A stretch of DNA of 64,000 nt from contig NZ_JADWYI010000001.1 of the NCBI RefSeq assembly GCF_016904885.1, positions 4,092,001-4,156,000 of the forward strand, written 5' to 3'. Positions 1 to 64,000 of this stretch are shown in pieces. How positions within the stretch are numbered: position 1 is the first letter of the stretch; each line of letters begins with the position of its first letter. Source of the stretch: Archangium primigenium. GTDB lineage: Bacteria > Myxococcota > Myxococcia > Myxococcales > Myxococcaceae. A model generated the notes under the pieces. That model saw only the letters and a list, made by a program, of their open reading frames with translations. It had not been told where the DNA came from and made no database searches. The translations under genes and the position numbers were made by a program.

Positions 1-1230
1 GGCGTTGTCGGTGGCGGCCTGCAGGCGCAGGCGGGAGAACTCGGTGGGCCAGAAGGTGACGTTGGCGGAGAGGCGCTCGCGCGAGTCGGTCCACTCGGGA
101 TCCAGCGGATCGTCCGCCACCGCGCCGCCAAGGCCGCGCGCGGGGCTTCCGAATTCATAGCGCGCCGCCAGGGCCCAGCGCTGGGAGAAGCGCCAGAGCG
201 CCTGGGCATAGCCGTTGACGTCCGAGAGCACGTCCTGGGGCACCTGCCGGCGCCGGTAGAACAGCTCGCCCTGCAGCGTCACGATGGTGGTGCTGCCGCC
301 CGACAAGGGCCGGTACTTGAGGTAGACGTCCGTGCCGAACACGTCGGCGCGGTTGCGGTAGCCCGAGGGCGTGGGGCCATCGGCCGCGGACAGGCCCCAG
401 ATGAGCGACAGGTCGTCCGACAGCGGGAAGAACTGCTTCACGGCGCCGGTGAACTGGAAGTCGAGCGGAGAGGAGACGCCCCCGCCCCCCGAGCCGAGGA
501 AGCTGCGCGCGGTGCTCTCGCCGCTCGCGTCGGTGACGGAGCCGATGACCTCCACGTACCAGGGCAGGGGCGTGAGCCAGGAGCCCTCCACGCCCAGGCC
601 GCGGTTGCCCTCGCCGCCGAACATCCGGCCGAGCGCGAAGGGCTGATCCACGAAGTCCCAGCTGTGCGGGTGCGTGGGGTTGAGCCGACCAAAGCGCGTG
701 AGGAACTGCCCGGCGCGCAGCTGCAGGCTCCCGGGCAGCGCGCTGGTGGAGGCGTAGGCCTCCTCCACCTCGACGCCGAACTGGCTGAACACGATGTTGC
801 CGGTGAACTGGAAGTAGGGGTCCACCGCCGTGTGCACCGACAGCTCCAACTGCTGCAGGTTGAAGCCGTTGGCGGTGGGGTCGTGCCCGCCCGACTGCAA
901 GGGCTTCTCCGCGGTGAAGGCGGCCGCGGCGGCGTCGAGGATGAAGGACAGCTCCAGGCCCCGGAAGTTGATGTTCGAGGGGCTCAGCAGGATGCCACTG
1001 GAGCTGGTGGGCGAGGCGGAGGGCGGCGGCGGGGTGGTGCCCGAGGTCCGGGCGGCCTCGGCGGCCTCCTGACCGAGGGCCTTCTCGATGTCCGCCAGGT
1101 CCTCGGCGGAGACGTCCGCGGGGGGCGGGGAGGGCGCCGGCTCCGGCGCGGACTGGGCCCAGGTGGACCCGGGCGGAAGAAAGGCGAGACAGACGGTGAT
1201 GCCGGCGAGCCGGCATGAAGACAGGAACAC
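1..1230 (-). CDS. Partial outer-membrane beta-barrel protein, zinc-regulated TonB-dependent receptor-like family
   Basis: The gene enters from beyond the left edge, so its 3' end is missing; 410 codons are visible. I placed the start at GTG 1230 because GAGGAG sits 8 bases upstream. The first ~26 residues form a signal peptide ending near TWAQS. A Pro/Ser-rich linker follows, with a short segment (SAEDLADIEKAL) resembling the N-terminus of myxobacterial proteins annotated as zinc-regulated TonB-dependent outer-membrane receptors. The rest alternates hydrophobic and polar residues as beta-strands do, with family-like stretches such as FNLQQLELSV, VFSQFGVEVEEAYA and LRAGQFLTRFGRLNPTHPHSW. I see no plug domain or TonB box, so it may be a simple porin-like barrel. 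Zinc regulation comes only from the family name; I saw no Zur box. The small His-rich secreted protein encoded just upstream may be co-transcribed. Confidence 0.72.
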   Translation of the reverse strand, partial: MFLSSCRLAGITVCLAFLPPGSTWAQSAPEPAPSPPPADVSAEDLADIEKALGQEAAEAARTSGTTPPPPSASPTSSSGILLSPSNINFRGLELSFILDAAAAAFTAEKPLQSGGHDPTANGFNLQQLELSVHTAVDPYFQFTGNIVFSQFGVEVEEAYASTSALPGSLQLRAGQFLTRFGRLNPTHPHSWDFVDQPFALGRMFGGEGNRGLGVEGSWLTPLPWYVEVIGSVTDASGESTARSFLGSGGGGVSSPLDFQFTGAVKQFFPLSDDLSLIWGLSAADGPTPSGYRNRADVFGTDVYLKYRPLSGGSTTIVTLQGELFYRRRQVPQDVLSDVNGYAQALWRFSQRWALAARYEFGSPARGLGGAVADDPLDPEWTDSRERLSANVTFWPTEFSRLRLQAATDNA

Positions 1231-1299
1231 GGAACACTCCTCGAACGACACGTCCCGCGCGAAGGCGGACGTCGACCCGACGACTCCACTGCCACGGCG

Positions 1300-1716
1300 T
1301 CAGACGCGCGCGGGCGGGGAGGCCTTGGGGGCGAGATCGAGGATGGCCAGCGAGGAATGGGCGGGGCCTGGCGCGGGCGGAGGCGGCGCGTCCCGAGGCC
1401 CCACGGCGGGCACGGACAGGCCTCCGGGGGTGCTCGCGAGCACGCCCTTGCGCTCGTTGAAGGACAGACACGGGCACACCTGGTGGCCCGCGTCCGACGC
1501 CAGCTCCGTGGGCTGCTCCACCGCCGGGCCCTCGGCGAGCGGCTCGCCGCGCATGACGCCCGAGGCGGCCGGCGCTTCCTCGAACGCGGAGTGGGCCGGG
1601 CAGTAGCGGTGGCCGTGCTCCCGCCCATGACCGAGCACCGCCAGCGACTGGGCCAGCCACAGCGCCACCAGGAGCGGCGCGAGGAGAGGGCCTGCGATGT
1701 GGGCTCGGGAGCGCAT
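1300..1716 (-). CDS. Small secreted or membrane-anchored hypothetical protein
   Basis: This encodes 138 residues. The N-terminus (MRSRAHIAGPLLAPLLVALWLAQ) is a signal peptide or membrane anchor. A His-rich patch follows (GHGREHGHRYCPAH), then a Cys pair (CPCLSFN) and a Pro-rich low-complexity tail. The His/Cys pattern is compatible with metal binding, and the layout recalls small DUF2946-type proteins found near metal-uptake genes, but I cannot assign it to a family. It lies 69 bases upstream of the outer-membrane barrel gene on the same strand, so the two are probably one transcription unit driven by the candidate promoter at 1737-1765. Confidence 0.6.
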   Translation of the reverse strand: MRSRAHIAGPLLAPLLVALWLAQSLAVLGHGREHGHRYCPAHSAFEEAPAASGVMRGEPLAEGPAVEQPTELASDAGHQVCPCLSFNERKGVLASTPGGLSVPAVGPRDAPPPPAPGPAHSSLAILDLAPKASPPARV

Positions 1717-1736
1717 CGATGAGGGACGGTGGGATG

Positions 1737-1765
1737 GCTCTACTGACGCCTCCGGGGGGTGTCAA
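1737..1765 (-). promoter_or_regulatory. Candidate sigma-70 promoter for the secreted protein/outer-membrane barrel pair
   Basis: On the minus strand a perfect -35 hexamer TTGACA (1765-1760) is followed after 17 bases by TAGAGC (1742-1737), a weak -10 with 3 of 6 consensus bases. The predicted transcript would start near 1730, about 14 bases before the start codon at 1716. Confidence 0.4.
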
Positions 1766-1813
1766 GCCATCCGTCCCCCACGTCTTCCTGGAGACCCGGC
1801 GGGGGCTTCGCTG

Positions 1814-1819
1814 TAGGTT
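1814..1819 (+). promoter_or_regulatory. Candidate -10 element placing folE on a leaderless mRNA
   Basis: TAGGTT lies exactly 8 bases before the folE ATG, there is no Shine-Dalgarno sequence, and transcription would begin at or next to the start codon. The DUF4336-like gene at 34771 has the same layout. No convincing -35 was found. Confidence 0.3.
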
Positions 1820-1827
1820 GCGCCTCC

Positions 1828-2427
1828 ATGGAACATCGCCGAGCGACACCCGATCGGGCCGCCATGGCCGCCGCCATCCAGGCCTTCCTCGACGCGGCGG
1901 GCCTGCGGACCGAGGGCGACCCCAACCTCGCGCAGACCCCGGAGCGGGTCGCCGAGGCCTGGACGGAGGAGTTCCTGGACGGCTACGGCCGGACGCCCGA
2001 GGAGGCGCTCGGTGAGCTGTTCCCGGCCCCGCGCGACTCGGTGGGGGAGCTGGTGGTGGTGACCGACCTGCGCTTCCACTCCATGTGCCCGCACCACCTG
2101 TTGCCCGTCGCGGGCCGGGCCCACGTGGCCTACGTGCCGTCGAAGCAGGTGACGGGCTTTGGTCGGCTCGGCGAGCTCGTGGACTGCTTCGCCCACCGGC
2201 TCATCCTCCAGGAGGACCTGGCGCGCGAGGTGGCCCAGTCCCTGGCCCGGGTGCTCGACAGCCCCGCCACCGCCTGCATCATCGAGGCGGAGCAGGCGTG
2301 CCTGCGCCTCCGGGGCCCGCGGCAGCGCGACGCCGTCACGCACTCGGAGGCCTACGAGGGCCTGTTGCGCGGCGATGGCGCCCTGCGTCGTGAGCTGTGG
2401 GCGCGACTCACGCTCGCGCGCCGCTGA
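1828..2427 (+). CDS. folE: GTP cyclohydrolase I
   Basis: FolE converts GTP to 7,8-dihydroneopterin triphosphate and formate, the first step of tetrahydrofolate and pterin synthesis, in the cytoplasm. The 199-residue length is normal for the family. Zinc ligands are visible in the MCPHH motif (residues ~91-95) and in the later Cys of EQACLRLRG (~155). The central KQVTGFGRLGELVDCF segment is characteristic. One variation is seen: the His usually found just before the second Cys is Gln. The start at ATG 1828 was chosen because the in-frame extension upstream does not look like FolE. There is no Shine-Dalgarno sequence, but a -10-like hexamer lies 8 bases upstream. The FAD oxidase gene follows after 46 bases. 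Confidence 0.93.
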   Translation: MEHRRATPDRAAMAAAIQAFLDAAGLRTEGDPNLAQTPERVAEAWTEEFLDGYGRTPEEALGELFPAPRDSVGELVVVTDLRFHSMCPHHLLPVAGRAHVAYVPSKQVTGFGRLGELVDCFAHRLILQEDLAREVAQSLARVLDSPATACIIEAEQACLRLRGPRQRDAVTHSEAYEGLLRGDGALRRELWARLTLARR

Positions 2428-2473
2428 AGTCCGGGCCCGTGCCCGTTATCTCCTCCGCCGTGGAGTCCATCCA

Positions 2474-3904
2474 ATGAGCCTGCCCGCCGAGCGGACCTTT
2501 CCCCGACCCGATCGTGCCCTCGTGGAGCGCGCGCACGCGGCCCTGTTGGAGGTGCTCTCCGCCGGGCAGGTGCGCCGCGACGAGGCCACGCTCGAGCGCT
2601 ACGCCCGGGACGAGTCCGACTCGGGCGTGTACCCGCCCGACGTGGTGGTCTTCCCCGAGGACACCGCCCAGGTGTCCGCCGTCTTCCGCGTGTGTCAGGC
2701 GCTCGGGGTGCCCTTCACGCCGTGCGGCGCGCGCAGCGGCAAGAGCGGGGGCTCCTTGCCCCTGCGCGGTGGCGTGTCGGTGAGCCTGGAGCGGATGAAC
2801 CGCATCCTCTCCGTCTCGGCGGAGGACCTCACGGCGGTGCTCCAGCCCGGCGTCATCACGGGGGACCTGATGCGCGCGGTGGAGGCCCAGGGCCTCTTCT
2901 ACCCGCCGGATCCCAACTCGTGGGATCTCTGCACCATGGGGGGCAACGTGGCGGAGAACGCCGGCGGCCCCCGGGCGCTCAAGTACGGCGTCACCCGCGA
3001 CTACGTCATCGGCCTGGAGTGGGTGCTGCCCTCGGGTGAGGTGCTGCGCGTGGGGCGGCGCACGCTCAAGGGCGTGGCGGGCTACGATCTGGTGGGTCTG
3101 TTCGTGGGCTCGGAGGGCACGCTGGGCGTGGCCACGGAAATCACCGTGCAGCTCTTGCCCCTGCCGCGCCACGTGAAGACGGCCCTGGCGGTGTTCGACT
3201 CGGTGCACACCGCCGCGCACGCCATCACCGCGGTGCTGGCCTCCGGCAGCGTGCCGCGCACGTTGGAGCTCATCGACGACACGGCCCTCCTGGCGGTGCG
3301 CGACCGGGGCTTTCCCTTCCCCCCGGGCGCGGGCTCGGCCGTCATCCTCGAGGTGGACGGGCACGGCGAGGAGGGGGTGTTCGCGGAGCTCGTGCACCTG
3401 GGCGAGGTGTGCGAGCGCCACGGCGCGAGCGAGGTGCTGGTGGCCCAGGACGCCTCCCAGCGCGAGAAGCTCTGGGCCGTGCGCCGCCAGGTGTCCCCCG
3501 CGCTGCGCGCGCTGCGGCCCCATAAAATCTCCGAGGACATCGCCGTGCCGCGCTCGCGCATCCCCGAGGTCATCCGCGCCCTCAAGGACATGGGGACCGA
3601 GCTGGGCCTGCTCGTGGCCACGTATGGTCACGCGGGGGACGGCAACCTGCACGCCAACCTGCTGTACGAGGGGCCGCACCAACGGGCGCTCGTGGAGCAA
3701 GGCATCCGGAGAATGCTGGAGATCACCGTCTCCTTGGGCGGCACCATCACCGGCGAGCATGGCGTCGGGCATGCCAAACGGGAATACCTGTCACTGGAGC
3801 AATCCCCGGGACTGCTGGAGTTCCAGCGCAACCTGAAACTCTTTTTCGACCCCAAGGGATTGCTCAACCCGGAGAAGATCTTTCCCGTGCCCGTGCGTTC
3901 CTAG
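2474..3904 (+). CDS. FAD-linked oxidase of the GlcD / D-lactate dehydrogenase type
   Basis: The 476-residue protein has the two halves of the VAO/PCMH flavoprotein family. The N-terminal FAD-binding half contains the pyrophosphate loop (GARSGKSGGSLPL, ~93-105), MGGNVAENAGGPRALKYGV, and GSEGTLGVATEITV. The C-terminal substrate half contains GHAGDGNLHANLL and GGTITGEHGVGHAKREYL, typical of glycolate oxidase subunit GlcD and bacterial D-lactate dehydrogenases. It probably oxidises a 2-hydroxy acid to the 2-oxo acid. The exact substrate is not readable from sequence. No GlcE or GlcF partner lies nearby, so a stand-alone enzyme is likely. The start ATG 2474 has GGAG 9 bases upstream. Confidence 0.88.
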   Translation: MSLPAERTFPRPDRALVERAHAALLEVLSAGQVRRDEATLERYARDESDSGVYPPDVVVFPEDTAQVSAVFRVCQALGVPFTPCGARSGKSGGSLPLRGGVSVSLERMNRILSVSAEDLTAVLQPGVITGDLMRAVEAQGLFYPPDPNSWDLCTMGGNVAENAGGPRALKYGVTRDYVIGLEWVLPSGEVLRVGRRTLKGVAGYDLVGLFVGSEGTLGVATEITVQLLPLPRHVKTALAVFDSVHTAAHAITAVLASGSVPRTLELIDDTALLAVRDRGFPFPPGAGSAVILEVDGHGEEGVFAELVHLGEVCERHGASEVLVAQDASQREKLWAVRRQVSPALRALRPHKISEDIAVPRSRIPEVIRALKDMGTELGLLVATYGHAGDGNLHANLLYEGPHQRALVEQGIRRMLEITVSLGGTITGEHGVGHAKREYLSLEQSPGLLEFQRNLKLFFDPKGLLNPEKIFPVPVRS

Positions 3905-4114
3905 CCCTTGTGGGCACGCGCGCTCGCTCGAGGTCGCCCCTGGGGGAGCAGGTGCGGACGGCTTGTAGACAGCTTAAGCCAGACGAATACCCCTCGCCTC
4001 CTTTCCCGTGTGCGGCCGAGAAACCATTTAGGCCCCGGTGCGTCCTATTTGTGTGTGGACGCGGAAAAGGGGGCGAGCGCGTCCGATTCGAACGACTACG
4101 GAGGACGCGAGAAC

Positions 4115-4864
4115 ATGGCGACCAGGACGATGAAGTACGGAGCCGAGGGTCTTTCCCACTACCTGCGCCACCTCGGGGATCATTCGCAGCTGACCCGGGA
4201 GCAGGAGTACGAGCTGGCGGGCCGGGCCCGCAAGGGTGACGAGGCGGCGCGGCAGTTGCTGGCCTCGTCCAATCTGGCGTTCGTGGTGGCGGTGGCCAAG
4301 AAGTTCGCCAACCGCGGCGCCCGGCTGGATGACCTCATCCAGGAGGGCAACGTGGGCCTGATGAAGGCCATCGAGCACTTCGACCCGAAGAAGAACGTGC
4401 GCTTCGCCACCTATGCGGTGTGGTGGATTCGCGCCTACATCACGCGCTACCTCAAGGACAACCGCAGCCAGGTGCGCGGCGGCGAGTCCGAGCGCGGCAG
4501 CATGACGGACTTCTCGCTCGACGCGAGCATCGACGAGGACGGCGAGACGACGTTCCTCGACCGGCTGGAGGACTCGGGGCCCTCGCCCCAGGCCATCTTC
4601 CTGTCGCGCGAGCAGGACGGCGAGGTGCAGGAGGCGCTGGCCAAGGTGCGCAAGCGCATTGGCGACCTGGGCTGGGACATCCTCCAGGAGCGCCTCACCC
4701 AGGAGAAGCCGCGCACCCTGGAAGAGCTGGGGCAGCGCTGGGGCGTGTCGCGCGAGCGCGTGCGGCAGGTGGAGCTCAAGACGAAGAACTTCCTCGAGCG
4801 CTACCTGGCGGCTTTCAACCAGGACGAAGAGGGCATGGGGCCTTCCTCGGTGGACGCCGCATAA
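4115..4864 (+). CDS. Alternative sigma factor of the sigma-70 family (short, RpoH/SigB-C-like)
   Basis: This 249-residue protein lacks region 1.1. Region 2 (~50-115) carries SSNLAFVVAVAKKFANRG, the core-binding LDDLIQEGNVGLMKAIEHFDP and the promoter-melting FATYAVWWIRAYITRYLKDN. Region 4 (~195-230) holds the helix-turn-helix LEELGQRWGVSRERVRQVE. It resembles sigma-32, but the RpoH box (QRKLFFNLR) is replaced by NRSQVRGGESERG, so it is more likely one of the lineage-specific developmental or stress sigma factors of myxobacteria (SigB/SigC type) than the heat-shock factor. The start at ATG 4115 has a strong GGAGG 10 bases upstream. A Rho-independent terminator follows at 4899-4946, so the gene looks monocistronic. 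Confidence 0.85.
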   Translation: MATRTMKYGAEGLSHYLRHLGDHSQLTREQEYELAGRARKGDEAARQLLASSNLAFVVAVAKKFANRGARLDDLIQEGNVGLMKAIEHFDPKKNVRFATYAVWWIRAYITRYLKDNRSQVRGGESERGSMTDFSLDASIDEDGETTFLDRLEDSGPSPQAIFLSREQDGEVQEALAKVRKRIGDLGWDILQERLTQEKPRTLEELGQRWGVSRERVRQVELKTKNFLERYLAAFNQDEEGMGPSSVDAA

Positions 4865-4898
4865 CGGGAGGACCGCTCCCATGACGTGCCGCGCTTCG

Positions 4899-4946
4899 GG
4901 CGGTGTCTCCAGGCTCACGGGTGCCTGGGGCACCGCCTTCGTTTTT
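4899..4946 (+). terminator. Rho-independent terminator after the sigma factor gene
   Basis: GGCGGTG (4899-4905) pairs with CACCGCC (4931-4937), with an inner CCAGGC/GCCTGG stem, and TTCGTTTTT follows directly. It ends 28 bases before the next start codon, so it separates the sigma factor from the downstream gene. Confidence 0.8.
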
Positions 4947-4974
4947 GCCGGAGGGGCGTGCTAACACCCGGCGC

Positions 4975-5724
4975 ATGCCCTCTCCGCGTCTGCTGTCCGT
5001 CCTCGCCCTGATGATGGCCTCGCCGTCCCTGGCCGCGACCCCCGAAGAGCTGTCCGTGCTGGATGCCCAGTACAAGCGGCGCGATGACGCCGTCGCGGTC
5101 AAGGAGCAGGAGGAGTCGCTCAAGAAGGCCCTGACCGCCGAGCCCCAGGACTACGAGCTGCTCTGGCGCAAGGCGCGGCTACTGCAGTGGCAGGCGGATG
5201 GCGCCGGCGACAATCCCAAGCTCAAGAAGAGCCTCGGCAAGCAGGCCTGGGACGTGGCGGATCAGGCCATCAAGGCGGCCCCCGAGCGCGTGGAGGGGCA
5301 CTACTACGGCGCCGCGGGCGTGGGCGCCTACTCGCAGGCGGTGGGCATCATGAAGGCCCTGGGCGAGGGGCTCGAGGGCAAGTTCAACGAGCGCCTGGAC
5401 AAGGCGATCAAGCTGGATGCCCAGTACGAGCGCGGCGCGCCGCTCATCGCCAAGGGGCGCTACTACTTCGAGCTGCCCTGGCCCAAGCGCGACCTGAAGA
5501 AGTCCGCCCAGCTCTACGACAAGGTGCTCGCGGCGCACCCGGGCAACCTGCGCGCCTGGACGTACCTGGCCGAGACGCGCCTCAAGGACGGGGACGCCAA
5601 GGCCGCGCTGGAGGCCGTGGACAAGGCCCTCGCGGGGAGCACGGCGTACGATCCGCCCGAGGCCCAGCGCGCCCTGGCCGAGGCCCGGAAGCTCAAGCCC
5701 ACCATCGAGGCGGAGCTCAAGTAG
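4975..5724 (+). CDS. Periplasmic tetratricopeptide-repeat protein
   Basis: The 249-residue product begins with a signal peptide (MPSPRLLSVLALMMASPSLA, cleaved near residue 20). The mature part is a charged all-helical protein with TPR-like units, for example residues ~175-215 (SAQLYDKVLAAHPGNLRAWTYLAETRLKDGD) followed by another helix pair. Its repeated Lys/Ala-rich helices recall TRAP-T-associated TPR proteins such as TatT, but no transporter genes are near. No catalytic motif is visible, so a scaffold role in the periplasm is the safest reading. ATG 4975 puts the signal peptide exactly at the N-terminus; the Shine-Dalgarno sequence is weak. Confidence 0.72.
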   Translation: MPSPRLLSVLALMMASPSLAATPEELSVLDAQYKRRDDAVAVKEQEESLKKALTAEPQDYELLWRKARLLQWQADGAGDNPKLKKSLGKQAWDVADQAIKAAPERVEGHYYGAAGVGAYSQAVGIMKALGEGLEGKFNERLDKAIKLDAQYERGAPLIAKGRYYFELPWPKRDLKKSAQLYDKVLAAHPGNLRAWTYLAETRLKDGDAKAALEAVDKALAGSTAYDPPEAQRALAEARKLKPTIEAELK

Positions 5725-5823
5725 CGCGCCCCAACGACGACGCCCGGGCGAGAGGCCCCGGGTCGGGGTCGCACTCGCACGGGCGTGGGAAGACGCGAAA
5801 GCGGGGAGGGGAGCGGCGGGGCT

Positions 5824-6057
5824 TCAGCCCTGATGGCTGGTGGTGCGCGCGCCGACGTCCTTGTCCACGGTGCCACCCTGGGCGAGCGTCGCCGCCGGCT
5901 TCTTGTCGTCGGCCGGAGCGTCCTCGCCCCCGAAGCCGCGCTTGAAGTTGCGAATGGCGCTCCCCAGCGAGGAGCCGAGCTGCGGCAGGCGCGAGCCTCC
6001 AAAGAGGAGGAGCAGCACTCCCATGATCAGCAGAATCTCCGACATCTTCAGACCCAT
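5824..6057 (-). CDS. tatA: Twin-arginine translocase subunit TatA
   Basis: TatA forms the variable-size pore element of the Tat system, which exports folded proteins across the inner membrane. The 77-residue protein has one N-terminal membrane helix (SEILLIMGVLLLLFGG), the hinge FGGSRLPQLG and an amphipathic helix (SSLGSAIRNFKRGFGGED), then a disordered polar tail, which is the full TatA plan. I chose ATG 6057 because AAGGAG lies 6 bases upstream; the longer frame adds an unlikely N-terminus. No tatB or tatC is nearby. It lies 75 bases downstream of the histidine-kinase-like gene on the same strand and may be co-transcribed with it. Confidence 0.88.
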   Translation of the reverse strand: MGLKMSEILLIMGVLLLLFGGSRLPQLGSSLGSAIRNFKRGFGGEDAPADDKKPAATLAQGGTVDKDVGARTTSHQG

Positions 6058-6132
6058 CACGGGCTCCTTGGCAAAGACGGGCCCAGGATAGCCCCAGCGC
6101 CCCGCCATCGCCAGCGCCACGTCGAGGGGCAC

Positions 6133-7134
6133 CTACACCTGGACGCTCGTGGAGGTAGCAAGCGCGATGGGAAGCGTGAGGGACAGCGTGGTGCCACCCG
6201 CGTCGGTGCTCGCGTCCACGGCGCCCCCGAGCACCTCCACCTCCTGGCGCGCGAGCGCCATGCGCAGGGAGTCCTCGAGCTTCTTCTCCTGGAAGGCGCG
6301 CTCCTCGCGCACGAAGGTGAGGGCGAGCTCCTCGGGGGTGAGCGGCACGCCGTCGCGGCGCACCTCCACGCGCAGCCACGCGCCCTCGGAACGCACCCGC
6401 ACGCGCAGCTGCTCGCCGGCCTGCGCGCGCAAGAGGTGGTGGCGCAGGAAGGCCTCCACGGCGTGCTGCACCCGACCCGCGTCCACGTCCACCTCGGGCA
6501 GGGGCCGCTCGGGCAGCTCCAGGCCGAGCGCCACGCTCGCGCCTCCCGCCAGCTCCATGTGCCGCTCCACCGCGGTCACCAGCAGCGGCTCCAGGGCCTG
6601 CCGCTCCCGCTCGTACGCGAGCATGCCCAGGTCCGCCCGGCTCGCATCGAAGAAGTCCTGCGCGAAGGACAGGGCCTTGTCGGTGTTGCGCAGGATGGTC
6701 TCCAGGCCCCGCTTGGCCTTGGCCTCCAGGGGGATGCGCCCGTTGAGCAGCAAGGCCGCGTAGGAGCGCACGTTGGCGAGCGAGCCACGCAGGTCGTGCG
6801 ACGCCAGCCCCAGGTAGCGGATGCGGCGCTGCAGGCCACACGTGCCACTCGTCACCGGCCGCGCCCACACCAGCAGGTCGCCATCCGGCAGCCGCCGCTC
6901 GCCCACGCGCAGGGCCCACTCGCCCCGCTCCCAGACGCCCGCGCCCCCGTGGGAGTGGAAGCCCGCGCCGGCCAGCAACTCGGATGCCGACGCCACCGAC
7001 TCGGGCAGCCGCTCGCACCCCAGCCAGCCCCGCAGCCGATCGTCCAGCTCCCGCAAGACCCCTCGCCGCGAGAGGATGGCGAAGCCGGGCTCGCCGTCGT
7101 CCTCCAGCCGCTGTCTGTCGAGATCGCCCGTCAC
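6133..7134 (-). CDS. Histidine-kinase-like protein with degenerate ATPase domain
   Basis: The 333-residue soluble protein has an N-terminal PAS-like sensing region, a DHp helix with an intact H-box (LASHDLRGSLANVRSY, His113) and a C-terminal HATPase-shaped region ending in GGTTLSLTLP. The ATP-binding boxes are eroded: the N-box Asn is absent (EAFLRHHLLRA), the G1 box is reduced to RRDGVPL, and the G2 box GxGLGL is missing (LEDSLRMAL). It may therefore be a phosphotransfer or scaffold protein rather than an active kinase. It is divergently transcribed from the receiver gene at 7283, suggesting they act together. The GTG start at 7134 has GGAG about 9 bases upstream. Confidence 0.72.
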   Translation of the reverse strand: MTGDLDRQRLEDDGEPGFAILSRRGVLRELDDRLRGWLGCERLPESVASASELLAGAGFHSHGGAGVWERGEWALRVGERRLPDGDLLVWARPVTSGTCGLQRRIRYLGLASHDLRGSLANVRSYAALLLNGRIPLEAKAKRGLETILRNTDKALSFAQDFFDASRADLGMLAYERERQALEPLLVTAVERHMELAGGASVALGLELPERPLPEVDVDAGRVQHAVEAFLRHHLLRAQAGEQLRVRVRSEGAWLRVEVRRDGVPLTPEELALTFVREERAFQEKKLEDSLRMALARQEVEVLGGAVDASTDAGGTTLSLTLPIALATSTSVQV

Positions 7135-7176
7135 GCCTGCCGTCTCCTGGTCCGTGGATCAATGCAAGAGTGGGTC

Positions 7177-7207
7177 GTCACTGTCGATTTTGCAACGGGC
7201 CAGTGAC
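7177..7207. promoter_or_regulatory. Inverted repeat between divergent kinase-like and receiver genes
   Basis: GTCACTG (7177-7183) and CAGTGAC (7201-7207) form a perfect 7-bp inverted repeat with a 17-bp spacer in the 148-bp divergent intergenic region. Its size and position suit a dimeric regulator controlling both genes. The assignment rests on symmetry only. Confidence 0.35.
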
Positions 7208-7282
7208 ACCCCATCCCCGGCGGGTGGATTTCTCCCTCACCTTGACGCGCCTTGAGGGAAAATCGAGTCCGCGCGCTACTTC

Positions 7283-7705
7283 ATGGAGAAGAATCTGTCT
7301 TCCGCCAACAGCCAGCCCATGCCACCCCAGGGCACCGTGGTGCTCGTCGTCGATGACGACCCCGATATCCTCGAGGCCCTTTCGGAGATCCTCGAGGCCG
7401 AGAACTTCGAGATCCGCCGCGCGCGCAACGGTCAGGAAGCGCTGGAGCGGCTGGAGCCGGACCCGCCCAGGCTCATCCTGTTGGATCTGATGATGCCCGT
7501 CATGGACGGGTGGGAGTTCGCCAAGCTCATGCGCCAGCGGCCGCGCGTGGCCCACATCCCCATCATCGTCCTGAGCGCGGATCGCAACGTGGGCAGCAAG
7601 GCCAACGACATCGGCGCGGTGGGACACCTGGCCAAGCCCTTCGAGCTCAACGACCTCTTGGACATGGTGCGCCGCACGCTCGCGCTGCCCGTCCACCCGG
7701 CCTAG
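7283..7705 (+). CDS. Single-domain response regulator (CheY-like receiver)
   Basis: The 140-residue protein is one receiver domain with no output domain. The acidic pocket (VVDDDPDIL, Asp24-26), phospho-acceptor (LLDLMMP, Asp68), switch Ser (VLSAD) and conserved Lys (LAKPFEL) are all present. It should act through protein contacts or as a phosphate shuttle. It is divergent from a kinase-like gene that lacks recognisable ATP-binding boxes, so the phosphoryl donor may be another kinase. The start at ATG 7283 has no clear Shine-Dalgarno sequence; ATG 7319, just before the beta-1 strand, is an alternative. Confidence 0.88.
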   Translation: MEKNLSSANSQPMPPQGTVVLVVDDDPDILEALSEILEAENFEIRRARNGQEALERLEPDPPRLILLDLMMPVMDGWEFAKLMRQRPRVAHIPIIVLSADRNVGSKANDIGAVGHLAKPFELNDLLDMVRRTLALPVHPA

Positions 7706-7723
7706 TCCCCGACACGTGCGGGC

Positions 7724-7752
7724 TTGACCTGCCGGGGCGGCGTCATTACGGT
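7724..7752 (+). promoter_or_regulatory. Candidate sigma-70 promoter of the SCP2-like gene
   Basis: TTGACC (7724-7729, 5 of 6 consensus bases) and TACGGT (7747-7752, TAnnnT form) are 17 bases apart. Transcription would start near 7759, just ahead of the palindrome at 7763-7780. Confidence 0.4.
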
Positions 7753-7762
7753 CCGCCCCGAC

Positions 7763-7780
7763 GTTGATTCAGTAATCAAC
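7763..7780. promoter_or_regulatory. Perfect palindrome downstream of the SCP2 promoter (putative operator)
   Basis: GTTGATT-CAGT-AATCAAC is a perfect 7-bp inverted repeat with a 4-base centre. It lies between the candidate promoter and the start codon at 7801, where a bound repressor would block transcription. It is unusually AT-rich for this genome. Confidence 0.45.
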
Positions 7781-7800
7781 CCACCTCAACGGAGTGCGTC

Positions 7801-8127
7801 ATGACGTCCAAGGACATTCTCGAGACCCAGATCCCGGAGCGTCTCCGGGCCAACCCCGCGCTGGCCAAGGAGATCAACAGCGTCATCCTCTTCGACGTGA
7901 GCGGCGAGGGTGGCGGCAAGTGGACGCTGGACACCACCAAGAGCGAGGGCTGGGTGTCCGAGGGCGACGCGGGCGCGTCGAAGATGACCGTCTCCGTGTC
8001 CAACGAGGACTTCGTGAAGATCGTCTCCAAGCAGCTCAACGCCCAGATGGCGGCCATGCAGGGCAAGCTCAAGTTCAAGCCGATGGACATGGGCCTGGCC
8101 ATGAAGCTGGCCAAGCTGCTGGGGTAG
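7801..8127 (+). CDS. SCP2 sterol-carrier-like lipid-binding protein
   Basis: The 108-residue protein matches the SCP2 fold: a helical start, beta-strands with NSVILFDVSGEGGGKWTLD, then the characteristic SKMTVSVSNEDFVKIVS and a C-terminal helical segment (KLKFKPMDMGLAMKLAKLLG). Such proteins bind hydrophobic acyl chains, sterol-like lipids or acyl-CoA in the cytoplasm. The adjacent AMACR-type CoA transferase also acts on branched acyl-CoA, which fits a shared lipid theme, but a strong terminator separates the two genes. The start at ATG 7801 has GGAG about 7 bases upstream. The gene has its own promoter, palindrome and terminator, so it looks like an independently regulated monocistron. Confidence 0.85.
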   Translation: MTSKDILETQIPERLRANPALAKEINSVILFDVSGEGGGKWTLDTTKSEGWVSEGDAGASKMTVSVSNEDFVKIVSKQLNAQMAAMQGKLKFKPMDMGLAMKLAKLLG

Positions 8128-8171
8128 AGTACACGGAACGCCGCGTCCCCCCGGGCGCGGCGATCCAACGG

Positions 8172-8213
8172 GCGGCGCGTGCTCCTCGCTGGGAGCCGCG
8201 CCGCTTCTTTTTT
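8172..8213 (+). terminator. Rho-independent terminator after the SCP2-like gene
   Basis: GCGGCGCG (8172-8179) pairs with CGCGCCGC (8197-8204), continued by GCTCC/GGAGC around a 6-base loop with one bulged T, then TTCTTTTTT. It lies 45 bases past the stop codon and before the next start at 8243. Confidence 0.88.
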
Positions 8214-8242
8214 GTCCGGTCACCCCCACCGCCCCCCTCGCC

Positions 8243-9412
8243 ATGAACACATCGCCGCTCGCCGGACTCAAGGTCCTGGATCTCTCCCGCCTGCTGCCGG
8301 GCCCCTACGCCACGCTGGTGCTCGCCGACCTCGGCGCCCAGGTGGACCGGGTGGAGGAGCCCAACGGGGGCGATCCCGTGCGGCACATGCCGCCCTTCCG
8401 GGACGGCGAGAGCGCGCTGCACCATGGGCTCAACCGCAACAAGCGCTCCCTCACGCTCGACCTCAAGTCACCCGAGGGCCGCGCCGCGCTGCGGCGCCTG
8501 GTGACGCGTTACGACGTGCTGGTGGAGACCTTCCGACCCGGCGTCATGGAGCGGCTGGGGCTGGGCTACGACGCGCTGCGCGCGCACAACCCCCGGCTCA
8601 TCTACTGCGCCATCTCCGGCTACGGCCAGACGGGCCCGGACCGCCTGCGCGCGGGGCATGACCTCAACTACGTGGCGCGCGCGGGCGTGCTCGGCTACGG
8701 CGGCGCGCCGGACGCCCCGCCCGCCTTCCCCGGCGTGCAGATGGGCGACATCGGCGGCAGCCTCTTCGCCCTCACCGGCGTGCTCGCGGCGCTGTACGAG
8801 CGCGAGCGCACCGGCGTGGGCCGTTTCGTGGATATTTCCATGACGGACGGAGCCACGGCCTTCCTGCACATGCATCTGGCGGCGCGCCTGTTCATGGGGG
8901 AGCAGGGGGCGGCGCTGCGCCGCGGCGAGGAGGCGCTCAACGGGGGCCTGCCCTGCTACGGCGTGTACCGCACCCAGGACGGTCGTGCGCTCGCCGTGGG
9001 AGCGTTGGAGCCGCGCTTCTTCGCCGGGGTGTGCGAGGCGCTCGGGCATCCGGAATGGATGGAGGACGCCTACGCGTCTGATGGAGGCGCCGCGCGCGTC
9101 AAGGCGGAGCTCACGCGGCTCATCGCCGAGCGGCCGCTCGCGCACTGGACGGCCCTCTTCGCGGACCGGGACGTGTGCGTCGAGCCCGTACTGGAGGGGG
9201 ACGAGGTGCTCGCGGACGCACAGTTGCGCGCACGCGGTCTTTTTCTGCGGTCCGAGGACACCCCGCCTGGGCACGGGCCGACCCACCTGCGCACGCCCCT
9301 GCGGTTGGGCGAGGTGCCCCCCCGTGCGCCGCCCTCGCTGGGTCAGCACTCGCGCGCCATCCTCGCGGACGCGGGCTTCAATCATGAAGAGATTGAAAAG
9401 CTCGTGAAGTAG
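8243..9412 (+). CDS. CaiB/BaiF-family CoA transferase, alpha-methylacyl-CoA racemase-like
   Basis: The 389-residue protein is a class III CoA transferase-fold enzyme. Family motifs include LSRLLPGPYATLVLADLGAQV at the N-terminus, NRNKRSLTLDLKSPEGR, and VETFRPGVMERLGLGYD. The residues used by alpha-methylacyl-CoA racemase are visible: His in AGHDLNY, Asp in MGDIGGS and Glu in ALEPRFF. This favours racemase (2R/2S-methylacyl-CoA epimerisation) over a plain CoA transferase. The PKS that starts 312 bases downstream is predicted to use methylmalonyl units, so a role with methyl-branched acyl-CoA is possible but unproven. No Shine-Dalgarno sequence is evident before ATG 8243. Confidence 0.85.
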   Translation: MNTSPLAGLKVLDLSRLLPGPYATLVLADLGAQVDRVEEPNGGDPVRHMPPFRDGESALHHGLNRNKRSLTLDLKSPEGRAALRRLVTRYDVLVETFRPGVMERLGLGYDALRAHNPRLIYCAISGYGQTGPDRLRAGHDLNYVARAGVLGYGGAPDAPPAFPGVQMGDIGGSLFALTGVLAALYERERTGVGRFVDISMTDGATAFLHMHLAARLFMGEQGAALRRGEEALNGGLPCYGVYRTQDGRALAVGALEPRFFAGVCEALGHPEWMEDAYASDGGAARVKAELTRLIAERPLAHWTALFADRDVCVEPVLEGDEVLADAQLRARGLFLRSEDTPPGHGPTHLRTPLRLGEVPPRAPPSLGQHSRAILADAGFNHEEIEKLVK

Positions 9413-9724
9413 GTCATGCCAGCAATTGGTTGACCCAGTCCAGGAGTGGATCGCGCTCGGAAATCCAGGCGTCTCCATTGGAGATGGGGTCTGCCTTTAC
9501 CCGCTCCCCATCATCGGGCGAGGCGTGCGATTTTGTGCGCGCTCTCCTCGGAGGCAGGGATGCCCGGCGCGGTGAGGAGAGCGGATGTTTCCGGGGGGGG
9601 CTGTCCAGGGTAGGGGTTTGCCCAGACCGGAGCGCGAGCGCGGCGAAACCGGCGAAGAGCGCAAGTCATTGAGGGGCCTCCGCCGGCGGGCGGGCGCCTC
9701 GATGCGGACACAGGAAGGCGAAAT
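9413..9724 (+). other. Intergenic leader region upstream of the PKS operon
   Basis: This 312-bp gap must hold the PKS operon promoter unless transcription reads through from upstream. I see no good -35/-10 pair: TTGACC at 9429-9434 lacks a -10 at proper spacing. A small palindrome TCTCCA-T-TGGAGA lies at 9472-9484. AGGAAGG at 9712-9718 is the ribosome-binding site of the first PKS gene. No gene, terminator or sigma-54 motif was found. Confidence 0.5.
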
Positions 9725-12700
9725 ATGATGGGGAGCGACAATTCGCAGGGGGCCGGGGCCCAGTCTTCCACCAAGCCGCAATGGCAGGAGGAGGAGGCCC
9801 AGGACGAAGGCGTCGCGCGGCAGGAGGGCTCACGCGAGCCCATCGCGGTCGTGGGGTTGGCGTGCCGGTTTCCGGGAGCGCCGGACGCGGAGTCGTTCTG
9901 GCGGCTGCTGTGTCACCAGGAGGATCTGCTGCGCGAGGTGCCCGCGGAGCGCTGGGACGCGCGGGCCTGGTACGACGCGGACCCGGGCGCGCCGGGGCGG
10001 ATGAACACGCGCCATGGCTACTTCCTGGACGGGGTGAGCGGGTTCGATCCGCTCTTCTTCGGCATCTCCCCGCGCGAGGCGGCGGAGATGGATCCCCAGC
10101 AGCGCATGATGCTGGAGGTGGCGTGGGAGGCGCTGGAGGACGCGGGCCTGCCGCCGGCGAGCCTCAAGGGCAGCCGCACCGGCGTGTTCATGGGCTCCAT
10201 CTGGCACGACTACGCGGACCGGCACCTGCGCGAGCGCGCGGCGGTGACGCTGCACAGCGCCACGGGCCAGTCGCTCAACATCGTGGCCAACCGCCTGTCC
10301 TACGTGCTCGGGCTCAAGGGGCCGAGCCTCACGGTGGACACGGCGTGCTCCTCGTCGCTCGTGGCGGTGCACCTGGCGTGTCAGAGCCTGCGCTCGGGGG
10401 AGAGCCGGCTGGCGCTGGTGGGCGGCGTGAACCTGATGTTCTCGCCCGAGGCGAACGTGCTCCTGTCCAAGTTCGGCGGGCTGTCGCCGGACGGGCGCAG
10501 CAAGGCGTTCGCCGCGGGGGCCAACGGCTTCGGGCGGGGCGAGGGCGCGGGGCTCGTGGTGCTCCAGCCCCTGTCGGCGGCGCTCGCCGCGGGCGCGCGC
10601 ATCTACTGCGTCATCCGCGGCAGCGCGGTGAACAACAACGGCCTGGGCAACGGCCTCACCGCGCCGAGCGTGCCCGGCCAGGCGGCGCTCCTGCGCGAGG
10701 CCTACGCGCGCGCGGGGGTGCCCGCCCAGCGCGTGCACTACGTGGAGACGCACGGCACGGGCACCGCCCTGGGAGACCCCACCGAGGCGAGCGCCCTGGG
10801 CGCGGCGCTCGGCGAGGGGCGCGCCATCGACCGGCCGCTGTACATCGGCTCGGTGAAGTCGCACATCGGCCACCTGGAGGGGGCCGCGGGCATCGCCGGC
10901 GTCATCAAGGTGGCGCTCGCCTTGTCACACCGGCTGGTGCCGCCGCACCTGCTGCACGGCGAGCCCAACCCCCGCATCCCCTTCAGCGAGCTGCGCCTGA
11001 GCCTGCCCCGGCAGCTCCTGCCGTGGCCGGGCGAGGAGGGGCCGGCCACCGCGGGCGTGAGCGCGTTCGGCTGGGGCGGCACCAACGCGCACGTGGTGCT
11101 GGAGGAGGCGCCGCTCGGGGGCGAGGAGCTCCTGGTGCTGGCGGCCGACAGCGCCGAGCAGCTCCTGGCCCAGGCGGCGCGCGCGGAGGAGAGCGTGCAG
11201 CACCGCGAGGCCCCCGCGGGCGTGCGCGACCTGTGCCGCGCCTGGGCGCTGGCGGCGGGCACGGGCGGCCACCGGGCGGCGTTGAGCTTCGGCACGCGCT
11301 CGGAGCTGACGGCGCAGCTCAAGAGCCTGCGCCAGGGCAAGCGCCGCGCGGGCCTCTTCACCGGGGAGCCCGGCGGGCCGTCGCCGCGCGTGGCCTTCGT
11401 GTGCGCGCCCCAGGGCTCGGAGTGGCCCGCCATGGGCCGGGAGCTGCTGGCCACCGAGCCCGTGTTCCGCGCGGCCCTGGAGGCCCTGGACAAGACGTTC
11501 ATGCCGCTGGCGGGCTGGTCCCTGGTGGAGACGGTGCGCGAGCCGAGCGCGCGCATGGCCGAGGACGAGGACGCCGCCGAGCCGCTCGCGTTCGCGGTGC
11601 AGATGGGCCTGGCCGCGCTGTGGCGCTCCTGGGGCGTGGAGCCCGAGGTGGTGCTGGGCCATGGCGTGGGCGAGGTGGCCGCGGCGTGCATCGCCGGGGG
11701 CCTGGAGGCCTCGGACGCGGTGTGGAAGGTGTACCGCGCGTGCCGCCTGCGGCAGTGGGAGCCCCTGCGCGACGAGCTGGAGGCCGCCCTCACGCGCCTG
11801 GAGGCCCGGGACGCGGGGCCGCGCTGGGTGTCCACCGTGGCGCGCGAGGGCGAGGCCAAGTGCCGCACCCTGCGCCAGCCCGTGCGCTTCGCCCAGGCCG
11901 CCGAGCGGCTGGTGGCCGAGGGCGTGGACGTCTTCGTGGAGCTGAGCGCGCACCCGGTGCTCTGCCGCCCGGTGGAGCAGCTGTTGCGCAAGGCCGCGCG
12001 GCCCGGCGTGGTGGTGGGCTCGCTGCGGCGCGACGAGCCGCGGGCCGCCCTGTGCGAGGCGCTCGGGGCGCTGTTCGCCCGGGGCGTGCGCATCCGCTGG
12101 TCCGCCATGCCGCCGCCCGAGTCCCCCGTGCTCGGGCCGTCCGGAGAGGGCGGGTTGATTCCCTGGCCCATGGCGGCGAGCGGACGCGCGGAGCTGCTGC
12201 CCCTGTCCGCCCAGACGCCCGAGGCGCTCGCGCGCACCGCGCAGCTGCTCCTCACGCGCCTGCGCGAGCGCCCGCTGTCCTTGCACGACGTGAGCTACTC
12301 GGCCGCCGCGCACCGGGGCCATCTGCACTACCGGCTCGCGCTCCGGGCGCGCTCGCTCGCCGAGGTGCACGACGGCCTGGGCGCCTTCCTGCGCGGGGAG
12401 CTGCCCCCGGGCCTGTCCACCACGCGCCACGCGGACGGACGGCACCAGCCCGTGGTGTTCGTCTTCCCGGGCCAGGGCTCGCAGTGGGCCGGCATGGGGC
12501 GGCGCCTCATGGTCGAGGAGCCCGTGTTCCGCGACGCCCTCCAGCAGTGTGACGCGGCGCTGCGCCGCTACGTGGACTGGTCCCTCTTGACGCTGCTCGG
12601 CTCGGACGCGCCCGGGTGGATGGAGCGCGTGGATCAGGTGCAGCCGGCCATCTTCTCCATCCAGGTGGCGCTCGCGCGGCTGTGGCGCTCCTGGGGCATC

Positions 12701-15700
12701 GTCCCGGACGGGGTGGTGGGCCACAGCATGGGCGAGGTGGCCGCGGCGCACGTGGCCGGCGCCCTGAGCCTCGACGACGCGGCGCGGGTCATCTGCCGCC
12801 GCAGCCTGCTGCTGCGCCGCGTGAGCGGCCAGGGCGGCATGGCGGTGGTGGAGCTGTCCCTGGAGGAGGCGCGCGCCGCCATCGCCGGGCTGGAGGACTG
12901 GCTCGCGGTGGCCGTGAGCAACAGCCCGCGCTCGTGCGTGCTCTCCGGCGAGCCGCACGCGCTCGGCCAGGTGCTCGACGCGCTCGAGGCCCGCCAGGTC
13001 TTCTGCCGCCGCGTCAAGGTGGACGTGGCCTCGCACAGCCCGCAGATGGACGTGCTGCGCGAGGACTTGCTGCGCGCCCTGGAGGACCTCTCGCCGCGCA
13101 AGGGCGACATCCCCCTGTACTCCACCGTGACGGGCCAGGTGCTCGACGGCGCGGACATGACGCCCGCCTACTGGGTGCGCAACCTGAGAGACCCCGTGCT
13201 GCTCTCGCAGGTGGTGGAGAAGCTGGCCACCGCGGGCCACTCGCTCTTCGTGGAGGTGAGCCCCCACCCGGTGCTGCTGCCCCCCATCGAGCAGACCATC
13301 GCCCACCTGGGCCTGGAGGGCACGGTGCTGCCCTCGCTGCGGCGCGAGCAGTCCGAGCGCGAGGTGCTGCTGGAGACCCTGGGCGCGCTGTTCGCCGTGG
13401 GCCACGAGGTGGAGTGGAAGGCGCTCTTCCCCGAGGGCGGCCGGCGGGTGCGGCTGCCGGACTACCCCTGGCAGCGCCAGGAGTGCTGGTTCCAGCCCGG
13501 CGTCCAGGACGCCCCGCCGGTGGGCGGGGCGAGCCCGGGCGCGCGCGGCTCGGCGGGCGCCTCGTTCCTCGGCCCGGTGCGCCGCTCCTCGCTGCGTCCC
13601 GGCGCCTTCCTCTGGGAGGTGGAGCTGAGCGTGCGGCAGGTGCCCTGGCTCACGGACCACCGCGTCCAGGGCACGCTCGTGCTGCCCACCACGGCGTACC
13701 TGGACTGGGTGATGACGGCGGTGCAGGTGGCGCTCGGCCCCGGGCCCTGGTGCCTGGAGGAGCTGCGCATCGACGAGGCCCTGACGCTCGTGGGCGACAG
13801 CGCGCGCCGCATGGAGCTGCTCGTGGACGTGGGCTCCACGGGGGCCATCTCCTTCAAGGTGTCCAGCTTCGTGCCCGCGGGCGGGGGCGGGGGGCCGGAG
13901 ATGTGGACGGTGCACGCGCACGGCCGCGTGCGCACGCCGGAGGACACCGGGCCCACCGCGGCGTCGCTCGCCGAGCTGGAGGCGCTGCGCCAGCGCGCGA
14001 CCGAGGTGCTCATCGGCGAGTCGCACTACCAGGAGATGGCGCGGCGCGGGCTGGAGTACGGCCCCGCCTTCCGGGGCGTGCGTGAGGTGTGGCGCGCGGA
14101 GGGCGAGGCCGTGGGCCGGCTGGCCCTGCCCGAGGTGCTGGGCACGGTGGATCCCCTGCACCCGAGCGTGCTCGACGCGGCGCTCCAGGTGGTGCTGCAG
14201 GCGCTGCCCTCGGACGACACGTCCTTCGTGCCGGTGGGCCTGCGCCGCTTCGAGGTGCGGCGGCGGGGCACGCCCGTGTGGGCCCAGGCGCGGCTGCCTC
14301 CGCGCGAGTCCTGGCGTCCGGGCGCCGTGCTGGAGGGCGAGGTCGTCCTGATGGATGCGCAGGGCCTGGAGCTCGCGCGGGTGACGGGCCTGGAGCTGGC
14401 CGCGCTCGCCACGAGCCTGGGCCGGGTGCGCGCCGAGCAGGATCGCTCCCTCTTCGAGTTCGCCTGGCGCCGCGCGGCGCTGCCCGCCGGAATCGAGCCC
14501 GGCCCGTCCGAGGTGCCCTGGCTCGTCTTCCAGGACGCCTCGGGCGTGGGCGGAGCCCTGTGCGAGACGCTGGAGTCCTGGGGCCTGCCGTGCGTGCGCG
14601 TGGAGGCGGGCGCGAGCCTGCGCCGACTCTCCTCCCGGCACTACACCGTGGCGCCCGGCTCGCGCGACGACCTGAACACGGTGCTGCGCCAGTGCTTCCC
14701 CGAGGAGGGCTCGTGCGCGGGCGTGGTGTACCTGTGGGGCCTGGACGCGCCGGAGCCGGACGTGACGGGCGAGCGGGCCCTGGAGGCGGCCCTGCGGGCC
14801 TGTGGCGGCGCGCTGCGGGCCGTGCAGGAGGTGGTGAAGCTGGGCTGGCGGGATCCTCCGCGCCTGTGGCTGGTGACGCGCGGGGCCACGCCGGTATTGG
14901 GCACGCCCATGACGGGCGCGCTCCAGGCGGCGCTCTGGGGGCTCGGGCGCACGGTGGGGCACGAGCACCCCGAGTTGCAGTGCACGTGCGTGGACCTGGA
15001 TCCCTCCTCGGCGCTGGTGGACGTGGAGGCGCTGGGCCGGGAGTTGCTGGCGCGCGCCGAGGACGAGCAGGTGGCGCTGCGCGCGGGCAGCCGACTGGCG
15101 GCGCGGCTGGTGCGGCGCTCGGGGACGCGCGAGCCGCACCAGGAGCCCCTGCTGCCGGTGCTGGGCCGGGCCTTCCAGGTGGAGACGCCCCCGGCGGGCT
15201 CCTTCGGCGGGGTGGTGGTGCGCATGGCCGAGCGGCGTCGGCCCGGCCCCGGCGAGGTGGAGATCGCCGTGGAGGCCTCGGCCCTCAACTTCATCGACGT
15301 GATGAAGACCATGGGCCTGTACGTGATGAAGGACGCCAAGAAGGGCGTGCCCCTGGAGGGGCTGCCCCTGGGCCTGGACTGCGCGGGCCGGGTAGTGGCC
15401 GTGGGCGAGGGCGTGACGGCGCTCGCCGTGGGCGACGAGGTGGTGGCCTTCACCCCCTCGGCCATGGCGTCCCATGTCGTCACCGACGCGCGCTTCGCGG
15501 TGCGCCGGCCCGCGTCGCTGAGCGCCGAGGAGGCCTGCGCCATTCCCAGCGTCTTCATGACGGCCTGGTACGCCTTGAATGACCTCGGGCGGCTGCAAGA
15601 GGGCGAGCGGGTCCTCATCCACTCGGCGGCCGGCGGCCTCGGGCTCGCGGCGGTGCAGGTGGCCCAGGCGCTCGGCGCGGAGGTGTTCGCCACCGCGGGC

Positions 15701-17449
15701 ACGCCCGAGAAGCGCGAGCTGTTGCGCGGTCTGGGCATCCGCCACGTGATGGACTCGCGCACGCTCGCCTTCGCCGACGAGGTGCTGCGCGTGACGGGCG
15801 GGGAGGGCGTGGACGTGGTGCTCAACTCCCTGTCCGGCGACGCCATCACCCGGAGCATGGAGGTGCTCGCCCCGGACGGCCGCTTCCTCGAGGTGGGCAA
15901 CCGCGACATCCACGACGGGCGCGCGCTCGACCTGTCGCAGTTCCGCCGCCGACTCGTCTACGCGGCGATCGATCTGGTGGGTCTGCGCGAGCATCGGCCC
16001 AAGGTCTGCGCCCGGCTCTTGCGCGAGGTGATGGACCTCATGGCCTCCGGCGAGCTCAAGCCCGTGCGCCACCAGGCCTTCCCGGTGTCGCGCGTGTCCG
16101 ACGCCTTCCGCGAGATGGCGCAGGGCCAGCACGTGGGCAAGCTCGTCGTCACCCTGGACGATCCCAAGCTGCGCATCGTGCCGCCCCGGCCCGGCTTCCG
16201 CGTCCGCGCGGAGGGCACCTACCTCATCACCGGCGGCCTGGGCGGCCTGGGCCTGTCGGCGGCCCGGTGGCTCGTGCGGCGGGGGGCGCGCAGCCTCCTG
16301 TTGCTCGGGCGTCGGGCGCCGTCCGCGTCCGTCCTGGCGGAGCTGGACGCGCTGCGCGCCGAGGGCGCGCGCGTGGAGGTGGAGCGCGTGGACATGGCGG
16401 ACACCACCCGGCTCTCGGAGGTGGTGGGCCGCACGCACGGCGAGCTGCCCCAACTGCGCGGCGTCCTGCACTGCGCGGGCGTGCTGGATGACGGCGTGCT
16501 GGAGCAGCAGGAGCCGGCGCGCTTCCGCGAGGTGCTCAGCCCCAAGGTGCGCGGCGCGTGGTCGCTGCACACCCTCACCCGGGACGAATCGCTGGACTTC
16601 TTCGTCCTCTACTCCTCCATGTCGGCGCTGCTGGGCATGCCGGGCCAGGGCAACTACGCGTCGGCCAACGCGGCCATGGACGCGCTGGCCCACCACCGGC
16701 GCCAGCAGGGCCTGCCGGCGCTCAGCGTGAACTGGGGCCCCTTCTCCGAGGTGGGCCTCGCCGCGGCCCAATCCAACCGGGGCGAGCGCCTGGCCTACCA
16801 GGGCATGGCGAGCTTCACCCCGCAGCAGGGCGAGGCGCTGCTCGAGCGGCTGCTCGCGGAGGGCGCGGTGCACGTGGGCGCGGTGTCGCTCGACCTGCGC
16901 CAGTGGTTGCAGTTCTTCCCCAACGCCGCCTCCCAGCGCGTGTGGGAGGAGCTGGCGGCGGAGCGCGGCGGCGAGGGCGCGAAGAACAAGTCCGCCCTGC
17001 TGATGGATCTGCGGCGCGCCGCGCCCCCGGCCCGCGCGGGCCTCCTGGAGAACTACCTGCGCGAGCGGCTGTGCCACGTGCTGCGCGTGGACGCGGGGCG
17101 CGTGGGCCGACACGATGCCTTCCGGGGCCTGGGCCTGGACTCGCTCATGAGCCTGGAGCTGCGCAACCGCATCGAGGCCGCGCTGGACCTGAAGCTGTCG
17201 GTGACGCTGCTGTGGGCCCACTCCACGCTGGCGGCGCTCGCCACCTACCTGCTGGAGCAACTGGGCCTGGGCGCCCCGGCCGAGCGCGCCGCGGCGCCCT
17301 CCGGCAAGAAGGACAAGGACAAGCCCCGCGCCAAGGAGACGCGGCCTCCGCCCGCCGCCCCCGAGTCCCGGCCGCTCGTGGACCTGTCCGAGCGCAAGCT
17401 GCTCGAGATGGCGGATGACGCCCTGGCCGCCTGGGAGGACGCGTCGTGA
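9725..17449 (+). CDS. Type I polyketide synthase, one fully reducing module with tandem AT: KS-AT°-AT-DH-ER-KR-ACP
   Basis: The 2574-residue protein is a complete extension module. KS (~38-460) has Cys208, His343 and His383. A first AT (~555-795) is degenerate: APQGSEW replaces GQGSQW, Gly647 replaces the active Ser (GHGVGE), and about 80 residues of the core are missing. The second AT (~908-1205) is intact with Ser1001 (GHSMGEV) and VASHSPQMD, a methylmalonyl-type signature. DH (~1279-1565) has His1312 in HxxxGxxxxP and Asp1484. A structural KR half precedes ER (~1816-2149, GGLGLAAVQ). KR (~2162-2345) has Tyr2311 and an LDD motif (B-type). ACP carries Ser2473. It should add a fully reduced methyl-branched unit, as mycobacterial mycocerosic acid synthase does, possibly iteratively. 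No loading domain is present. ATG 9725 has AGGAAGG 6 bases upstream. The stop overlaps the next start (GTGA). Confidence 0.95.
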   Translation: MMGSDNSQGAGAQSSTKPQWQEEEAQDEGVARQEGSREPIAVVGLACRFPGAPDAESFWRLLCHQEDLLREVPAERWDARAWYDADPGAPGRMNTRHGYFLDGVSGFDPLFFGISPREAAEMDPQQRMMLEVAWEALEDAGLPPASLKGSRTGVFMGSIWHDYADRHLRERAAVTLHSATGQSLNIVANRLSYVLGLKGPSLTVDTACSSSLVAVHLACQSLRSGESRLALVGGVNLMFSPEANVLLSKFGGLSPDGRSKAFAAGANGFGRGEGAGLVVLQPLSAALAAGARIYCVIRGSAVNNNGLGNGLTAPSVPGQAALLREAYARAGVPAQRVHYVETHGTGTALGDPTEASALGAALGEGRAIDRPLYIGSVKSHIGHLEGAAGIAGVIKVALALSHRLVPPHLLHGEPNPRIPFSELRLSLPRQLLPWPGEEGPATAGVSAFGWGGTNAHVVLEEAPLGGEELLVLAADSAEQLLAQAARAEESVQHREAPAGVRDLCRAWALAAGTGGHRAALSFGTRSELTAQLKSLRQGKRRAGLFTGEPGGPSPRVAFVCAPQGSEWPAMGRELLATEPVFRAALEALDKTFMPLAGWSLVETVREPSARMAEDEDAAEPLAFAVQMGLAALWRSWGVEPEVVLGHGVGEVAAACIAGGLEASDAVWKVYRACRLRQWEPLRDELEAALTRLEARDAGPRWVSTVAREGEAKCRTLRQPVRFAQAAERLVAEGVDVFVELSAHPVLCRPVEQLLRKAARPGVVVGSLRRDEPRAALCEALGALFARGVRIRWSAMPPPESPVLGPSGEGGLIPWPMAASGRAELLPLSAQTPEALARTAQLLLTRLRERPLSLHDVSYSAAAHRGHLHYRLALRARSLAEVHDGLGAFLRGELPPGLSTTRHADGRHQPVVFVFPGQGSQWAGMGRRLMVEEPVFRDALQQCDAALRRYVDWSLLTLLGSDAPGWMERVDQVQPAIFSIQVALARLWRSWGIVPDGVVGHSMGEVAAAHVAGALSLDDAARVICRRSLLLRRVSGQGGMAVVELSLEEARAAIAGLEDWLAVAVSNSPRSCVLSGEPHALGQVLDALEARQVFCRRVKVDVASHSPQMDVLREDLLRALEDLSPRKGDIPLYSTVTGQVLDGADMTPAYWVRNLRDPVLLSQVVEKLATAGHSLFVEVSPHPVLLPPIEQTIAHLGLEGTVLPSLRREQSEREVLLETLGALFAVGHEVEWKALFPEGGRRVRLPDYPWQRQECWFQPGVQDAPPVGGASPGARGSAGASFLGPVRRSSLRPGAFLWEVELSVRQVPWLTDHRVQGTLVLPTTAYLDWVMTAVQVALGPGPWCLEELRIDEALTLVGDSARRMELLVDVGSTGAISFKVSSFVPAGGGGGPEMWTVHAHGRVRTPEDTGPTAASLAELEALRQRATEVLIGESHYQEMARRGLEYGPAFRGVREVWRAEGEAVGRLALPEVLGTVDPLHPSVLDAALQVVLQALPSDDTSFVPVGLRRFEVRRRGTPVWAQARLPPRESWRPGAVLEGEVVLMDAQGLELARVTGLELAALATSLGRVRAEQDRSLFEFAWRRAALPAGIEPGPSEVPWLVFQDASGVGGALCETLESWGLPCVRVEAGASLRRLSSRHYTVAPGSRDDLNTVLRQCFPEEGSCAGVVYLWGLDAPEPDVTGERALEAALRACGGALRAVQEVVKLGWRDPPRLWLVTRGATPVLGTPMTGALQAALWGLGRTVGHEHPELQCTCVDLDPSSALVDVEALGRELLARAEDEQVALRAGSRLAARLVRRSGTREPHQEPLLPVLGRAFQVETPPAGSFGGVVVRMAERRRPGPGEVEIAVEASALNFIDVMKTMGLYVMKDAKKGVPLEGLPLGLDCAGRVVAVGEGVTALAVGDEVVAFTPSAMASHVVTDARFAVRRPASLSAEEACAIPSVFMTAWYALNDLGRLQEGERVLIHSAAGGLGLAAVQVAQALGAEVFATAGTPEKRELLRGLGIRHVMDSRTLAFADEVLRVTGGEGVDVVLNSLSGDAITRSMEVLAPDGRFLEVGNRDIHDGRALDLSQFRRRLVYAAIDLVGLREHRPKVCARLLREVMDLMASGELKPVRHQAFPVSRVSDAFREMAQGQHVGKLVVTLDDPKLRIVPPRPGFRVRAEGTYLITGGLGGLGLSAARWLVRRGARSLLLLGRRAPSASVLAELDALRAEGARVEVERVDMADTTRLSEVVGRTHGELPQLRGVLHCAGVLDDGVLEQQEPARFREVLSPKVRGAWSLHTLTRDESLDFFVLYSSMSALLGMPGQGNYASANAAMDALAHHRRQQGLPALSVNWGPFSEVGLAAAQSNRGERLAYQGMASFTPQQGEALLERLLAEGAVHVGAVSLDLRQWLQFFPNAASQRVWEELAAERGGEGAKNKSALLMDLRRAAPPARAGLLENYLRERLCHVLRVDAGRVGRHDAFRGLGLDSLMSLELRNRIEAALDLKLSVTLLWAHSTLAALATYLLEQLGLGAPAERAAAPSGKKDKDKPRAKETRPPPAAPESRPLVDLSERKLLEMADDALAAWEDAS

Positions 17450-20400
17450 GCGAGGAGGTGAAGGACGAGCTCAAGCAGCGCCTGGCGCGCGCCGTCCTGG
17501 TGATGCAGAAGATGCAGGCGCGCATCGACACGCTCGAGCGCGCCCGCTCCGAGCCCATCGCCGTGGTGGGCATGGGCTGCCGCTTCCCCGGGGGCGCGGA
17601 CACGCCCGAGGCCTTCTGGGAGCTGCTCGCCGCGGGGCGCGATGCCGTGCGGCGCGAGCCCGCCTCCCGGCGCGTGGGTTCGGACAGCACCACCCGTTGG
17701 GCGGGCTACCTGGACGACGTGAGCGGCTTCGACGCGGACTTCTTCGGGCTGTCGCCCCGCGAAGCCGCGAGCCTGGATCCCCGCCAGCGCATGCTCCTGG
17801 AGGTCGCCTGGGAGGCGCTGGAGCACGCGGGGCAGGATCCCGAGCGGTTGATGAACACGCCCACGGGCGTCTTCGTGGGCCTCACGGGCGATGACTACGC
17901 GCGCCTGTTGCCCGCCGAGCCCGAGCGCATCGACGCCTACTTCGGCACCGGCAACGGGCACTGCTTTCCGCCCGGCCGCCTGTCGTACACGCTGGGCCTG
18001 CGCGGGCCGAGCCTCGCGGTGGACACGGCGTGCTCCTCGTCGCTCGTGGCGGTGCACCTGGCCTGCCAGAGCCTGCGCTCGGGCGAGTGCGACGTGGCGC
18101 TCGCGGGCGGCGCCAACCTGGTGTTGGACCCGACCGTCACCCACACCCTCGTGAAGATGCAGGCGCTCTCGCCCAACGGGCGGTGCAGCGCCTTCGACGC
18201 GCGCGCCAACGGCTTCGTGCGGGGCGAGGGCGCGGGTCTCGTGGTGCTCAAGCGCCTGTCGGACGCCACCGCCCAGGGCGACACCATTCTCGCCGTGCTC
18301 CGGGGCTCGGCCGTCAACCAGGACGGGCGCTCGCAGGGGCTCACCGCGCCCAACGGGCTCGCCCAGCAGGCCCTGCTGCGTCAGGCGCTGCTCCAGGCCC
18401 GCGTGGAGCCCTCGGCGCTCGGGTACGTGGAGGCCCATGGCACCGGCACCCCCCTGGGCGATCCCATCGAGGTGGAGGCCCTGGTGGAGGTGCTGGGCCA
18501 GGCGCGCGCGGATGGCTCGCGCTGCGCCATCGGCTCGGTGAAGACGAACCTCGGCCACCTGGAGGCCGCCGCGGGCATCGCCGGCCTCATGAAGGCCATC
18601 CTCGCGCTCCAGCACGAGGCCATTCCCCGGCACCTGAACTTCTCCCGGCTCAACCCCCGCATCCGCCTGGAGGACACGCCCTTCTTCATCCCCACGGAGA
18701 CGGTGCCCTGGACGCGCTCGGGCACACCCCGCGTCGCGGGCGTGAGCGCCTTCGGCATGAGCGGCACCAACGCGCACATCATTATAGAAGAAGCCCCGGT
18801 GCCTTTCCCGCGCCCGCGGCCCGCCACCCGGCGCAGCGCGCACCTGCTCACGCTCTCCGCTCGGAGCGAGGCCGCGCTGGAGGCGCTGGCCCGCCGCCAC
18901 GCCACGCACCTGGCCACCCACCCGGCCGAGGACGTGGCCGACGTGTGCTTCACCACCAACACCGCGCGCGCGCGCCTGCCGTACCGGCTCGCCGTGGTGG
19001 GCGACTCGGCGGCGGCGATCGCCGGTCACCTGTCCGCGTTCACGCCGGGCCACGCGCCCCGCGAGCGCCTGGCCTCGGGCCGGGCCGCGGAGGCCCCGCC
19101 CAAGGTGGCCTTCCTCTTCACCGGCCAGGGCGCGCAGTTCGCTGGCATGGGCCGCCGCCTGTTCGAGACGTCCGACGTCTTCCGCGCCGCCCTGGAGCGC
19201 TGCGCCGCGCGGCTCGCGCCGAGGATGGATCTGCTCGGGGTGCTCTTCCCCAAGGAAGGCGCGCTCTCGCCCATCGATCAGACGGGCTACAGCCAGCCGG
19301 CGCTCTTCGCCCTGGGGTACGCGCTCGCGGAGCAGTGGCGCGCGTGGGGCGTGGTGCCCACCGCCGTCATGGGCCACAGCGTGGGGGAGTTCGCCGCCGC
19401 GTGCGTGGCGGGCATCCTCTCCCTGGAGGACGCGCTGGAGCTCATCGCCGAGCGCGGCCGGCTCATGCAGGGCCTGCCGCCCGGCGGTGTCATGGCCACG
19501 GTGTTCGCCTCGCGCGAGCAGGTGGCGCCGCTGCTCGTCCGGGAGGAGGGCCGCGTCTCGATCGCCGCGGACAACGCGCCCGGACAGCTCACCGTGTCCG
19601 GCGAGGCCGAGGCCGTCGCGCGTCTCACCGCGGCCCTGGAGGCCCAGGGCATCTCCTGCCGCAAGCTCAACGTCTCGCACGCCTTCCACTCGCACCTCAT
19701 GGAGCCGATGCTCGACGCGCTGGAGGCCAAGGCGGCGCGGCTGGCGCGCAAGCCGGGGACGATTCCCCTGGTGTCCAACGTGACGGGCCGGCCCGTGGCG
19801 CCCGAGGAGCTGGGCGCGCCGGGCTACTGGCGGCGTCATGCCCGCGAGGCCGTGCGCTTCCGCGAGGGCATGGAGGCCCTGCGCGGCCTGGGCATCGACG
19901 TCTTCGTGGAGGTGGGGCCCCACGCCACGCTGCTGGGCCTGGGCCGGGCGAGCCTCGGGGACGGGCCGGGCTGGCTCTCCTCGCTGCGCAAGGGCAAGGA
20001 CGACCTGGAGCAGATGTTGGACGTGCTCGGCCACCTGTCCGTCCGGGGCCTCGCGCTGGACTGGAAGAAAGTGGACCCGGAGCCCACGCGGCGCCGGGTG
20101 GTGCTGCCGCGCTACCCGTGGCAGCGGCAGCGACACTGGGCCCTGTCCGAGTCGGCGCCGGCTCCGCGCGCGGCGTCGGCCGAGGCGGGGGAGTTGTACG
20201 GCGTGGAGTGGCGGAGCGTGCCCGCCGCGGCGCCCGTGCCCGGCCCGGCGCCCGGCACCTGGTGGGTGCTGGAGGACGGGGGCGGCGTGGCCGAGCGGCT
20301 CGCCGCGCGCATCGAGGCCCAGGGCGGCACCTGCGTGCGCTCGCGGCGACTGCCCGAGGGCGCGGCGTGGGCCGACTGCGCGGGCGTGGTGGTGCTCTCG

Positions 20401-23400
20401 GGGCTGGACGCGCGGGACGTGACGGGTCCGGAGGTGGGCGCGGCCTGTCTGGAGCTGACGGCGGCGCTGCGGGCCCTGGAGGCGGTGCCGGAGGCGCGGG
20501 CCCGGGTCTGGGCCGTGACGCGGGGGGCGTGGCGGGAGGCGCCCGCCCAGGCGGTGCTCTGGGGCCTCGGACGGACCCTGACGCTGGAGCACCCCCGGCA
20601 CTGGGGCGGACTCATCGACCTGGACGCGGGCGGGGACGTGGACGGCCTCTGGGCGGCGCTCCAGGCCCCGGGCGGCGAGGATCAGCTCCGCCTGGAGGGC
20701 GGCACGCGGCAAGTGGCGCGGCTGGTGAAGCGCGAGCCGCCCGCGACCCAGCCCCTCGCGGTGCGCGCGGACGCCACCTACCTGGTGACGGGCGGGCAGG
20801 GCGCGCTCGGCCTGGAGCTGGCGCGCGAGCTGGTGGGTCGGGGCGCGCGGCACCTGGTGCTCACCTCGCGCGGCGCCTTCCCCGAGCGCGCGCACTGGGA
20901 CGAGCTCGTGAGCCAGGGGGATGAGCGCGCGGCGCGGATCTCCGCGGTGCGGGAGCTGGAGGCGGCGGGCGCCGAGGTGTGGCTGGTGCAGGCGGACGTC
21001 TCCCGGCGCGAGGACATGGCGGCCCTGCTCGAGCGGATGCGCGGCGCGCTGCCGCCCCTGCGCGGTCTCGTGCACGCGGCGGCGGTGTCCGAGAAGCGCG
21101 AGGGCCGGACGCTGGACGCGGACGCGCTCGGCCGCGTGCTCGCGCCCAAGGCGGAGGGGGCGTGGCACCTGCACACCCTCACGCGCGAGACGCCGCTGGA
21201 CTTCTTCGTGCTCTTCTCGTCGGTGGCCGCGGTGTGGGGCTCGGCGGGCGAGGGCGCCTACGCGGCGGCCAATGCCTTCCTGGACGCGCTCGCGGCGCAC
21301 CGGCGGGCCCAGGGGCTGGTGGCCACGAGCATCGCCTGGGGCCTCTGGGAGGGCGAGGGCACGGGGACGGCGCGGGATCGGCGGTGGTTGGAGAGCGTGG
21401 GCCTGGGCGCCCTGCCGCGCGCCTCGGGACGAGCCTGGTGGGCGCGGCTGGTGGGCGCGGACGTGACCGAGGGCGTGGTGGCCCTGGTCGACTGGGAGCG
21501 GCTGCGGCCCCTGCTCGAGGCCCGGAGCCCGAGGCCCTTGCTGTCGCTGCTGCCCGGGAGTGAGAACGTCCCGCGCGCGCCGACGCGAGGTCCCCCCGCG
21601 CCCGGGGCCCTGGACGTGCTCGTGCGCGAGACGGTGTCGCGCACGCTCGGCCTGCCCGCGGAGGCCGGGGTGGACGACACGCGCGGCTTCCACGAGCTGG
21701 GGCTGGACTCCATCATGGCGGTGGAGCTCAAGACGGGCCTGGAGGCCGCGCTGGGGCTGACGCTGCCAGCGACCCTGGCGTTCAACTACCCGAGCGTCCG
21801 GGCCCTCACGGAGCACCTGGCCACGCGGCTGGGCTCGCAGGTGGAGGAAGCCCCCGCGGCGTCCGCGCCCCGGGAGGTGGTGGACGCGGAGGAGCCCATC
21901 GCCATCGTCGGCATGGCGTGCCGGCTGCCCGGCGGCGTGGAGACCCCCGAGGCCTTCTGGCGGCTGCTGCGCGACGGCACGGATGCCATCTCGGAGATTC
22001 CCCGGGATCGCTGGGCGGTGGAGGACTGGTACGACCCCGACCCGGCCACCCCGGGGAAGATGGCCGTGCGCCAGGGCGGCTTCCTGCGCGACGTGGCGGG
22101 CTTCGATCCGGGCTTCTTCGGCATCTCGCCGCGCGAGGCGGAGAGCATGGATCCCCAGCAGCGGCTGATGCTGGAGGTGGCGTGGGAGGCGCTGGAGCGG
22201 GCGGGCCAGGACACGACGGCGTTGCGCGACTCGGCCACGGGTGTCTTCGTGGGCGTCACCACCACGGACTACGCCCGGGTCATCCTCCAGGGACGCCCCG
22301 AGGCGGTGGATGCGTGGTTCGCCTCGGGCACGTCGCTCAACGCGGTGGCCGGGCGCGTGTCGTATACGTTCGGCTTCAAGGGCCCGAGCATGGCGGTGGA
22401 CACGGCGTGCTCCTCGTCGCTCACGGCGCTGCACCTGGCGTGTCAGAGCCTGCGCTCGGGCGAGTCCACGCGGGCGCTCGCCGCGGGCGTCAACGTCATC
22501 CTCGCCCCCGAGCCGATGATGGCGGCGAGCCGGGCGCGCATGCTGGCGCCGGACGGGCGGTGCAAGACGTTCGACGCCTCGGCCAATGGCTTCGCGCGGG
22601 CCGAGGGCTGCGGGGTGCTGGTGCTCGAGCGGCTGTCGGACGCGCGCGCCCGGGGCTCCAACGTGCTGGCGCTCATCCGGGGCACGGCGGTGAACCAGGA
22701 CGGGCCGAGCAGCGGCCTCACCGTGCCCAACGGCCTGGCGCAGCGCGAGGTCATCCAGCAGGCGTTGCGGCGCGGTGGCGTGGCCCCGGCGGAGGTGAGC
22801 TATCTGGAGGCCCACGGCACGGGCACGTCGCTGGGCGACCCCATCGAGGCGGAGGCCATGTGGTCCGTGCTCAAGGAGGGCCGGGCGCCGGGCGCCTCGC
22901 TGTGGATGGGCTCGGTGAAGACGAACCTGGGCCACCTGGAGTCGGCAGCGGGCGTGGCGGGCGTGATGAAGGTGGTGCTGGCGCTGCGGCACCGGCAACT
23001 GCCCGCGCACCTGCACCTGAAGACGCCCAACCCCCACATCGACTGGAAGGGCATGGGGGTGACGGTGCCGGTGGCGCTGACGGACTGGGCGCCCACCCAG
23101 GGCCGGCGCCTCGCGGGGGTGAGCTCGTTCGGCTTCAGCGGGACGAACGCCCACGTGGTGCTGGAGGAAGCCCCCCCGGCGCCCGAGCAACCCCGGAGCG
23201 AGGCGCGCGAGCACGTGCTGCTGCTCTCGGCGCGCAGCGAGGAGGCCCTGCGGGTGCTGGCGGGCCGCTACGCGCGGGCGCTGGAGGCGGGCGCGTCCCT
23301 GGAGGACCTGTGCTTCACGGCGGCGGTGGGGCGGGCGCGCTTCGAGCACCGGGGGGCCTGGACGGCCCGGACGGCGGAGGAGCTGCGCGCGCGCCTGCTG

Positions 23401-26319
23401 GAGGTGGAAGCGGGACGGGAATTGGCGGGCGCGCGTGCGCGGGCCGAGGCGCTCGGCGAGGGCACCCCGGCGCCCCCGGGTGGACACCGGGTGGAGGCGC
23501 CCACCTATCCCTTCGAGCGCCAGCGCTACTGGTGGCGCGAGCCGGCGGTGCGTCCGGTGGCCGCGGCGTCGCATGTGCCTCACGCCGTGCCCCACTTTGG
23601 CCGGCGGCTGCGCTCGCCCGCGCTCGACGCGCTCGTGTACGAGGCGGTGTATGGCCCCTCGGGGCCGGTGCACCTGGAGGACCACCGGCTCTTCGGCACG
23701 CGGGTGGCCGCGGGCTCCTCGCACGTGTCGTTGGTGCTATCGGTGCTCCAGGACGTGCATGGCTCGCCCGTGTGCACGCTGGAGAACGTGGCCTTCCCCC
23801 AGGCCCTGTCGCTCGGGGACGACGAGGAGCGCACGCTCCAGGTCATCGTCGCGCCGCCGGAGCGGGGCGGGGCCTTCGAGGTGAAGTCCTGGAGCGGCGC
23901 GCGCGACGGCACGGACGCCTGGGTGCTGCACGCGAGCGGCACGGTGCGCGTGGGGTCCCCCACGTCCCCCGAGCCCTGGTCGTCCCGCGAGCAGCTCCTG
24001 CCGCGCTGCTCCGAGCGGCACTCCGGCGAGACGCTGTACCAGGCCATGCGCGCGCGCGGCTACACGCTCGGGCCGGGCTATCAGTGGATCCACTCGGTGG
24101 CGCGCGGCGGCCATGAGCTGGTGGGCGAGCTGCGGCTGCCCGCGCTGCGCGACTCGCTGGACGATCACGTGCTGCACCCGGGCCTGGTGGACTCGTGCTT
24201 CCAGGTGCTCGCGAGCTGGACGTTGGATCTCCTGGCGAAGCAGCAGGACACCCTGCTCATCCCCTTCAGCCTCGAGCGCTTCACCGTGCACCGCCGACCG
24301 AGGGGCGCGGTGTGGTGCCATGCGCGGATCCGCGAGGGCCGCGAGGAGGAGAACACCCTCGTGGGGGGCGACCTGCGCCTCTTCGACGAGGAGGGGCTGG
24401 TGGCGGAGGCGCTCGGCTTCCGGGGCCGGATGGCGAGCCGCGAGGTCTTCCACGTGGGCGCCGCGCCCCGCTCGGAGGACGCCCGCTACGAGGTGCACTG
24501 GGCCCCCGCGCCGCCACGCGCCCCGGGCTCGCTCCTGGACGGAGGGCGCCCCTGGAGCCTGTGGATGGATGCGGGCGGCGTGGGCGAGCACCTCGCCCGC
24601 CAGCTGGAGGCGAGCGGCGCCACGGTGCGGCGGATCCACTCCGCGGGAGAACTGCCGCCGGAGAGCCTGGGAGTGGTGTACCTCGCGGGGCTCGACGCGC
24701 GCATTCCCGACAACGCCTCCGCCGAGGCCGCCCAGCACGCGGTGCTCGAGGCGAGCGGGGGCGTGTTGGATCTCGTGAAGGCCCTGGGCGCGCGCGGAGG
24801 TGACACGCCGGTGTGGCTCGTCACCCGAGGCGCGCGGACAGTGGCGCCCGGGGCCGCGCCCGCCCTGGCCCAGGCGCCGCTGTGGGCCCTGGGCCGGGTC
24901 ATCGATCGGGAACTGCCCGGCTCGCGCTGGGCCCGGGTGGACCTGGAGCCCGGGGACGACGCGGGGGGTCTGGACCTGCTGCTCGCCGAGCTGGCCGCGG
25001 GCGTGGATCCCGCCGAGCGCGAGGTGGCCTTCCGGGGCGGCACGCGCCTGCACCCGGTGCTGCGCGAGGGCCCGCCGGTCGCGGACGGGGCCGTGGGCTT
25101 CGCGCGCGAGGCGACGTACCTCATCACCGGAGGACTCGGAGGGCTGGGCCTGGAGGTGGCGAAGTGGATGGTGGAGCGGGGCGCGCGGCACCTGATGTTG
25201 GTGGGCCGCCGGGCGCCGTCGTCCGCCGCCGAGGAGGCGATCCTCGAGCTGGAGCGCGCGGGCGCCCACGTCGCCGTCGAGTCGGTGGACGTCTCGCGCG
25301 AGGAGGACATCGTGCGGCTGCTGCACCGCATCGACGTGGACGCGCCGCCCCTGCGCGGCATCGTCCACGCGGCGGGCGTGCTCGATGACGGGGCGCTCGG
25401 CCAGCAGGACCGCGAGCGCTTCGCGCGGGTGATGGACCCGAAGGTGGCGGGCGCGTGGAACCTGCACCGGCTCACGCGGGGCCTGTCCCTGGACTTCTTC
25501 GTCCTCTTCTCCTCGGCCTCGGCCACCGTGGGCTCGCCGGGCCAGGGCAACTACGCCGTGGCCAACGCCTTCCTGGACGCGCTCGTGCACGAGCGGCGGG
25601 CCCAGGGGCTTCCAGCGCAGTCCCTCGCCTGGGGGCCGTGGGCGGAGACGGGCATGGTGGGCGCGCCCGATGGCCAGCTGGCGCGAGCGCTCGCACGGCG
25701 GGGCATCCGCCCATTGCCGACCCAGCGGGCCCTCGCGCTGTTCGAGGAGGCGCTGCGGCACGGCGCGCCGCACGTGGCGCTCATGTCCATTCAGTGGCCG
25801 GTGTACCTGGAGGCGCTCGGGGCCCTGGGCCGCTCCTCCTTCTATGGGGGCCGTGTGCCCGCGCCGGCGCGACTCCCCGCACCCGTCCGGGACGCACCGC
25901 TCGCCCGACGGCTCCAGGAGGTGGCGCCCCACGAGCGGGCCCGCCTCCTGGCGCGCGGGCTCCAGGACGAGGCGGCGCGGGTGCTGCGGCTGGAGGCCTC
26001 ACGCGTGGACTGGCGTCAGGGCTTCGCGGAGCTGGGCATGGACTCGCTGATGGCCATCGAGCTGCGGGACATTCTCCAGAAGCAGCTCGGGGTGTCGGTG
26101 CCGGCCACGGTGGCGTTGGACCACCCGACCATCGACTTCCTGGCGCGCCATCTGCTCGCCGAGGTGTTGAAGCTGGACGGGGGCGAGGTGCCCGCGGTGG
26201 CTCCCGTGCCGACGGCGGCACCCGTGGTGGCTCCGCCCGGAGCCGGGGACAACCTGGACGGGCTGTCGGACGAGGAGCTGGCGCGGCTGGTGGCGGAAGA
26301 CCTGGCGAGGGACTCGTGA
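17446..26319 (+). CDS. Type I polyketide synthase, two modules: KS-AT-KR-ACP / KS-(no AT)-DH-KR-ACP
   Basis: The 2957-residue protein starts with a coiled-coil docking helix (residues ~1-35). Module 1: KS (Cys196, His331, His371); AT (~555-870) with Ser645 (GHSVGEF) and HAFH, the malonyl-CoA signature; KR with Tyr1272, no LDD motif and Trp1264 eight residues before the Tyr, the A-type mark; ACP Ser1422. Module 2: KS (Cys1655, His1790, His1830) runs into ~115 residues of linker and then directly into the post-AT motif [10 protein letters not shown] (~2021-2030), so the AT domain is absent. DH (~2034-2332) has His2080 and Asp2249, but the usual Pro of HxxxGxxxxP is Ala. KR is B-type (LDD, Tyr2703) and ACP has Ser2867. 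A C-terminal docking tail ([15 protein letters not shown]) ends the protein. GTG 17446 overlaps the upstream stop. Expected output is one hydroxyl unit and one alkene unit. Confidence 0.95.
21892..23165 (+). repeat. KS segment duplicated in the next gene (paralogous copy at 26429-27705)
   Basis: The KS of the AT-less module and the KS of the terminal KS*-AT° protein align almost without gaps. The offset is 4537 bases at the start and a constant 4540 bases from the active-site Cys to the third catalytic position. Long stretches are near-identical in DNA, such as the coding for [11 protein letters not shown] and HLHLKTPNP. This points to internal duplication within the operon. Confidence 0.7.
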
Positions 26320-26329
26320 GGAGGACGGC

Positions 26330-28576
26330 ATGAGCGAGGAGATCAACTACCGCCAGCTGCTGCAGCAGCAGCTGGTGAAGATCCGCAAGCTGGAGGCGCG
26401 GCTGGAGCAGGCCGAGGCCGCGCGCCGCGAGCCCATCGCGATCGTCGGCATGGCGTGTCGGCTGCCGGGCGGCGTGGAGACGCCCGAGGCCTTCTGGGAG
26501 CTGATGGCCCGGGGGGAGGACGCCACGAGCGAGGTGCCCCCGGACCGCTGGGACGCCGAGGTGCTGTACTCCCCGGAGCCGGGCGCGCGGGGGAAGATCC
26601 GCACCCGGCGCGGCGGCTTCCTCCGGGACGTGGCGCACTTCGACGCGCGCTTCTTCGGCCTGTCCGACCGGGAGGCGGAGCGGATGGATCCCCAGCAGCG
26701 GCTGATGCTGGAGGTGGGGTGGGAGGCGCTGGAGCGCGCGGGGGTGGCGGTGGCGCGCGCGCGGCGCGAGCGGGTGGGCGTCTTCGTGGGGGTGATGAAC
26801 AACGACTATGGCCAGCGGGTGCTGAACACCGAGGGCCTGGAGGGCATTGATCCGCACTTCATGGGGGCGCGGGCCAACTGCGCCATCGCCGGGCGGCTGT
26901 CGTACCTGTGGGGCTTCCAGGGGCCGAGCCTGGTGGTGGACACGGCGTGCTCCTCCTCGCTGGTGGCGGTGCACCTGGCGTGTCAGAGCCTGCGCGAGGG
27001 CGAGAGCACGCTGGCGCTGGCGGGCGGGGTGAACCTCTTGCTGTCGCCCGAGGCGAGCATCTACCTGTCCAGCAGCGGGGCGCTGTCGCCGGACGGGCGG
27101 TGCCGGGGCTTCGACGCGGCGGCGGACGGCTTCGGGCGGGCGGAGGCGTGCGGGGTGCTGGTGCTCGAGCGCCTGGCGGACGCGCGGGCCCGGGGCGCGA
27201 ACGTCCTCGCGGTCATCCGGGGCTCGGCGGTGGGACATGACGGGCCGAGCAGCGCCTTCACGGTGCCCAATGGGGTGGCGCAGCGGGAGGTCATCCGCCA
27301 GGCGCTGCGGGCGGCGGACGTGGCGCCCGCGCGGGTGAGCTACCTGGAGGCGCACGGTACGGGCACGCCCATGGGCGACCCCATCGAGGCAGAGGCGATG
27401 TGGTCCGCCCTCAAGGAAGGCCGGGTGGGAGGCGAGTCCCTGTGGATGGGCTCGGTGAAGACGAACCTGGGCTACGCGGAGGCGGCCTCGGGGGTGGTGG
27501 GCATGATGAAGGTGGTGCTGGCGCTGCGGCACGGCCAACTGCCGCCGCACCTGCACCTGAAGACGCCCAACCCGCGCATCGACTGGGCGCGCATGGGCGT
27601 CACCGTGCCGCGCGAGCTGACGGCGTGGACGCCCACCCAGGGCGAGCGCGTGGCGGGGGTGACCTCCTATGGGCGCACGGGCACGGTGGCGCACGTGGTG
27701 CTCGCCGAGCCTCCCGCGCGCGCCGAGGCGGTGCCGGGCGTGGAGCGGCCCGCGCATTTGTGGGTGGTCTCGGCGCGGAGCGAGGCGGCCCTGCGCGCGC
27801 AGGTGGAGCGCCACGCGCGCTTCCTGGAGACGAGCCCCGAGCCCCTGGGTGACCTGTGTTTCACGGCCGCCACGGGGCGCACGCACTTCGAGCACCGGCT
27901 GGCGGTGGTGGGGCGGGACGCGCGTGAGGTGCGCGAGGGGCTCTTGCGCGCGGCCTCGGCGCGGCTCGCTCCGCCCGTCACCGCCGCGCCCGGCGTGGTG
28001 TTCGTCTTGAGGAGCGACGGCCCGGCCTTCCCGGAGGAGACGCGGGCGCTGTTCGACACCCAGCCCGTGTTCCGCGAGGCGCTGGAGGCGGGCGCGAGCG
28101 CGAGCGGGGGCCTCGTGGACGGGCCCCTGTTGCCGGTGCTGTTCGGCGGCGCGGCCAGCGACGCGATGGCCCGGGCGGCCGGGTTCGTGCGGACGTGGGC
28201 GCTGACGCGGCTGTGGCGCGCGTGGGGCGTACGGCCGGAGGCCTGGGAGGCCCCGGGCGTGGGCGCCTGGGTGGCGGCGGTGGCCGCCGAGCGGGTGGGC
28301 CTGGCGGAGGGTCTGCGGGGCGCGCTCGCGGGCACGGTGGCGCCTCCCGTGGTGAGCCCCGTGGACGCGGCGGCGACAGTACGACTGGAGCTGGACTCAC
28401 CGGCGTGGAGCACGCTGCTCACGTCACTCGGCGCGCTGTATGTCCGGGGCGTGGAGGTGGACTGGGCGGCCATCGAGCCCTCCCGGGTCCGGCGCCGCGC
28501 TGTCCTGCCGACCTATGCCTTCCAACGCGAGCGCTACTGGCTCACATCTCCCCGCGTCCAAGCGTCCACCGGCTGA
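26330..28576 (+). CDS. Terminal PKS protein with mutated ketosynthase and degenerate AT (KS*-AT°), no ACP or TE
   Basis: The 748-residue protein begins with a coiled-coil docking segment (~1-33) that should receive the chain from the upstream protein. The KS (~34-465) keeps Cys207 and His342, but the third catalytic residue, normally His in GHxEAA, is Tyr382 (LGYAEAASG). The AT (~553-720) has lost GQGSQW and the GHSxG nucleophile elbow (APGVGA, Gly643 at the Ser position) and is shortened, although the post-AT motif YAFQRERYWL is kept. No ACP, TE or reductase domain follows. It cannot act as a normal extension module. Possible roles are a chain-holding or transesterifying KS, a release or cyclisation step, or a decaying remnant of a lost module. 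GAGGAGG precedes ATG 26330 and the gap to the upstream gene is 10 bases. Confidence 0.93.
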   Translation: MSEEINYRQLLQQQLVKIRKLEARLEQAEAARREPIAIVGMACRLPGGVETPEAFWELMARGEDATSEVPPDRWDAEVLYSPEPGARGKIRTRRGGFLRDVAHFDARFFGLSDREAERMDPQQRLMLEVGWEALERAGVAVARARRERVGVFVGVMNNDYGQRVLNTEGLEGIDPHFMGARANCAIAGRLSYLWGFQGPSLVVDTACSSSLVAVHLACQSLREGESTLALAGGVNLLLSPEASIYLSSSGALSPDGRCRGFDAAADGFGRAEACGVLVLERLADARARGANVLAVIRGSAVGHDGPSSAFTVPNGVAQREVIRQALRAADVAPARVSYLEAHGTGTPMGDPIEAEAMWSALKEGRVGGESLWMGSVKTNLGYAEAASGVVGMMKVVLALRHGQLPPHLHLKTPNPRIDWARMGVTVPRELTAWTPTQGERVAGVTSYGRTGTVAHVVLAEPPARAEAVPGVERPAHLWVVSARSEAALRAQVERHARFLETSPEPLGDLCFTAATGRTHFEHRLAVVGRDAREVREGLLRAASARLAPPVTAAPGVVFVLRSDGPAFPEETRALFDTQPVFREALEAGASASGGLVDGPLLPVLFGGAASDAMARAAGFVRTWALTRLWRAWGVRPEAWEAPGVGAWVAAVAAERVGLAEGLRGALAGTVAPPVVSPVDAAATVRLELDSPAWSTLLTSLGALYVRGVEVDWAAIEPSRVRRRAVLPTYAFQRERYWLTSPRVQASTG

Positions 28577-28642
28577 ACAGTCCTCTCGGTCTGGTGCCCG
28601 TTCGCCTTGTCTCGGACGGGTGGGGCGGGCACTGCTGTCCGC

Positions 28643-29416
28643 ATGAAACTCCAAGGCAAGCGGGCCCTCGTCACGGGGGCGGACTCGGGAATCGGGCAGG
28701 AGATCGCGGCGCTGTTCGCACAGGAGGGCGCGGACGTCGCCATCATCTACCACACGGACGAGAAGGGCGCGCAGGAGACGCGCCAGCGCGTGGAGAAGCA
28801 CGGGCGCCGCGCGCTCGTGCTCCAGGGGGACGTGGGGGACTCGGCCTCCGTGAATGCCTTCTTCCAGCGCGCGGTGAAGGAGCTGGGGGTCCTCGACATC
28901 CTGGTGAACAACGCGGGCCAGGCCATGGGCGAGAGCGTGCCGGTGGCCGAGCTCAAGGACGAGCAGGTCGAGAAGATCCTCCGCGTCAACCTCATGGGGC
29001 CGCTCTTCTGCGCGCGCCCCTTCATCCAGTTGCGCAAGGCGAACGGCGGCAAGGGCCGCATCGTGAACATCAGCTCGGTGGCCCAGCACCTGCCCACCTC
29101 CCAGAGCGCGCCCTACGGCATGTCCAAGGCGGGCGTGGGCTCGTTCACCCGCAGCCTGTCGGTGGAGCTGGCGCCGGATCGCATCAACGTCAACGGCATC
29201 GCCCCGGGCCTCATCCAGACGCCCATGACGCAGAAGCGCCTGGACGATCCCAAGGAGCGCGAGAAGTCGATGAAGGAGATTCCCTGGCACCGCCCCGGCC
29301 AGCCCGAGGAGATCGCCCGGCTGGCGCTCTTCCTCGCCTCGGACGATGGCGACTACGTCACGGGCCAGACGTGGGTGATCGACGGCGGCCTGACGATGAA
29401 CTGGGGCGGCGCCTGA
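28643..29416 (+). CDS. Short-chain dehydrogenase/reductase (glucose/ribitol dehydrogenase type)
   Basis: The 257-residue classical SDR has the NAD(P)-binding TGADSGIG (11-18), NNAG (89-92), catalytic Ser of NISS (~144), Tyr158 and Lys162 (YGMSK), and the C-terminal GQTWVIDGGLTMNWGG typical of glucose 1-dehydrogenase-like and general stress SDRs. The substrate cannot be read from sequence. It starts 66 bases after the PKS operon on the same strand and could be co-transcribed as a tailoring reductase, but it equally resembles stress-type SDRs not tied to polyketides. ATG 28643 was chosen because the SDR fold begins at MKLQGKRALVTG. Its stop lies 3 bases from the convergent P450 stop. Confidence 0.9.
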   Translation: MKLQGKRALVTGADSGIGQEIAALFAQEGADVAIIYHTDEKGAQETRQRVEKHGRRALVLQGDVGDSASVNAFFQRAVKELGVLDILVNNAGQAMGESVPVAELKDEQVEKILRVNLMGPLFCARPFIQLRKANGGKGRIVNISSVAQHLPTSQSAPYGMSKAGVGSFTRSLSVELAPDRINVNGIAPGLIQTPMTQKRLDDPKEREKSMKEIPWHRPGQPEEIARLALFLASDDGDYVTGQTWVIDGGLTMNWGGA

Positions 29417-29419
29417 GCC

Positions 29420-30775
29420 TCAGCGCGCGCTGATGTGCACGGGAAGTTCCTCGGAGGGCCGCAAGGTGATGAGCGGCTCGGCCCGGAGCGTGTAGCCGAC
29501 CACCATGCGCGGGCGGTGCCGCTGGGCGAGCGTGGCGAGGATGAGCACGCCCTCCATGAGGGCGAAGTTGTTGCCGATGCACTGCCGCGGCCCCCCGATG
29601 AACGGGAAGTAGGCGTAGCGGGGCCGCGCGGCGACGCGCTCGGGGGTGAAGCGGTCCGGATCGAAGCGCTCGGGCTCGGGCCAGAACTCCGGCAGCCGGT
29701 GCGTGGCGTAGGGGCTCAGGTCGAGCATCGTGCCGCCGCGCACCCGGTAGCCACAGATGACGTCGTCCTCCACGATGGAGCGGCTGAGGATGTAGATGGG
29801 CGGGTAGAGCCGCATGGCCTCGTCGAGGACGCGTCGGGTGTACTCGAGCCGGGGCACGTCCTCCACGGTGGGCGGGCGGCCCGCGAGCACCCGGTCCAGC
29901 TCCGCGTGCAGGGTGCGCTCGGCCTCGGGGTTCTGCTCGAGCAGGGCCCAGGTCCAGGTCAGGGCCGTGGCGGTGGTCTCGTGGCCCGCGAGCAGCATGG
30001 TGAGCACCTCGTCCTGCACGTGGGCGTCATCCATGCGCGCCCCCGTCTCCTCGTCCTGGGCGAGCATGAACATGGACAGCAGATCGCCGTGGTCCTCCAG
30101 GTTCCGGCGGCGCTCGGTGACGAGCGTGCTCACCACCTGGCGCAGCGAGCGATTGGCCTCGCGGAAGGCCCGGTCATAGGCGGTGGGAAGGATGGGGGGA
30201 ATCAGCCGCAGCGTGCGGAAGCGCCCCACGATCTGCTCGCTGAGGACGTTGAAGGAGGCGGACACGGCGTCCGTCTGCGCGCGCACGTCGGTGCCGAGCA
30301 GCGCCTCGCCCACGATGCGCAGGGTGAGCTCCAGCATGTCGCGGGACGCCCGGCGCGGCTCCCCCGAGCGCTGGGACTCGCTCCACTGCTCGGACAGCTC
30401 CTGGGTGGCGCGCACCATCTGGGTGGCCATGGCGGCGATGCGGGCGCGGTGGAAGGCGGGCTGCGCGAGCCGGCGCTGCTTGAGCCACGTGTCGCCCTGG
30501 CTGGTGAGCAGGCCGTCCCCGACGACCCGCCGCATCAGCGAGTAGCTGACGTGGTCCTTGGTGTAGTTGCGCACGTTGTCCTGGAGCACGTGCTTGACGC
30601 CGTCCGGATGCGCCACGAGGTAGGAGCGGCGCGGCCCCAGCCGGTAGGTGGAGACGGGGCCGTACTCCCGGGAGGCACGCCGCAGGAAGCCCAGGGAGTC
30701 GCGGCGCACGTCGCGGATGACCCCGAGCAGGGGCAGGCCTCGGGGGCCGGTGGGACTGAGGGGCGACGGGGTCAT
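29420..30775 (-). CDS. Cytochrome P450 monooxygenase
   Basis: The 451-residue soluble P450 has all hallmark motifs: the oxygen-binding I-helix (AGHETTATAL), the K-helix ExxR (DEAMRLYPP), the PERF region (FDPDRFTPE) and the haem-binding loop FIGGPRQCIG with the thiolate ligand Cys399. It lacks a membrane anchor and fused reductase, so it needs external redox partners; none is encoded nearby. Its style resembles bacterial CYP102/CYP110-type fatty-acid or terpene hydroxylases. Position next to the PKS operon suggests polyketide tailoring, but it is convergent to that operon and is probably transcribed with the GH13 and TetR genes upstream. ATG 30775 has GGAG about 9 bases upstream. Confidence 0.92.
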   Translation of the reverse strand: MTPSPLSPTGPRGLPLLGVIRDVRRDSLGFLRRASREYGPVSTYRLGPRRSYLVAHPDGVKHVLQDNVRNYTKDHVSYSLMRRVVGDGLLTSQGDTWLKQRRLAQPAFHRARIAAMATQMVRATQELSEQWSESQRSGEPRRASRDMLELTLRIVGEALLGTDVRAQTDAVSASFNVLSEQIVGRFRTLRLIPPILPTAYDRAFREANRSLRQVVSTLVTERRRNLEDHGDLLSMFMLAQDEETGARMDDAHVQDEVLTMLLAGHETTATALTWTWALLEQNPEAERTLHAELDRVLAGRPPTVEDVPRLEYTRRVLDEAMRLYPPIYILSRSIVEDDVICGYRVRGGTMLDLSPYATHRLPEFWPEPERFDPDRFTPERVAARPRYAYFPFIGGPRQCIGNNFALMEGVLILATLAQRHRPRMVVGYTLRAEPLITLRPSEELPVHISAR

Positions 30776-30798
30776 GGCGCGGCTCCGGTGTCTGGACG

Positions 30799-32142
30799 TC
30801 ACGCGGGGACGAGGATCCGCCCCGAGCGGGGCGCGAGCCCCTCCAGCGGCAGTCTGCCATCCCGGACGCGGAAGGAGGCACTGGGGTCGAGCGCATCCAC
30901 GAAGACACTCCCCTCGGGCCGGCCCGCCTCCAGGCTCAAGGTGGCTGGGGTGGGGGCGGCGTTGACGGCGACGAGGACCCGCTGGCCCTCGTGTTCGCGG
31001 GCGAAGGCGAGCTGCTCGGAGGCCACGAAGAGCTGCCGGTAGCTGCCCCGACGCAGCGCGGGGGTGGCGTGGCGGATGCGCGCCAGCCGCGCCACGAGCG
31101 AGGTCAACGGGCTCTCGCCGGGCGCCTCGAGGGCGGGGCGCAGCGGCGCGTCGTCGCCCCCGTGCTTGCGGCCCTGGAGGCCCCATTCGCTGCCGTAATA
31201 GACGGACGGCACCCCCGGCATGCCGAACAGCAGCACGTGCAGGGGCACGAGGTGGGCGGGCTCGCGCAGGGTGCTGGCGATCCGGTCCACGTCGTGGTTG
31301 TCCACGAAGGCGTAGAGCGACAAGTCCTTGTAGAGGCCGCCCTCGCCGAACTGGCGGTGCAGGGAGTGGGCGATCTCGAAGTAGTTGCGGTCGTTGTGGC
31401 TGGAGTACAGCCCCTTGTAGCACTCGTAGTTGGTCGCCGAGTCGAGCGTCTGGGGATTGACCAGCCGCCGGTAGTCCCCGTGGATGGCCTCGCCCAGCAG
31501 CCACAGGTCGGGCTTCACGCGGTGGCGCCAGGCGGCCAGCTCCCGCAGGAAGTCGAGGTCCATGTCCTCGGCCACGTCGAGCCGGAGGCCGTCGATGCCA
31601 AACGCGGAGATCCACCCCTCCACCACGCCGAACAGGTAGGCGCGCACCTCGGGGTTGCGCAGGTTCCACTTCACCAGGCTCGCGTGGCCGCGCCACGTCT
31701 CGTAGGCGAACGCATCCCCGAGCGGGCTGCGCTGGCGGAAGTCGACCCCCGCGAACCAGTCCCGGTAGCGCGACTGCTCGCCCCGCGCGCGCAGATCCTG
31801 GAAGGCCCAGAAGTCCCGCCCCACGTGGTGGAAGACCGTGTCGACGACGAGGCGGATGCCCGCCGCGTGCAGCTCGTCCCGCCACTGGCGCAGGTCCGCG
31901 TTCGTGCCCAGGCGCCGGTCCACCCGCGTGTAGTCGGCCGTGTCATAACCATGCGTGCCCGACTCGAAGACGGGGCCCAGGTACACGGCGTTCATGCCCA
32001 GGGCGCGCAGGTGCGGCGTCCACCCGCGCAGCCGGGCCAGCCGGGAAACGGGAGGAGACTGAAAGTCATTGCGCGCGGGCGCGCCGCACAGTCCGAGCGG
32101 GTAGAGGTGATAGACAATGGCATCCGAGGCCCATGAAGGCAT
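30799..32142 (-). CDS. Alpha-amylase family (GH13) glycoside hydrolase
   Basis: The 447-residue protein is a GH13 (beta/alpha)8 barrel. The catalytic triad is complete: nucleophile Asp189 (DGLRLDVAE), acid/base Glu218 (LLGEAIHG) and Asp284 (FVDNHD). Other conserved pieces are VVDTVFHHVG and MPGVPSVYYGSEWG. There is no signal peptide, so it acts on alpha-1,4-glucans or maltodextrins in the cytoplasm, most like cyclomaltodextrinase or neopullulanase enzymes. I chose ATG 32142 because GGAG lies 6 bases before it; GTG 32154 is an alternative. It sits 23 bases upstream of the P450 gene and 72 bases downstream of the TetR gene, forming an apparent operon. Confidence 0.9.
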   Translation of the reverse strand: MPSWASDAIVYHLYPLGLCGAPARNDFQSPPVSRLARLRGWTPHLRALGMNAVYLGPVFESGTHGYDTADYTRVDRRLGTNADLRQWRDELHAAGIRLVVDTVFHHVGRDFWAFQDLRARGEQSRYRDWFAGVDFRQRSPLGDAFAYETWRGHASLVKWNLRNPEVRAYLFGVVEGWISAFGIDGLRLDVAEDMDLDFLRELAAWRHRVKPDLWLLGEAIHGDYRRLVNPQTLDSATNYECYKGLYSSHNDRNYFEIAHSLHRQFGEGGLYKDLSLYAFVDNHDVDRIASTLREPAHLVPLHVLLFGMPGVPSVYYGSEWGLQGRKHGGDDAPLRPALEAPGESPLTSLVARLARIRHATPALRRGSYRQLFVASEQLAFAREHEGQRVLVAVNAAPTPATLSLEAGRPEGSVFVDALDPSASFRVRDGRLPLEGLAPRSGRILVPA

Positions 32143-32214
32143 GGCGATCTCCACTTCCGCGCACGAGACGCGGGAAGGTTGTCTGGGAAGACGGGCCGGG
32201 GGGGGCCCGGGGTG

Positions 32215-32781
32215 CTACGAATAGATTCCGTATGAGAAGTGCTGGACGGCCTGCCGGGCCGTGGCGTCATTCAGGGTGCAGCGGCCCTCCAGGGCCATTC
32301 CCACGTAGGTCTGCAACAGGCCGAGGAAGGCCTCGGCGTGGACGGCATGTCGCTCGCGCATGTTGCCGTGCTGCTGGGCCGCGCGGCGGAAGAGCTCCAG
32401 CAATAGCGCACGCTGTCTGTCATTGATGCGGGCCGCGGTCGGGCGGGCCTCGCTCTCCGGCGGCGCGAACCGGAGCGCGAGCAGCAACCCGCTCAAGAGC
32501 GGCTCCTCGCGGGCGAACTGGAAGCAGACCTCGGTGGTGCGCTGGAGCGTCCCGGGCAGGTCTCCCCGGTACTCCGTCGCCTGCTCGAGCCGGAGGAGCC
32601 AGGGCTCGCAGCGCTCGTGCAACAGCGCGTCGAGCAGCCCGCGCTTGTTGCCGAAGTGATGGTAGAGCGTGGGCTTGGTGATGCCCGAGGCCTCGCAGAT
32701 TTCCTGCACGCCAATGGCGTCGTAGCCGCGCGCGGCGAAGAGCTTCAAGGCCTGGCTCTGGATGAGGGCTCGCGTCTCCAC
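32215..32781 (-). CDS. TetR/AcrR-family transcriptional regulator
   Basis: The ~188-residue protein has the TetR N-terminal helix-turn-helix: ALKLFAARGYDAIGVQEICEASGITKPTLYHHFGNKRGLL. The C-terminal helical domain, which should bind a small ligand, resembles no specific subgroup I can name. A GTG start at 32781 is preferred: it leaves the usual few residues before the fold and places a perfect 18-bp palindrome 8 bases upstream. Starting further upstream would make the palindrome coding. It heads a minus-strand unit with the GH13 and P450 genes, which it probably autoregulates. Confidence 0.88.
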   Translation of the reverse strand: METRALIQSQALKLFAARGYDAIGVQEICEASGITKPTLYHHFGNKRGLLDALLHERCEPWLLRLEQATEYRGDLPGTLQRTTEVCFQFAREEPLLSGLLLALRFAPPESEARPTAARINDRQRALLLELFRRAAQQHGNMRERHAVHAEAFLGLLQTYVGMALEGRCTLNDATARQAVQHFSYGIYS

Positions 32782-32787
32782 GCCAGG

Positions 32788-32816
32788 GATATACCGATCG
32801 GTATATTGAGCGACAA
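32788..32816 (-). promoter_or_regulatory. Candidate promoter of the TetR-GH13-P450 operon
   Basis: On the minus strand TTGTCG (32816-32811) and TATATC (32793-32788) are 17 bases apart. The start of transcription would fall at about 32781, the G of the GTG start, suggesting a leaderless mRNA. The operator palindrome fills the spacer and the -10. Confidence 0.45.
32789..32806. promoter_or_regulatory. Perfect 18-bp palindrome, probable TetR operator
   Basis: ATATACCGATCGGTATAT reads identically on both strands with no central spacer. It overlaps the candidate -10 and spacer of the TetR operon and lies 8 bases from the GTG start, the classic place for autorepression. Confidence 0.75.
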
Positions 32817-32988
32817 CCCAACAGAGCGGGACCGTTCGCGCACCAGCCATTCCGTGGAGCGCCTGCCCGCCAGGCCGTGAATGCGAGGGAGCGGGCGAGC
32901 GTGGCTGAAGACTCCGTGTCTACACTGGAAATCATGGGCTCGGATCGGCGCCTTCTCTCCGTAGGAGCGACACGGACGCTCCGTCTAG

Positions 32989-34272
32989 ATGACACGTGAC
33001 GCCATGGATTCGGCGGCGGCGCCGCGCCGCGAACTGAGGCAAGATGGGGTGTACGTGACCGCCATGAGTGATTCCGCGGGCCGGAGTGCCTCTTCTCTCT
33101 CTCCTGGGAGTGATGAATCGTTGCAGCGCCAGCTCGAGGCTTCCGATGAGCGTCTGCGCGCCGTGCTCGGTCAGACGGACGGCATCGTCATGGAACTGGA
33201 CGCGGAGGGCCGCTGCTTGTCGGTCTGGGCCCGCTCGGACGATCTGCTGGCGGCACCGCAGGCGTCGATGCGCGGGCGCAGGCTGCACGAGATCCTCGGG
33301 CCCGAGACCGCCGAGCCCATGGTGGAGCGAGTCAGCCGCGTGGTGGCCACGGGCCATTTCGACCGCTTCGAGTACGCCCTGGAGGTGGCGGGCGGACGCC
33401 GCTGGTTCTGCTCCGAGGTCCTGTCGCTCTCCCCCCTGCCGAGCGTGACCTTCCTCATCCGGGACATCACCTTGCAGAAGACCCTGGAACTGCGCCTGTT
33501 GCAGGCGGACCGGCTCGCCGCGCTGGGAACCCTGGCGGCGAGCGTGGCGCACGAGGTGAGCAACCCCCTGGCCTTCATCTCCTCCAACCTCAACTTCGCC
33601 CTCAAGGGCCTGGCCGAGCTGTCCAAGCTGCTGCGGGGCGAGGGTGGGACCGCCGAGCTGTCGGCCGCGTCGGTGGTGCTCGACGAGTGCGCCGAGGCCC
33701 TGGACGAGGCGCGACAGGGCACGCAGCGGCTCTCGCACGTCACGCGGGACCTGAAGACCTACGCGCGGGGCGAGGACTCGGTCGAGGATCTGGCGGACGT
33801 GGAGAAGGCGCTCACGCGCTCCATCCACATGTCCCTGGGCACCATCAAGATGCGCGCCCGGTTCATCAACCGCTTGAGCGAGGTGCCGCGGGTCAAGGGC
33901 AGCGAGGAGCGCCTGGGGCAGGTCTTCCTCAACCTGCTGCTCAACGCCGCGCAGGCCATCCCCGAGGGGACCCCGGACCGCCACACGGTGGAGGTGACCC
34001 TGCGCGAGGAGGCCCCCTGGGTGGTGGTGGAGGTGCGCGACTCGGGCAACGGCATCGCGCCCGAGCACCTCAAGCGCATCTTCGATCCCTTCTTCTCCAC
34101 CAAGCCCGTGGGCGTGGGCACGGGCCTGGGCTTGTCCATCAGTCACAGCATCGTGAAGGGCCTGGGCGGGGACATCCAGGTGGAGAGCCGCGTGGGCGAG
34201 GGGACGTGCTTTCGCGTGCTGCTGCCCATCAAGGAACTCTCCCCGACGTCCTCGGACGACGACCCCGAGTAG
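32989..34272 (+). CDS. PAS-domain sensor histidine kinase (soluble)
   Basis: The protein (up to 427 residues) has a PAS domain (~52-160, GIVMELDAEGRCLSVW to FLIRDITLQ), a DHp helix with H-box His188 (SVAHEVSNPLAFI) and an intact HATPase: N-box (NLLLNAAQAIPEG), G1 (VRDSGNGI), F-box (FDPFFSTKP) and G2 (GTGLGLSIS). There is no transmembrane segment, so it senses a cytoplasmic signal. No response regulator lies beside it. This is an orphan kinase of the NtrB-like subclass with a short insert between the H and N boxes. The start is uncertain: ATG 32989 gives the longest product, but ATG 33064 (MSDSAGRS) or GTG 33055 fits a compact N-terminus better. No strong Shine-Dalgarno sequence separates them. 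Confidence 0.9.
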   Translation: MTRDAMDSAAAPRRELRQDGVYVTAMSDSAGRSASSLSPGSDESLQRQLEASDERLRAVLGQTDGIVMELDAEGRCLSVWARSDDLLAAPQASMRGRRLHEILGPETAEPMVERVSRVVATGHFDRFEYALEVAGGRRWFCSEVLSLSPLPSVTFLIRDITLQKTLELRLLQADRLAALGTLAASVAHEVSNPLAFISSNLNFALKGLAELSKLLRGEGGTAELSAASVVLDECAEALDEARQGTQRLSHVTRDLKTYARGEDSVEDLADVEKALTRSIHMSLGTIKMRARFINRLSEVPRVKGSEERLGQVFLNLLLNAAQAIPEGTPDRHTVEVTLREEAPWVVVEVRDSGNGIAPEHLKRIFDPFFSTKPVGVGTGLGLSISHSIVKGLGGDIQVESRVGEGTCFRVLLPIKELSPTSSDDDPE

Positions 34273-34286
34273 CGCCAGGGCGGGAA

Positions 34287-34688
34287 CTACTCGCCGCCGC
34301 TCCACGCGTTGGCGTTCTGTGCGTCCAGCGGTCCGCGCTGGGGATTGACGATGCAGAAGCGCTGGCCCGTGGGCGCTTCCATCACCCACCAGCGCTTGAT
34401 GAAGGCCACGCGTTTGGCCCCGAGCGCCTCGAGCCGCTTCGCCTCCGCCTCCAGGTCATCCGCCTCGATGTCCAGGTGGATGCGGCCGGGGTGGTCCACC
34501 CGCTGGATGAGCACCAGGGGCTCCTCGGACGAGGTCGCCAGCTCGCGGTACCCGGGGCTGTCGGCTTGCGGCGGCTTCACGTCGCGGCCGAGCGCCTGGC
34601 TCCAGAAGTCGGTGGCCCGCTCGAGGTCCTCGGACTGGCAGTCGATGACGAAGGTGCTGAGTCGGCTGTGGTGCATGGTGGGCGCCAT
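34287..34688 (-). CDS. VOC-superfamily (glyoxalase/bleomycin-resistance-like) protein
   Basis: The 133-residue protein has the paired beta-alpha-beta-beta-beta modules of the vicinal oxygen chelate fold: FVIDCQSEDLERATDFWSQALG at the start, IHLDIEADDLEAEAKRLEALGA in the middle and a C-terminal APTGQRFCIVNPQR. Such small proteins are dioxygenases, lyases or antibiotic-binding proteins; the role here is unknown. ATG 34688 is used; ATG 34676 (MHHSRL) is close and equally possible, since neither has a Shine-Dalgarno sequence. The gene is divergent from the DUF4336-like gene and convergent with the kinase. Confidence 0.82.
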   Translation of the reverse strand: MAPTMHHSRLSTFVIDCQSEDLERATDFWSQALGRDVKPPQADSPGYRELATSSEEPLVLIQRVDHPGRIHLDIEADDLEAEAKRLEALGAKRVAFIKRWWVMEAPTGQRFCIVNPQRGPLDAQNANAWSGGE

Positions 34689-34756
34689 GCTGGAAGCGCG
34701 GACAGGGACGTGCCAACCGTGTTCACGCGGTGTGTTCGGCGTGTGACGCCCCGGGT

Positions 34757-34762
34757 TAGGGT
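34757..34762 (+). promoter_or_regulatory. Candidate -10 element for a leaderless DUF4336-like mRNA
   Basis: TAGGGT lies exactly 8 bases before ATG 34771, which lacks a Shine-Dalgarno sequence. Spacing and hexamer match the folE upstream region (TAGGTT, 8 bases). Confidence 0.3.
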
Positions 34763-34770
34763 GGCGCCCC

Positions 34771-35490
34771 ATGGCCTCCAAGATCTCCGACGACTGGAAC
34801 GTATTGCGGCACGGTCCGCTGGTACCGCTCTCCGACAACCTCTGGTGGGTGGAGGGCGATCTGCCGGACATGTCGCTCAAGCGCGTGATGACGGTGGCGC
34901 GCCGCGGGGACGGCACGCTCGTCATCCACAGCGCCATCGCCCTGGGCGACAAGGAACTGCGCGAGCTGGAGGCACTGGGTCGGCCCGCGGTCCTGCTCGT
35001 GCCCAATGGGCTGCACCGGCTGGACGCGCCCGCCTACCTCAAGCGCTACCCGGACCTGAAGGTCTACGCGCCCCGGGGCAGCCGCGCCAAGGTGGAGGAG
35101 CGGGTGCGCGTGGACGGCGCCTACGAGGACTTCCCGGCCGACGACACGGTCCGGCTGGAGACGCTGGACGGAGTGAAGGAGGCCGAGGGCGCGATGCTCG
35201 TGCGCTCGAAGGACGGGACGACGGTGGTGCTCAACGACGCCGTCTTCAACATGGATCCGAAGAAGGATGTGCTGGGCTGGCTCATCACCACCGTCATGGG
35301 CTCGGCGCCGGGCCCGCGCGTCTCCCGGCTGAGCAAGCTCCTGTTCATCAAGGACAAGGCGGCGTTCCGCGAGAACCTGAGGCGCTACGCGGAACTGCCC
35401 GGGCTCGTGCGGCTCGTGGTGGCACACGAGAAGGTGGCGCACGGGGACGACGCGGCGCGCGCGCTCCAGCGCGCCATGACGTTCCTCTAG
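34771..35490 (+). CDS. DUF4336-like protein (metallo-beta-lactamase-fold-like hydrolase relative)
   Basis: The 239-residue protein resembles DUF4336: an N-terminal beta-rich part (LSDNLWWVEGDL, MTVARRGDGTLVIHSAIAL), LLVPNGLHRLDAPAYLKRYPDLKVYAP in the middle, and a segment TTVVLNDAVFNMDP. The sequence order recalls the metallo-beta-lactamase fold, but the HxHxDH zinc motif is not present; only an isolated His in NGLHRLD is seen. A hydrolase activity is therefore unproven. No signal peptide is seen. It is divergent from the VOC protein gene. Confidence 0.72.
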   Translation: MASKISDDWNVLRHGPLVPLSDNLWWVEGDLPDMSLKRVMTVARRGDGTLVIHSAIALGDKELRELEALGRPAVLLVPNGLHRLDAPAYLKRYPDLKVYAPRGSRAKVEERVRVDGAYEDFPADDTVRLETLDGVKEAEGAMLVRSKDGTTVVLNDAVFNMDPKKDVLGWLITTVMGSAPGPRVSRLSKLLFIKDKAAFRENLRRYAELPGLVRLVVAHEKVAHGDDAARALQRAMTFL

Positions 35491-35494
35491 CCCG

Positions 35495-36328
35495 TCACAG
35501 CCGCCAGGAGAGCTTGAGCCCGCCGCTCACCAGGCTGCGCTCGGCGCCGAGCACGGGCAGGGCCGCGCCGAGCTCCGCGCCGAAGTGCTCGCCCGCGCGA
35601 AAGCGCAGGCCGATCGCGGGGGCCACGGAGTCGAGCCCCGCCCGGCGGCCCAGGCGCACGTTGGCGTCGAGCACGGCGGCGAAGCCCGAGCACAGGGCGT
35701 ACGCGGCACCCGCGTTGAGCAGCACCCCGGCGCGGGGCTGGGCGGCGGCGGCCCCGAGCCCCAGGTCCGCGTCCACGCCCGCGTAGCCGTGCACGTCGAA
35801 GCGGGGCACGGGGCGGTAGAGCACCGCGGCGCCCACCTCGCCGCCGAGCGTGCGGGTGCGCGGGCTCGCGAAGGAGGTGGGCAGTTGCAGCCGGACGCTC
35901 GGGGCCAGGGCGAAGGCGCCCCGGGTGAAGCCGAGCCAGGTGCCGCCCACGGTGAGCTGGCCCAGGGTGAGCCGCGAGCCGGTGAGCGAGGCGTTCTGCA
36001 CGTACTGGAAGCGCGGCACCTCGAGCGTGGCGAACAGCTCCACGTCCCGGCGCACGGCGAGGCTGCCGGACACGAGCCCCGTGGCGGTGATGGCGCCATA
36101 GAGGTTCTGGGTCTCGATGAGGGCCTGGCCCTGGACGCCCAGGCCCACCTCGGTGCGAGGGCAGGCGCGGCGGCCGGTGGCCACGTCGGCGGCCTGGAAG
36201 CCGAAGGGCACGGGGCCCTCGGGGAGCGCGGGGGACACCCAGGTGTCGCACGGGCCCTCGGCCCGGGCGGCGGGGGCCGCGAGCAGGAGCGGCACGAGTG
36301 CGGCGAGCAGCGGTCGGAAGGGATTCAC
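35495..36328 (-). CDS. Predicted outer-membrane beta-barrel protein
   Basis: The 277-residue product has a clean signal peptide (MNPFRPLLAALVPLLLAAPAARA) when begun at GTG 36328, with GAGGG just upstream. An alternative GTG at 36346 overlaps the preceding gene's stop by 4 bases. The mature protein consists of amphipathic beta-strands (VELFATLEVPRFQYV, LTVGGTWLGF, FALAPSVRLQLP) and ends in ...GGLKLSWRL, an aromatic/hydrophobic C-terminus expected of BAM-inserted barrels. Its substrate is unknown. It is coupled to the PHP-domain lipoprotein gene, so the pair may form a surface system. Confidence 0.7.
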   Translation of the reverse strand: MNPFRPLLAALVPLLLAAPAARAEGPCDTWVSPALPEGPVPFGFQAADVATGRRACPRTEVGLGVQGQALIETQNLYGAITATGLVSGSLAVRRDVELFATLEVPRFQYVQNASLTGSRLTLGQLTVGGTWLGFTRGAFALAPSVRLQLPTSFASPRTRTLGGEVGAAVLYRPVPRFDVHGYAGVDADLGLGAAAAQPRAGVLLNAGAAYALCSGFAAVLDANVRLGRRAGLDSVAPAIGLRFRAGEHFGAELGAALPVLGAERSLVSGGLKLSWRL

Positions 36329-36342
36329 GGATGGCCCTCGGT

Positions 36343-39300
36343 TCACGGCGCGGTCACGCCGGGGGCATCGAAGCGTCCGTTGCCGTTCCGGTCGAGGATG
36401 AAGGGGTTGGTGAAGGCGTAGGGGTAGCCGCCGAGGATCTGCGCGTAGTGGAACAGGGGGTTGCTCTCCTCGGTGGGCAGGACGGGATCCTTCAGCGGGC
36501 CGTACGCGGAGCCCTCGGCGATGTCGCGCCGGTCCACCACGCCGTCGCCGTTGTTGTCGCCCGTGTCGGGGATGCCGTCCGGGCCGTCGCCGCCGGGGCC
36601 GCCGAAGTCGGCCGTGAGCTGCAGGGCCGTGCCGGCCTCCACCACCAGCCAGGCGTCCCCGGTGCCGGTGACGAGCTCGGACAGGGGCAGCGCGCCCTCG
36701 TAGCGCACCAGGCCCTCCGTGCCCAGGGCATCCGGGGGCCGCTGGAGCGCCGCGCCCTCCAGCGTCTTGACGAGCCGGCCGTTGACGATGATGCGCACCT
36801 CGTCCACGGGCACCCAGGGGGCGGCGGAGACCTTGAGGTGCAACTGGGCGTCGGGAGCGGGCACCACCGGGCGCAGGCCGTGGCGCTGGCGGCCGGTGGC
36901 GGTGTCCAGGGTGGCCTCGATGACGGGGCCGTTGGTGCCGAAGGCGTCACCGGCCTTGAGGGCCGCGTTGAAGCGGGCGGTGTCGAAGCCGGGCCCCGCC
37001 TGGGTGTTCGCGTAGACGATGTTGCGCGGCATGCCCACGGTGTTGTCGGTGAGGCTGTGCGAGTCGCTGTTGGCCGTGCCCGTCACGAGCTGGCCCTGGC
37101 CGAGCACGTAGAACCAGAAGGCGCGGTAGCTGGGCAGCAGGCCGTTGGCCGAGCCATTCATCACCTCCTGGGTGTGCTGGCCGTTGTTGGCGAAGCCGCC
37201 CCGGGGCGTGCGCACGTAGATGCCGCCGTTGGTGCCATCGTCATGGGTGGGCAGGTTCTTGAGCGTGTTGAGCGCGAGCGCGCGGGGGAAGCCCAGGTCG
37301 CGGCCGAACTCCTGGTTGGCCCAGGGGTGGTTGAGCTGGATGAGCAGCTGCTCCTGGAGCGCGGGCGGGGCGCTGGCCTTCACCCGGTCGAACAGCTCGC
37401 CGGGCTCGACACGCTCGTCGTCCGGGGCGCCGTTGCGCACCTGGGTGGGGTCGTACGCGAGGGGCCAGAAGTTGTAGTGGCCCACCACGAGCGGGATGTC
37501 GTAGCCGTGGCGCTTGAGCCAGAGGATGTGGCCGGTGGTCTCCAGGCCCGCCACGGTGCTCATGCGCTCCTGGAGGCCGAGGCTCCGGACGACCTGGCTG
37601 TAGTCGTAGACGACGTCATGGTCCGACGCGACGATGACCTGGAGGTCCGTGGCGGCGAAGGACAGCACCCGGTCCAGGTCGGGCAGCGAGCTGTCGAAGC
37701 TGGCGGCGCCGTGCACGTGCAGGTCCGCGCTCACGGTGCCGGAGGGCTGCAGGGGCAGGGGGCGCAGGCGGAAGGAGAGGGTGGTGTCGGCGCGGTCGAA
37801 CGTCACCGTGTCGTGGCCGAGCGTCCAGAACGGGCCCTTGAAGGCATACACGTGGAAGCGGCCCGGGGGGACGTTCACGGTGGCGGTGCCGTTGGTGACG
37901 AGGAAGCGGTTGCACGCGGGCGAGGGCCCCGGCGGAGGCCCCAGCCAGGGCGCGCAGGTGCCGAAGGCGCCGTGCAGGCTGCCCGTGGTGTCCGCCGCGA
38001 CCGTCGCGTCCACGGGCACCAGGAAGACCTCGGCGGTGAGCGCGGCGCTGTCCACCGCGTCCTCGACGCGCACCGTGAGCCGGGAGTGCGAGGGCTCGGC
38101 GAAGGTGCCCAGGTCCAGATCTGCTGTCACCTTGTCCAGCTGCCGGTCAGCCACCTTGCGGCCAAAGGCATGCAGTTCCACCACGTAGTCGCGGCCCGCG
38201 GGCACCCGCGCCTCGAAGCGCCCTTCGGTGTCGGGGGTGATCTGCGTCCACGGGATGCGCGTCTCCGCGCCAGCGGACAGCTGGCCCTCGCTCACGAGGA
38301 TGCTCAACGTGTGGGGCTGGTCGGTGGTCGGCTGCCGGCGGGTCACCGTGCCCCGCAGCGTGACGTAGGTTTCTCCGCGCAGCTTCTGGCGCAGCTCCTG
38401 GGCGAGGTCCGCCGCGGCGGCGGCGTCGCCCCGTTCGCCCACGGCGAGGAAGCGCTCGAAGACGAGGTAGTCGCGCGGGGGCACCACGGTGCGGGGCAGG
38501 CCCGAGGTGGAGATCTGATCGCTCTGGAAGCCCTGGAGCAGGTCCGTCTCGCCGCAGGCCACGTGGGCGTAGCTCACACCGGGCTCGGAGGGCAGCGCCG
38601 CGGCCAGGTAGGGGTACTGGATGTAGACGTCCCCGATCGTGAGCAGGCTGAAGCTCGGGTGCGCGTAGCCCGAGCCCTTGGAGGGCGTGAAGGGCAGGGC
38701 CTCGCGACCGCTCCAGTAGAAGCCATCCGAGAGCGCCCAGAGCTGCGGGTCCACGGAGGCATTCACCACCTCGGTGCGGATGCGCACGCCGGGCTCGCAG
38801 GGGCGCATCTCGTAGAGGGTGTGGACGGGGAACTCGGGCTTGCCATCGAGCGTGCCATCGAACTGCACGGCCACGCGGGTGGGCCGCTCGTCGATGACGC
38901 GCATGGAGGTGTAGTGCACGGCATCGGCCGGGAGCACGCCCACCACGGGGAGCACCTGGTTGAGGCCGTCGTTGTTCTTGCCGCGCACGCTCAGGTCCAG
39001 GAGCGAACCGCCGCCGGGGTCGAGCAGGTGCGTGTTGCCGAGGCCCGCGAGCACGGCCACCGCGCGGTCATTGCCCAGGAGGATGTCGCCCCGCGAGGCG
39101 ATGGCGTTGAGGCCGCCGGGCACGGTCTCGGGGCCGGGGACGGGATCGTTGCTGCCCACGCGCTTGTCGGCGGGCGTGAGCGTGCGCACCTCGAGCGACT
39201 GCGCGGCGGGGTCGCACGTGTAGCTCAGCGCGGTGCAGGGACTGAGCACCTGACACGAGGCCTCGTTGCCGAGACAGCTCTCCTTCTTGCAGCCGGACAG

Positions 39301-39354
39301 CGCGAGCCCGGCCAGGGCCACGGTGGCGGCCAGGAGGCGAAAGGGGATGGGCAT
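36343..39354 (-). CDS. Lipoprotein with PHP-type (CehA/McbA family) metallohydrolase domain
   Basis: The 1003-residue protein is a predicted lipoprotein (signal ending LALSGC, acylated Cys22). After a long beta-rich N-terminal region (~60-540) comes a PHP/CehA-McbA-like metallohydrolase domain. Metal-ligand-type motifs appear in order: ADLHVHGAASFD, VASDHDVVYDY, LETTGHILWLK, QLNHPW and GTANSDSH. Known relatives include carbaryl hydrolase CehA. The C-terminal ~60 residues carry two EF-hand-like calcium loops (DNNGDGVVDRRD and DRNGNGRFD). It probably sits on the cell surface or in the periplasm and hydrolyses an ester or phosphodiester; the substrate is unknown. It is followed immediately by the outer-membrane barrel gene. 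Confidence 0.83.
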   Translation of the reverse strand: MPIPFRLLAATVALAGLALSGCKKESCLGNEASCQVLSPCTALSYTCDPAAQSLEVRTLTPADKRVGSNDPVPGPETVPGGLNAIASRGDILLGNDRAVAVLAGLGNTHLLDPGGGSLLDLSVRGKNNDGLNQVLPVVGVLPADAVHYTSMRVIDERPTRVAVQFDGTLDGKPEFPVHTLYEMRPCEPGVRIRTEVVNASVDPQLWALSDGFYWSGREALPFTPSKGSGYAHPSFSLLTIGDVYIQYPYLAAALPSEPGVSYAHVACGETDLLQGFQSDQISTSGLPRTVVPPRDYLVFERFLAVGERGDAAAAADLAQELRQKLRGETYVTLRGTVTRRQPTTDQPHTLSILVSEGQLSAGAETRIPWTQITPDTEGRFEARVPAGRDYVVELHAFGRKVADRQLDKVTADLDLGTFAEPSHSRLTVRVEDAVDSAALTAEVFLVPVDATVAADTTGSLHGAFGTCAPWLGPPPGPSPACNRFLVTNGTATVNVPPGRFHVYAFKGPFWTLGHDTVTFDRADTTLSFRLRPLPLQPSGTVSADLHVHGAASFDSSLPDLDRVLSFAATDLQVIVASDHDVVYDYSQVVRSLGLQERMSTVAGLETTGHILWLKRHGYDIPLVVGHYNFWPLAYDPTQVRNGAPDDERVEPGELFDRVKASAPPALQEQLLIQLNHPWANQEFGRDLGFPRALALNTLKNLPTHDDGTNGGIYVRTPRGGFANNGQHTQEVMNGSANGLLPSYRAFWFYVLGQGQLVTGTANSDSHSLTDNTVGMPRNIVYANTQAGPGFDTARFNAALKAGDAFGTNGPVIEATLDTATGRQRHGLRPVVPAPDAQLHLKVSAAPWVPVDEVRIIVNGRLVKTLEGAALQRPPDALGTEGLVRYEGALPLSELVTGTGDAWLVVEAGTALQLTADFGGPGGDGPDGIPDTGDNNGDGVVDRRDIAEGSAYGPLKDPVLPTEESNPLFHYAQILGGYPYAFTNPFILDRNGNGRFDAPGVTAP

Positions 39355-39366
39355 GACGCCCTTGTA

Positions 39367-40443
39367 TCAACCTCCCAGGTGGTGTCTCCAGTCATGCCAG
39401 CCGCGCGCCGCGTGACACGTGTCGCCCGTGAGATCGAGGAAGAGGGGGCTGCGCGCGGCCTTCAGGGCCTCCCGGGTCCGCCAGGCGCCCGACGCATCGA
39501 GACGGCGCACCGCGCCATCGAGCAGGGCGCCCGCGTGCTGGAGGGACTGGAGCTGCGCGGGGGTGGGCTTCCAGCCCGTCTCGTCGCGGTAGCGGCCGAG
39601 GGTCTCCAGCCAGTGGCCGTAGAACTTCACCCTCTGCACGAGCACGGGAAGACGCTCGGCGGGGGGCGTGGCGGCGAGGGCGGCGTCGTACTGCCGGGCC
39701 TCGGAGCCGAGCCGGTAGAAGAGCAGGTCCACCTGGGTGTCGAGCCGCGAGCCCCAGGCGGCGCGCACGGTGGGGTGACGCGCGTGGGTGAGCACGGCCT
39801 GCACCAGATGCAGTCCGCCACACGGGTGCGCGTAGAGGCCTTGCTTGCGCTTGGGTACCTGGGGCAGGCCCGCCTTCATGCCCGCGAGCAGGTCCGCCTC
39901 CTCGCGCTCGAGCAGGGCGAGGGCCTCGTCCATCAGCGGGCCGATGTGGACGGCGGGGCCCACGCTGGGGGTGAAGGTGCCGGAGGCGGGCAGGGCATGG
40001 GCGAGGACATCGAGCATCCACGCGCCCTGGGGCGAGAGCGCTACCTCGGGGCGGAAGTCACGCGAGACGGTCGCGAGGATCGCGCGCAGGGGCACGGGTC
40101 CGGAGGGGGTCCGGAAGACATGCGAGAGGGGGAAACCCGCGAGCAGCAGGCTCTTGGCCATCAAGTGGGGGTGGGGCTCCACGGGCGTGCCGTCGGGCGT
40201 GGAGGCCGCGAAGTGGAGGGGGTCGTGCTGGAGGAAGTCCGAGACGATGACGTCCGCGGCGAGGCGTCCATCCCGGGCGCGGAAGGCGCGGCGCTCGAAG
40301 GCCAGCCCATGGGCGAGGGCCCAGGGGTTGAGCGGGTCCGCGGCGGCCTCGCGGCACCAGTCGCCGAGGACGTCGCCGGAGGAGGGCCGGGCGGACGGGG
40401 CGGCGGCGAGGAGCGCGAGCAGGATGAAGGGAGCGGCGGGCAT
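39367..40443 (-). CDS. Secreted hypothetical protein
   Basis: The 358-residue protein starts at ATG 40443 with a signal peptide (MPAAPFILLALLAAAPSARP). I do not recognise the family. Visible features are a His-rich LQHDPLHFAAS/EPHPHLMAK region near residue 65, and a central CGGLHLVQAVLTHARHP. It looks mostly alpha-helical with no transmembrane segment after the signal. It lies 12 bases upstream of the PHP lipoprotein gene on the same strand and may be the first gene of a three-gene surface operon. It is divergent from the acyl-CoA dehydrogenase with only 46 bases between start codons. Confidence 0.65.
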   Translation of the reverse strand: MPAAPFILLALLAAAPSARPSSGDVLGDWCREAAADPLNPWALAHGLAFERRAFRARDGRLAADVIVSDFLQHDPLHFAASTPDGTPVEPHPHLMAKSLLLAGFPLSHVFRTPSGPVPLRAILATVSRDFRPEVALSPQGAWMLDVLAHALPASGTFTPSVGPAVHIGPLMDEALALLEREEADLLAGMKAGLPQVPKRKQGLYAHPCGGLHLVQAVLTHARHPTVRAAWGSRLDTQVDLLFYRLGSEARQYDAALAATPPAERLPVLVQRVKFYGHWLETLGRYRDETGWKPTPAQLQSLQHAGALLDGAVRRLDASGAWRTREALKAARSPLFLDLTGDTCHAARGWHDWRHHLGG

Positions 40444-40489
40444 GCGTGTACTATCCCCCGCGTTCATTCCCGACCCCAAGGAGTCCCCC

Positions 40490-41635
40490 ATGAGCCTGTC
40501 CAATCCATTCACCGAGGAGCATGAGGCGTTTCGCCGGACGGTGCGCGCGTTCGTGGAGAAGGAGATGACGCCGCATGCCTTGGACTGGGACCGGGCGGGC
40601 ATCTTCCCGAAGGAGCTGTTCCGCAAGTGTGGCGAGCTGGGCTTCCTGGGCATCAACCACGGGCCGGAGGCGGGCGGCAGCGGGCTGGACTACTGGTACG
40701 TGACGGCCTTCACCGAGGAGCTGTCGCGCAGCCGCAACGCGGGCGTGAACATGGCCCTGCTGGTGCAAAGCCAGATGGCGACGCCCATCATCAACGAGAT
40801 TGGCACGGACGAGCAGAAGCGGGAGTTCCTCGCGCCGGCGCTGGCGGGCGAGAAGATCGCGGCGCTGGGCGTGAGCGAGCCGGGGCAGGGCTCGGACGTG
40901 GCGAACATGCAGACGACGGCGCGGGTGGACGGGGATGACTACGTCATCAACGGCTCGAAGATGTGGATCACCAACGGCACGCGCGCGGACTTCATCACGC
41001 TGGGGGTGCGCACGGGCGGCGCGGGCCACGCGGGCATCTCGCTGGTGACGTTCCCCACGGACGTGAAGGGCTTCGGGGTGTCCAAGAAGCTCGACAAGGT
41101 GGGCAACCTGTCCTCGGACACGGCCATCCTCTATTTCGAGGACTGCCGCATTCCCCGCCGCTACGTGCTCGGGCAGGAGAACCAGGGCTTCTACCACATC
41201 ATGACGAACTTCCAGGGCGAGCGCCTGGTGAGTGCCATCTGCGCGGTGGGCGCGATGGAGCGCATGATTGAAGACGCCATCGAGTATGGCCGCGAGCGCA
41301 AGGCGTTTGGAAAGCCCTTGCTGGGCTTCCAGGTCTGGCGGCACAAGCTGGTGGAGCACATGGCGTCCATCGAGGCGGCCAAGCGGCTCACCTATCACGC
41401 GGTGGCGCTCTTCGACGCGAAGCAGAACGCCGTGCGGGAGATCTCCATGGCCAAGCTCTTCTCCACGGACTTGGCGCAGCGGGTCGCCTACGACGTGCAG
41501 CAGTTCTTCGGTGGCATGGGCTACATCGAGGAGACGCACATCGCGCGGGCCTGGCGCGACCTGCGTCTGCTCACCATCGGGGGCGGGACGTCGGAGGTGA
41601 TGAAGGAGATCCTCACCAAGACGTCTGGCTTGTAG
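40490..41635 (+). CDS. Acyl-CoA dehydrogenase
   Basis: The 381-residue protein is a typical flavin-dependent acyl-CoA dehydrogenase, which introduces the 2,3-double bond in beta-oxidation or branched-chain amino-acid breakdown. Landmarks are GINHGPEAGGSGLDYW, the FAD/substrate loop GVSEPGQGSDVANM, KMWITNGTRADF, FGKPLLGFQVWRHKL and the C-terminal FFGGMGYIEE...IGGGTSEVMKEI, whose Glu is at the place of the catalytic base in many subfamilies. It resembles short/branched-chain enzymes. ATG 40490 has AAGGAG about 7 bases upstream. The stop lies one base from a convergent gene. Confidence 0.93.
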   Translation: MSLSNPFTEEHEAFRRTVRAFVEKEMTPHALDWDRAGIFPKELFRKCGELGFLGINHGPEAGGSGLDYWYVTAFTEELSRSRNAGVNMALLVQSQMATPIINEIGTDEQKREFLAPALAGEKIAALGVSEPGQGSDVANMQTTARVDGDDYVINGSKMWITNGTRADFITLGVRTGGAGHAGISLVTFPTDVKGFGVSKKLDKVGNLSSDTAILYFEDCRIPRRYVLGQENQGFYHIMTNFQGERLVSAICAVGAMERMIEDAIEYGRERKAFGKPLLGFQVWRHKLVEHMASIEAAKRLTYHAVALFDAKQNAVREISMAKLFSTDLAQRVAYDVQQFFGGMGYIEETHIARAWRDLRLLTIGGGTSEVMKEILTKTSGL

Positions 41636-41636
41636 C

Positions 41637-42359
41637 TCAACCGCCGATGACGGGGGACTTACGGACGTAGCGGGGCGAGCGCACCTGCTCAAGCATGAAC
41701 TCCGCCACGTCGGCCCGGGAGATGCGCAAGGGCACTCTTCCCTGGTTGATGGAGACCTGGTGCACACGGGTCGCCGGCGCATTCGTGAGCCGGGTGGGCC
41801 GGACGATGACCCACTCCAGGGAACTCTCCCGGATGACCTCCACCCGGCGTTGCCAGTCGTTGGCCTCGCGCGGCCGGAAGGAGGCCATGAGCTTCTCGAA
41901 GAGCGCCGAGGGCCCCCAGCCGTTTGCCTTGTCGTGGTAGGGCACGTAGACGAGGCGCCGGACCTGCTGGCGCTGCATCGCCTCGACGAGGCCGCGGGTC
42001 CCCTGGGCGATGGCCTCGGCATCCTTCCGGCCCGTGGGCCCCACGGCGCACAGCACGGCGTGCTGCCGCTGCACGGCCTGCTCCACGGCCTCCGCGTCCT
42101 CGAGTCGGCCCTGGACGTGCCGCAGCCGGGCATGGGGGGCGGGCAGGGCGCGGAGATTCCGCGCGAACGCGGTCACCAGATGCCCCTGGGCGAGCGCGAA
42201 CTCGACAAGGCATCGTCCCGTGCGGCCCGCGGCGCCGATGACGAGCACCGGCAGTGGGGCCGACTGGGAGGCCGTCTCATGGCGCTCGGGACCGTGGGTG
42301 ACCGTGTCGCCCCGGCCCGTCACCGAGAGGCTGAGCTGTCCAGGCAGGGGCTTGCTCAT
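41637..42359 (-). CDS. NAD(P)-binding oxidoreductase, atypical SDR (NmrA-like)
   Basis: The 240-residue protein has an N-terminal Rossmann motif GAAGRTGR and ends in a DAE-type motif (ISRADVAEFMLEQV) common in atypical SDRs that act as NADPH sensors or flavin reductase-like proteins. The active-site Tyr is not obvious (RRLVYVPYHDKANG). ATG 42359 overlaps the upstream lipoprotein's stop by 4 bases (ATGA), so translation is coupled. The first ~35 residues are extra compared with the core fold, so a start further in is possible. Confidence 0.8.
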   Translation of the reverse strand: MSKPLPGQLSLSVTGRGDTVTHGPERHETASQSAPLPVLVIGAAGRTGRCLVEFALAQGHLVTAFARNLRALPAPHARLRHVQGRLEDAEAVEQAVQRQHAVLCAVGPTGRKDAEAIAQGTRGLVEAMQRQQVRRLVYVPYHDKANGWGPSALFEKLMASFRPREANDWQRRVEVIRESSLEWVIVRPTRLTNAPATRVHQVSINQGRVPLRISRADVAEFMLEQVRSPRYVRKSPVIGG

Positions 42360-43321
42360 GGCGTGCTCTTGGCCTGGGCCGAGGTCGTCGCCTCCAGGCG
42401 AGTGGCGCCCTTTCGCTTCTCCTGCTCCTCCAGCCGCACCCACAGGGAGGCATCCGTACCCTCCATCTGGTTACCCTTGAGCTGGAGCTTCCGCTCGGCG
42501 GAGACGCGCCGTTGGAGGCGGGCAGGCAGGGCGGGCCGCTTGGGATCCAGGTCATGCACGGTCACCTCCTCGTTGATGCGGATGCCATCGGCGTCGAACT
42601 TGAGGGTGGAGGTCATCACCAGCTGACGGTGCAGGCCGCTCGGAAGCAGGAAGTTCTGCTCGTGGCTGAAGGGAAACCACGTGGGGCCCAGACACTTGCC
42701 GTCCTGGCTCGTCACGGTCTCGGCGAAGAAGCGCCCGTGCCGCAGGGGCAACAGCCGCGCGAAGCGGCGGCACACCGAGGGGCCCTCCAGGGTGCACTGC
42801 TCTCCCTCGGCGACCAGGACCTGCGTGCCACCCACGCGCTCCAGCGTCAGCTTGGAGTGGAGTGGGAAGGAGCGCAGGCTGCCCAGGGCACGAACAACGA
42901 GTCCGGTGTCCGTGCGCTCCACCAGTCCCACGGGTCCCAGCGCCTCTCCATTGGCGTAGCGCCGCGTGATGACCCATACTAGGCGCTGGTCCGCCTGGAG
43001 CGTCGCCATGACGAGATCCTCGTCCGTGAGGCGTGGACTCGTGGGCAACAGGGGCACGTCCGGTCCCGGCTGACGGCATTCGTCCGCCGCGGGCTCCTGC
43101 CACACCACGGGAGAGCCCGAGCAGTCCAGCGTGGGCCGGGCCGCGGTGCCCTGCTCGCGGTCATAGCCGTGCAACAAGAGGTCGAACCACTCCTCCGCCG
43201 AGAGCACCAGCCGGGCCTCCCGGGGAACGGCGATGGAACACATGCCCGCCTTGCGCGGGGCCGCGCAGCCGGTGAGCAGGAGCAGCAGACCCGCGCTGAC
43301 GAGAAGGGACGTTCGCTTCAT
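42356..43321 (-). CDS. Predicted lipoprotein of unknown function
   Basis: The 321-residue protein has a lipoprotein signal (MKRTSLLVSAGLLLLLTGC, acylated Cys19). The rest is beta-rich with six to seven further Cys (for example CSIAVP, LDCSG, DECRQP, QCTLEGPSVCRR, GKCLGP), suggesting disulphides in the periplasm. I do not recognise a family. It begins 28 bases downstream of clpV on the same strand and overlaps the next oxidoreductase gene by 4 bases, so it may be the distal part of the T6SS transcript. Confidence 0.68.
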   Translation of the reverse strand: MKRTSLLVSAGLLLLLTGCAAPRKAGMCSIAVPREARLVLSAEEWFDLLLHGYDREQGTAARPTLDCSGSPVVWQEPAADECRQPGPDVPLLPTSPRLTDEDLVMATLQADQRLVWVITRRYANGEALGPVGLVERTDTGLVVRALGSLRSFPLHSKLTLERVGGTQVLVAEGEQCTLEGPSVCRRFARLLPLRHGRFFAETVTSQDGKCLGPTWFPFSHEQNFLLPSGLHRQLVMTSTLKFDADGIRINEEVTVHDLDPKRPALPARLQRRVSAERKLQLKGNQMEGTDASLWVRLEEQEKRKGATRLEATTSAQAKSTP

Positions 43322-43349
43322 GGTGCGTCGCTCGTTTGGAAAAGAGGAA

Positions 43350-45971
43350 TCAGGCTCGGGAGCCGGTGAACGCGGTGTGCCAGCGCCCCTCGGCGGTGAG
43401 GCCGACGTGCAGGTGCGTGGGCAGGCGCTGCGCCACCAGGCACTGGAGCAGCTCGCGCGCGACCTCGGGCATCAGCGAGCCGCGCAGTAGGTGCTCCACG
43501 TTGCGCGCGCCCTTCTCCGACTCGGTGCACCGGCGCGCGAGTGTGTCCACGAGCTCCGGGGCGAAGGTCGTTTCAATCCGGTGGCTGGCGCGCAGCCGGT
43601 CCGCGAGCACGGCGAGCTTCATGCCGGTGATGTCCCGCATGACGTCCGGGCCCACGGGGGCGAAGGGGACGATGGTCATGCGCGCGAGCAGGGCGGGCTT
43701 GAAGTGCTGGCTCAGGGTGGGGCGGATGGCCGCCGCCACCTCCTCGGCGGAGGGCGTGGCGCCGTGCGCGTACAGGCGCATCACCTGCTCGGAGGCCAGG
43801 TTGCTCGTGAGGATGAGGACGGTGTTGCGGAAGTCCACCGCGCGGCCCTCGCCGTCCGAGAGCAGGCCCTTGTCGAACACCTGGTAGAAGAGGTTCATCA
43901 CCTCCAGGTCGGCCTTCTCGCACTCGTCGAGCAGCACCACGGAGTAGGGTCGCTGCCGCACCGCCTCCGTCAGCAGGCCGCCCTGGCCGAAGCCCACGTA
44001 CCCGGGGGGCGAGCCGATGAGCCGGGAGACGGTGTGCTTCTCCTGGAACTCGGACATGTTGAGCGTGGTCATGAAGCGCTCGCCGCCATAGAGGCTGTCC
44101 GCCAGGGCGAGCGCCGTCTCCGTCTTGCCCACGCCGCTCGGGCCCACGAAGAGCAGCACGCCGATGGGGGCTTCCGGGTCGCGGATGCCGGCCTGGGAGA
44201 TGCGCAGCGTCTCGGCCACCTTCTGGAGCGCCGCGGTCTGTCCCCGCACCCGCGACTTGAGCTTCGCCTCCAGGCCGAGCACGGCCTCCAGGGCATCCCC
44301 GCGCATCTTGCCCACGGGCACGCCCGTCCACCCCGACACCACCCGGGCCACCACCTCCGCGTCTACGTCCGCGTGCACCAGGGCCTCCTCGCCCCGGCTG
44401 CGCGCCACCGCAGCCGCCGCCTCGCCCACCGCCGTCCGGGAGGCCCCGGCCGCGTTCTCCGCCTGGGCCTTGCGCGCGGCCTGGAGCGCGGCCACCGCCG
44501 TGCGCTCGCCCTCCCAGCGGCCCCGGAGCGTGGCCACCGCGTCGTGCAGCGCCCGGAGCTTCGCCTCCAGGTCCTCCAGCTCCGCCGCGTCTCCCGAGTG
44601 CCCGTCCATCAGGTCCCGCTTGCGCGCGTCCCGCTCCCGCTCCACGCCGGCGATGCGGGCCTCCAGGGCGGACAGCTCCTCGGGCCGCGTGGACTGCTCG
44701 ATGCGCACCCGCGCCGCGGCCGTGTCCAAGAGGTCCACCGCCTTGTCCGGCAACTGGCGCCCGGAGATGTAGCGGTGCGACAGCCGCACCGCCGCGGTGA
44801 TGGCCTCGTCCCGGATGACGACACCGTGGGCGGCCTCGTAGGTGGCGCGCAGGCCGCGCAGCATGAGGATCGCGTCCTCCTCGCTCGGCTCCTCCACCTT
44901 CACCGGCTGGAAGCGGCGCTCCAGGGCCGCGTCCTTCTCGAAGTACTTCTTGTACTCGGACCAGGTGGTGGCCGCGAGCGTGCGCAGCTCCCCGCGCGCG
45001 AGCGCCGGCTTGAGCAGGTTGGCGGCGTCACTGCCCCCCGTGGCCCCCCCCGCGCCGATGAGCGTGTGGGCCTCGTCGATGAAGAGGACGATGGGCACGG
45101 GCGAGGACGTCACCTCGGCGATGACGGCCTTGAGCCGGTTCTCGAACTCGCCCCGCACTCCCGCGCCGGCCTGGAGCAGCCCCAGGTCCAGTCCCAGCAG
45201 CTCCACGTTCTTGAGCGCATCGGGCACCTCGCCCTTGACGATCGCCCAGGCGAGTCCCTCCACCAGGGCCGTCTTGCCCACGCCGGGCTCGCCCACCAGC
45301 AAGGGGTTGTTCTTGCGGCGCCGCGAGAGGATGTCCACGAGCTGGGCGATCTCCCGGTGGCGGCCGAAGACGGGATCGATCTTCCCCTCGCGCACCCGCG
45401 CGGTGAACGAGGTGGCGAAGCGCTTGAGCGTGCTCTCGTCGGCGCGTCCCGGCGCGGCGCCCGGGCTCGGGCCTCCGCTGGCGGCGGGCGCGGCCTCCAC
45501 CGTCTCCGCCCCCGGGCGCAGCACCTCCGCCAGCGAGCGCTTCAGCGCATCCAGGGGGACGGCGTCCAGCTCCGCGAAGTGCTCGGCGGTGTAGCGGCTC
45601 GGCCGCAGGAGGAACTGCGCCAGCAGCACCCCCGTGCGGATGCGCGTGTCCCCCAGCTGGAGTGACGCGAGCAGCCACGCGTCCTCGAACCACTGGAAGA
45701 CGGACTCGGAGAACACCGGCCGGGCCGCGCTCCCCGTGCGCAGGCCGCGCAGGGCCTGCTCCAGGCTGCTCGCGAAACGCCGGGGATCCACCTCGAAGCG
45801 GCGCAGCAGCACGGCGGCGTCCGAGTCCTCGGCCCCAAGCAGCTGGGCGAGCACGTGCTCGACGACGATCTCATGACAGTGGCGGGTGCTGGCCTGGCCG
45901 ACCGCCGCCTCGAGCAGGCGGGTGGCGGTGGGGGTCAAGCGCTTCACGAGGGCCTGCGGATCGACGCGCAT
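43350..45971 (-). CDS. tssH: T6SS AAA+ disassembly ATPase ClpV/TssH
   Basis: ClpV unfolds and recycles the contracted TssB/TssC sheath. The 873-residue length is normal. An N-domain (~1-150) is followed by two AAA+ modules: D1 with Walker A GEPGVGKT (~227-234) and Walker B FIDEAHT, and D2 with GPSGVGKT (~609-616) and LLDECEKA. The middle region (~410-560) is the expected coiled-coil insert. ClpV rather than ClpB is inferred from its place in the T6SS operon and the divergent N-domain. ATG 45971 has GGAG about 9 bases upstream. It is the last core gene of the operon. Confidence 0.95.
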   Translation of the reverse strand: MRVDPQALVKRLTPTATRLLEAAVGQASTRHCHEIVVEHVLAQLLGAEDSDAAVLLRRFEVDPRRFASSLEQALRGLRTGSAARPVFSESVFQWFEDAWLLASLQLGDTRIRTGVLLAQFLLRPSRYTAEHFAELDAVPLDALKRSLAEVLRPGAETVEAAPAASGGPSPGAAPGRADESTLKRFATSFTARVREGKIDPVFGRHREIAQLVDILSRRRKNNPLLVGEPGVGKTALVEGLAWAIVKGEVPDALKNVELLGLDLGLLQAGAGVRGEFENRLKAVIAEVTSSPVPIVLFIDEAHTLIGAGGATGGSDAANLLKPALARGELRTLAATTWSEYKKYFEKDAALERRFQPVKVEEPSEEDAILMLRGLRATYEAAHGVVIRDEAITAAVRLSHRYISGRQLPDKAVDLLDTAAARVRIEQSTRPEELSALEARIAGVERERDARKRDLMDGHSGDAAELEDLEAKLRALHDAVATLRGRWEGERTAVAALQAARKAQAENAAGASRTAVGEAAAAVARSRGEEALVHADVDAEVVARVVSGWTGVPVGKMRGDALEAVLGLEAKLKSRVRGQTAALQKVAETLRISQAGIRDPEAPIGVLLFVGPSGVGKTETALALADSLYGGERFMTTLNMSEFQEKHTVSRLIGSPPGYVGFGQGGLLTEAVRQRPYSVVLLDECEKADLEVMNLFYQVFDKGLLSDGEGRAVDFRNTVLILTSNLASEQVMRLYAHGATPSAEEVAAAIRPTLSQHFKPALLARMTIVPFAPVGPDVMRDITGMKLAVLADRLRASHRIETTFAPELVDTLARRCTESEKGARNVEHLLRGSLMPEVARELLQCLVAQRLPTHLHVGLTAEGRWHTAFTGSRA

Positions 45972-46001
45972 GGGGACGGGCTCCAGGAGAACGGGGGCGG
46001 G

Positions 46002-47045
46002 TCAGGGGGCGCCCGGGACGGAGATCCGGCTCTGCCGGTTCGTGCCGAGCCAGGTGTCCCGTCCGAGCCGGGACGGCTCGTTCCGGGTGAGCTGGAACGA
46101 GTGCTGGACACTCTCGCTCAGCGAGAGCTCGAAGCTGTACTCGAGGGGGTCGCGCGTGCAGAGCGCCACCACCTCGCAGGCGAGGGGATACAGGTCGCCC
46201 TCGGGCATCAAGCGCCGCCAGGCCTGGGGCGGCAGGGGGCCGATGTCGATCTGGAAGCGCCCGGTGCGATCGAAGGCCCGGCCCCCCAGCAGCGTGGTGC
46301 GCCCGAGCTGGTGGTGGGCGCGGCCCAGCTGCATCCGCGCGTCGATGTCCACCCACCGGCCCATGAACTGGTGCACGGTGACGCGCGCGCCCCCGAGCTC
46401 CTCACTGAGCACGTCCTGGAGCGCCAGCTCCAGCTTCTCGGCGGTGCGCACGCGGCTGGCGAGGATGGGAACGATGCGCAGCATGCGCCAGGCGGGCAGC
46501 TTCCCGGTCCGCTTCCGATCGAACGTGTCGAAGCCCGCCAGGGCCAGCAGGCGCCGGGACCACTGGTCCTCGCAGTCGGACGTCAGCTCACTGGTGACGC
46601 GGTAGCGCGACTCGATCCGGAAGAGCAGTGAGAGCAGCCGATGGTGGAACAGGTCCAGGAACTCGCGCCGCACGGGGCGGTCGGGATCCTCCTGGACCAC
46701 CTCCTCGGCCATGAACATGGGCAGCGGCGACACCGAGCCGGTGAGGCCGAGGAACGAGGTGATGACCTCGAACAGGGGCCGCCTGGCCAGGGCGTCCTCT
46801 TCCTGGGCGGGCACCTGCCGCAGCTCCAGCGCGCTGACATCGCCAGCGGAGAAGCCCAAGGACGGGTCATGCCGGAAGCGGATTTGCTCCTGGAGCACGG
46901 GCCCCAGCTCCCCGACGCGCGCCGCGTCCGCGGTGAGCCGCTCGAGGTAGGCCACCAGGGGGAAGAAGGCCTGGCGGTTGACCCGGGGACGGAGCGCCTC
47001 GGCGGCCGCTACAAGAGCATCTGGGTGCCGTTCCGGGGAGGCCAC
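46002..47045 (-). CDS. tssG: T6SS baseplate subunit TssG
   Basis: TssG is part of the TssE-F-G-K baseplate wedge. The 347-residue product has the family N-terminus (FFPLVAYLERL, then VLQEQIRFRHDPSLGFSAGDVSALEL) and later GLTGSVSPLPMFMAEEV and LLGGRAFDRTGRFQIDIGPL. The start was set at GTG 47045 because TGGAG lies just upstream and the resulting N-terminus matches the family; it overlaps tssF by 37 bases. No ATG is available in frame near the tssF stop. Confidence 0.93.
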   Translation of the reverse strand: MASPERHPDALVAAAEALRPRVNRQAFFPLVAYLERLTADAARVGELGPVLQEQIRFRHDPSLGFSAGDVSALELRQVPAQEEDALARRPLFEVITSFLGLTGSVSPLPMFMAEEVVQEDPDRPVRREFLDLFHHRLLSLLFRIESRYRVTSELTSDCEDQWSRRLLALAGFDTFDRKRTGKLPAWRMLRIVPILASRVRTAEKLELALQDVLSEELGGARVTVHQFMGRWVDIDARMQLGRAHHQLGRTTLLGGRAFDRTGRFQIDIGPLPPQAWRRLMPEGDLYPLACEVVALCTRDPLEYSFELSLSESVQHSFQLTRNEPSRLGRDTWLGTNRQSRISVPGAP

Positions 47046-48751
47046 GCGTACTCCATCTGCGAGGGCTGGACGCGCATCGCCAGCTCGTTGAAGGCATTGA
47101 GGGTGACGTTGGCGGCGAACAGCTCGTCCAGGATGCACCCGAAGAGGAACGCATCCCCGATGCCCATGAAGCTCGTGCCGTCGAGCTCCAACAGCGTGCG
47201 GGTGCCGCGCACCGGGGTGCCCTGCAGGAAGCGGGTGCAGGTGCTCACCTCCACCTTGCGCAGGGCGTTGATGCGCAGGCGGTTGGCCCGGCCCGTCAGG
47301 TCGTCCGTGAGGGCGTGGAAGTTGTAGAGCTCCAGCAACCGGCGCAGCACGTCGGCGTCCGCGAGCGAGCGCTGGTTGATGGCCAGGTGCGACATCAGCC
47401 GCCAGTGCAGCTCGGTGCCCAGGGGCGCGCGGGCGGGCCGGCTCACGGGGGTGATGTTCTTGAAGCGCGCCTGGGTGGGCGAGGTGAACGTCGGCAGACA
47501 GACGTCGCCCACCTGCAGCCGGGTGGGCAGGGAGCGGTTGGTGCAGGTGAGCTCGATGGACAGGGTCTCCTCGGTGAGGGCGGGCACCACGTCGCGGGCC
47601 GTCTCCAGGGAGAGGTAGGTGTCGATGCCGTCATCGATGGGTGAGGCCGTACGTCTCAACCGGTAGAAGGCGGGCTCGGCGTCGCCGCCCGCGCCATGCG
47701 CGAAGTCGAAGAAGGGCCGGTAGTGGCGCCGGTCGTTGCGGCCCGACCGCAGGCCCGTCACCTGGTCCACCGAGTACACCTCCGAGTGCCGGGGCTCCAT
47801 GTCGGAGGCGCGCAGGAGGTGCTCGCCGTCCAGGGTGTGGTGGCGCAGCGGGTGGGCGGAGGCGGAGAACAGGTTGATGGCGGGCGCGCAATTGAGCCGG
47901 AACATGTCCCGGCCAATGCGCGCCTCCAGGGGGGGAGGACGCTGCAGGTGGAAGGCGAGCTCGAAGCGGTCCTCCGCGACGGAGGCGGCGGACTCCAGCT
48001 GGTGCACCTCGAAGAAGAGGAACTTCTCCGGCAGGGTGAAGTACTCCTGCATCTGCCGGTAGCCCTCGGACGCCCGGGGCCAGGGCAGCAGCCGGAAGTC
48101 CCGCTCGAAGCCGATGGGTCGGAGCGACTGGGGCGGCAGCCACACGCTGTGACCCGAGCCCATGCGCACCTCGATGCCCCGGCAGTAGCGCAAGAGCCAC
48201 AGCAAGATGAGCGAGCTGGTGGCCAGATCCGAGTGGATGAACAGCCGGAGGCCGCCGGGCTTGAACACCTCCACGCGGCCCTGCTCCTGGGCCTGGAAGT
48301 TGAGCCGCAGCACGGGCGCGGCGCTGGCGGACTTGTCGAGCGAGGCGTCCTCCAGCGTCAGGGGCAGCAGGGCCACGTCTGACGTGGTGCGGAAGACACA
48401 GGACGTGCCGTCGATGGGCTGGGCCGCGACCTCCGTGCCCGCGGGCACCTGGGCGCGGCCGCGCAGGGCGCGCAGCTGAGGGGTGAACTCCAGGATGGTG
48501 GCGGCGGGCAGGGGCCGCAGGTAGTGCGGCAGCAGCAGATCCGTGAGGACGTGCACCATCTCCGGGATGTCGTCCTCCACCCGCTCGCGCACGCGCGCCG
48601 TCAGGAAGGCGAAGCCCTCGAGCAGCCGCTCCACGTCGGGGTCTCCCCCTCGCTCCACGAGCAGGCCCGCCACGGTGGGATTGGCCAGGCCAAAGGCCCG
48701 TCCCGTCTCGCGCAGGTAGGTGAGCTCACTCAGGTAGTATTTGCTGAACAT
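47009..48751 (-). CDS. tssF: T6SS baseplate subunit TssF
   Basis: The 580-residue protein has the highly typical TssF N-terminus (MFSKYYLSELTYLRETGRAF) and DPDVERLLEGFAFLTARVRERVEDDIPEMVH, followed by the VasA/ImpG body and CFRT/EVAAQP-type motif. TssF forms a heterodimer-rich wedge with TssG around the spike. It starts 17 bases after tssE and overlaps tssG by 37 bases, supporting coupled synthesis of the TssF/TssG complex. Confidence 0.96.
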   Translation of the reverse strand: MFSKYYLSELTYLRETGRAFGLANPTVAGLLVERGGDPDVERLLEGFAFLTARVRERVEDDIPEMVHVLTDLLLPHYLRPLPAATILEFTPQLRALRGRAQVPAGTEVAAQPIDGTSCVFRTTSDVALLPLTLEDASLDKSASAAPVLRLNFQAQEQGRVEVFKPGGLRLFIHSDLATSSLILLWLLRYCRGIEVRMGSGHSVWLPPQSLRPIGFERDFRLLPWPRASEGYRQMQEYFTLPEKFLFFEVHQLESAASVAEDRFELAFHLQRPPPLEARIGRDMFRLNCAPAINLFSASAHPLRHHTLDGEHLLRASDMEPRHSEVYSVDQVTGLRSGRNDRRHYRPFFDFAHGAGGDAEPAFYRLRRTASPIDDGIDTYLSLETARDVVPALTEETLSIELTCTNRSLPTRLQVGDVCLPTFTSPTQARFKNITPVSRPARAPLGTELHWRLMSHLAINQRSLADADVLRRLLELYNFHALTDDLTGRANRLRINALRKVEVSTCTRFLQGTPVRGTRTLLELDGTSFMGIGDAFLFGCILDELFAANVTLNAFNELAMRVQPSQMEYAWPPRNGTQMLL

Positions 48752-48768
48752 GCGCGCGCCTCACGGAC

Positions 48769-49167
48769 TCACCACAACTCGACCTGGCCGCCGGCGCCCA
48801 CCCGGGTCCGGAAGCGGAAAATGTCGCGGCTGCCCTTCTGGGCGAGCTGCGCGGTGATCTCGAACTTCAACGCCACGGGCTCGTTGTCGTCGGGCAGGTG
48901 CTGCACCACCACGTTGCGCAGTCGCGGTTCGTACTCCTGGATGGCCGAGCGGATGGAGGCCTGGATCTTCTGCAGGGCCGCCGGGTAGGAGTGGACGACA
49001 TCGTTGAAGTCCAGGATGCCGTAGCCAGGGGCGGCGACGGACTCCCCCTTGCGGGTGTTGAGCAACACCCGCAGGTGGCGGGTGATGGATTCGAGCGGAT
49101 CCTCCCGGCGCGAGGACAGGTGCACGCCGCCGTTCTCGAGCCGGGAGAGGAGACCTCGGGTGGACAT
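48769..49167 (-). CDS. tssE: T6SS baseplate subunit TssE (gp25-like lysozyme family)
   Basis: The 132-residue protein has the gp25/TssE signature: SITRHLRVLLNTRKGE, the PGYGILDFND loop and the conserved EPRL in IQEYEPRLRNV. TssE sits in the baseplate and starts sheath polymerisation. It lies 30 bases downstream of hcp and 17 bases before tssF. Confidence 0.95.
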   Translation of the reverse strand: MSTRGLLSRLENGGVHLSSRREDPLESITRHLRVLLNTRKGESVAAPGYGILDFNDVVHSYPAALQKIQASIRSAIQEYEPRLRNVVVQHLPDDNEPVALKFEITAQLAQKGSRDIFRFRTRVGAGGQVELW

Positions 49168-49197
49168 CGGTGGAGACCTCCTGAGGGGGGACGACGG

Positions 49198-49689
49198 CTA
49201 GCGCTGATCCGACCAGGTGTCCTCGTGCTGCACGCCGCCGTTCGTGTAGGTCCACGAGATGGTGTGGAACACGAACGAGACCTCCTCCAGCGGAGGCTCG
49301 AAGGACGTGGCGGGCACGATGGTGCTGGGCACGTACTGCTTGATGTGGTTGATGCGGCCCTGCTTGATGGCCACGCTGTAGAACTGCTCCGTGGTGCCAT
49401 CCCCCGTGGGGTTGGGGCGGAAGAACTTGAGCGTGCCCTCGATGACGGCGTTCTCCGCCAGCGCTTTCATGAGCAGGGGCGAGCTCTTGTCGATGCGCTT
49501 GCGGATGAGCAGGGGCGCGTACTGGCGCCGGCCGGACGCGATGCCCGAGCCTCGCTCACGCGCCGTGACGACCTCCTGCTCGTAATAGACACATTCGATG
49601 GAGCCGTCGCGGCCCAGGCTCTTCTGGGTGCTGTCACCCTTGATGTCCGCGCCATTGGCCTTCAAAAAGAGGTGTACCGTCTCTGCCAT
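49198..49689 (-). CDS. hcp: T6SS tube protein Hcp
   Basis: Hcp forms hexameric rings that stack into the inner tube and carries small effectors. The 163-residue product matches the family: FLKANGADIKGDST, IECVYYEQEV, RRQYAPLLIRKRIDKSSPLLMKAL and the C-terminal FEPPLEEVSFVFHTISWTY. AGGAG lies about 9 bases before ATG 49689. A stable hairpin in the leader (49725-49744) separates it from tssC and may help set its high expression. Confidence 0.96.
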   Translation of the reverse strand: MAETVHLFLKANGADIKGDSTQKSLGRDGSIECVYYEQEVVTARERGSGIASGRRQYAPLLIRKRIDKSSPLLMKALAENAVIEGTLKFFRPNPTGDGTTEQFYSVAIKQGRINHIKQYVPSTIVPATSFEPPLEEVSFVFHTISWTYTNGGVQHEDTWSDQR

Positions 49690-49724
49690 GTTGGGCTCTC
49701 CTGAGGACTTCGGGGTTGCGGGGG

Positions 49725-49744
49725 CCGGAGCCTTTCGGCTCCGG
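49725..49744 (-). other. Stable mRNA hairpin with GNRA loop between tssC and hcp
   Basis: On the transcribed strand CCGGAGCC-GAAA-GGCTCCGG forms a perfect 8-bp GC stem closed by a GAAA tetraloop. It lies in the 71-base tssC-hcp gap, 35 bases before the hcp start. No U-tract follows, so it is not a standard terminator; it may protect hcp mRNA or mark processing. Confidence 0.65.
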
Positions 49745-49760
49745 GTACGGCGAAGGCGGG

Positions 49761-51251
49761 CTACTCCTTGTCGAGCTTGCCCACGAGCGACAGGGTGAAG
49801 GACGCGCCCATGTACTTGAAGTGCGGGCGCACCTGGATGTTGCAGCGGTACCAGCCCGGCTGCCCATCCACGTCCTCCACGCTCACGTGCGCGCTGCGCA
49901 GCGGCCGGCGCGAGCGCACCACGGGCGCCGGGTCATCCATGTCCGCCACGTACTGGCTCAGCCAGTGGTTGAGCTCGCGCTCCAGGTCCGAGCGCTCCTT
50001 CCAGCTGCCGATCTGCTCGCGCTGCAGCACCTTGATGTAGTGCGCCAGGCGGCTCATGATGAACATGTAGGGCAGCTGTGTGCTCAGCCGGTAGTTGGTC
50101 TCCGCCTGCTTGCCCTCGGGCGTGCCGCCGAAGTACTTGGCGCGCTGCACGGAGTTGGCGGAGAAGAAGGCGGCGTTGTCCGCGGACTTGCGGAACACCA
50201 GGCCGATGAAACCCTCCTCGGACAGCTCGTACTCGCGGCGCTCGGTGAGCAGGACCTCGGTGGGAATCTTGGTCTGGATCTCCCCCAGGGCCTCGTACTG
50301 GTGCAGCGGCAGGTTCTCCACCGCGCCGCCGGACTGCGGGCCGATGATGTTCGGGCTCCAGCGGTATTTGGCGAAGGAGTCCGCCACGCGGCTGGCGAGC
50401 GCGATGGAGGCATGGCCCCACAGGTAGCGCTCGTGCTCGCCCACCACGTCCTCGTGGAAGTTGAAGGACTTCACCGGGATGGTGTCCTCCCCATAGGGCA
50501 GCCGCAGCAGGAAGCGCGGCAGGCACAGGCCCACGTAGCGCGAGTCCTCGCTGTCGCGGAACGAGTGCCAGCGCGCGTACTGCGGCCCGCCGAGCAACGA
50601 GTTGAGATCCTTGAGGTTGGGCAGGGTGCGGAAGTCCCCCTCGCCAAAGAACTCCGCGCTGGCGTTGGACAGGAACGGCGCATGCGCCATGGACGCCACC
50701 GCGGCGCACTTGCGCAAGAGCTCCATGTCCTGGGGACCGGGGCCGAAGTCGTAGTTGCCGCACAGCAGGCCATAGGGCTTGCCGCCGAACACGCCGTACT
50801 CGTTGGAGTAGACGATCCGGTACAGGCCGCTCTTGACCACCTCGGGGGCATCCTCGAAGTCCTTGAGCAGATCCTCCTTGGAGACGTTGAGCATCTCCAC
50901 CCGGATGTTCTCGCGGAAGTCCACCTTGTCGACGAGGAATTTGAGCGAGCGCCACGTGGACTCCATCGCCTGGAAGTCCCGGTGGTGGATGATCTCGTTG
51001 ACCTGGGTGCTCAGGCGCTGATCGATCTCCGCGATCATCGCGTCCACCAGCGCCTTGTCCACCCGCTCCTCGCCGCGGTGGGGCGCCAGCATCTCGGTGA
51101 TGAAGGCCTGCACGCCGCGCCGGGCCACGTCATAGCCCTCGTCCTGGGGCTTGAGCCGCGTCTCGGCGAGGATGGAGTTGAGCAGAGAGGCATTGGACTG
51201 CGCCGTCTCCACGATGCCGCCGCTCTTCAACACGTTCGTCTCGGTGCTCAT
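49761..51251 (-). CDS. tssC: T6SS sheath large subunit TssC (VipB)
   Basis: With TssB it builds the contractile sheath. The 496-residue protein has family hallmarks: FQAMESTWRSLKFLVD, LCGNYDFGPGPQDMELL, FSANSVQRAKYFGG and the C-terminal GWYRCNIQVRPHFKYMGASFTLSLVGKLDKE, which includes the strands that weave into TssB. It follows tssB by 24 bases. Confidence 0.97.
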   Translation of the reverse strand: MSTETNVLKSGGIVETAQSNASLLNSILAETRLKPQDEGYDVARRGVQAFITEMLAPHRGEERVDKALVDAMIAEIDQRLSTQVNEIIHHRDFQAMESTWRSLKFLVDKVDFRENIRVEMLNVSKEDLLKDFEDAPEVVKSGLYRIVYSNEYGVFGGKPYGLLCGNYDFGPGPQDMELLRKCAAVASMAHAPFLSNASAEFFGEGDFRTLPNLKDLNSLLGGPQYARWHSFRDSEDSRYVGLCLPRFLLRLPYGEDTIPVKSFNFHEDVVGEHERYLWGHASIALASRVADSFAKYRWSPNIIGPQSGGAVENLPLHQYEALGEIQTKIPTEVLLTERREYELSEEGFIGLVFRKSADNAAFFSANSVQRAKYFGGTPEGKQAETNYRLSTQLPYMFIMSRLAHYIKVLQREQIGSWKERSDLERELNHWLSQYVADMDDPAPVVRSRRPLRSAHVSVEDVDGQPGWYRCNIQVRPHFKYMGASFTLSLVGKLDKE

Positions 51252-51275
51252 GGGGTCATCGGTCCTTTCGGAGGA

Positions 51276-51782
51276 CTACGCGGGTCCGTGGGTGGCGTCA
51301 TCCTTCAGGCCCAGCTCACGCATCAGCTTCTGTCGGCTGTCCGGGTCCGCGAGCAGCGACTGCAGCTTGCGACGGAACGCGGGCAGGTTGCCCAAGGGGC
51401 CCTTGAGGGCATGCAGGGCCGCGCGCAGCTCCAGGAGCGTCTTGAGTTCCGGCACCTGATTGACAACGCTCTCGGGCGAGAAGTCCGCCAGGGTCTTGAA
51501 TTCGAGCGTCATCGGCAGCTCGGCGGCCGGATCGTTGGACAGCGTGTCGGGCACCGACAGCGTCACTTTCAATCCCTGCTGCGCCATCACCTCGTTGAAG
51601 TTGTCCTTGTCCACGTTGATGGGGGCCCGGTCCTCCAGCGCCCGCGCGTCCGGCCGGTGCGTGTAATCCCCCATCATCAGAATCTTCAACGGCAGCTCCA
51701 CCTGCTCCTGCGCGGTGCCGGTGGCGGGCTTGTAGACGATGTTGACGCGTTCGGTGGGCGCGACAGAACTTTCCTTGCTCAT
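51276..51782 (-). CDS. tssB: T6SS sheath small subunit TssB (VipA)
   Basis: The 168-residue protein carries RVNIVYKPATG, KILMMGDYTHR, VDKDNFNEVMAQQGL and the C-terminal FRRKLQSLLADPDSRQKLMREL segment typical of VipA, which binds ClpV. ATG 51782 was chosen over the longer frame because AAGGAG lies about 10 bases upstream and the product then begins like TssB (MSKESSVAP). Confidence 0.96.
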   Translation of the reverse strand: MSKESSVAPTERVNIVYKPATGTAQEQVELPLKILMMGDYTHRPDARALEDRAPINVDKDNFNEVMAQQGLKVTLSVPDTLSNDPAAELPMTLEFKTLADFSPESVVNQVPELKTLLELRAALHALKGPLGNLPAFRRKLQSLLADPDSRQKLMRELGLKDDATHGPA

Positions 51783-51863
51783 GGGCAGGACGGCTCCTTC
51801 GGGTGGGGGGAGTGGAAAATGCAACGGGCAACGCACGGTCCGTGAAGCCTGTGCGGCGAGACA

Positions 51864-53456
51864 TCATACCTCCAGTGTGAACTGTCCTAAACGAAAGGAG
51901 GCGGATGGGTCAAGTCTTGTCAGACGACGAAAGTGAGCCCACGCCTCTGGGGAGACGGTGTTGGTAGTCTTTTGCACAGTCCTGCCCACGAGCAGGAGTC
52001 CTTCCAGACATTCCACGGACAAGGCGGGCTCCCATTCATCCAAACCGCGTGCCGTGCTCTCGGCGACCAGCTCTTCATAGAGGGCGCGCGCGAGCGCGGG
52101 CTGTGCGGAAAGGAAACACAACCGCGCCAAGAGGAGCCGGGCCTTGAAGCGGGGACGGCCCGCGGGGGCCTGGGTGACCTGGTGTTGCAGCAAGGCAATG
52201 GCCTCCGCGACACCGCTCGCGGCCAACACCTCGCGGACCGGGAGCGGCAGGGACGCATAGCGCTCGTCGTCGAGCACCTCGCGCGCGCGGGGCGGCGGCG
52301 GCGCGGCGGGCGTGTCGCGGGGGGTGAGCGTGGTGTCCAGCCACTTCCGGGTGCGCTCGTCGGCGAAGGGCGTTCCGTCCGCGGCGAGCAAGCCCGACAC
52401 GCCGGGCATGCGCTTGAGCACCGTGGCCAGCTCCCACCGCGCCGCCTCGCGCGCGGCGGTGTGGGTGTCCCCGAGACCCGTCAGCGCGGCGTCGCTGTAG
52501 CGCTGGAGATCCAGGGAGAAGCGGTGCTGGCCCATGGCGCCTTCCGCCTCCACCAGCAGCTCCGCCCAGCGGCCATGGGTCTCCAGCCGCTCCAACTGCG
52601 CGCGCAGGGAGGCGGGCAGGCCGGGCACGGACGTCCGGCCCTCCGTCCCTGGCGCGGGGGCCTGGGTGAGGTGCAGCCAGAGCCCCACGCGCAGCAGCCG
52701 GTAGGCGAGCGGCTCGGCGTCGTGGGCCTCGCGCAGCACCCGGGCGGACTCCACCAGGGCCGAGCCGAGGCCCCGGAGCTGCTCCAGCACGGCGTCCGCG
52801 TCTCCCGCCTGGCCCGCGGTCAGGGCGGGAGGCGGCGGAAGCGGGGTCGCGGGGACCACCTTCACGGGCGCGGGGAGGTCGGCGGGCGCGGGCCGCCGCT
52901 CCTGGAGCCGGCGCACGCCGTCGAGCAAGGGGCCCAGCGGGGGGCTTTGCTCCTCGAAGCGCGTGCGCGCCACCTCCGCCAGACGCCGGGCCGCGTCCTC
53001 CAACGACTCCGCCCACTCCCGGTTCCCGGCGGACACCTGGGCGGCCGGCAGGCTCTCCACCATCCGGTCCACGAACCAGCGCACCGCGTTCACGCGCCCC
53101 CGGAGACGCGTGGCCTCGGGGAACAGGGTGGGCCAGTAGCGCTCAAGCACCTCGGTGAGCACCGTCATGCCCGTCACGGCACCGCGCAGGCCATCGGTGG
53201 CATGCAGCCCGTGCGCCAGGTACGCGGCGAGCCAGAGATCCTTGGTGTCGCGCCGCAACAGCCCGCCCGCGTTCTCCACCACCCGGGCCCAGTCCACGGG
53301 CGTCCCAGTGGGCGACTCCAGTCGGGCCACCTCCCGCGAGACGATGTCGTAGGCGGGCTCGTGCTTGGCGGAGCGGCCCGCCGGCGTCTCCGCGGAGATG
53401 GGCTCCGTCCAGGCTCGGGCGCGCTCGCGAAGCTCTTCGAGGGACAAGGTGGGCAT
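51864..53456 (-). CDS. tssA: T6SS assembly factor TssA (long form with ImpA-N domain)
   Basis: The 530-residue protein begins with an ImpA-N type domain (~15-170: PAGRSAKHEPAYDIVSREV, VDWARVVENAGGLL, KDLWLAAYLAHGL, YWPTLFPE...RVNAVRWFVDRM). A Pro/Ala-rich linker follows and a helical C-terminal half with repeats (AREAARWELATVLK, RPRFKARLLLARLC), as in VasJ/TssA proteins that cap the growing sheath. ATG 53456 gives the normal family start. It sits 10 bases downstream of tagF. Confidence 0.92.
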   Translation of the reverse strand: MPTLSLEELRERARAWTEPISAETPAGRSAKHEPAYDIVSREVARLESPTGTPVDWARVVENAGGLLRRDTKDLWLAAYLAHGLHATDGLRGAVTGMTVLTEVLERYWPTLFPEATRLRGRVNAVRWFVDRMVESLPAAQVSAGNREWAESLEDAARRLAEVARTRFEEQSPPLGPLLDGVRRLQERRPAPADLPAPVKVVPATPLPPPPALTAGQAGDADAVLEQLRGLGSALVESARVLREAHDAEPLAYRLLRVGLWLHLTQAPAPGTEGRTSVPGLPASLRAQLERLETHGRWAELLVEAEGAMGQHRFSLDLQRYSDAALTGLGDTHTAAREAARWELATVLKRMPGVSGLLAADGTPFADERTRKWLDTTLTPRDTPAAPPPPRAREVLDDERYASLPLPVREVLAASGVAEAIALLQHQVTQAPAGRPRFKARLLLARLCFLSAQPALARALYEELVAESTARGLDEWEPALSVECLEGLLLVGRTVQKTTNTVSPEAWAHFRRLTRLDPSASFRLGQFTLEV

Positions 53457-53466
53457 GGGGGGGCGC

Positions 53467-54402
53467 TCAGCACGACAGGCCGTGGAGCAGCTCCTCGAGG
53501 GACGTGGTGGGAGAGTCGATGAGCCGGCGCTGGTGCTCGGTGAGCGCGCGCGCCGCCTGCTCGATGGCGGCCCCGCGGGAGGTGCGCAGGGGCCAGAGGC
53601 GCTGGCCGCCCGGGCCCGGACGCGCCAGGTGGGGAAGGAGCTCGGGTGGCATCGCGCCCAGGCACAAGAGCAGGCGGGGCTCGGGGTGCTCGGCCCAGAG
53701 GAGGGCCGGTGGCACGGAGGGCCAGCGCAGCAGGCGGGTCGCGAGTTCCAGCCAGGCGGAGGGCCCGAGCCCCGGGGGCAGGGGGCACTCCAGGACGACG
53801 TGGGCGCGGCCCCGCTGCCGGTGCCGTTCCCCGTCACAGGCGGTGCGGAAGGTGTGCAGGGCGTAATAGGGGCTTCCAGGCGCTTCGCCGGGCCGCAGCA
53901 GGGGCTGGAGCAGCTCGGGGCCGCGGGTGGTCATCCACAGCCCCTGGAGCTGGCGTCGGGCCCGGGTGAGGGCCTCGGGTGGCGGGTAGGGCAGGGCGCG
54001 GACGCGCTGGGTGAGGCCCACCACGTCCAGGGTCGCCGCGTCGTGCAGGAGCGCGGCACCGGCGGCCAGGAAGGGGCCGAACGCCGTGGGCAACACGGCG
54101 AGCTGGTTGGCCGCCGTGGGGCCGGGCAGCTCGGTGAAGACCGCCAGGGGGAACTCCCGGCCCACGCCGTCCGTGCTGGGGGCGAACACCCCCAGCAGCA
54201 CGTTCGCCTCACCCGGCGCGGTGAACAGGAAGTGCACCACCCCAGGGGGCAGCCCACACCGGGCGGCGCGGGCCGCCTCCACGCCCTCGGCCAGCCAGAG
54301 GTGCAGCTGGACGGCGAGCACGCTGGTGGCCTGGAGGCGGAGGAAATCGGTCTGGCAGGGCGTCTTGCCCACCAGTCCCGCCCTGACGGAGGACGCGCGC
54401 AT
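53467..54402 (-). CDS. tagF: T6SS-associated protein TagF
   Basis: The 311-residue protein has the TagF (DUF2094) N-terminus GKTPCQTDFLRLQA and GREFPLAVF. TagF is a post-translational repressor that acts beside the threonine phosphorylation pathway in Pseudomonas. Here no PpkA, PppA or Fha gene is visible nearby, so its partner is not in the window. The start is 2 bases after the tssM stop, with GGAG inside the end of tssM. Confidence 0.86.
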   Translation of the reverse strand: MRASSVRAGLVGKTPCQTDFLRLQATSVLAVQLHLWLAEGVEAARAARCGLPPGVVHFLFTAPGEANVLLGVFAPSTDGVGREFPLAVFTELPGPTAANQLAVLPTAFGPFLAAGAALLHDAATLDVVGLTQRVRALPYPPPEALTRARRQLQGLWMTTRGPELLQPLLRPGEAPGSPYYALHTFRTACDGERHRQRGRAHVVLECPLPPGLGPSAWLELATRLLRWPSVPPALLWAEHPEPRLLLCLGAMPPELLPHLARPGPGGQRLWPLRTSRGAAIEQAARALTEHQRRLIDSPTTSLEELLHGLSC

Positions 54403-54404
54403 GC

Positions 54405-57400
54405 TCAGGGCTCCACGCGGGCCGTGTAGGGCGGTGCACAGCCCTTCTTGGAGCTCAGGTCGATTCCCTGGGGCGGAAGGACGTAGGGGTCGCGGAACAG
54501 CTGCATGAACTTCATGTCGTCGCTGTTCGCGATGAAGAAGGGATTCGCCAGACGCTCCGGACGGATGTCGACGGACACCAGGGCACCGTTGAACTCCTCG
54601 ATCTCCCAGGTCGCGGTGAAGAAGCGCCCATCCGGGCTGGGCTCGAGGCTCTTCGCGCGCTCGAGCAGCCGGAACAGGCCCCACTCGCCGGACTGGCTGA
54701 GCTCCGACATGTCGCCCTTGGCGTTGAAGACCTGCAGGGCCGCACCCGCTTCTCCCGCTTGTCCGGGCCAGATGAGCCGCTGCCAGACGTTGTCGGGACC
54801 ATTGCGGTAGAGCATGTCCGTGCCGTCCATGATGAACTTGATGGAGGCGATCTCCGACGCGGAGGCATCCGGTGAGGTCCCCGCCCGAATGCGGATCTGG
54901 AACCTGACGTTCGGTTGGGCTTCATCCCCCATGAACAGCGCATCGCCCAGGGCCTCGCTCCGCTCCAGGAAACGAGGCAGTCTCTCCGTGTATTGTCCCG
55001 TGGCACCGGGGGACAGCCTTTGGTTCCGCCCGAAATGGATGATGTCGTTGTTCAGGTACGTGGTCACGAAGTCCCGCACCCGATTGTTCTTCGGCCGGTA
55101 GAAGTTGATGATGTCGTTCAGGGAGGCATCGACGGGCGAGTCTCTGTTGAAGGGATAGAGGTTGCCCAGCGTGCTCAGGTGGGGACCCGCGATGTCCTCG
55201 CACCACTGCTGGCTCTTTCTCTCGGTCTCGCCCTGGATGGTGGTGATCACGATGTTCTCGATGGGGGGCAACAACAGGTTCGAGAACAGGGCGCGGTCGC
55301 CTTCCCGGCTATTGACGGTCATCGCGACTTCCCCTTGGATCTTCTTGAGCTGCGCCTTCAGTTGGCCCATCTCCATGGGGTTGTCTCGCACGTCGCGCAC
55401 GAGCTTGAGTGCCAGCAGGAGGTTGTCTTTGTAGTCCCTGAGCTGGGTGTATTTTTCTTTCTTGTCCTCGGTGAGGTACTCGTCTTTCTCGAAAGCGAGT
55501 ACGCCACGGAAGTGCAGGCCCACGCTGCGGGCTGAGTACTCCTGTGCTCTTGCTTCTGCCCCCGCTTGCTGTTTGTCGAGTTCTTCCTGGGAGGGGGGAC
55601 GGATCGCCTTCTCGACCTTGCGGACCATTCGATCCTTGAGGGAGACCTCCTTGACCGTCTGGCTCTCCGGCTGCTTTTCCAGACTGACGTTGTAATCCAC
55701 GGCCTTCAGGAGCTTGCCCAGGGGCATCGGCTCCCCTCGGGTGAGGCTGGTGAGCATCCGCACGGTCTCGTCAGCGCTTCTCGGTTCCGCGACCCGGATG
55801 GACAACAGGAACCGTTCCCACGCCTCGATGTACTTTCGGTAGTAGAGGTCCCGCAGCTCGACGCGCAGCCGGGCCTCGTCTGTTCTCGAGTCGCGGTCGA
55901 GGACCCAGACCTGGGACTCACGGAAGGCCTCATCCATGCGTGGTTTGACCACCTCCTCCCACGGGCGCTTCGTGTAGAATCCGGGCACGCGCTGTGTGGC
56001 CTTCATTTCAGGCACCACACCGATCATGTCCACCAAGGTCAAATCCGGGTATTCCCGCTCGACCTCGGCCTGGAGCTGCTGGAGGGTGAGCTCCACCAGG
56101 GATGTATTGTTGAGCACCCGGCGCGCGTTGCGGACCACGCTGTCGTCCCGAAGAAAGCCGAGCTTCTCGGGGTCCTGGGCCATCATCGCGATGTACATCT
56201 CCGCGTGCTGGATGATGGCGTTTTCCACCTTGGTGTCCCGCTCCGCGCCCCGGATGCCCCGCCAGTGGTTGACGATCTGCCAGACCAGCCAGGACCGGTG
56301 GGTGGCATCGAGTCCGGGTTCATTCACGCGGTGGGGCTGGGTGATGAGCAGGTACATCTTCAGATCGCTGAATCCCCGGCCGTACGTATCGTTGTTGAGT
56401 TCCGCTCCGTGCCGGTCGTGGTTGTCGGCGAGGCGCTGGAGGGCCTGCTTGATGCGATCGTGCTGGCGGCCGATCAACAACTCCTTGAGCTGATTGTTGT
56501 AGAAGGACTGTGCCAGCTCGAAGAGGCGATCTCCCTGGTACATGCCCAGTCGCATCCAGAAGGGGGCGCCTTCCACTCGGTGCGTGTTGAGCACCTTGAG
56601 CTGTTGCTGCAAGGGCGTCAGCTCCACCACCCGGCCAATGTCGTCCGTGGCGGCGAGCTTCACCGCGGTAATGGTGTCGCGCAGCAGGCGCAAGAGTGCC
56701 TTGTTCTCCACGTAAGACACTGCGGGGAGCAGAAGGAGCATGACGGACGTGGCCATGCTCGCGGCGGTGAGCGCGTAGCGCTGTCGGCGCAGGCGGAACT
56801 CCTCGATGGAGCTGCGCACCGCGAGCTTCTGGTCCTGGAACATCACCTTGTTGAAGACGTCCCAGAGAAAGAAGCTGCGTCCCTCGGCCCGCTCCGCCGC
56901 CGAACGCTGGTGGGCCCCGAAGACCTCGGCCGCGGCGCCAGGCACCTGGTGCTCCGCCATGCGGACGTCTTGTGTCCCGCTGGTGAAATAGAGCCCGCGC
57001 AGCACGGGCGTGTCCTGGAACACGCTCTCCATGAACAAGGGCTGGATGAACTCCACCACGTTCTTGCGCAGGGAGTCGAAGCGCTGGGGGAACTGATAGA
57101 TGCGCTCGCGCGTCTCCAACCGGCGCTCCTGGCCAATGCGCCGGAGCGAGCGCTGCTCCAGCACCGAGGTCAGCTCGTCGAAGCGCTTGAGCAGCAGCTC
57201 CGAGGGGGCTTCCCGCTGGGCCGACAGGGGCACGGTGAAGCCCCAGATCTGACCCCGCTCGGAGCGGGGCAGGTCCGCGAACGTCTCCACGAAGCCCTGG
57301 ATCAGGTCGCACTTGGTGAGCATCACGTAGATGGGCACCACCACCTTGAGCCGGCTGGTGACTTCATCCACGCGCTCGCGGATGCGCTGACCCAGCGCTC

Positions 57401-58055
57401 CCGCGGCCTGGGGGTCCTCGTCCATCAGGTCCGTGACGCTCACCGTGACCACGAGCCCGTTGATGGGCCGGCCAGGCCGGTTGCGCGCCAGGATGTCGAG
57501 GAAGGACATCCACTCGTCCCGATCCTCCTCGCCCGTCGTATAACGTCCCGCCGTGTCCAGGAAGACGGCGTCGTTGGTGAGCCACCAGTCGCAGTTCCGC
57601 GTGCCGCCCACGCCCCGGACGGCGCCCCCGCCTCGGCTGGACAGGTAGGGGAACTTCAGCCCCGAGTTGCGCAGGGCCGTGCTCTTGCCCGTTCCGGGCG
57701 GTCCGATCATCAGGTACCAGGGCAGCACCGCGAGCGCATCGCGGCCACCGCGTGCCAGCTTGGAGCTCTTGAGCGAGGCCACCGCGCGCGAGAACTCCGC
57801 CTTCATGGCCTGGATCTCGGGACGCAGGTCGGGGCGCACCGCGCGGGCCTGCTCCTCGGCCTGGGCGGTGATGTCCTCCTCGAGCTTCCTGGCCGCCGCC
57901 GCGCGCGCGCTTCGGCGACGCAGCCAGATCCGGGCGACGAGGAAGACGATGACGACTCCCGTGGCGGCCAGTCCCATCCAGGGGGCGAGGTTCAGCTTGA
58001 AGATCGCGCTCCAGATCAGCGTGAGAAGCAGCACGGCGAGCAGGGTGACGATCAT
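54405..58055 (-). CDS. tssM: T6SS membrane-complex protein TssM (IcmF)
   Basis: TssM spans the envelope and joins TssL and TssJ in the membrane complex. The 1216-residue protein has two N-terminal membrane helices (~1-17 and ~27-44), a cytoplasmic NTPase domain with intact Walker A GPPGTGKS (118-125) and a third helix near residues 428-450. A long periplasmic part follows, ending in the C-terminal beta-domain (FPLAV-free, ...RDPYVLPPQGIDL) that contacts TssJ. ATG 58055 overlaps the tssL stop by 4 bases (ATGA). Stretches of the periplasmic part (around 55.3-56.0 kb) look less GC-biased than the flanks. Confidence 0.96.
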   Translation of the reverse strand: MIVTLLAVLLLTLIWSAIFKLNLAPWMGLAATGVVIVFLVARIWLRRRSARAAAARKLEEDITAQAEEQARAVRPDLRPEIQAMKAEFSRAVASLKSSKLARGGRDALAVLPWYLMIGPPGTGKSTALRNSGLKFPYLSSRGGGAVRGVGGTRNCDWWLTNDAVFLDTAGRYTTGEEDRDEWMSFLDILARNRPGRPINGLVVTVSVTDLMDEDPQAAGALGQRIRERVDEVTSRLKVVVPIYVMLTKCDLIQGFVETFADLPRSERGQIWGFTVPLSAQREAPSELLLKRFDELTSVLEQRSLRRIGQERRLETRERIYQFPQRFDSLRKNVVEFIQPLFMESVFQDTPVLRGLYFTSGTQDVRMAEHQVPGAAAEVFGAHQRSAAERAEGRSFFLWDVFNKVMFQDQKLAVRSSIEEFRLRRQRYALTAASMATSVMLLLLPAVSYVENKALLRLLRDTITAVKLAATDDIGRVVELTPLQQQLKVLNTHRVEGAPFWMRLGMYQGDRLFELAQSFYNNQLKELLIGRQHDRIKQALQRLADNHDRHGAELNNDTYGRGFSDLKMYLLITQPHRVNEPGLDATHRSWLVWQIVNHWRGIRGAERDTKVENAIIQHAEMYIAMMAQDPEKLGFLRDDSVVRNARRVLNNTSLVELTLQQLQAEVEREYPDLTLVDMIGVVPEMKATQRVPGFYTKRPWEEVVKPRMDEAFRESQVWVLDRDSRTDEARLRVELRDLYYRKYIEAWERFLLSIRVAEPRSADETVRMLTSLTRGEPMPLGKLLKAVDYNVSLEKQPESQTVKEVSLKDRMVRKVEKAIRPPSQEELDKQQAGAEARAQEYSARSVGLHFRGVLAFEKDEYLTEDKKEKYTQLRDYKDNLLLALKLVRDVRDNPMEMGQLKAQLKKIQGEVAMTVNSREGDRALFSNLLLPPIENIVITTIQGETERKSQQWCEDIAGPHLSTLGNLYPFNRDSPVDASLNDIINFYRPKNNRVRDFVTTYLNNDIIHFGRNQRLSPGATGQYTERLPRFLERSEALGDALFMGDEAQPNVRFQIRIRAGTSPDASASEIASIKFIMDGTDMLYRNGPDNVWQRLIWPGQAGEAGAALQVFNAKGDMSELSQSGEWGLFRLLERAKSLEPSPDGRFFTATWEIEEFNGALVSVDIRPERLANPFFIANSDDMKFMQLFRDPYVLPPQGIDLSSKKGCAPPYTARVEP

Positions 58056-58762
58056 GGCTTCTCCTCGCTGGGGGACTTCACCTGGGTGAGGGCGTCGACG
58101 TGCCGTTCAATCTCGCGAAGCTCCGAGGCGGCGATGCGATCCAGGCTGAGCAGGAAGCCTCCGTAGACGAGCAGCGCGAGTCCCACCGAGGCCAGGGACA
58201 TGTTCAGCAACGAGGCCCGCTGCTTGACCGAGGACAGGCTCTCCGAGGGCCGCTCCCCATGCGGCGCCAGGGTGTCGAAGTCGAAAGGGCTGGCGCGCTC
58301 GAGCTCCTTCTGCACCGTGTCGATGAGCGTGAGCAGCTCCAGCTCGCCTCCGCGGATGCGGTAGCGGCCCTGGAAGCCGAAGAGCATGCACAAGTAGTAC
58401 ACGCGCAGCACCTCCGTTCCGTGGGCGTCCTTGCGCAGCCGGTTGAGCCGGGTGAAGAAGCCATCCCCCGCCACGTTCTCGTTGAAGTAGTGCAACTGCA
58501 GGGGATTGCTGCTCCAGAATTGCCGGTACTGATCGGACTTGCCGAGCACCGTCTCGTCCAGGAGCGCGACCAGGGCATAGGCCATGTCCTGGGCTTCCTG
58601 GTGCCCGAAGCCGAGCACCGCGGCGCGCCGGAGCACCTCATCCACCACGCCCCGGAGGCTGTGGTTCAGCTTTTCCGGCGGGGGGACCTGACCCGGCTCC
58701 TTCTGCCGGAGTTGAATGAGGACATCGAAGCAGTCCTTCGTGGCTTCGTTGACACGATCCAT
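58052..58762 (-). CDS. tssL: T6SS membrane-complex protein TssL (DotU-like)
   Basis: The 236-residue protein has the DotU cytoplasmic domain (FGHQEAQDMAYALVALLDE, VLRVYYLCMLFGFQGRYRIRGGE) and one C-terminal membrane helix (~187-207, SLASVGLALLVYGGFLLSL). No peptidoglycan-binding OmpA extension is fused; the separate OmpA proteins at 61.2-63.7 kb might anchor the complex instead, but this is a guess. ATG 58762 is 31 bases downstream of tssK. Confidence 0.95.
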   Translation of the reverse strand: MDRVNEATKDCFDVLIQLRQKEPGQVPPPEKLNHSLRGVVDEVLRRAAVLGFGHQEAQDMAYALVALLDETVLGKSDQYRQFWSSNPLQLHYFNENVAGDGFFTRLNRLRKDAHGTEVLRVYYLCMLFGFQGRYRIRGGELELLTLIDTVQKELERASPFDFDTLAPHGERPSESLSSVKQRASLLNMSLASVGLALLVYGGFLLSLDRIAASELREIERHVDALTQVKSPSEEKP

Positions 58763-58793
58763 GACACTCCCAACCCCTGGACGGGACGAAGGC

Positions 58794-60161
58794 TCACTGG
58801 CCGTTGGCCGGCACGGCGAGCAGCTCGATGCTGGTGCGGCTGATGTCGAAGGGGTGCGGCAGGTAGAGCGCTACGTTGCGCTCGCGCATCGCGCTCTTCC
58901 AGCAGGTGTCCTGCACCGCGAGCGCGAAGTACGACGTGCCCGGCTGCACGGGGATCTCCGGCGGAGGCCGGTAGGTGACCTTGAGCGGCACACCGGGCGA
59001 GGCGGCGTGCACGATGTCGCGGATCTCCGAGGCGCACGCCACCTTCACGAGCTTGGGCAGTTGCGCGGCCACCTGGGCCTCGGGCAATTCGCTGCGCACC
59101 GTGAGGAAGAACTGACCACAGCGCTCCAGCCGTTCGTCGGACAAGGCCCCGCGGAAGATGCGGTCCGCGCCCAGTTCCAGCGAGACGGACAGGCACTGCT
59201 CCAGGGCCACGGCGCGCAGCAGCTCGTTGAGCCGCTGGAACAGCGCCTCGAAGGTGGTGCGCAGGTGCGTGTACTGGAACGAGGGCAGCGTGGACGGGTC
59301 CGCGTCTGGCGTGAAGGTGCACAGCTGACCCGCGCACCGGCTCAACGCCAGGTACAGCTCACGCGGCGTCACGTTGCCGGCCTCCAGGGCGTGCTGGAGG
59401 AAGGGGATGACGCCGTTGAGGGCGTTGAGCTCCAGGAACAGCGTCACGTCCGAGGCGGTGAACTCGAGCGCCGCCTCGTTGCGGTGCCGACGACGCGAGG
59501 AGAGCGTGCGCTGCTTGCTGATGATGAGGCGCAGCAACAACCGTAGCTCGTTGAGCAGGTAGGGCGAGGCGTCGAGGCGCAGGCAGGGCGGCACATAGGT
59601 CGCCACGAGCACCAGGTTGCCGGACTTGTCCCGGGACAGCTCGGCGATCTTGAGGGCGTCGAAGTCGTCCCGATGCTCATTGGCGAAGAGCAGCCGCAGG
59701 TTGCGCTGCGCGAACGCCACCGGCATCACGGAGGTGGCGGCGTGCAGATCGCCGATGGGCCGGTTCTTCGGCGTGAAACGAGGGCTGGCGCCCACCTGCC
59801 CACTGACGCCATAGCTCTCCACCCCGTTGCGCTCCTTGGGAATCCCCAGGTAGACGCCCAACGTGTGCTCGGACACGGGGAAGTGCCCCTCCACGATACG
59901 CGCGGGAGGGGCTTCGTCCTCTCCCCGCATGAAGGCGATGGGCAGGCCATCCGGGAGGATGCCGGAGAAGCGCAACAGCTGGACCTGGCCCGCGCGCAGC
60001 GCCTCCATGTCGAATTCCTGCTCCGCCACGCCCCAGGGGTGGGGCAGCAAGGCGCCCAGCCGGGCCTCCAGCACGTTCTCGTGGTACAGGTCCTGTTGCT
60101 GCAGGTGGTGGGGGCTCATGAACATCCCTTCCGACCACACCACTCGCTGCGGGGGCTTCAT
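58794..60161 (-). CDS. tssK: T6SS baseplate-membrane connector TssK
   Basis: The 455-residue protein shows the TssK start (VVWSEGMFMSPHHLQQQDLYHE) and later YVPPCLRL, NELRLLLRLI, and VLEARL-type family features, ending with IELLAVPANGQ. It links the baseplate to the TssJLM complex. The ATG at 60161 overlaps the tssJ stop (ATGA) and has GGAG 6 bases upstream, so it is preferred over ATG 60173. Confidence 0.95.
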   Translation of the reverse strand: MKPPQRVVWSEGMFMSPHHLQQQDLYHENVLEARLGALLPHPWGVAEQEFDMEALRAGQVQLLRFSGILPDGLPIAFMRGEDEAPPARIVEGHFPVSEHTLGVYLGIPKERNGVESYGVSGQVGASPRFTPKNRPIGDLHAATSVMPVAFAQRNLRLLFANEHRDDFDALKIAELSRDKSGNLVLVATYVPPCLRLDASPYLLNELRLLLRLIISKQRTLSSRRRHRNEAALEFTASDVTLFLELNALNGVIPFLQHALEAGNVTPRELYLALSRCAGQLCTFTPDADPSTLPSFQYTHLRTTFEALFQRLNELLRAVALEQCLSVSLELGADRIFRGALSDERLERCGQFFLTVRSELPEAQVAAQLPKLVKVACASEIRDIVHAASPGVPLKVTYRPPPEIPVQPGTSYFALAVQDTCWKSAMRERNVALYLPHPFDISRTSIELLAVPANGQ

Positions 60162-60799
60162 GTCTTGCTCCATGGCGGCGTGAGGCCGCGGTCCAGGCCG
60201 TCCGAGCCCAACCCCCCCGCGGCGGAGGACGTCGTCCGCAGCGGTTCGATCTGATACCCCTGCAGCTTGAAGCGCAGCCGCTCGTCCGTGGCGCGGGGTT
60301 GGCCCGCGCGGCCCAGGGCCTGCTCGTCGGTGCAGAGGTTGCGCGGCACGGACGGCAACACCGTCATCGTCCGCCAGTTCCAGCCCGAGGGCTGGAAGAA
60401 CAGGCCCATCACCACCACCACGTGCGCCTTGGGGTCCCGGCTGATCCACCGCTCCACGGACTGGCCCGGGGCCACGGTGAGCTCCGACACCTGGAGCAGA
60501 TCGTCCTTGAGCACCGCCTCGGGCTTGTTCCACAGGCTGCGAAAGCCCTCCTGCTCCGCGCGAAGGCCATCCTTGAGCTGGAGCACCTGCACGAGCGTGG
60601 GCATGGAGCGGCCCCGGCGATCCGGATTGACGCGATCCGAGGCCTCGAGCGTCAGGTGGAAGGGCGGGGGCTTGTCGCACGGCTCCAGCCGCTTCGCGGC
60701 GCAGCCTGTCCCCATCAGCAGGGCGAACAGCCCCGTCACGATCCGGGCGGTCACCGGTGGGATTTCAGTCCGTGAATGGGCTTGTCGAGGTGCTGGCAT
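60158..60799 (-). CDS. tssJ: T6SS outer-membrane lipoprotein TssJ
   Basis: The 213-residue lipoprotein begins at ATG 60799 with GAGG upstream and has a lipobox LMGTGC (acylated Cys33). The mature part has the transthyretin-like TssJ pattern (FHLTLEASDRVNPDRRGRSMPTLVQVLQLKD, LTVAPGQSVERWISRDPKAHVVVVMG). It tethers the TssM C-terminus to the outer membrane. It is the first gene of the operon; a candidate sigma-54 promoter lies about 150 bases upstream. Confidence 0.93.
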   Translation of the reverse strand: MPAPRQAHSRTEIPPVTARIVTGLFALLMGTGCAAKRLEPCDKPPPFHLTLEASDRVNPDRRGRSMPTLVQVLQLKDGLRAEQEGFRSLWNKPEAVLKDDLLQVSELTVAPGQSVERWISRDPKAHVVVVMGLFFQPSGWNWRTMTVLPSVPRNLCTDEQALGRAGQPRATDERLRFKLQGYQIEPLRTTSSAAGGLGSDGLDRGLTPPWSKT

Positions 60800-60964
60800 T
60801 GATTCCTCTTCGCGACGCTGCATCACGCCGTTCAGCGCCGATGGAATTCTGAACTCACGCCCTGGGTGCGTCTGGGTATCCCGTTTCCCCCTAGGGCTCG
60901 CCGTCTTCCCGAGACCAACGCACGCTGTAGGTGAACGAGTCATTGGCATGTCGTGGACTGCACT

Positions 60965-60980
60965 TGCAAGTTGGAGCCCA
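60965..60980 (-). promoter_or_regulatory. Candidate sigma-54 promoter of the T6SS operon
   Basis: On the minus strand TGGGCTC-CAAC-TTGCA has a perfect -12 TTGCA, the invariant GG of the -24 and the required 10-base spacing between GG and GC. The remaining -24 bases match poorly. It would give a leader of about 150 bases before tssJ. Confidence 0.35.
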
Positions 60981-60992
60981 TAATCTGTTCAC

Positions 60993-61016
60993 CAGGAGTC
61001 AAAGACTTGGCTCCTG
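60993..61016. promoter_or_regulatory. 24-bp dyad upstream of the T6SS promoter
   Basis: CAGGAGTCAA-AGAC-TTGGCTCCTG has 10-bp arms with one mismatch and a 4-base centre. It lies 13 bases upstream of the candidate -24 element of the tssJ promoter and could bind an activator or repressor shared with the divergent OmpA gene. Confidence 0.55.
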
Positions 61017-61199
61017 CGGGTGAATGCCTGTCGGACTCCGCGCAAACCCGTTCAACCCCTGACACTGGCGCAAGCGTTCGCATGAAGTGTGAGGGGGGCC
61101 ACCTTGTGGGGGGGAGGTTTGTTCCTGTAGTTGCCAGACACCGCGAGGGGTCCGGCGCGTGCTGTCGAATGAGCGGCCCCGCGCATCGAGAGGAAAGGC

Positions 61200-62993
61200 A
61201 TGAGCCGAAGCACGCCCGGACAGGTGATGTCGTGGCTGGCGACCCTGCTGACCGCGAATGTCGCGCTCGCCGGGGCGCCAGCCGGATCCCCCGGCTTCGC
61301 CCTGGAGCGCCTGGCGTTGAACCCCGGGGCCGCGGGCTCCTTGCTGCTCGGGACGGGCGAGCTGTTGTCCCAGGGCGAGCTGCGCCTGTCGACCGTGTGG
61401 CACTACCAGCACAAGCCGGTCCTCCTGGCCTCGGGCAACGCGCACTACCAGATCATCGGCAACCGGTTGACCACCCACCTGTCCGCCGCCTACTCACCGA
61501 CGACCTGGCTCGAGCTGAGCGCCCAGTTGCCGCTGGTGGCCTTTCAGCGGGGCCAGGACGCGGTCGCGCAAGGCTTCGCGGCGCCTACCCCGTTCGGCGT
61601 GTCCACACCCTCGCTGGGGGCCCGCCTGGGCGTGCTGTCGCAGTTGCGTGGACACGCCATGGACCTGGCGCTCGGGCTGAGCCTGGGCCTTCCCCTGGGC
61701 AATGCCTCCGGCTTGCCTCCGGAGCTCGGGGCCCATGTCACGCCCCAGGTGATGGTGGGCCGGCGGCTGGGGTGGTTCCGTCTGGGGTTGGAGGCGCAAG
61801 CCCTGCTGCGCAAGCGCATCGACGCCACGCCCGATGCCGCCATCCAGCAGGCGGCGCAGGGCAGTGAGCTGCGCCTGGGCGCCGTGGCGGCCACGCTGGG
61901 CCAGCGGCTGCGCTGGGAGGTCAACGTGGTGGGGACCTCGCCCCTGGTGGACTCCGCGAAGTCCATGGAGGTGCTGGTGGGCGGCCGCTACCTGCTCAAC
62001 ACCTCCGTGGAGCTGTTCGCGGTGGGCGGAGTGGGCCTGGGCGCGAGCGCGGGAACCCCGTTGTACCGGGTGATGGTGGGCAGTGCCTTCGGGGGAGTGT
62101 CGCCCACGTGGATGAAGGGCGAGTCCTCCGTCAACTGCTCGCCTGGCTTCAAGCACACGGTGGACGAGTGCCCGGAGCTGGACGAGGACCAGGATGGAAT
62201 CCGCAATGTCGTGGACAAGTGTCCCTTCGAGTCCGGAATCCTGGAGCGGGGTGGATGTCCCTTCCTGGATCAAGACGGAGACGGCATCGAGGACTCGCGC
62301 GACGGGTGCCCCACCGAGGTTGGACTGGTCGCCTATCAGGGTTGCCCCATGCCCGACGGGGATCAAGACGGGGTGGCGGACGAGGTGGACTCGTGTCCCG
62401 CGGATTACGGCCCTGCCGACAACCGTGGCTGTCCGAGGCGGGACAAGGATGGGGATGGGATCGAGGACGACGTGGACGCCTGTCCCCTTCAACCGGGTGA
62501 GGCCAAGTTCAAGGGTTGTCCCGAGGAAGACCGGGACGGCGATGGTCTCGCCAACAGTCTCGATAGCTGTCCGGACATGGCGGGCAAGACGGAGAACCAT
62601 GGGTGCCCGGACCATGAAATCCCCATGGTTTATCTCGAACGGGATCGCTTCGTGCTGCTGGGCCGGGTTTTCTTCGCACCCAACCAGCCGAAGCTGGAGG
62701 CGCGCTCCCATGCCCAGCTGGACTGGGTCGCGCGGGTGATCAAGGAACACCCGGAGTTCCACCACATCTCGGTGGGCGCGCACTCGGACAACCGGGGATT
62801 CGCCCAGACGAACCTGTACATGACGCAGGCCCAGGCCCAAGCCGTGCAGTGGTACCTCATCGAGCGAGGCGTGGAACCCGAGCGGCTGGAAGCCCGGGGT
62901 TACGGGGACACGCGACCCATCGGTGACAACAACATGGTCAGGGGGCGCGAACAGAACCGCCGCGTGGAGTTCAAGATCGTCCAGCCTGACTAG
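61200..62993 (+). CDS. OmpA-family protein with beta-barrel and five TSP3 calcium repeats
   Basis: The 597-residue protein has a signal peptide (cleaved near LAGA, ~25), an N-terminal outer-membrane barrel-like domain (~30-310), five thrombospondin type 3-like calcium repeats (~320-465; cores DEDQDGIRN, DQDGDGIED, DGDQDGVAD, DKDGDGIED, DRDGDGLAN, each followed by a Cys-Pro) and a C-terminal OmpA domain (~477-597: FVLLGRVFFAPNQ, ISVGAHSDNRG, EARGYGDTRPI, REQNRRVEFKI) that binds peptidoglycan. Family members link the outer membrane to the cell wall. GAGGAAAGG precedes ATG 61200. It is divergent from the T6SS operon. Confidence 0.93.
   Translation: MSRSTPGQVMSWLATLLTANVALAGAPAGSPGFALERLALNPGAAGSLLLGTGELLSQGELRLSTVWHYQHKPVLLASGNAHYQIIGNRLTTHLSAAYSPTTWLELSAQLPLVAFQRGQDAVAQGFAAPTPFGVSTPSLGARLGVLSQLRGHAMDLALGLSLGLPLGNASGLPPELGAHVTPQVMVGRRLGWFRLGLEAQALLRKRIDATPDAAIQQAAQGSELRLGAVAATLGQRLRWEVNVVGTSPLVDSAKSMEVLVGGRYLLNTSVELFAVGGVGLGASAGTPLYRVMVGSAFGGVSPTWMKGESSVNCSPGFKHTVDECPELDEDQDGIRNVVDKCPFESGILERGGCPFLDQDGDGIEDSRDGCPTEVGLVAYQGCPMPDGDQDGVADEVDSCPADYGPADNRGCPRRDKDGDGIEDDVDACPLQPGEAKFKGCPEEDRDGDGLANSLDSCPDMAGKTENHGCPDHEIPMVYLERDRFVLLGRVFFAPNQPKLEARSHAQLDWVARVIKEHPEFHHISVGAHSDNRGFAQTNLYMTQAQAQAVQWYLIERGVEPERLEARGYGDTRPIGDNNMVRGREQNRRVEFKIVQPD
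62526..62993 (+). repeat. Tandem gene duplication: C-terminal half copied at 63237-63704
   Basis: The two 468-bp segments are offset by exactly 711 bases at both ends with no net insertion or deletion, cover the last TSP3 repeat plus the OmpA domain and end at the same stop position. DNA identity is clearly high by eye (for example, near-identical runs around 62590-62630 and 63300-63340). Confidence 0.9.
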
Positions 62994-63020
62994 ACGGGAA
63001 CGAGTCAAGGGCGGTGTGCG

Positions 63021-63704
63021 ATGAAAACAGGCCTCTGGGGCGTGTTCCCGGTGATGGCTCTTTGCTCGTTTGAATGCACGGCGGGCTCGGCGCGAAACCC
63101 ATCGATGCTTCATGCGCGAGGTGAGAGCGGACGTCCAGCGGCCCTGGCGCACATTGCGGCAGCGTACCCGGGACTGGACGTGGAAGAGGATGTAGAGGTG
63201 GCGGACGAAGAAGAAGTTTCGCGCCTGAGCTCCGAAGAAGACCGGGACGCGGATGGCCTCGCGAATCATTTCGACAGTTGCCCGGACATGGCGGGGAAGA
63301 AGCGGAACCATGGATGCCCGGACCATGAAATCCCGATGGTCATCCTCCACCGGACCCACTTCGAGCTGCTGGGCCGGGTCTTCTTCGTACCCCATCAACC
63401 AGCGCTGCATTCCCGCGCCCATGCCCAGCTGGATTGGGTGGCACGGGTGATCAAGGAACACCCGGAATTCCGCCGCATCTCTGTGGAAGCGCATTCAGAC
63501 AGCCGCGGTTCGCCCGAGGCCAACCTGCTCCTGACGCAAGCCCAGGCCCAAGCGGTGCTGCAATACCTTGTCGAGCGGGGAGTGGAACCCGAGCAGTTGG
63601 AAGCCCTGGGTTACGGGGACACACGACCCGTCGCCGACAACGGTACGGTCAAGGGACGCGAGCATAACCGCCGCGTGGAGTTCAAGATCGTCTGGCCGGA
63701 TTGA
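63021..63704 (+). CDS. Truncated OmpA-family paralogue (signal, one TSP3 repeat, OmpA domain)
   Basis: The 227-residue protein has a new N-terminus (MKTGLWGVFPVMALCSFECTAG, a likely signal) and an acidic linker (VEEDVEVADEEE). One TSP3 repeat (DRDADGLAN...DSCPDM) follows, then a full OmpA domain (FELLGRVFFVPHQ, SVEAHSDSRG, EALGYGDTRPV, REHNRRVEFKI). From 63237 to its stop it aligns gap-free with the last 156 codons of the upstream gene. It lacks the barrel, so it is probably periplasmic. No stop or frameshift breaks it and the OmpA peptidoglycan-contact Asp and Arg residues are kept, so it is likely functional. Confidence 0.85.
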   Translation: MKTGLWGVFPVMALCSFECTAGSARNPSMLHARGESGRPAALAHIAAAYPGLDVEEDVEVADEEEVSRLSSEEDRDADGLANHFDSCPDMAGKKRNHGCPDHEIPMVILHRTHFELLGRVFFVPHQPALHSRAHAQLDWVARVIKEHPEFRRISVEAHSDSRGSPEANLLLTQAQAQAVLQYLVERGVEPEQLEALGYGDTRPVADNGTVKGREHNRRVEFKIVWPD

Positions 63705-63732
63705 CACATATGCAGTCCATTCGAGGTGGCTG

Positions 63733-64000
63733 ATGAGGATATGGGTTTTTGGGTTGGTTCTGGCCCTGGCTTTTTGTGCAAGTTCATCTCTGGCGGAAAA
63801 TATTATTGATTCAAACACTGCCAATCATCTAGATGGACTTGAACTCGGATTGATGCCAAATGGAGTTGTAGTAAAATATCCGCCAAAATATGTCGAGAGC
63901 GAAAACAATGGAGTGAGTGGTCCACCTGTCATCAAAGCCTGTCTTGCTCATTCGGGGAATTGCATTCCTGTGGATGCAAGCAAGTGTTCAATCTCGGTTG
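63733..64000 (+). CDS. AT-rich secreted protein, cut by the right edge
   Basis: An open frame starts at ATG 63733 and runs to the window end without a stop (89 codons). GAGGTGG precedes the start. The N-terminus is a clear signal peptide (MRIWVFGLVLALAFCASSSLA). The visible mature part has no motif I recognise; it contains spaced Cys residues (IKACLAHSGNC...SKCS) that could form disulphides. Base composition is unlike the rest: a hand count over 63781-63960 gives 76 G+C of 180 (about 42%), with codons such as AAT, ATT, AAA, CTA and GTA that neighbours avoid. This indicates recent acquisition. Function is unknown. Confidence 0.7.
   Translation, partial: MRIWVFGLVLALAFCASSSLAENIIDSNTANHLDGLELGLMPNGVVVKYPPKYVESENNGVSGPPVIKACLAHSGNCIPVDASKCSISV

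Follow-up and report, generated by a model that had tools for sequence, protein, structure and literature searches.

The 64-kb stretch of Archangium primigenium DNA analysed here (the window) carries three consecutive PKS genes, P1, P2 and P3 (Table 1). P1 was translated as a single open frame of 2574 aa, in which profile searches placed two acyltransferase (AT) domains in a row after one KS. Such a tandem in the first PKS protein had been proposed in an original prediction made from the DNA letters alone, and the order KS-AT°-AT-DH-ER-KR-ACP obtained with Pfam agreed with it. Pfam recognised a single PP-binding stretch, located C-terminally. Furthermore, tblastn with the ACP of the related genome G116 as query found no remnant of a loading ACP in window positions 7000-9950.

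Table 1. Features of the PKS line in the window (positions are those of the window).
Feature	Position	Strand	Basis
P1, first PKS protein, KS-AT°-AT-DH-ER-KR-ACP, without N-terminal ACP	9725..17449	+	domain profile search, comparison with relatives
KS1; catalytic Cys, His, His retained; groups with KSs of KS-AT-AT modules	9836..11104	+	domain search, KS tree
AT°, dead first AT, probable loading-AT relic; alpha/beta shell without small subdomain	about 11375..12082	+	profile search, alignment, tree, model
Gly codon replacing catalytic Ser (GHGVGE)	11663..11665	+	translation, alignment
Junction of 76-residue deletion (putative small subdomain and catalytic His)	11755..11756	+	alignment to intact orthologues, models
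Second linker of KS-AT type, separating AT° from AT2	12167..12424	+	PF22621/PF22336 at residues 824-891
AT2, intact extender AT (GHSMGE, VASHS, Arg retained)	12437..13399	+	domain search, alignment
P2, KS-AT-KR-ACP then KS-DH-KR-ACP	17446..26319	+	domain search
P2 second module, vanished AT, post-AT linker remains	23450..23540, limits approximate	+	comparison with g8 genomes, G116
P3, KS then another dead, deleted AT; no ACP, no TE; KS GHxE His = Tyr	26330..28576	+	
Dead AT of P3 (APGVGAW)	27980..28540, limits approximate	+	comparison with relatives

The second AT of P1 (AT2) was matched nearly whole by PF00698 (profile 1-311), the first one, AT°, in two pieces only (profile 2-140 and 236-300 of 319). 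These pieces lie at G000:C1 4103396-4103809 and 4103855-4104043, which corresponds to window about 11396-11809 and 11855-12043. Alignment against intact orthologues showed that 76 columns were absent between RLRQ and WEPLRDEL, the block of the catalytic His included, close to the roughly 80 core residues that had been predicted to be gone. The predicted loss of the active Ser was likewise borne out by the Gly in GHGVGE, and the first AT is dead. A missing GQGSQW motif, however, which the original prediction had also read as a sign of death, turned out not to be one: the window has PQGSEW at this place and intact orthologous ATs have PQGSQW. Because of these intact domains, the change from GQ to PQ probably predates the loss of AT° activity. 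AT2, as anticipated, was intact (GHSMGE, VASHS), with a motif that would be methylmalonyl-like. Upstream of both domains, KS1 retained its Cys, within DTACSSS, in 7 of the 7 P1 proteins examined. A KSQ loading module, with the active Cys replaced by Gln or Ser, was discarded on these grounds, and decarboxylative KSQ priming is excluded because of the same retention.

The AT° region of the window (465 aa, 14 sequences) was modelled by AlphaFold2 as a continuous alpha/beta shell with a mean pLDDT of 78.3. In the model of an intact orthologue (mean pLDDT 73.3) the stretch deleted from AT° was predicted, with low confidence there, to run strand-helix-strand-strand-helix-strand. The small subdomain of ATs is ferredoxin-like, and the modelled block would fit this subdomain. 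Foldseek returned KS-AT didomains as the best matches for both models, though with high rmsd.

Relatives were sought with the dead AT region (E up to 1e-40) among 145 genomes of the order, and the region was matched in 14 of these. The first AT was dead in eleven genomes, four of them from the genus of the window (g1), six from a second genus (g8) and one from a third (g4). All 11 had Gly in the Ser column, the same ends of the deletion and no His column, and the region was free of stop codons throughout. We are confident that neither chance nor a sequencing error produced the defects of AT°, since as many as 11 genomes share the Gly and both ends of the deletion. Three further genomes (G116, G117 and G132, genus g23) had an intact first AT, with GHSLGE and VAAHS, at the same place of an orthologous P1. 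In this genus P1 reads ACP-KS-AT-AT-DH-ER-KR-ACP. The motif of the N-terminal ACP was found in G116 and G117, and Pfam recognised two PP-binding stretches in G116; in G132 just the end of the ACP lay within the sequence examined. In G116, P1 lies behind adjoining genes for an NRPS and for a PKS that has a thioesterase, so that the first place of P1 in the chain is one we infer from its domains.

In ATs, an Arg at a defined column binds the carboxylate of the extender. This column held Arg in 52 of the 52 extender ATs of our set and another residue in 11 of the 12 tandem first ATs, in all three intact orthologues (Tyr) and in all 11 AT° (Ala). For AT° lack of the Arg is a weak criterion, the domain being dead. 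The intact orthologues presumably have a loading role.

The AT tree was built from 80 AT domains and 243 columns. It does not include L015-L017 (far or FabD-like) or the dead ATs found in P2, P3 and L063, and eight loci repeating domains held in longer loci, one mislabelled G006 row and one fragment had been dropped from the domain set. In this tree the first ATs of P1 (11 dead, 3 intact) grouped in a single clade (100/99). Its 14 second ATs made up a clade of their own (100/98), near the second ATs of other KS-AT-AT modules. The original prediction had set a relic of a loading AT against a simple local duplication, by which AT° would be a decayed copy of the neighbouring AT2. The two domains do stand side by side and fall within one broader AT group of the tree. 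Each of them, however, formed a clade with its own g23 counterparts, and for this reason both ATs are older than the split. Forcing the first and second ATs of P1 into one clade cost 24.6 units of log-likelihood, and the local-duplication tree was rejected (AU p 0.031). We therefore regard a decayed copy of AT2 as highly improbable. A loading-AT relic, in turn, is supported by the clustering of AT° with the three intact first ATs of the orthologous ACP-KS-AT-AT protein. The KSs lend independent support to a loading-type origin: the 14 of P1 and 11 of tandem-AT modules formed an exclusive clade (SH-aLRT 98, quick tree). The phylogenetic comparison that had been foreseen was made with these intact first ATs, the tandem ATs in the tree being uncharacterised ones rather than the loading ATs of myxalamid, stigmatellin or soraphen. 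A tree uniting the first ATs of P1 with every tandem first AT and with a stand-alone AT described below was not rejected (p 0.297). The free tree does not contain this joint clade; there the long-branched tandem first ATs L071 and L072 adjoin the P1 clade and the rest stand apart, and the AT tree carries a long-branch warning.

Another observation concerned the rate at which the dead ATs evolve. Between the window and G003, identity was 82.2% for AT°, 84.1% for AT2, 82.4% for the P2 AT and 49.7% for the dead AT of P3. The pair G084-G085 gave 94.4, 96.3 and 90.8% for the same first three domains, 76.7% for the P3 dead AT and 75.5% for the dead AT of the second P2 module. In 7 of the 8 genome pairs compared, the dead AT of P3 had a dN about 2-5 times as high as AT°; contrary to this contrast, the dead ATs of G010 and G030 evolve at similar rates (94.2, 94.3 and 96.8%). 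For AT°, dN/dS lay at 0.13-0.50 in 8 pairs, a second estimate being similar, with live domains also low, values that in absolute terms lean on low dS in GC-rich codons, for which reason contrasts between domains alone were used. The AT of the second P2 module was live in G116, present as a dead shell in g8 genomes and reduced to the linkers alone in g1 genomes. Judged from these comparisons, the shell of AT° does not drift and keeps pace with the live ATs. Most likely it acts as a folded spacer or structural part that holds the linker and AT2 in place. The simplest reading would be that a shell is indispensable where a live AT is fused to its rear and erodes where nothing follows. Beyond the original prediction lie the loss of the loading ACP, the conservation rather than decay of the shell and the death or absence of further ATs in the line.

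One could also suppose that the shell is an unselected remnant and that the whole line from P1 to P3 is losing function. An AT is dead or missing behind 3 of the 4 KSs, and P3, besides having neither ACP nor TE, has lost the GHxE His of its KS to Tyr in 10 out of 10 cases. These losses are set against KS1, KS2 and KS3, which keep Cys, His and His in the genomes examined, against a region that stayed stop-free in the 11 dead-AT genomes and against the low dN/dS of both the live domains and the P1 shell, so that we consider a dying line quite unlikely. In the KS tree, the domain from P3 and the one from the second P2 module of g1 and g8 were sisters (support 91), a position that points to an origin by duplication. 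Profile searches found no discrete AT in the 64-kb window. Together with the live ATs that P1 and the first module of P2 retain, this speaks against a trans-AT PKS, which was discarded. An SDR gene at 28607 was discarded as a cluster member as well, having no match among the filtered ORF lists of six related clusters.

P1 can scarcely still prime itself by the ancestral route, and we infer, as did the original prediction, that it would now take its starter from elsewhere. The gene adjoining P1 (8243-9412) encodes a family III CoA transferase, which at first appeared to accompany the dead-AT clusters. It was rejected as starter supplier; it occurs in 118 of the 145 genomes and is therefore a chromosomal neighbour. 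A further candidate is the stand-alone loading-type AT at G000:C1:5818930-5820021, which was present as an ORF (366-392 aa) in 10 of the 145 genomes, namely all those of g1 and g8. It is absent from the other 134 genomes, which are free of AT° and include the three with an intact cis AT. A takeover from the dead cis AT, with priming of P1 in trans, would fit its confinement to dead-AT genomes, its conserved Ser and Gln (Arg column) in the window's copy and in the orthologues L101-L110, and its place among the tandem first ATs in the tree. We nevertheless find such a replacement unlikely. The gene lies far from the PKS, with a kinase-like neighbour in the genome of the window; the 10 genomes make up two genera, whose common ancestry accounts for the pattern; in G006, the eleventh dead-AT genome (86% complete), that search did not find it; and P1 has no loading ACP left to charge. 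KS1 might instead be primed by acyl-CoA directly, or by methylmalonyl that AT2 loads and that is decarboxylated and transferred back. Priming of truncated PKSs by such routes occurs, and Cys, His and His are kept by KS1 in all 7 P1 proteins examined. We hold this for possible, though less likely than not. Against it, KS1 is not of the KSQ type, which for KS1 excludes KSQ-type decarboxylative loading.

The arrangement of P1 recalls a known kind of starter module. An excerpt of the work on miuraenamide describes MiuA as an ACP-KS-AT-AT starter module and names soraphen, myxothiazol, myxalamid and chondramide as the same type (PMC10051162). Compared with the module described there, P1 is alike in its KS-AT-AT order, in the kinship of its KS and in its second AT, an extender AT, and relatives of P1 keep the full ACP-KS-AT-AT. 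It differs, however, in that the ACP is gone and that the first AT is dead and without the small subdomain. Lacking both the ACP and a live first AT, P1 is a derived remnant of such a starter module rather than a functional member. A dead AT has been noted elsewhere, too. In the haliangicin line hli, AT1 of module 2 is inactive and no complementary trans-AT was found, according to a figure legend (PMC4768178). As far as this legend goes, hli is likewise a myxobacterial line that works although one AT is dead and nothing obvious replaces it, but its AT was ascribed to an extension module, whereas in P1 a putative loading AT is followed by a live AT. Natamycin-type polyene loaders retain an inactive CAL domain, as stated in part of a further report (PMC12843615). 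From that part, the likeness consists in a dead loading domain that a functional line has kept although its priming has changed; domain and phylum are different, and a KSS took over priming there. Trans-AT PKSs contain AT-less modules (cf. PMC6164871). The second module of P2 resembles these, having a KS, a linker and a post-AT linker without AT. P1 and the first P2 module differ from them and keep cis ATs. Searches of an open-access library brought up no description of a dead loading AT retained in this manner.

We consider it likely, with a probability of about 0.8, that P1 descends from a self-priming ACP-KS-AT-AT module which lost its loading AT and loading ACP and retained the shell of the former as a scaffold. 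The ancestral first AT would have loaded a starter acyl onto the N-terminal ACP. KS1 would then have taken over this starter, and the second AT would have charged the C-terminal ACP with an extender. Before the genus of the window and two related genera diverged, the loading AT lost its Ser, which became Gly, and the small subdomain with the His; the loading ACP was lost likewise. Selection would hold the remaining alpha/beta shell, most likely as a folded spacer, and KS1 would now receive its starter in trans or directly.

A wider scenario would have a cis-AT line in stepwise passage to AT-less modules. ATs would die by a Ser-to-Gly change and a clean removal of the small subdomain, their shells would be frozen as scaffolds where another AT follows and would erode and vanish where none does, and priming would have moved to an inherited stand-alone loading-type AT. 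We think this extension doubtful. The steps from an intact AT over a dead shell to full loss form a series of AT death in one orthologous line, with live domains as controls. Such a series lets one ask what non-catalytic work PKS domains do and how cis-AT modules become AT-less. Annotation pipelines may err where they take the first AT of lines like this one to predict the starter.

A further dead AT was observed in the genome that holds the window. The AT of L063 exhibited a Ser-to-Gly exchange at its active site (GDGVGE), and its deletion falls in the same region as that of AT°, the dead first AT of the PKS P1. The orthologues in genomes G107 and G108 are likewise dead (GDGVGE, GDGIGE). The L063 AT was lost by the same mode as AT°, in a different module.

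Both ATs of the tandem at L062 were intact. The gene next to the stand-alone AT L098 is kinase-like and encodes a PEGA domain; among 145 genomes of the order, 10 have this AT as a separate ORF. The G116 line comprises PKS genes with a TE at their end, an NRPS (C-A-PCP), a PKS of the ACP-KS-AT-AT type and a further PKS whose last module carries a putative methyltransferase stretch and an ACP.

Location of the features discussed
Feature	Location	Strand	Description
P3	window 26330-28576	plus	third PKS gene of the window line, KS and dead AT
L062	G000:C1:5157882-5160113	minus	tandem AT-AT module, window's genome
L063	G000:C1:5182644-5183687	minus	dead AT of another PKS cluster, window's genome
L098	G000:C1:5818930-5820021	minus	stand-alone loading-type AT, window's genome
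L083, L084, L096	G116:C13		PKS/NRPS hybrid line

P3 contains neither an ACP nor a TE, and the His of the GHxE motif in its KS is replaced by Tyr; these features, together with the dead AT, are kept in 10 genomes. P3 may be a terminal KS that does not elongate.

Follow-up and report, generated by a model that had tools for sequence, protein, structure and literature searches.

Among characterised systems, the one closest to the locus described here is CalA3, the terminal module of the calcimycin PKS from Streptomyces chartreusis (PDB 7WVZ), which belongs to a cis-AT assembly line (PMC10006239). CalA3 has no ACP, its AT is dead (Ser to Gly, G651), and its KS either forms an amide or hydrolyses the chain (PMC10006239). 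In its mechanism H332 acts as the base while K367 and H372 position the amine; the H372A exchange abolished amidation and raised hydrolysis about fourfold, and C197A also raised hydrolysis (PMC10006239). Other KSs are known to catalyse non-Claisen reactions, as would be expected for the KS reported here, and going by their descriptions the standalone SalC (aldol/beta-lactone formation) and the type II nonactin KSs (C-O bond formation) are akin to it in this respect (PMC9582728). The KS0 domains of trans-AT PKSs likewise have the Cys but lack a catalytic His, and elongation is not expected of them. However, they reside within assembly lines, in modules with an ACP, and pass chains on, whereas the KS considered here is part of a cis-AT line, is terminal and lacks an ACP.

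The window, i.e. the whole stretch of 64,000 nucleotides that was analysed (contig C1, positions 4092001-4156000), lies within a 9.49 Mb myxobacterial genome and harbours a unit of four codirectional genes on the forward strand. The first (8243-9412) codes for an alpha-methylacyl-CoA racemase (AMACR)-like protein with AMACR/MCR as best PDB matches; it is located directly 5' of PKS1 and is conserved together with the PKS genes. PKS1 (9725-17449) has the architecture KS1-AT1a(dead)-AT1b-DH-ER-KR-ACP, and PKS2 (17446-26319) the architecture KS2-AT2-KR-ACP-KS3-DH-KR-ACP, with module 3 lacking an AT. The fourth gene (26330-28576) starts with ATG and encodes 748 amino acids arranged as docking helix, KS, KS-AT linker, roughly half an AT, and post-AT linker, which forms the C-terminal end. 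Ten bases separate it from the stop of PKS2, and the gap is similarly short (8-10 bases) in all ten genomes that carry the gene. A Shine-Dalgarno-like AGGAGGA (26319-26325, forward strand) overlaps the PKS2 stop four bases 5' of the ATG. Both the open frame and the strong ribosome-binding site of a preliminary description of this gene were recovered.

Comparison of this terminal protein with CalA3 reveals several parallels. Both are the last protein of a cis-AT line, have an N-terminal docking domain and contain no ACP. Both keep the Cys and the first His of the KS, carry Gly in place of the AT Ser, have an altered gating loop 1, and belong to clusters without a releasing TE. The preliminary description had regarded such a terminator as unusual for a cis-AT PKS; it is not without precedent, given that CalA3 has been characterised (PMC10006239). 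The differences concern the active site and the surrounding domains. In CalA3 the second His (H372) is present and needed for amidation, whereas all ten orthologues of the terminal KS have Tyr382, together with an Arg at the gate; moreover, CalA3 has an inactive DH and KR shell around its KS, whereas the ORF described here ends after the AT. Because the terminal KS is closest to KS3 and KS4 of its own line, it arose separately from CalA3. While the concept of KS-mediated release has been established by CalA3, the present protein would, judging from its sequence, differ by the Tyr in the triad and by this separate origin. We propose, with about even confidence, that the product of the gene is a KS dedicated to chain release and derived from the last extension module of the line. 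This proposal is supported by purifying selection, by five fixed changes next to an untouched Cys207, His342 and Lys377, by the lack of any other conserved release gene, and by the precedent of CalA3 as an ACP-less, AT-dead terminal KS that releases chains.

The KS domain (residues 34-460, 26429-27709) matches the Pfam ketoacyl-synt family with 318 bits and is under purifying selection. It keeps Cys207 (DTACSSSLV), His342 (EAHGTGT) and Lys377, whereas its second catalytic His has given way to Tyr382 (NLGYAEAASG, 27473-27475) in ten of ten orthologues, an exchange seen in none of 69 canonical KSs. The exchange of the triad's last His for Tyr382, with Cys207 and His342 retained, had been noted before and is confirmed. 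Cys207 is present in all ten copies, which distinguishes the domain from KSQ domains (Cys to Gln) as well as from chain-length factors (KS-beta), in which the active-site Cys is lost. The 69 canonical KSs, taken from the same genomes and relatives, define 48 invariant alignment columns, of which the terminal KS keeps 41 in all ten copies and two more in most of them. Five columns are changed in every copy: G273A (27146-27148, Gly in 69/69 canonical KSs), N302G, H382Y, F447Y and N453L/V. The last two lie in gating loop 1, SYGRTGT(V/L)AH (residues 446-455, 27665-27694), where all ten copies also have Arg449, at a position where nearly every canonical KS has a hydrophobic residue (mostly F, M, W, L, V). 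The exchange at position 302 is located in the gating loop 2 region (residues 302-312, 27233-27265), in which Asp304 is kept.

When aligned with FabF by the GFGGTN motif, position 449 corresponds to the gating Phe400 and position 453 to Asn404, an equivalence drawn, like that with CalA3, from motifs and numbering and not from structural superposition. In FabF, Asn404 partners Asp265 and thereby couples both gating loops (PMC7138838). In CalA3, the counterpart of the loop 2 region, D294-S302, is shifted by about 14-15 Å (PMC10006239). The correspondences with CalA3 in general rely on an equal-length match (query 2-93, chain 362-453) plus the numbering of that paper. Most of the changes are located at the catalytic His or in one of the two gating loops. 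The sequence reads as a retooled site, not as a single lesion. Loss of the second His combined with changes in both gates would fit a KS devoid of the malonyl half-reaction. The earlier idea of a KS that can be acylated but does not elongate is compatible with these residues, i.e. with the retained Cys, His342 and Lys377 and the altered second His and gates, from which we infer it. The gates also bear on the possibility that the enzyme still condenses, with Tyr replacing His and malonyl on an ACP supplied in trans. In its favour, module 3 is already without its own AT, so that trans loading is probable in this line, and a Burkholderia PKS with a Tyr-KS has all other parts; nevertheless, the terminal protein offers no ACP for the extender, and gate residues with a part in the condensation half-reaction have changed as well, which makes continued condensation very improbable.

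All ten genomes searched carry the gene, four out of four from the genus of the window and six out of six from a second genus, with orthologue identities of 70-77% in the searches and 69-76% when compared with the top row of alignment A1. In each of them it adjoins PKS2 and ends at the post-AT linker. When 195 genomes of the phylum were searched with a DNA pattern of the Tyr motif, exactly these ten gave a match, one each, and codon 382 is TAC in three and TAT in seven orthologues, i.e. only Tyr codons occur. Pairwise dN/dS values (NG86) amount to 0.11-0.25 for the terminal KS versus 0.08-0.24 for KS2 and 0.11-0.32 for KS3. The gene is thus maintained and evolves as slowly as the working KS domains of the line; the AT remnant is under looser constraint (0.13-0.54). 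A dN/dS near 1 had been named beforehand as the mark of a decaying pseudogene; the values obtained indicate purifying selection instead, and together with the ten open frames in two genera they led us to reject a pseudogene. It is likewise extremely improbable that the gene is what remains of a full KS-AT-MT-ACP module in slow decay. Such a module does occupy the same slot in two genomes of a third genus (see below), and the AT is eroding, but the gene is open in ten genomes of two genera with dN/dS well below 1, the same substitutions are fixed throughout, and the ribosome-binding site and docking helix have been kept.

Across the ten orthologues, invariant residues make up 31 of 33 in the docking helix (residues 1-33, 26330-26428; modelled as a helix from 7 to 32), 67% of the KS and 29% of the AT remnant. 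This remnant (residues 551-690, 27980-28399) lacks about half of the domain and has no Pfam AT match; it evolves fast and is mostly folded in the structure model. The GHSxG motif has become APGVG, with Gly643 (28256-28258) replacing the catalytic Ser in all ten orthologues, and the GQG box is gone, in agreement with the dead AT lacking Ser and GQG that had been noted at first. The post-AT linker follows (residues 691-738, 28400-28543), and the protein ends there. An AF2 model built from a 62-sequence alignment (pLDDT 91.9, pTM 0.92) is confident nearly throughout, including most of the AT remnant; a model from the ten close orthologues only reached a pLDDT of 39. The structures that match it best are KS-AT didomains and KSs, including CalA3.

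These data have to be weighed against the view that the KS and its dead AT serve as an idle cap, which docks on PKS2 and blocks elongation or stabilises the last ACP while a free-standing thioesterase encoded elsewhere releases the chain. That conservation is highest in the docking helix, that the AT remnant is folded in the model yet useless, and that the dead domains of CalA3 are structural would all suit such a role. A cap, however, needs none of Cys207, His342 and Lys377, and these residues are unchanged in ten of ten copies although other invariant sites have changed. We therefore consider a cap unlikely, albeit an alternative of some weight.

Downstream of the terminal KS gene, an SDR gene (28607-29416, forward strand, alternative ATG at 28643) begins after 30 bases. 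None of the other nine orthologues has it downstream; for that reason it was rejected as a component, and it is probably not part of the system. We saw neither an ACP nor a TE among the downstream genes examined, and found no gene within 9 kb downstream that is common to all ten genomes; conservation of the cluster is limited to the AMACR-like gene, PKS1, PKS2 and the terminal KS gene. The initial statement that the gene is not followed by an ACP, a TE or any other release domain is thus upheld, even though the adjoining SDR gene had not been counted. Release by a type II TE encoded elsewhere in the genome could take the place of the terminal KS. The neighbourhood also speaks to a role as a KS0-like transfer station, from which the chain would move on to an acceptor encoded at another locus, for example a further ACP, CoA or a lipid. 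KS0 domains without a catalytic His do pass chains on (PMC9582728), and the nearby AMACR-like gene suggests acyl-CoA chemistry. Yet KS0s have been described from trans-AT lines, the terminal protein has neither an ACP nor a C-terminal docking domain, and no conserved acceptor gene lies nearby, so that we regard this role as improbable.

Two genomes of a third genus (G091 and G092) provide a sister line. They have the same docking helix and, in the same slot, a KS4-AT(GHSVGE)-MT-ACP module; unlike the terminal KS, this module has the canonical His at position 382, a GHSVGE-type AT, and an MT and an ACP. After the module come an acetoacetate-decarboxylase-like gene (assigned by eye, without an NCBIfam match) and an alpha/beta hydrolase gene. 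This module order was read across contigs broken at a repeat and is likely but not closed; the breaks are due to converted KS3/KS4 stretches. In a tree of the amino-terminal KS halves, the terminal KS and the KS4 of the sister line form one clade (100/99). In the tree of the carboxy-terminal halves, the terminal KS groups with KS3 of its own lineage with moderate support, and the KS4 of G091/G092 is nearly identical to their own KS3. KS3 and KS4 in these genomes are 98-100% identical over much of their carboxy-terminal halves (L071, L072, L073, L074, L099), which is a sign of gene conversion. Since the third genus has a canonical module in the same slot, the Tyr382 form is probably derived; because of the gene conversion, the His of the sister line is not an independent witness to the ancestry. 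A clade with non-elongating KSs, which had been suggested as a check, did not emerge from the trees of this line's KSs, where the terminal KS is nearest to KS3 and KS4 of its own lineage.

Relatives with a downstream ACP or TE gene missing from the window had been named as evidence against an unusual ending. In part such relatives exist, as G091 and G092 have KS-AT-MT-ACP plus a hydrolase; but neither the hydrolase nor the MT-ACP has an orthologue in the four Tyr-bearing genomes tested (G000, G002, G010, G062), where only weak hydrolase matches of 25-29%, and MT-ACP matches of 38% in other PKS genes of G010, were obtained. A nearby ACP or TE gene that had been missed was rejected on this result and on the absence of a shared gene within 9 kb. 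The ending in the Tyr-bearing genera thus looks like a replaced ending and not like a missing neighbour. That the terminal KS descends from the final extension module of the line to which it belongs is, taken jointly with a dedicated role in chain release, a scenario to which we assign an even chance.

If the terminal KS releases the chain, the polyketide on the last ACP of PKS2 would be transferred to Cys207. As the second His is missing and gating loop 1 has been rebuilt, malonyl-ACP would be neither bound nor decarboxylated, and no C-C bond would form. Instead, the acyl-Cys would be attacked by a nucleophile that His342 activates and that Lys377 and Arg449 may help to orient, which would free the product; the dead AT would be retained only as a scaffold. 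Candidate nucleophiles are water, a small amine or alcohol, or the C5 hydroxyl of the chain, which derives from module 2 and would give a delta-lactone; water or the C5 hydroxyl would fit a cluster of four conserved genes, as no extra gene is needed. By analogy with CalA3, where H372A stops amidation and raises hydrolysis, the Tyr change points to hydrolysis as the reaction that may be least hindered, more than to ester or amide formation, although the rise seen with C197A makes these figures a weak guide. More tentatively, and with rather less than even confidence, we suggest a releasing or cyclising KS that came about when the decarboxylating His was lost and both gates were rebuilt (Arg at the Phe400 gate, loss of the Asn404 partner) and that dispenses with an ACP, a TE and a DH/KR shell, being a second, independent and more minimal case than CalA3. 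Should the terminal KS release the chain, modular KSs would have become release enzymes at least two times by different active-site routes, and the ten natural variants and the canonical sister module would make the residues of the elongation-to-release switch directly testable. Furthermore, engineers would gain a release unit smaller than CalA3, and cluster software that counts only TE, reductase or C domains would miss such endings.

Tyr-KSs are rare. A strict Tyr-motif pattern searched across 84,980 species returned 31 stretches; it excludes records near the genome of the window and could miss looser Tyr-KSs. Beyond Archangium, the KS-like matches are mostly actinobacterial, usually with the first His lost too, plus scattered single cases. 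The actinobacterial group (L109, L113, L118, L120, L122, L124-L126, L128, L131-L133, L135, L136, L138) mostly has a first motif of the EAQANGS type, and some members have Ser for Cys. Those with KANLGYLETASG (L109, L113, L132, L135, L136) share with the terminal KS the Tyr at the same position and the Cys; in contrast, their first His is mostly lost (EAQANGS), no AT is seen after the KS, and there is no link by position or origin. In Burkholderia sp. BCC0506 (L112/L155), a PKS with a His-to-Tyr KS has intact AT and ACP, so that a Tyr at this position does not by itself imply release. We also rejected a broader family of Tyr-KS releasers, as the other matches mostly lack the first His and the Burkholderia one is a full PKS. 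Within the strict pattern and the loci examined, the combination of Tyr, Cys, first His, dead AT and no ACP is seen in this lineage only.

The remainder of the assembly line shows peculiarities of its own. The AMACR-like gene hints at an alpha-methylacyl-CoA starter or product. AT1a of PKS1 (11657-11674) is dead, with GHGVGE in all ten genomes and GHSLGE kept in G091, and the intact AT1b sits behind it. In module 3 of PKS2 (about 23350-23600) the AT is wholly lost, giving an AT-less module in a cis-AT line. AT3 is absent in those genomes of the window's genus that were measured; in the second genus a GxGVG remnant occurs in the genomes read (G010, G062), and the other four have a similar length. 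Because the canonical KS3 is kept while the AT is absent, the ACP of module 3 is probably loaded in trans. The HxxxGxxxxP motif of DH3 (23683-23720) has Ala for Pro in the nine genomes with the terminal KS that were read, and Pro is kept in G092; the function of DH3 is possibly altered.
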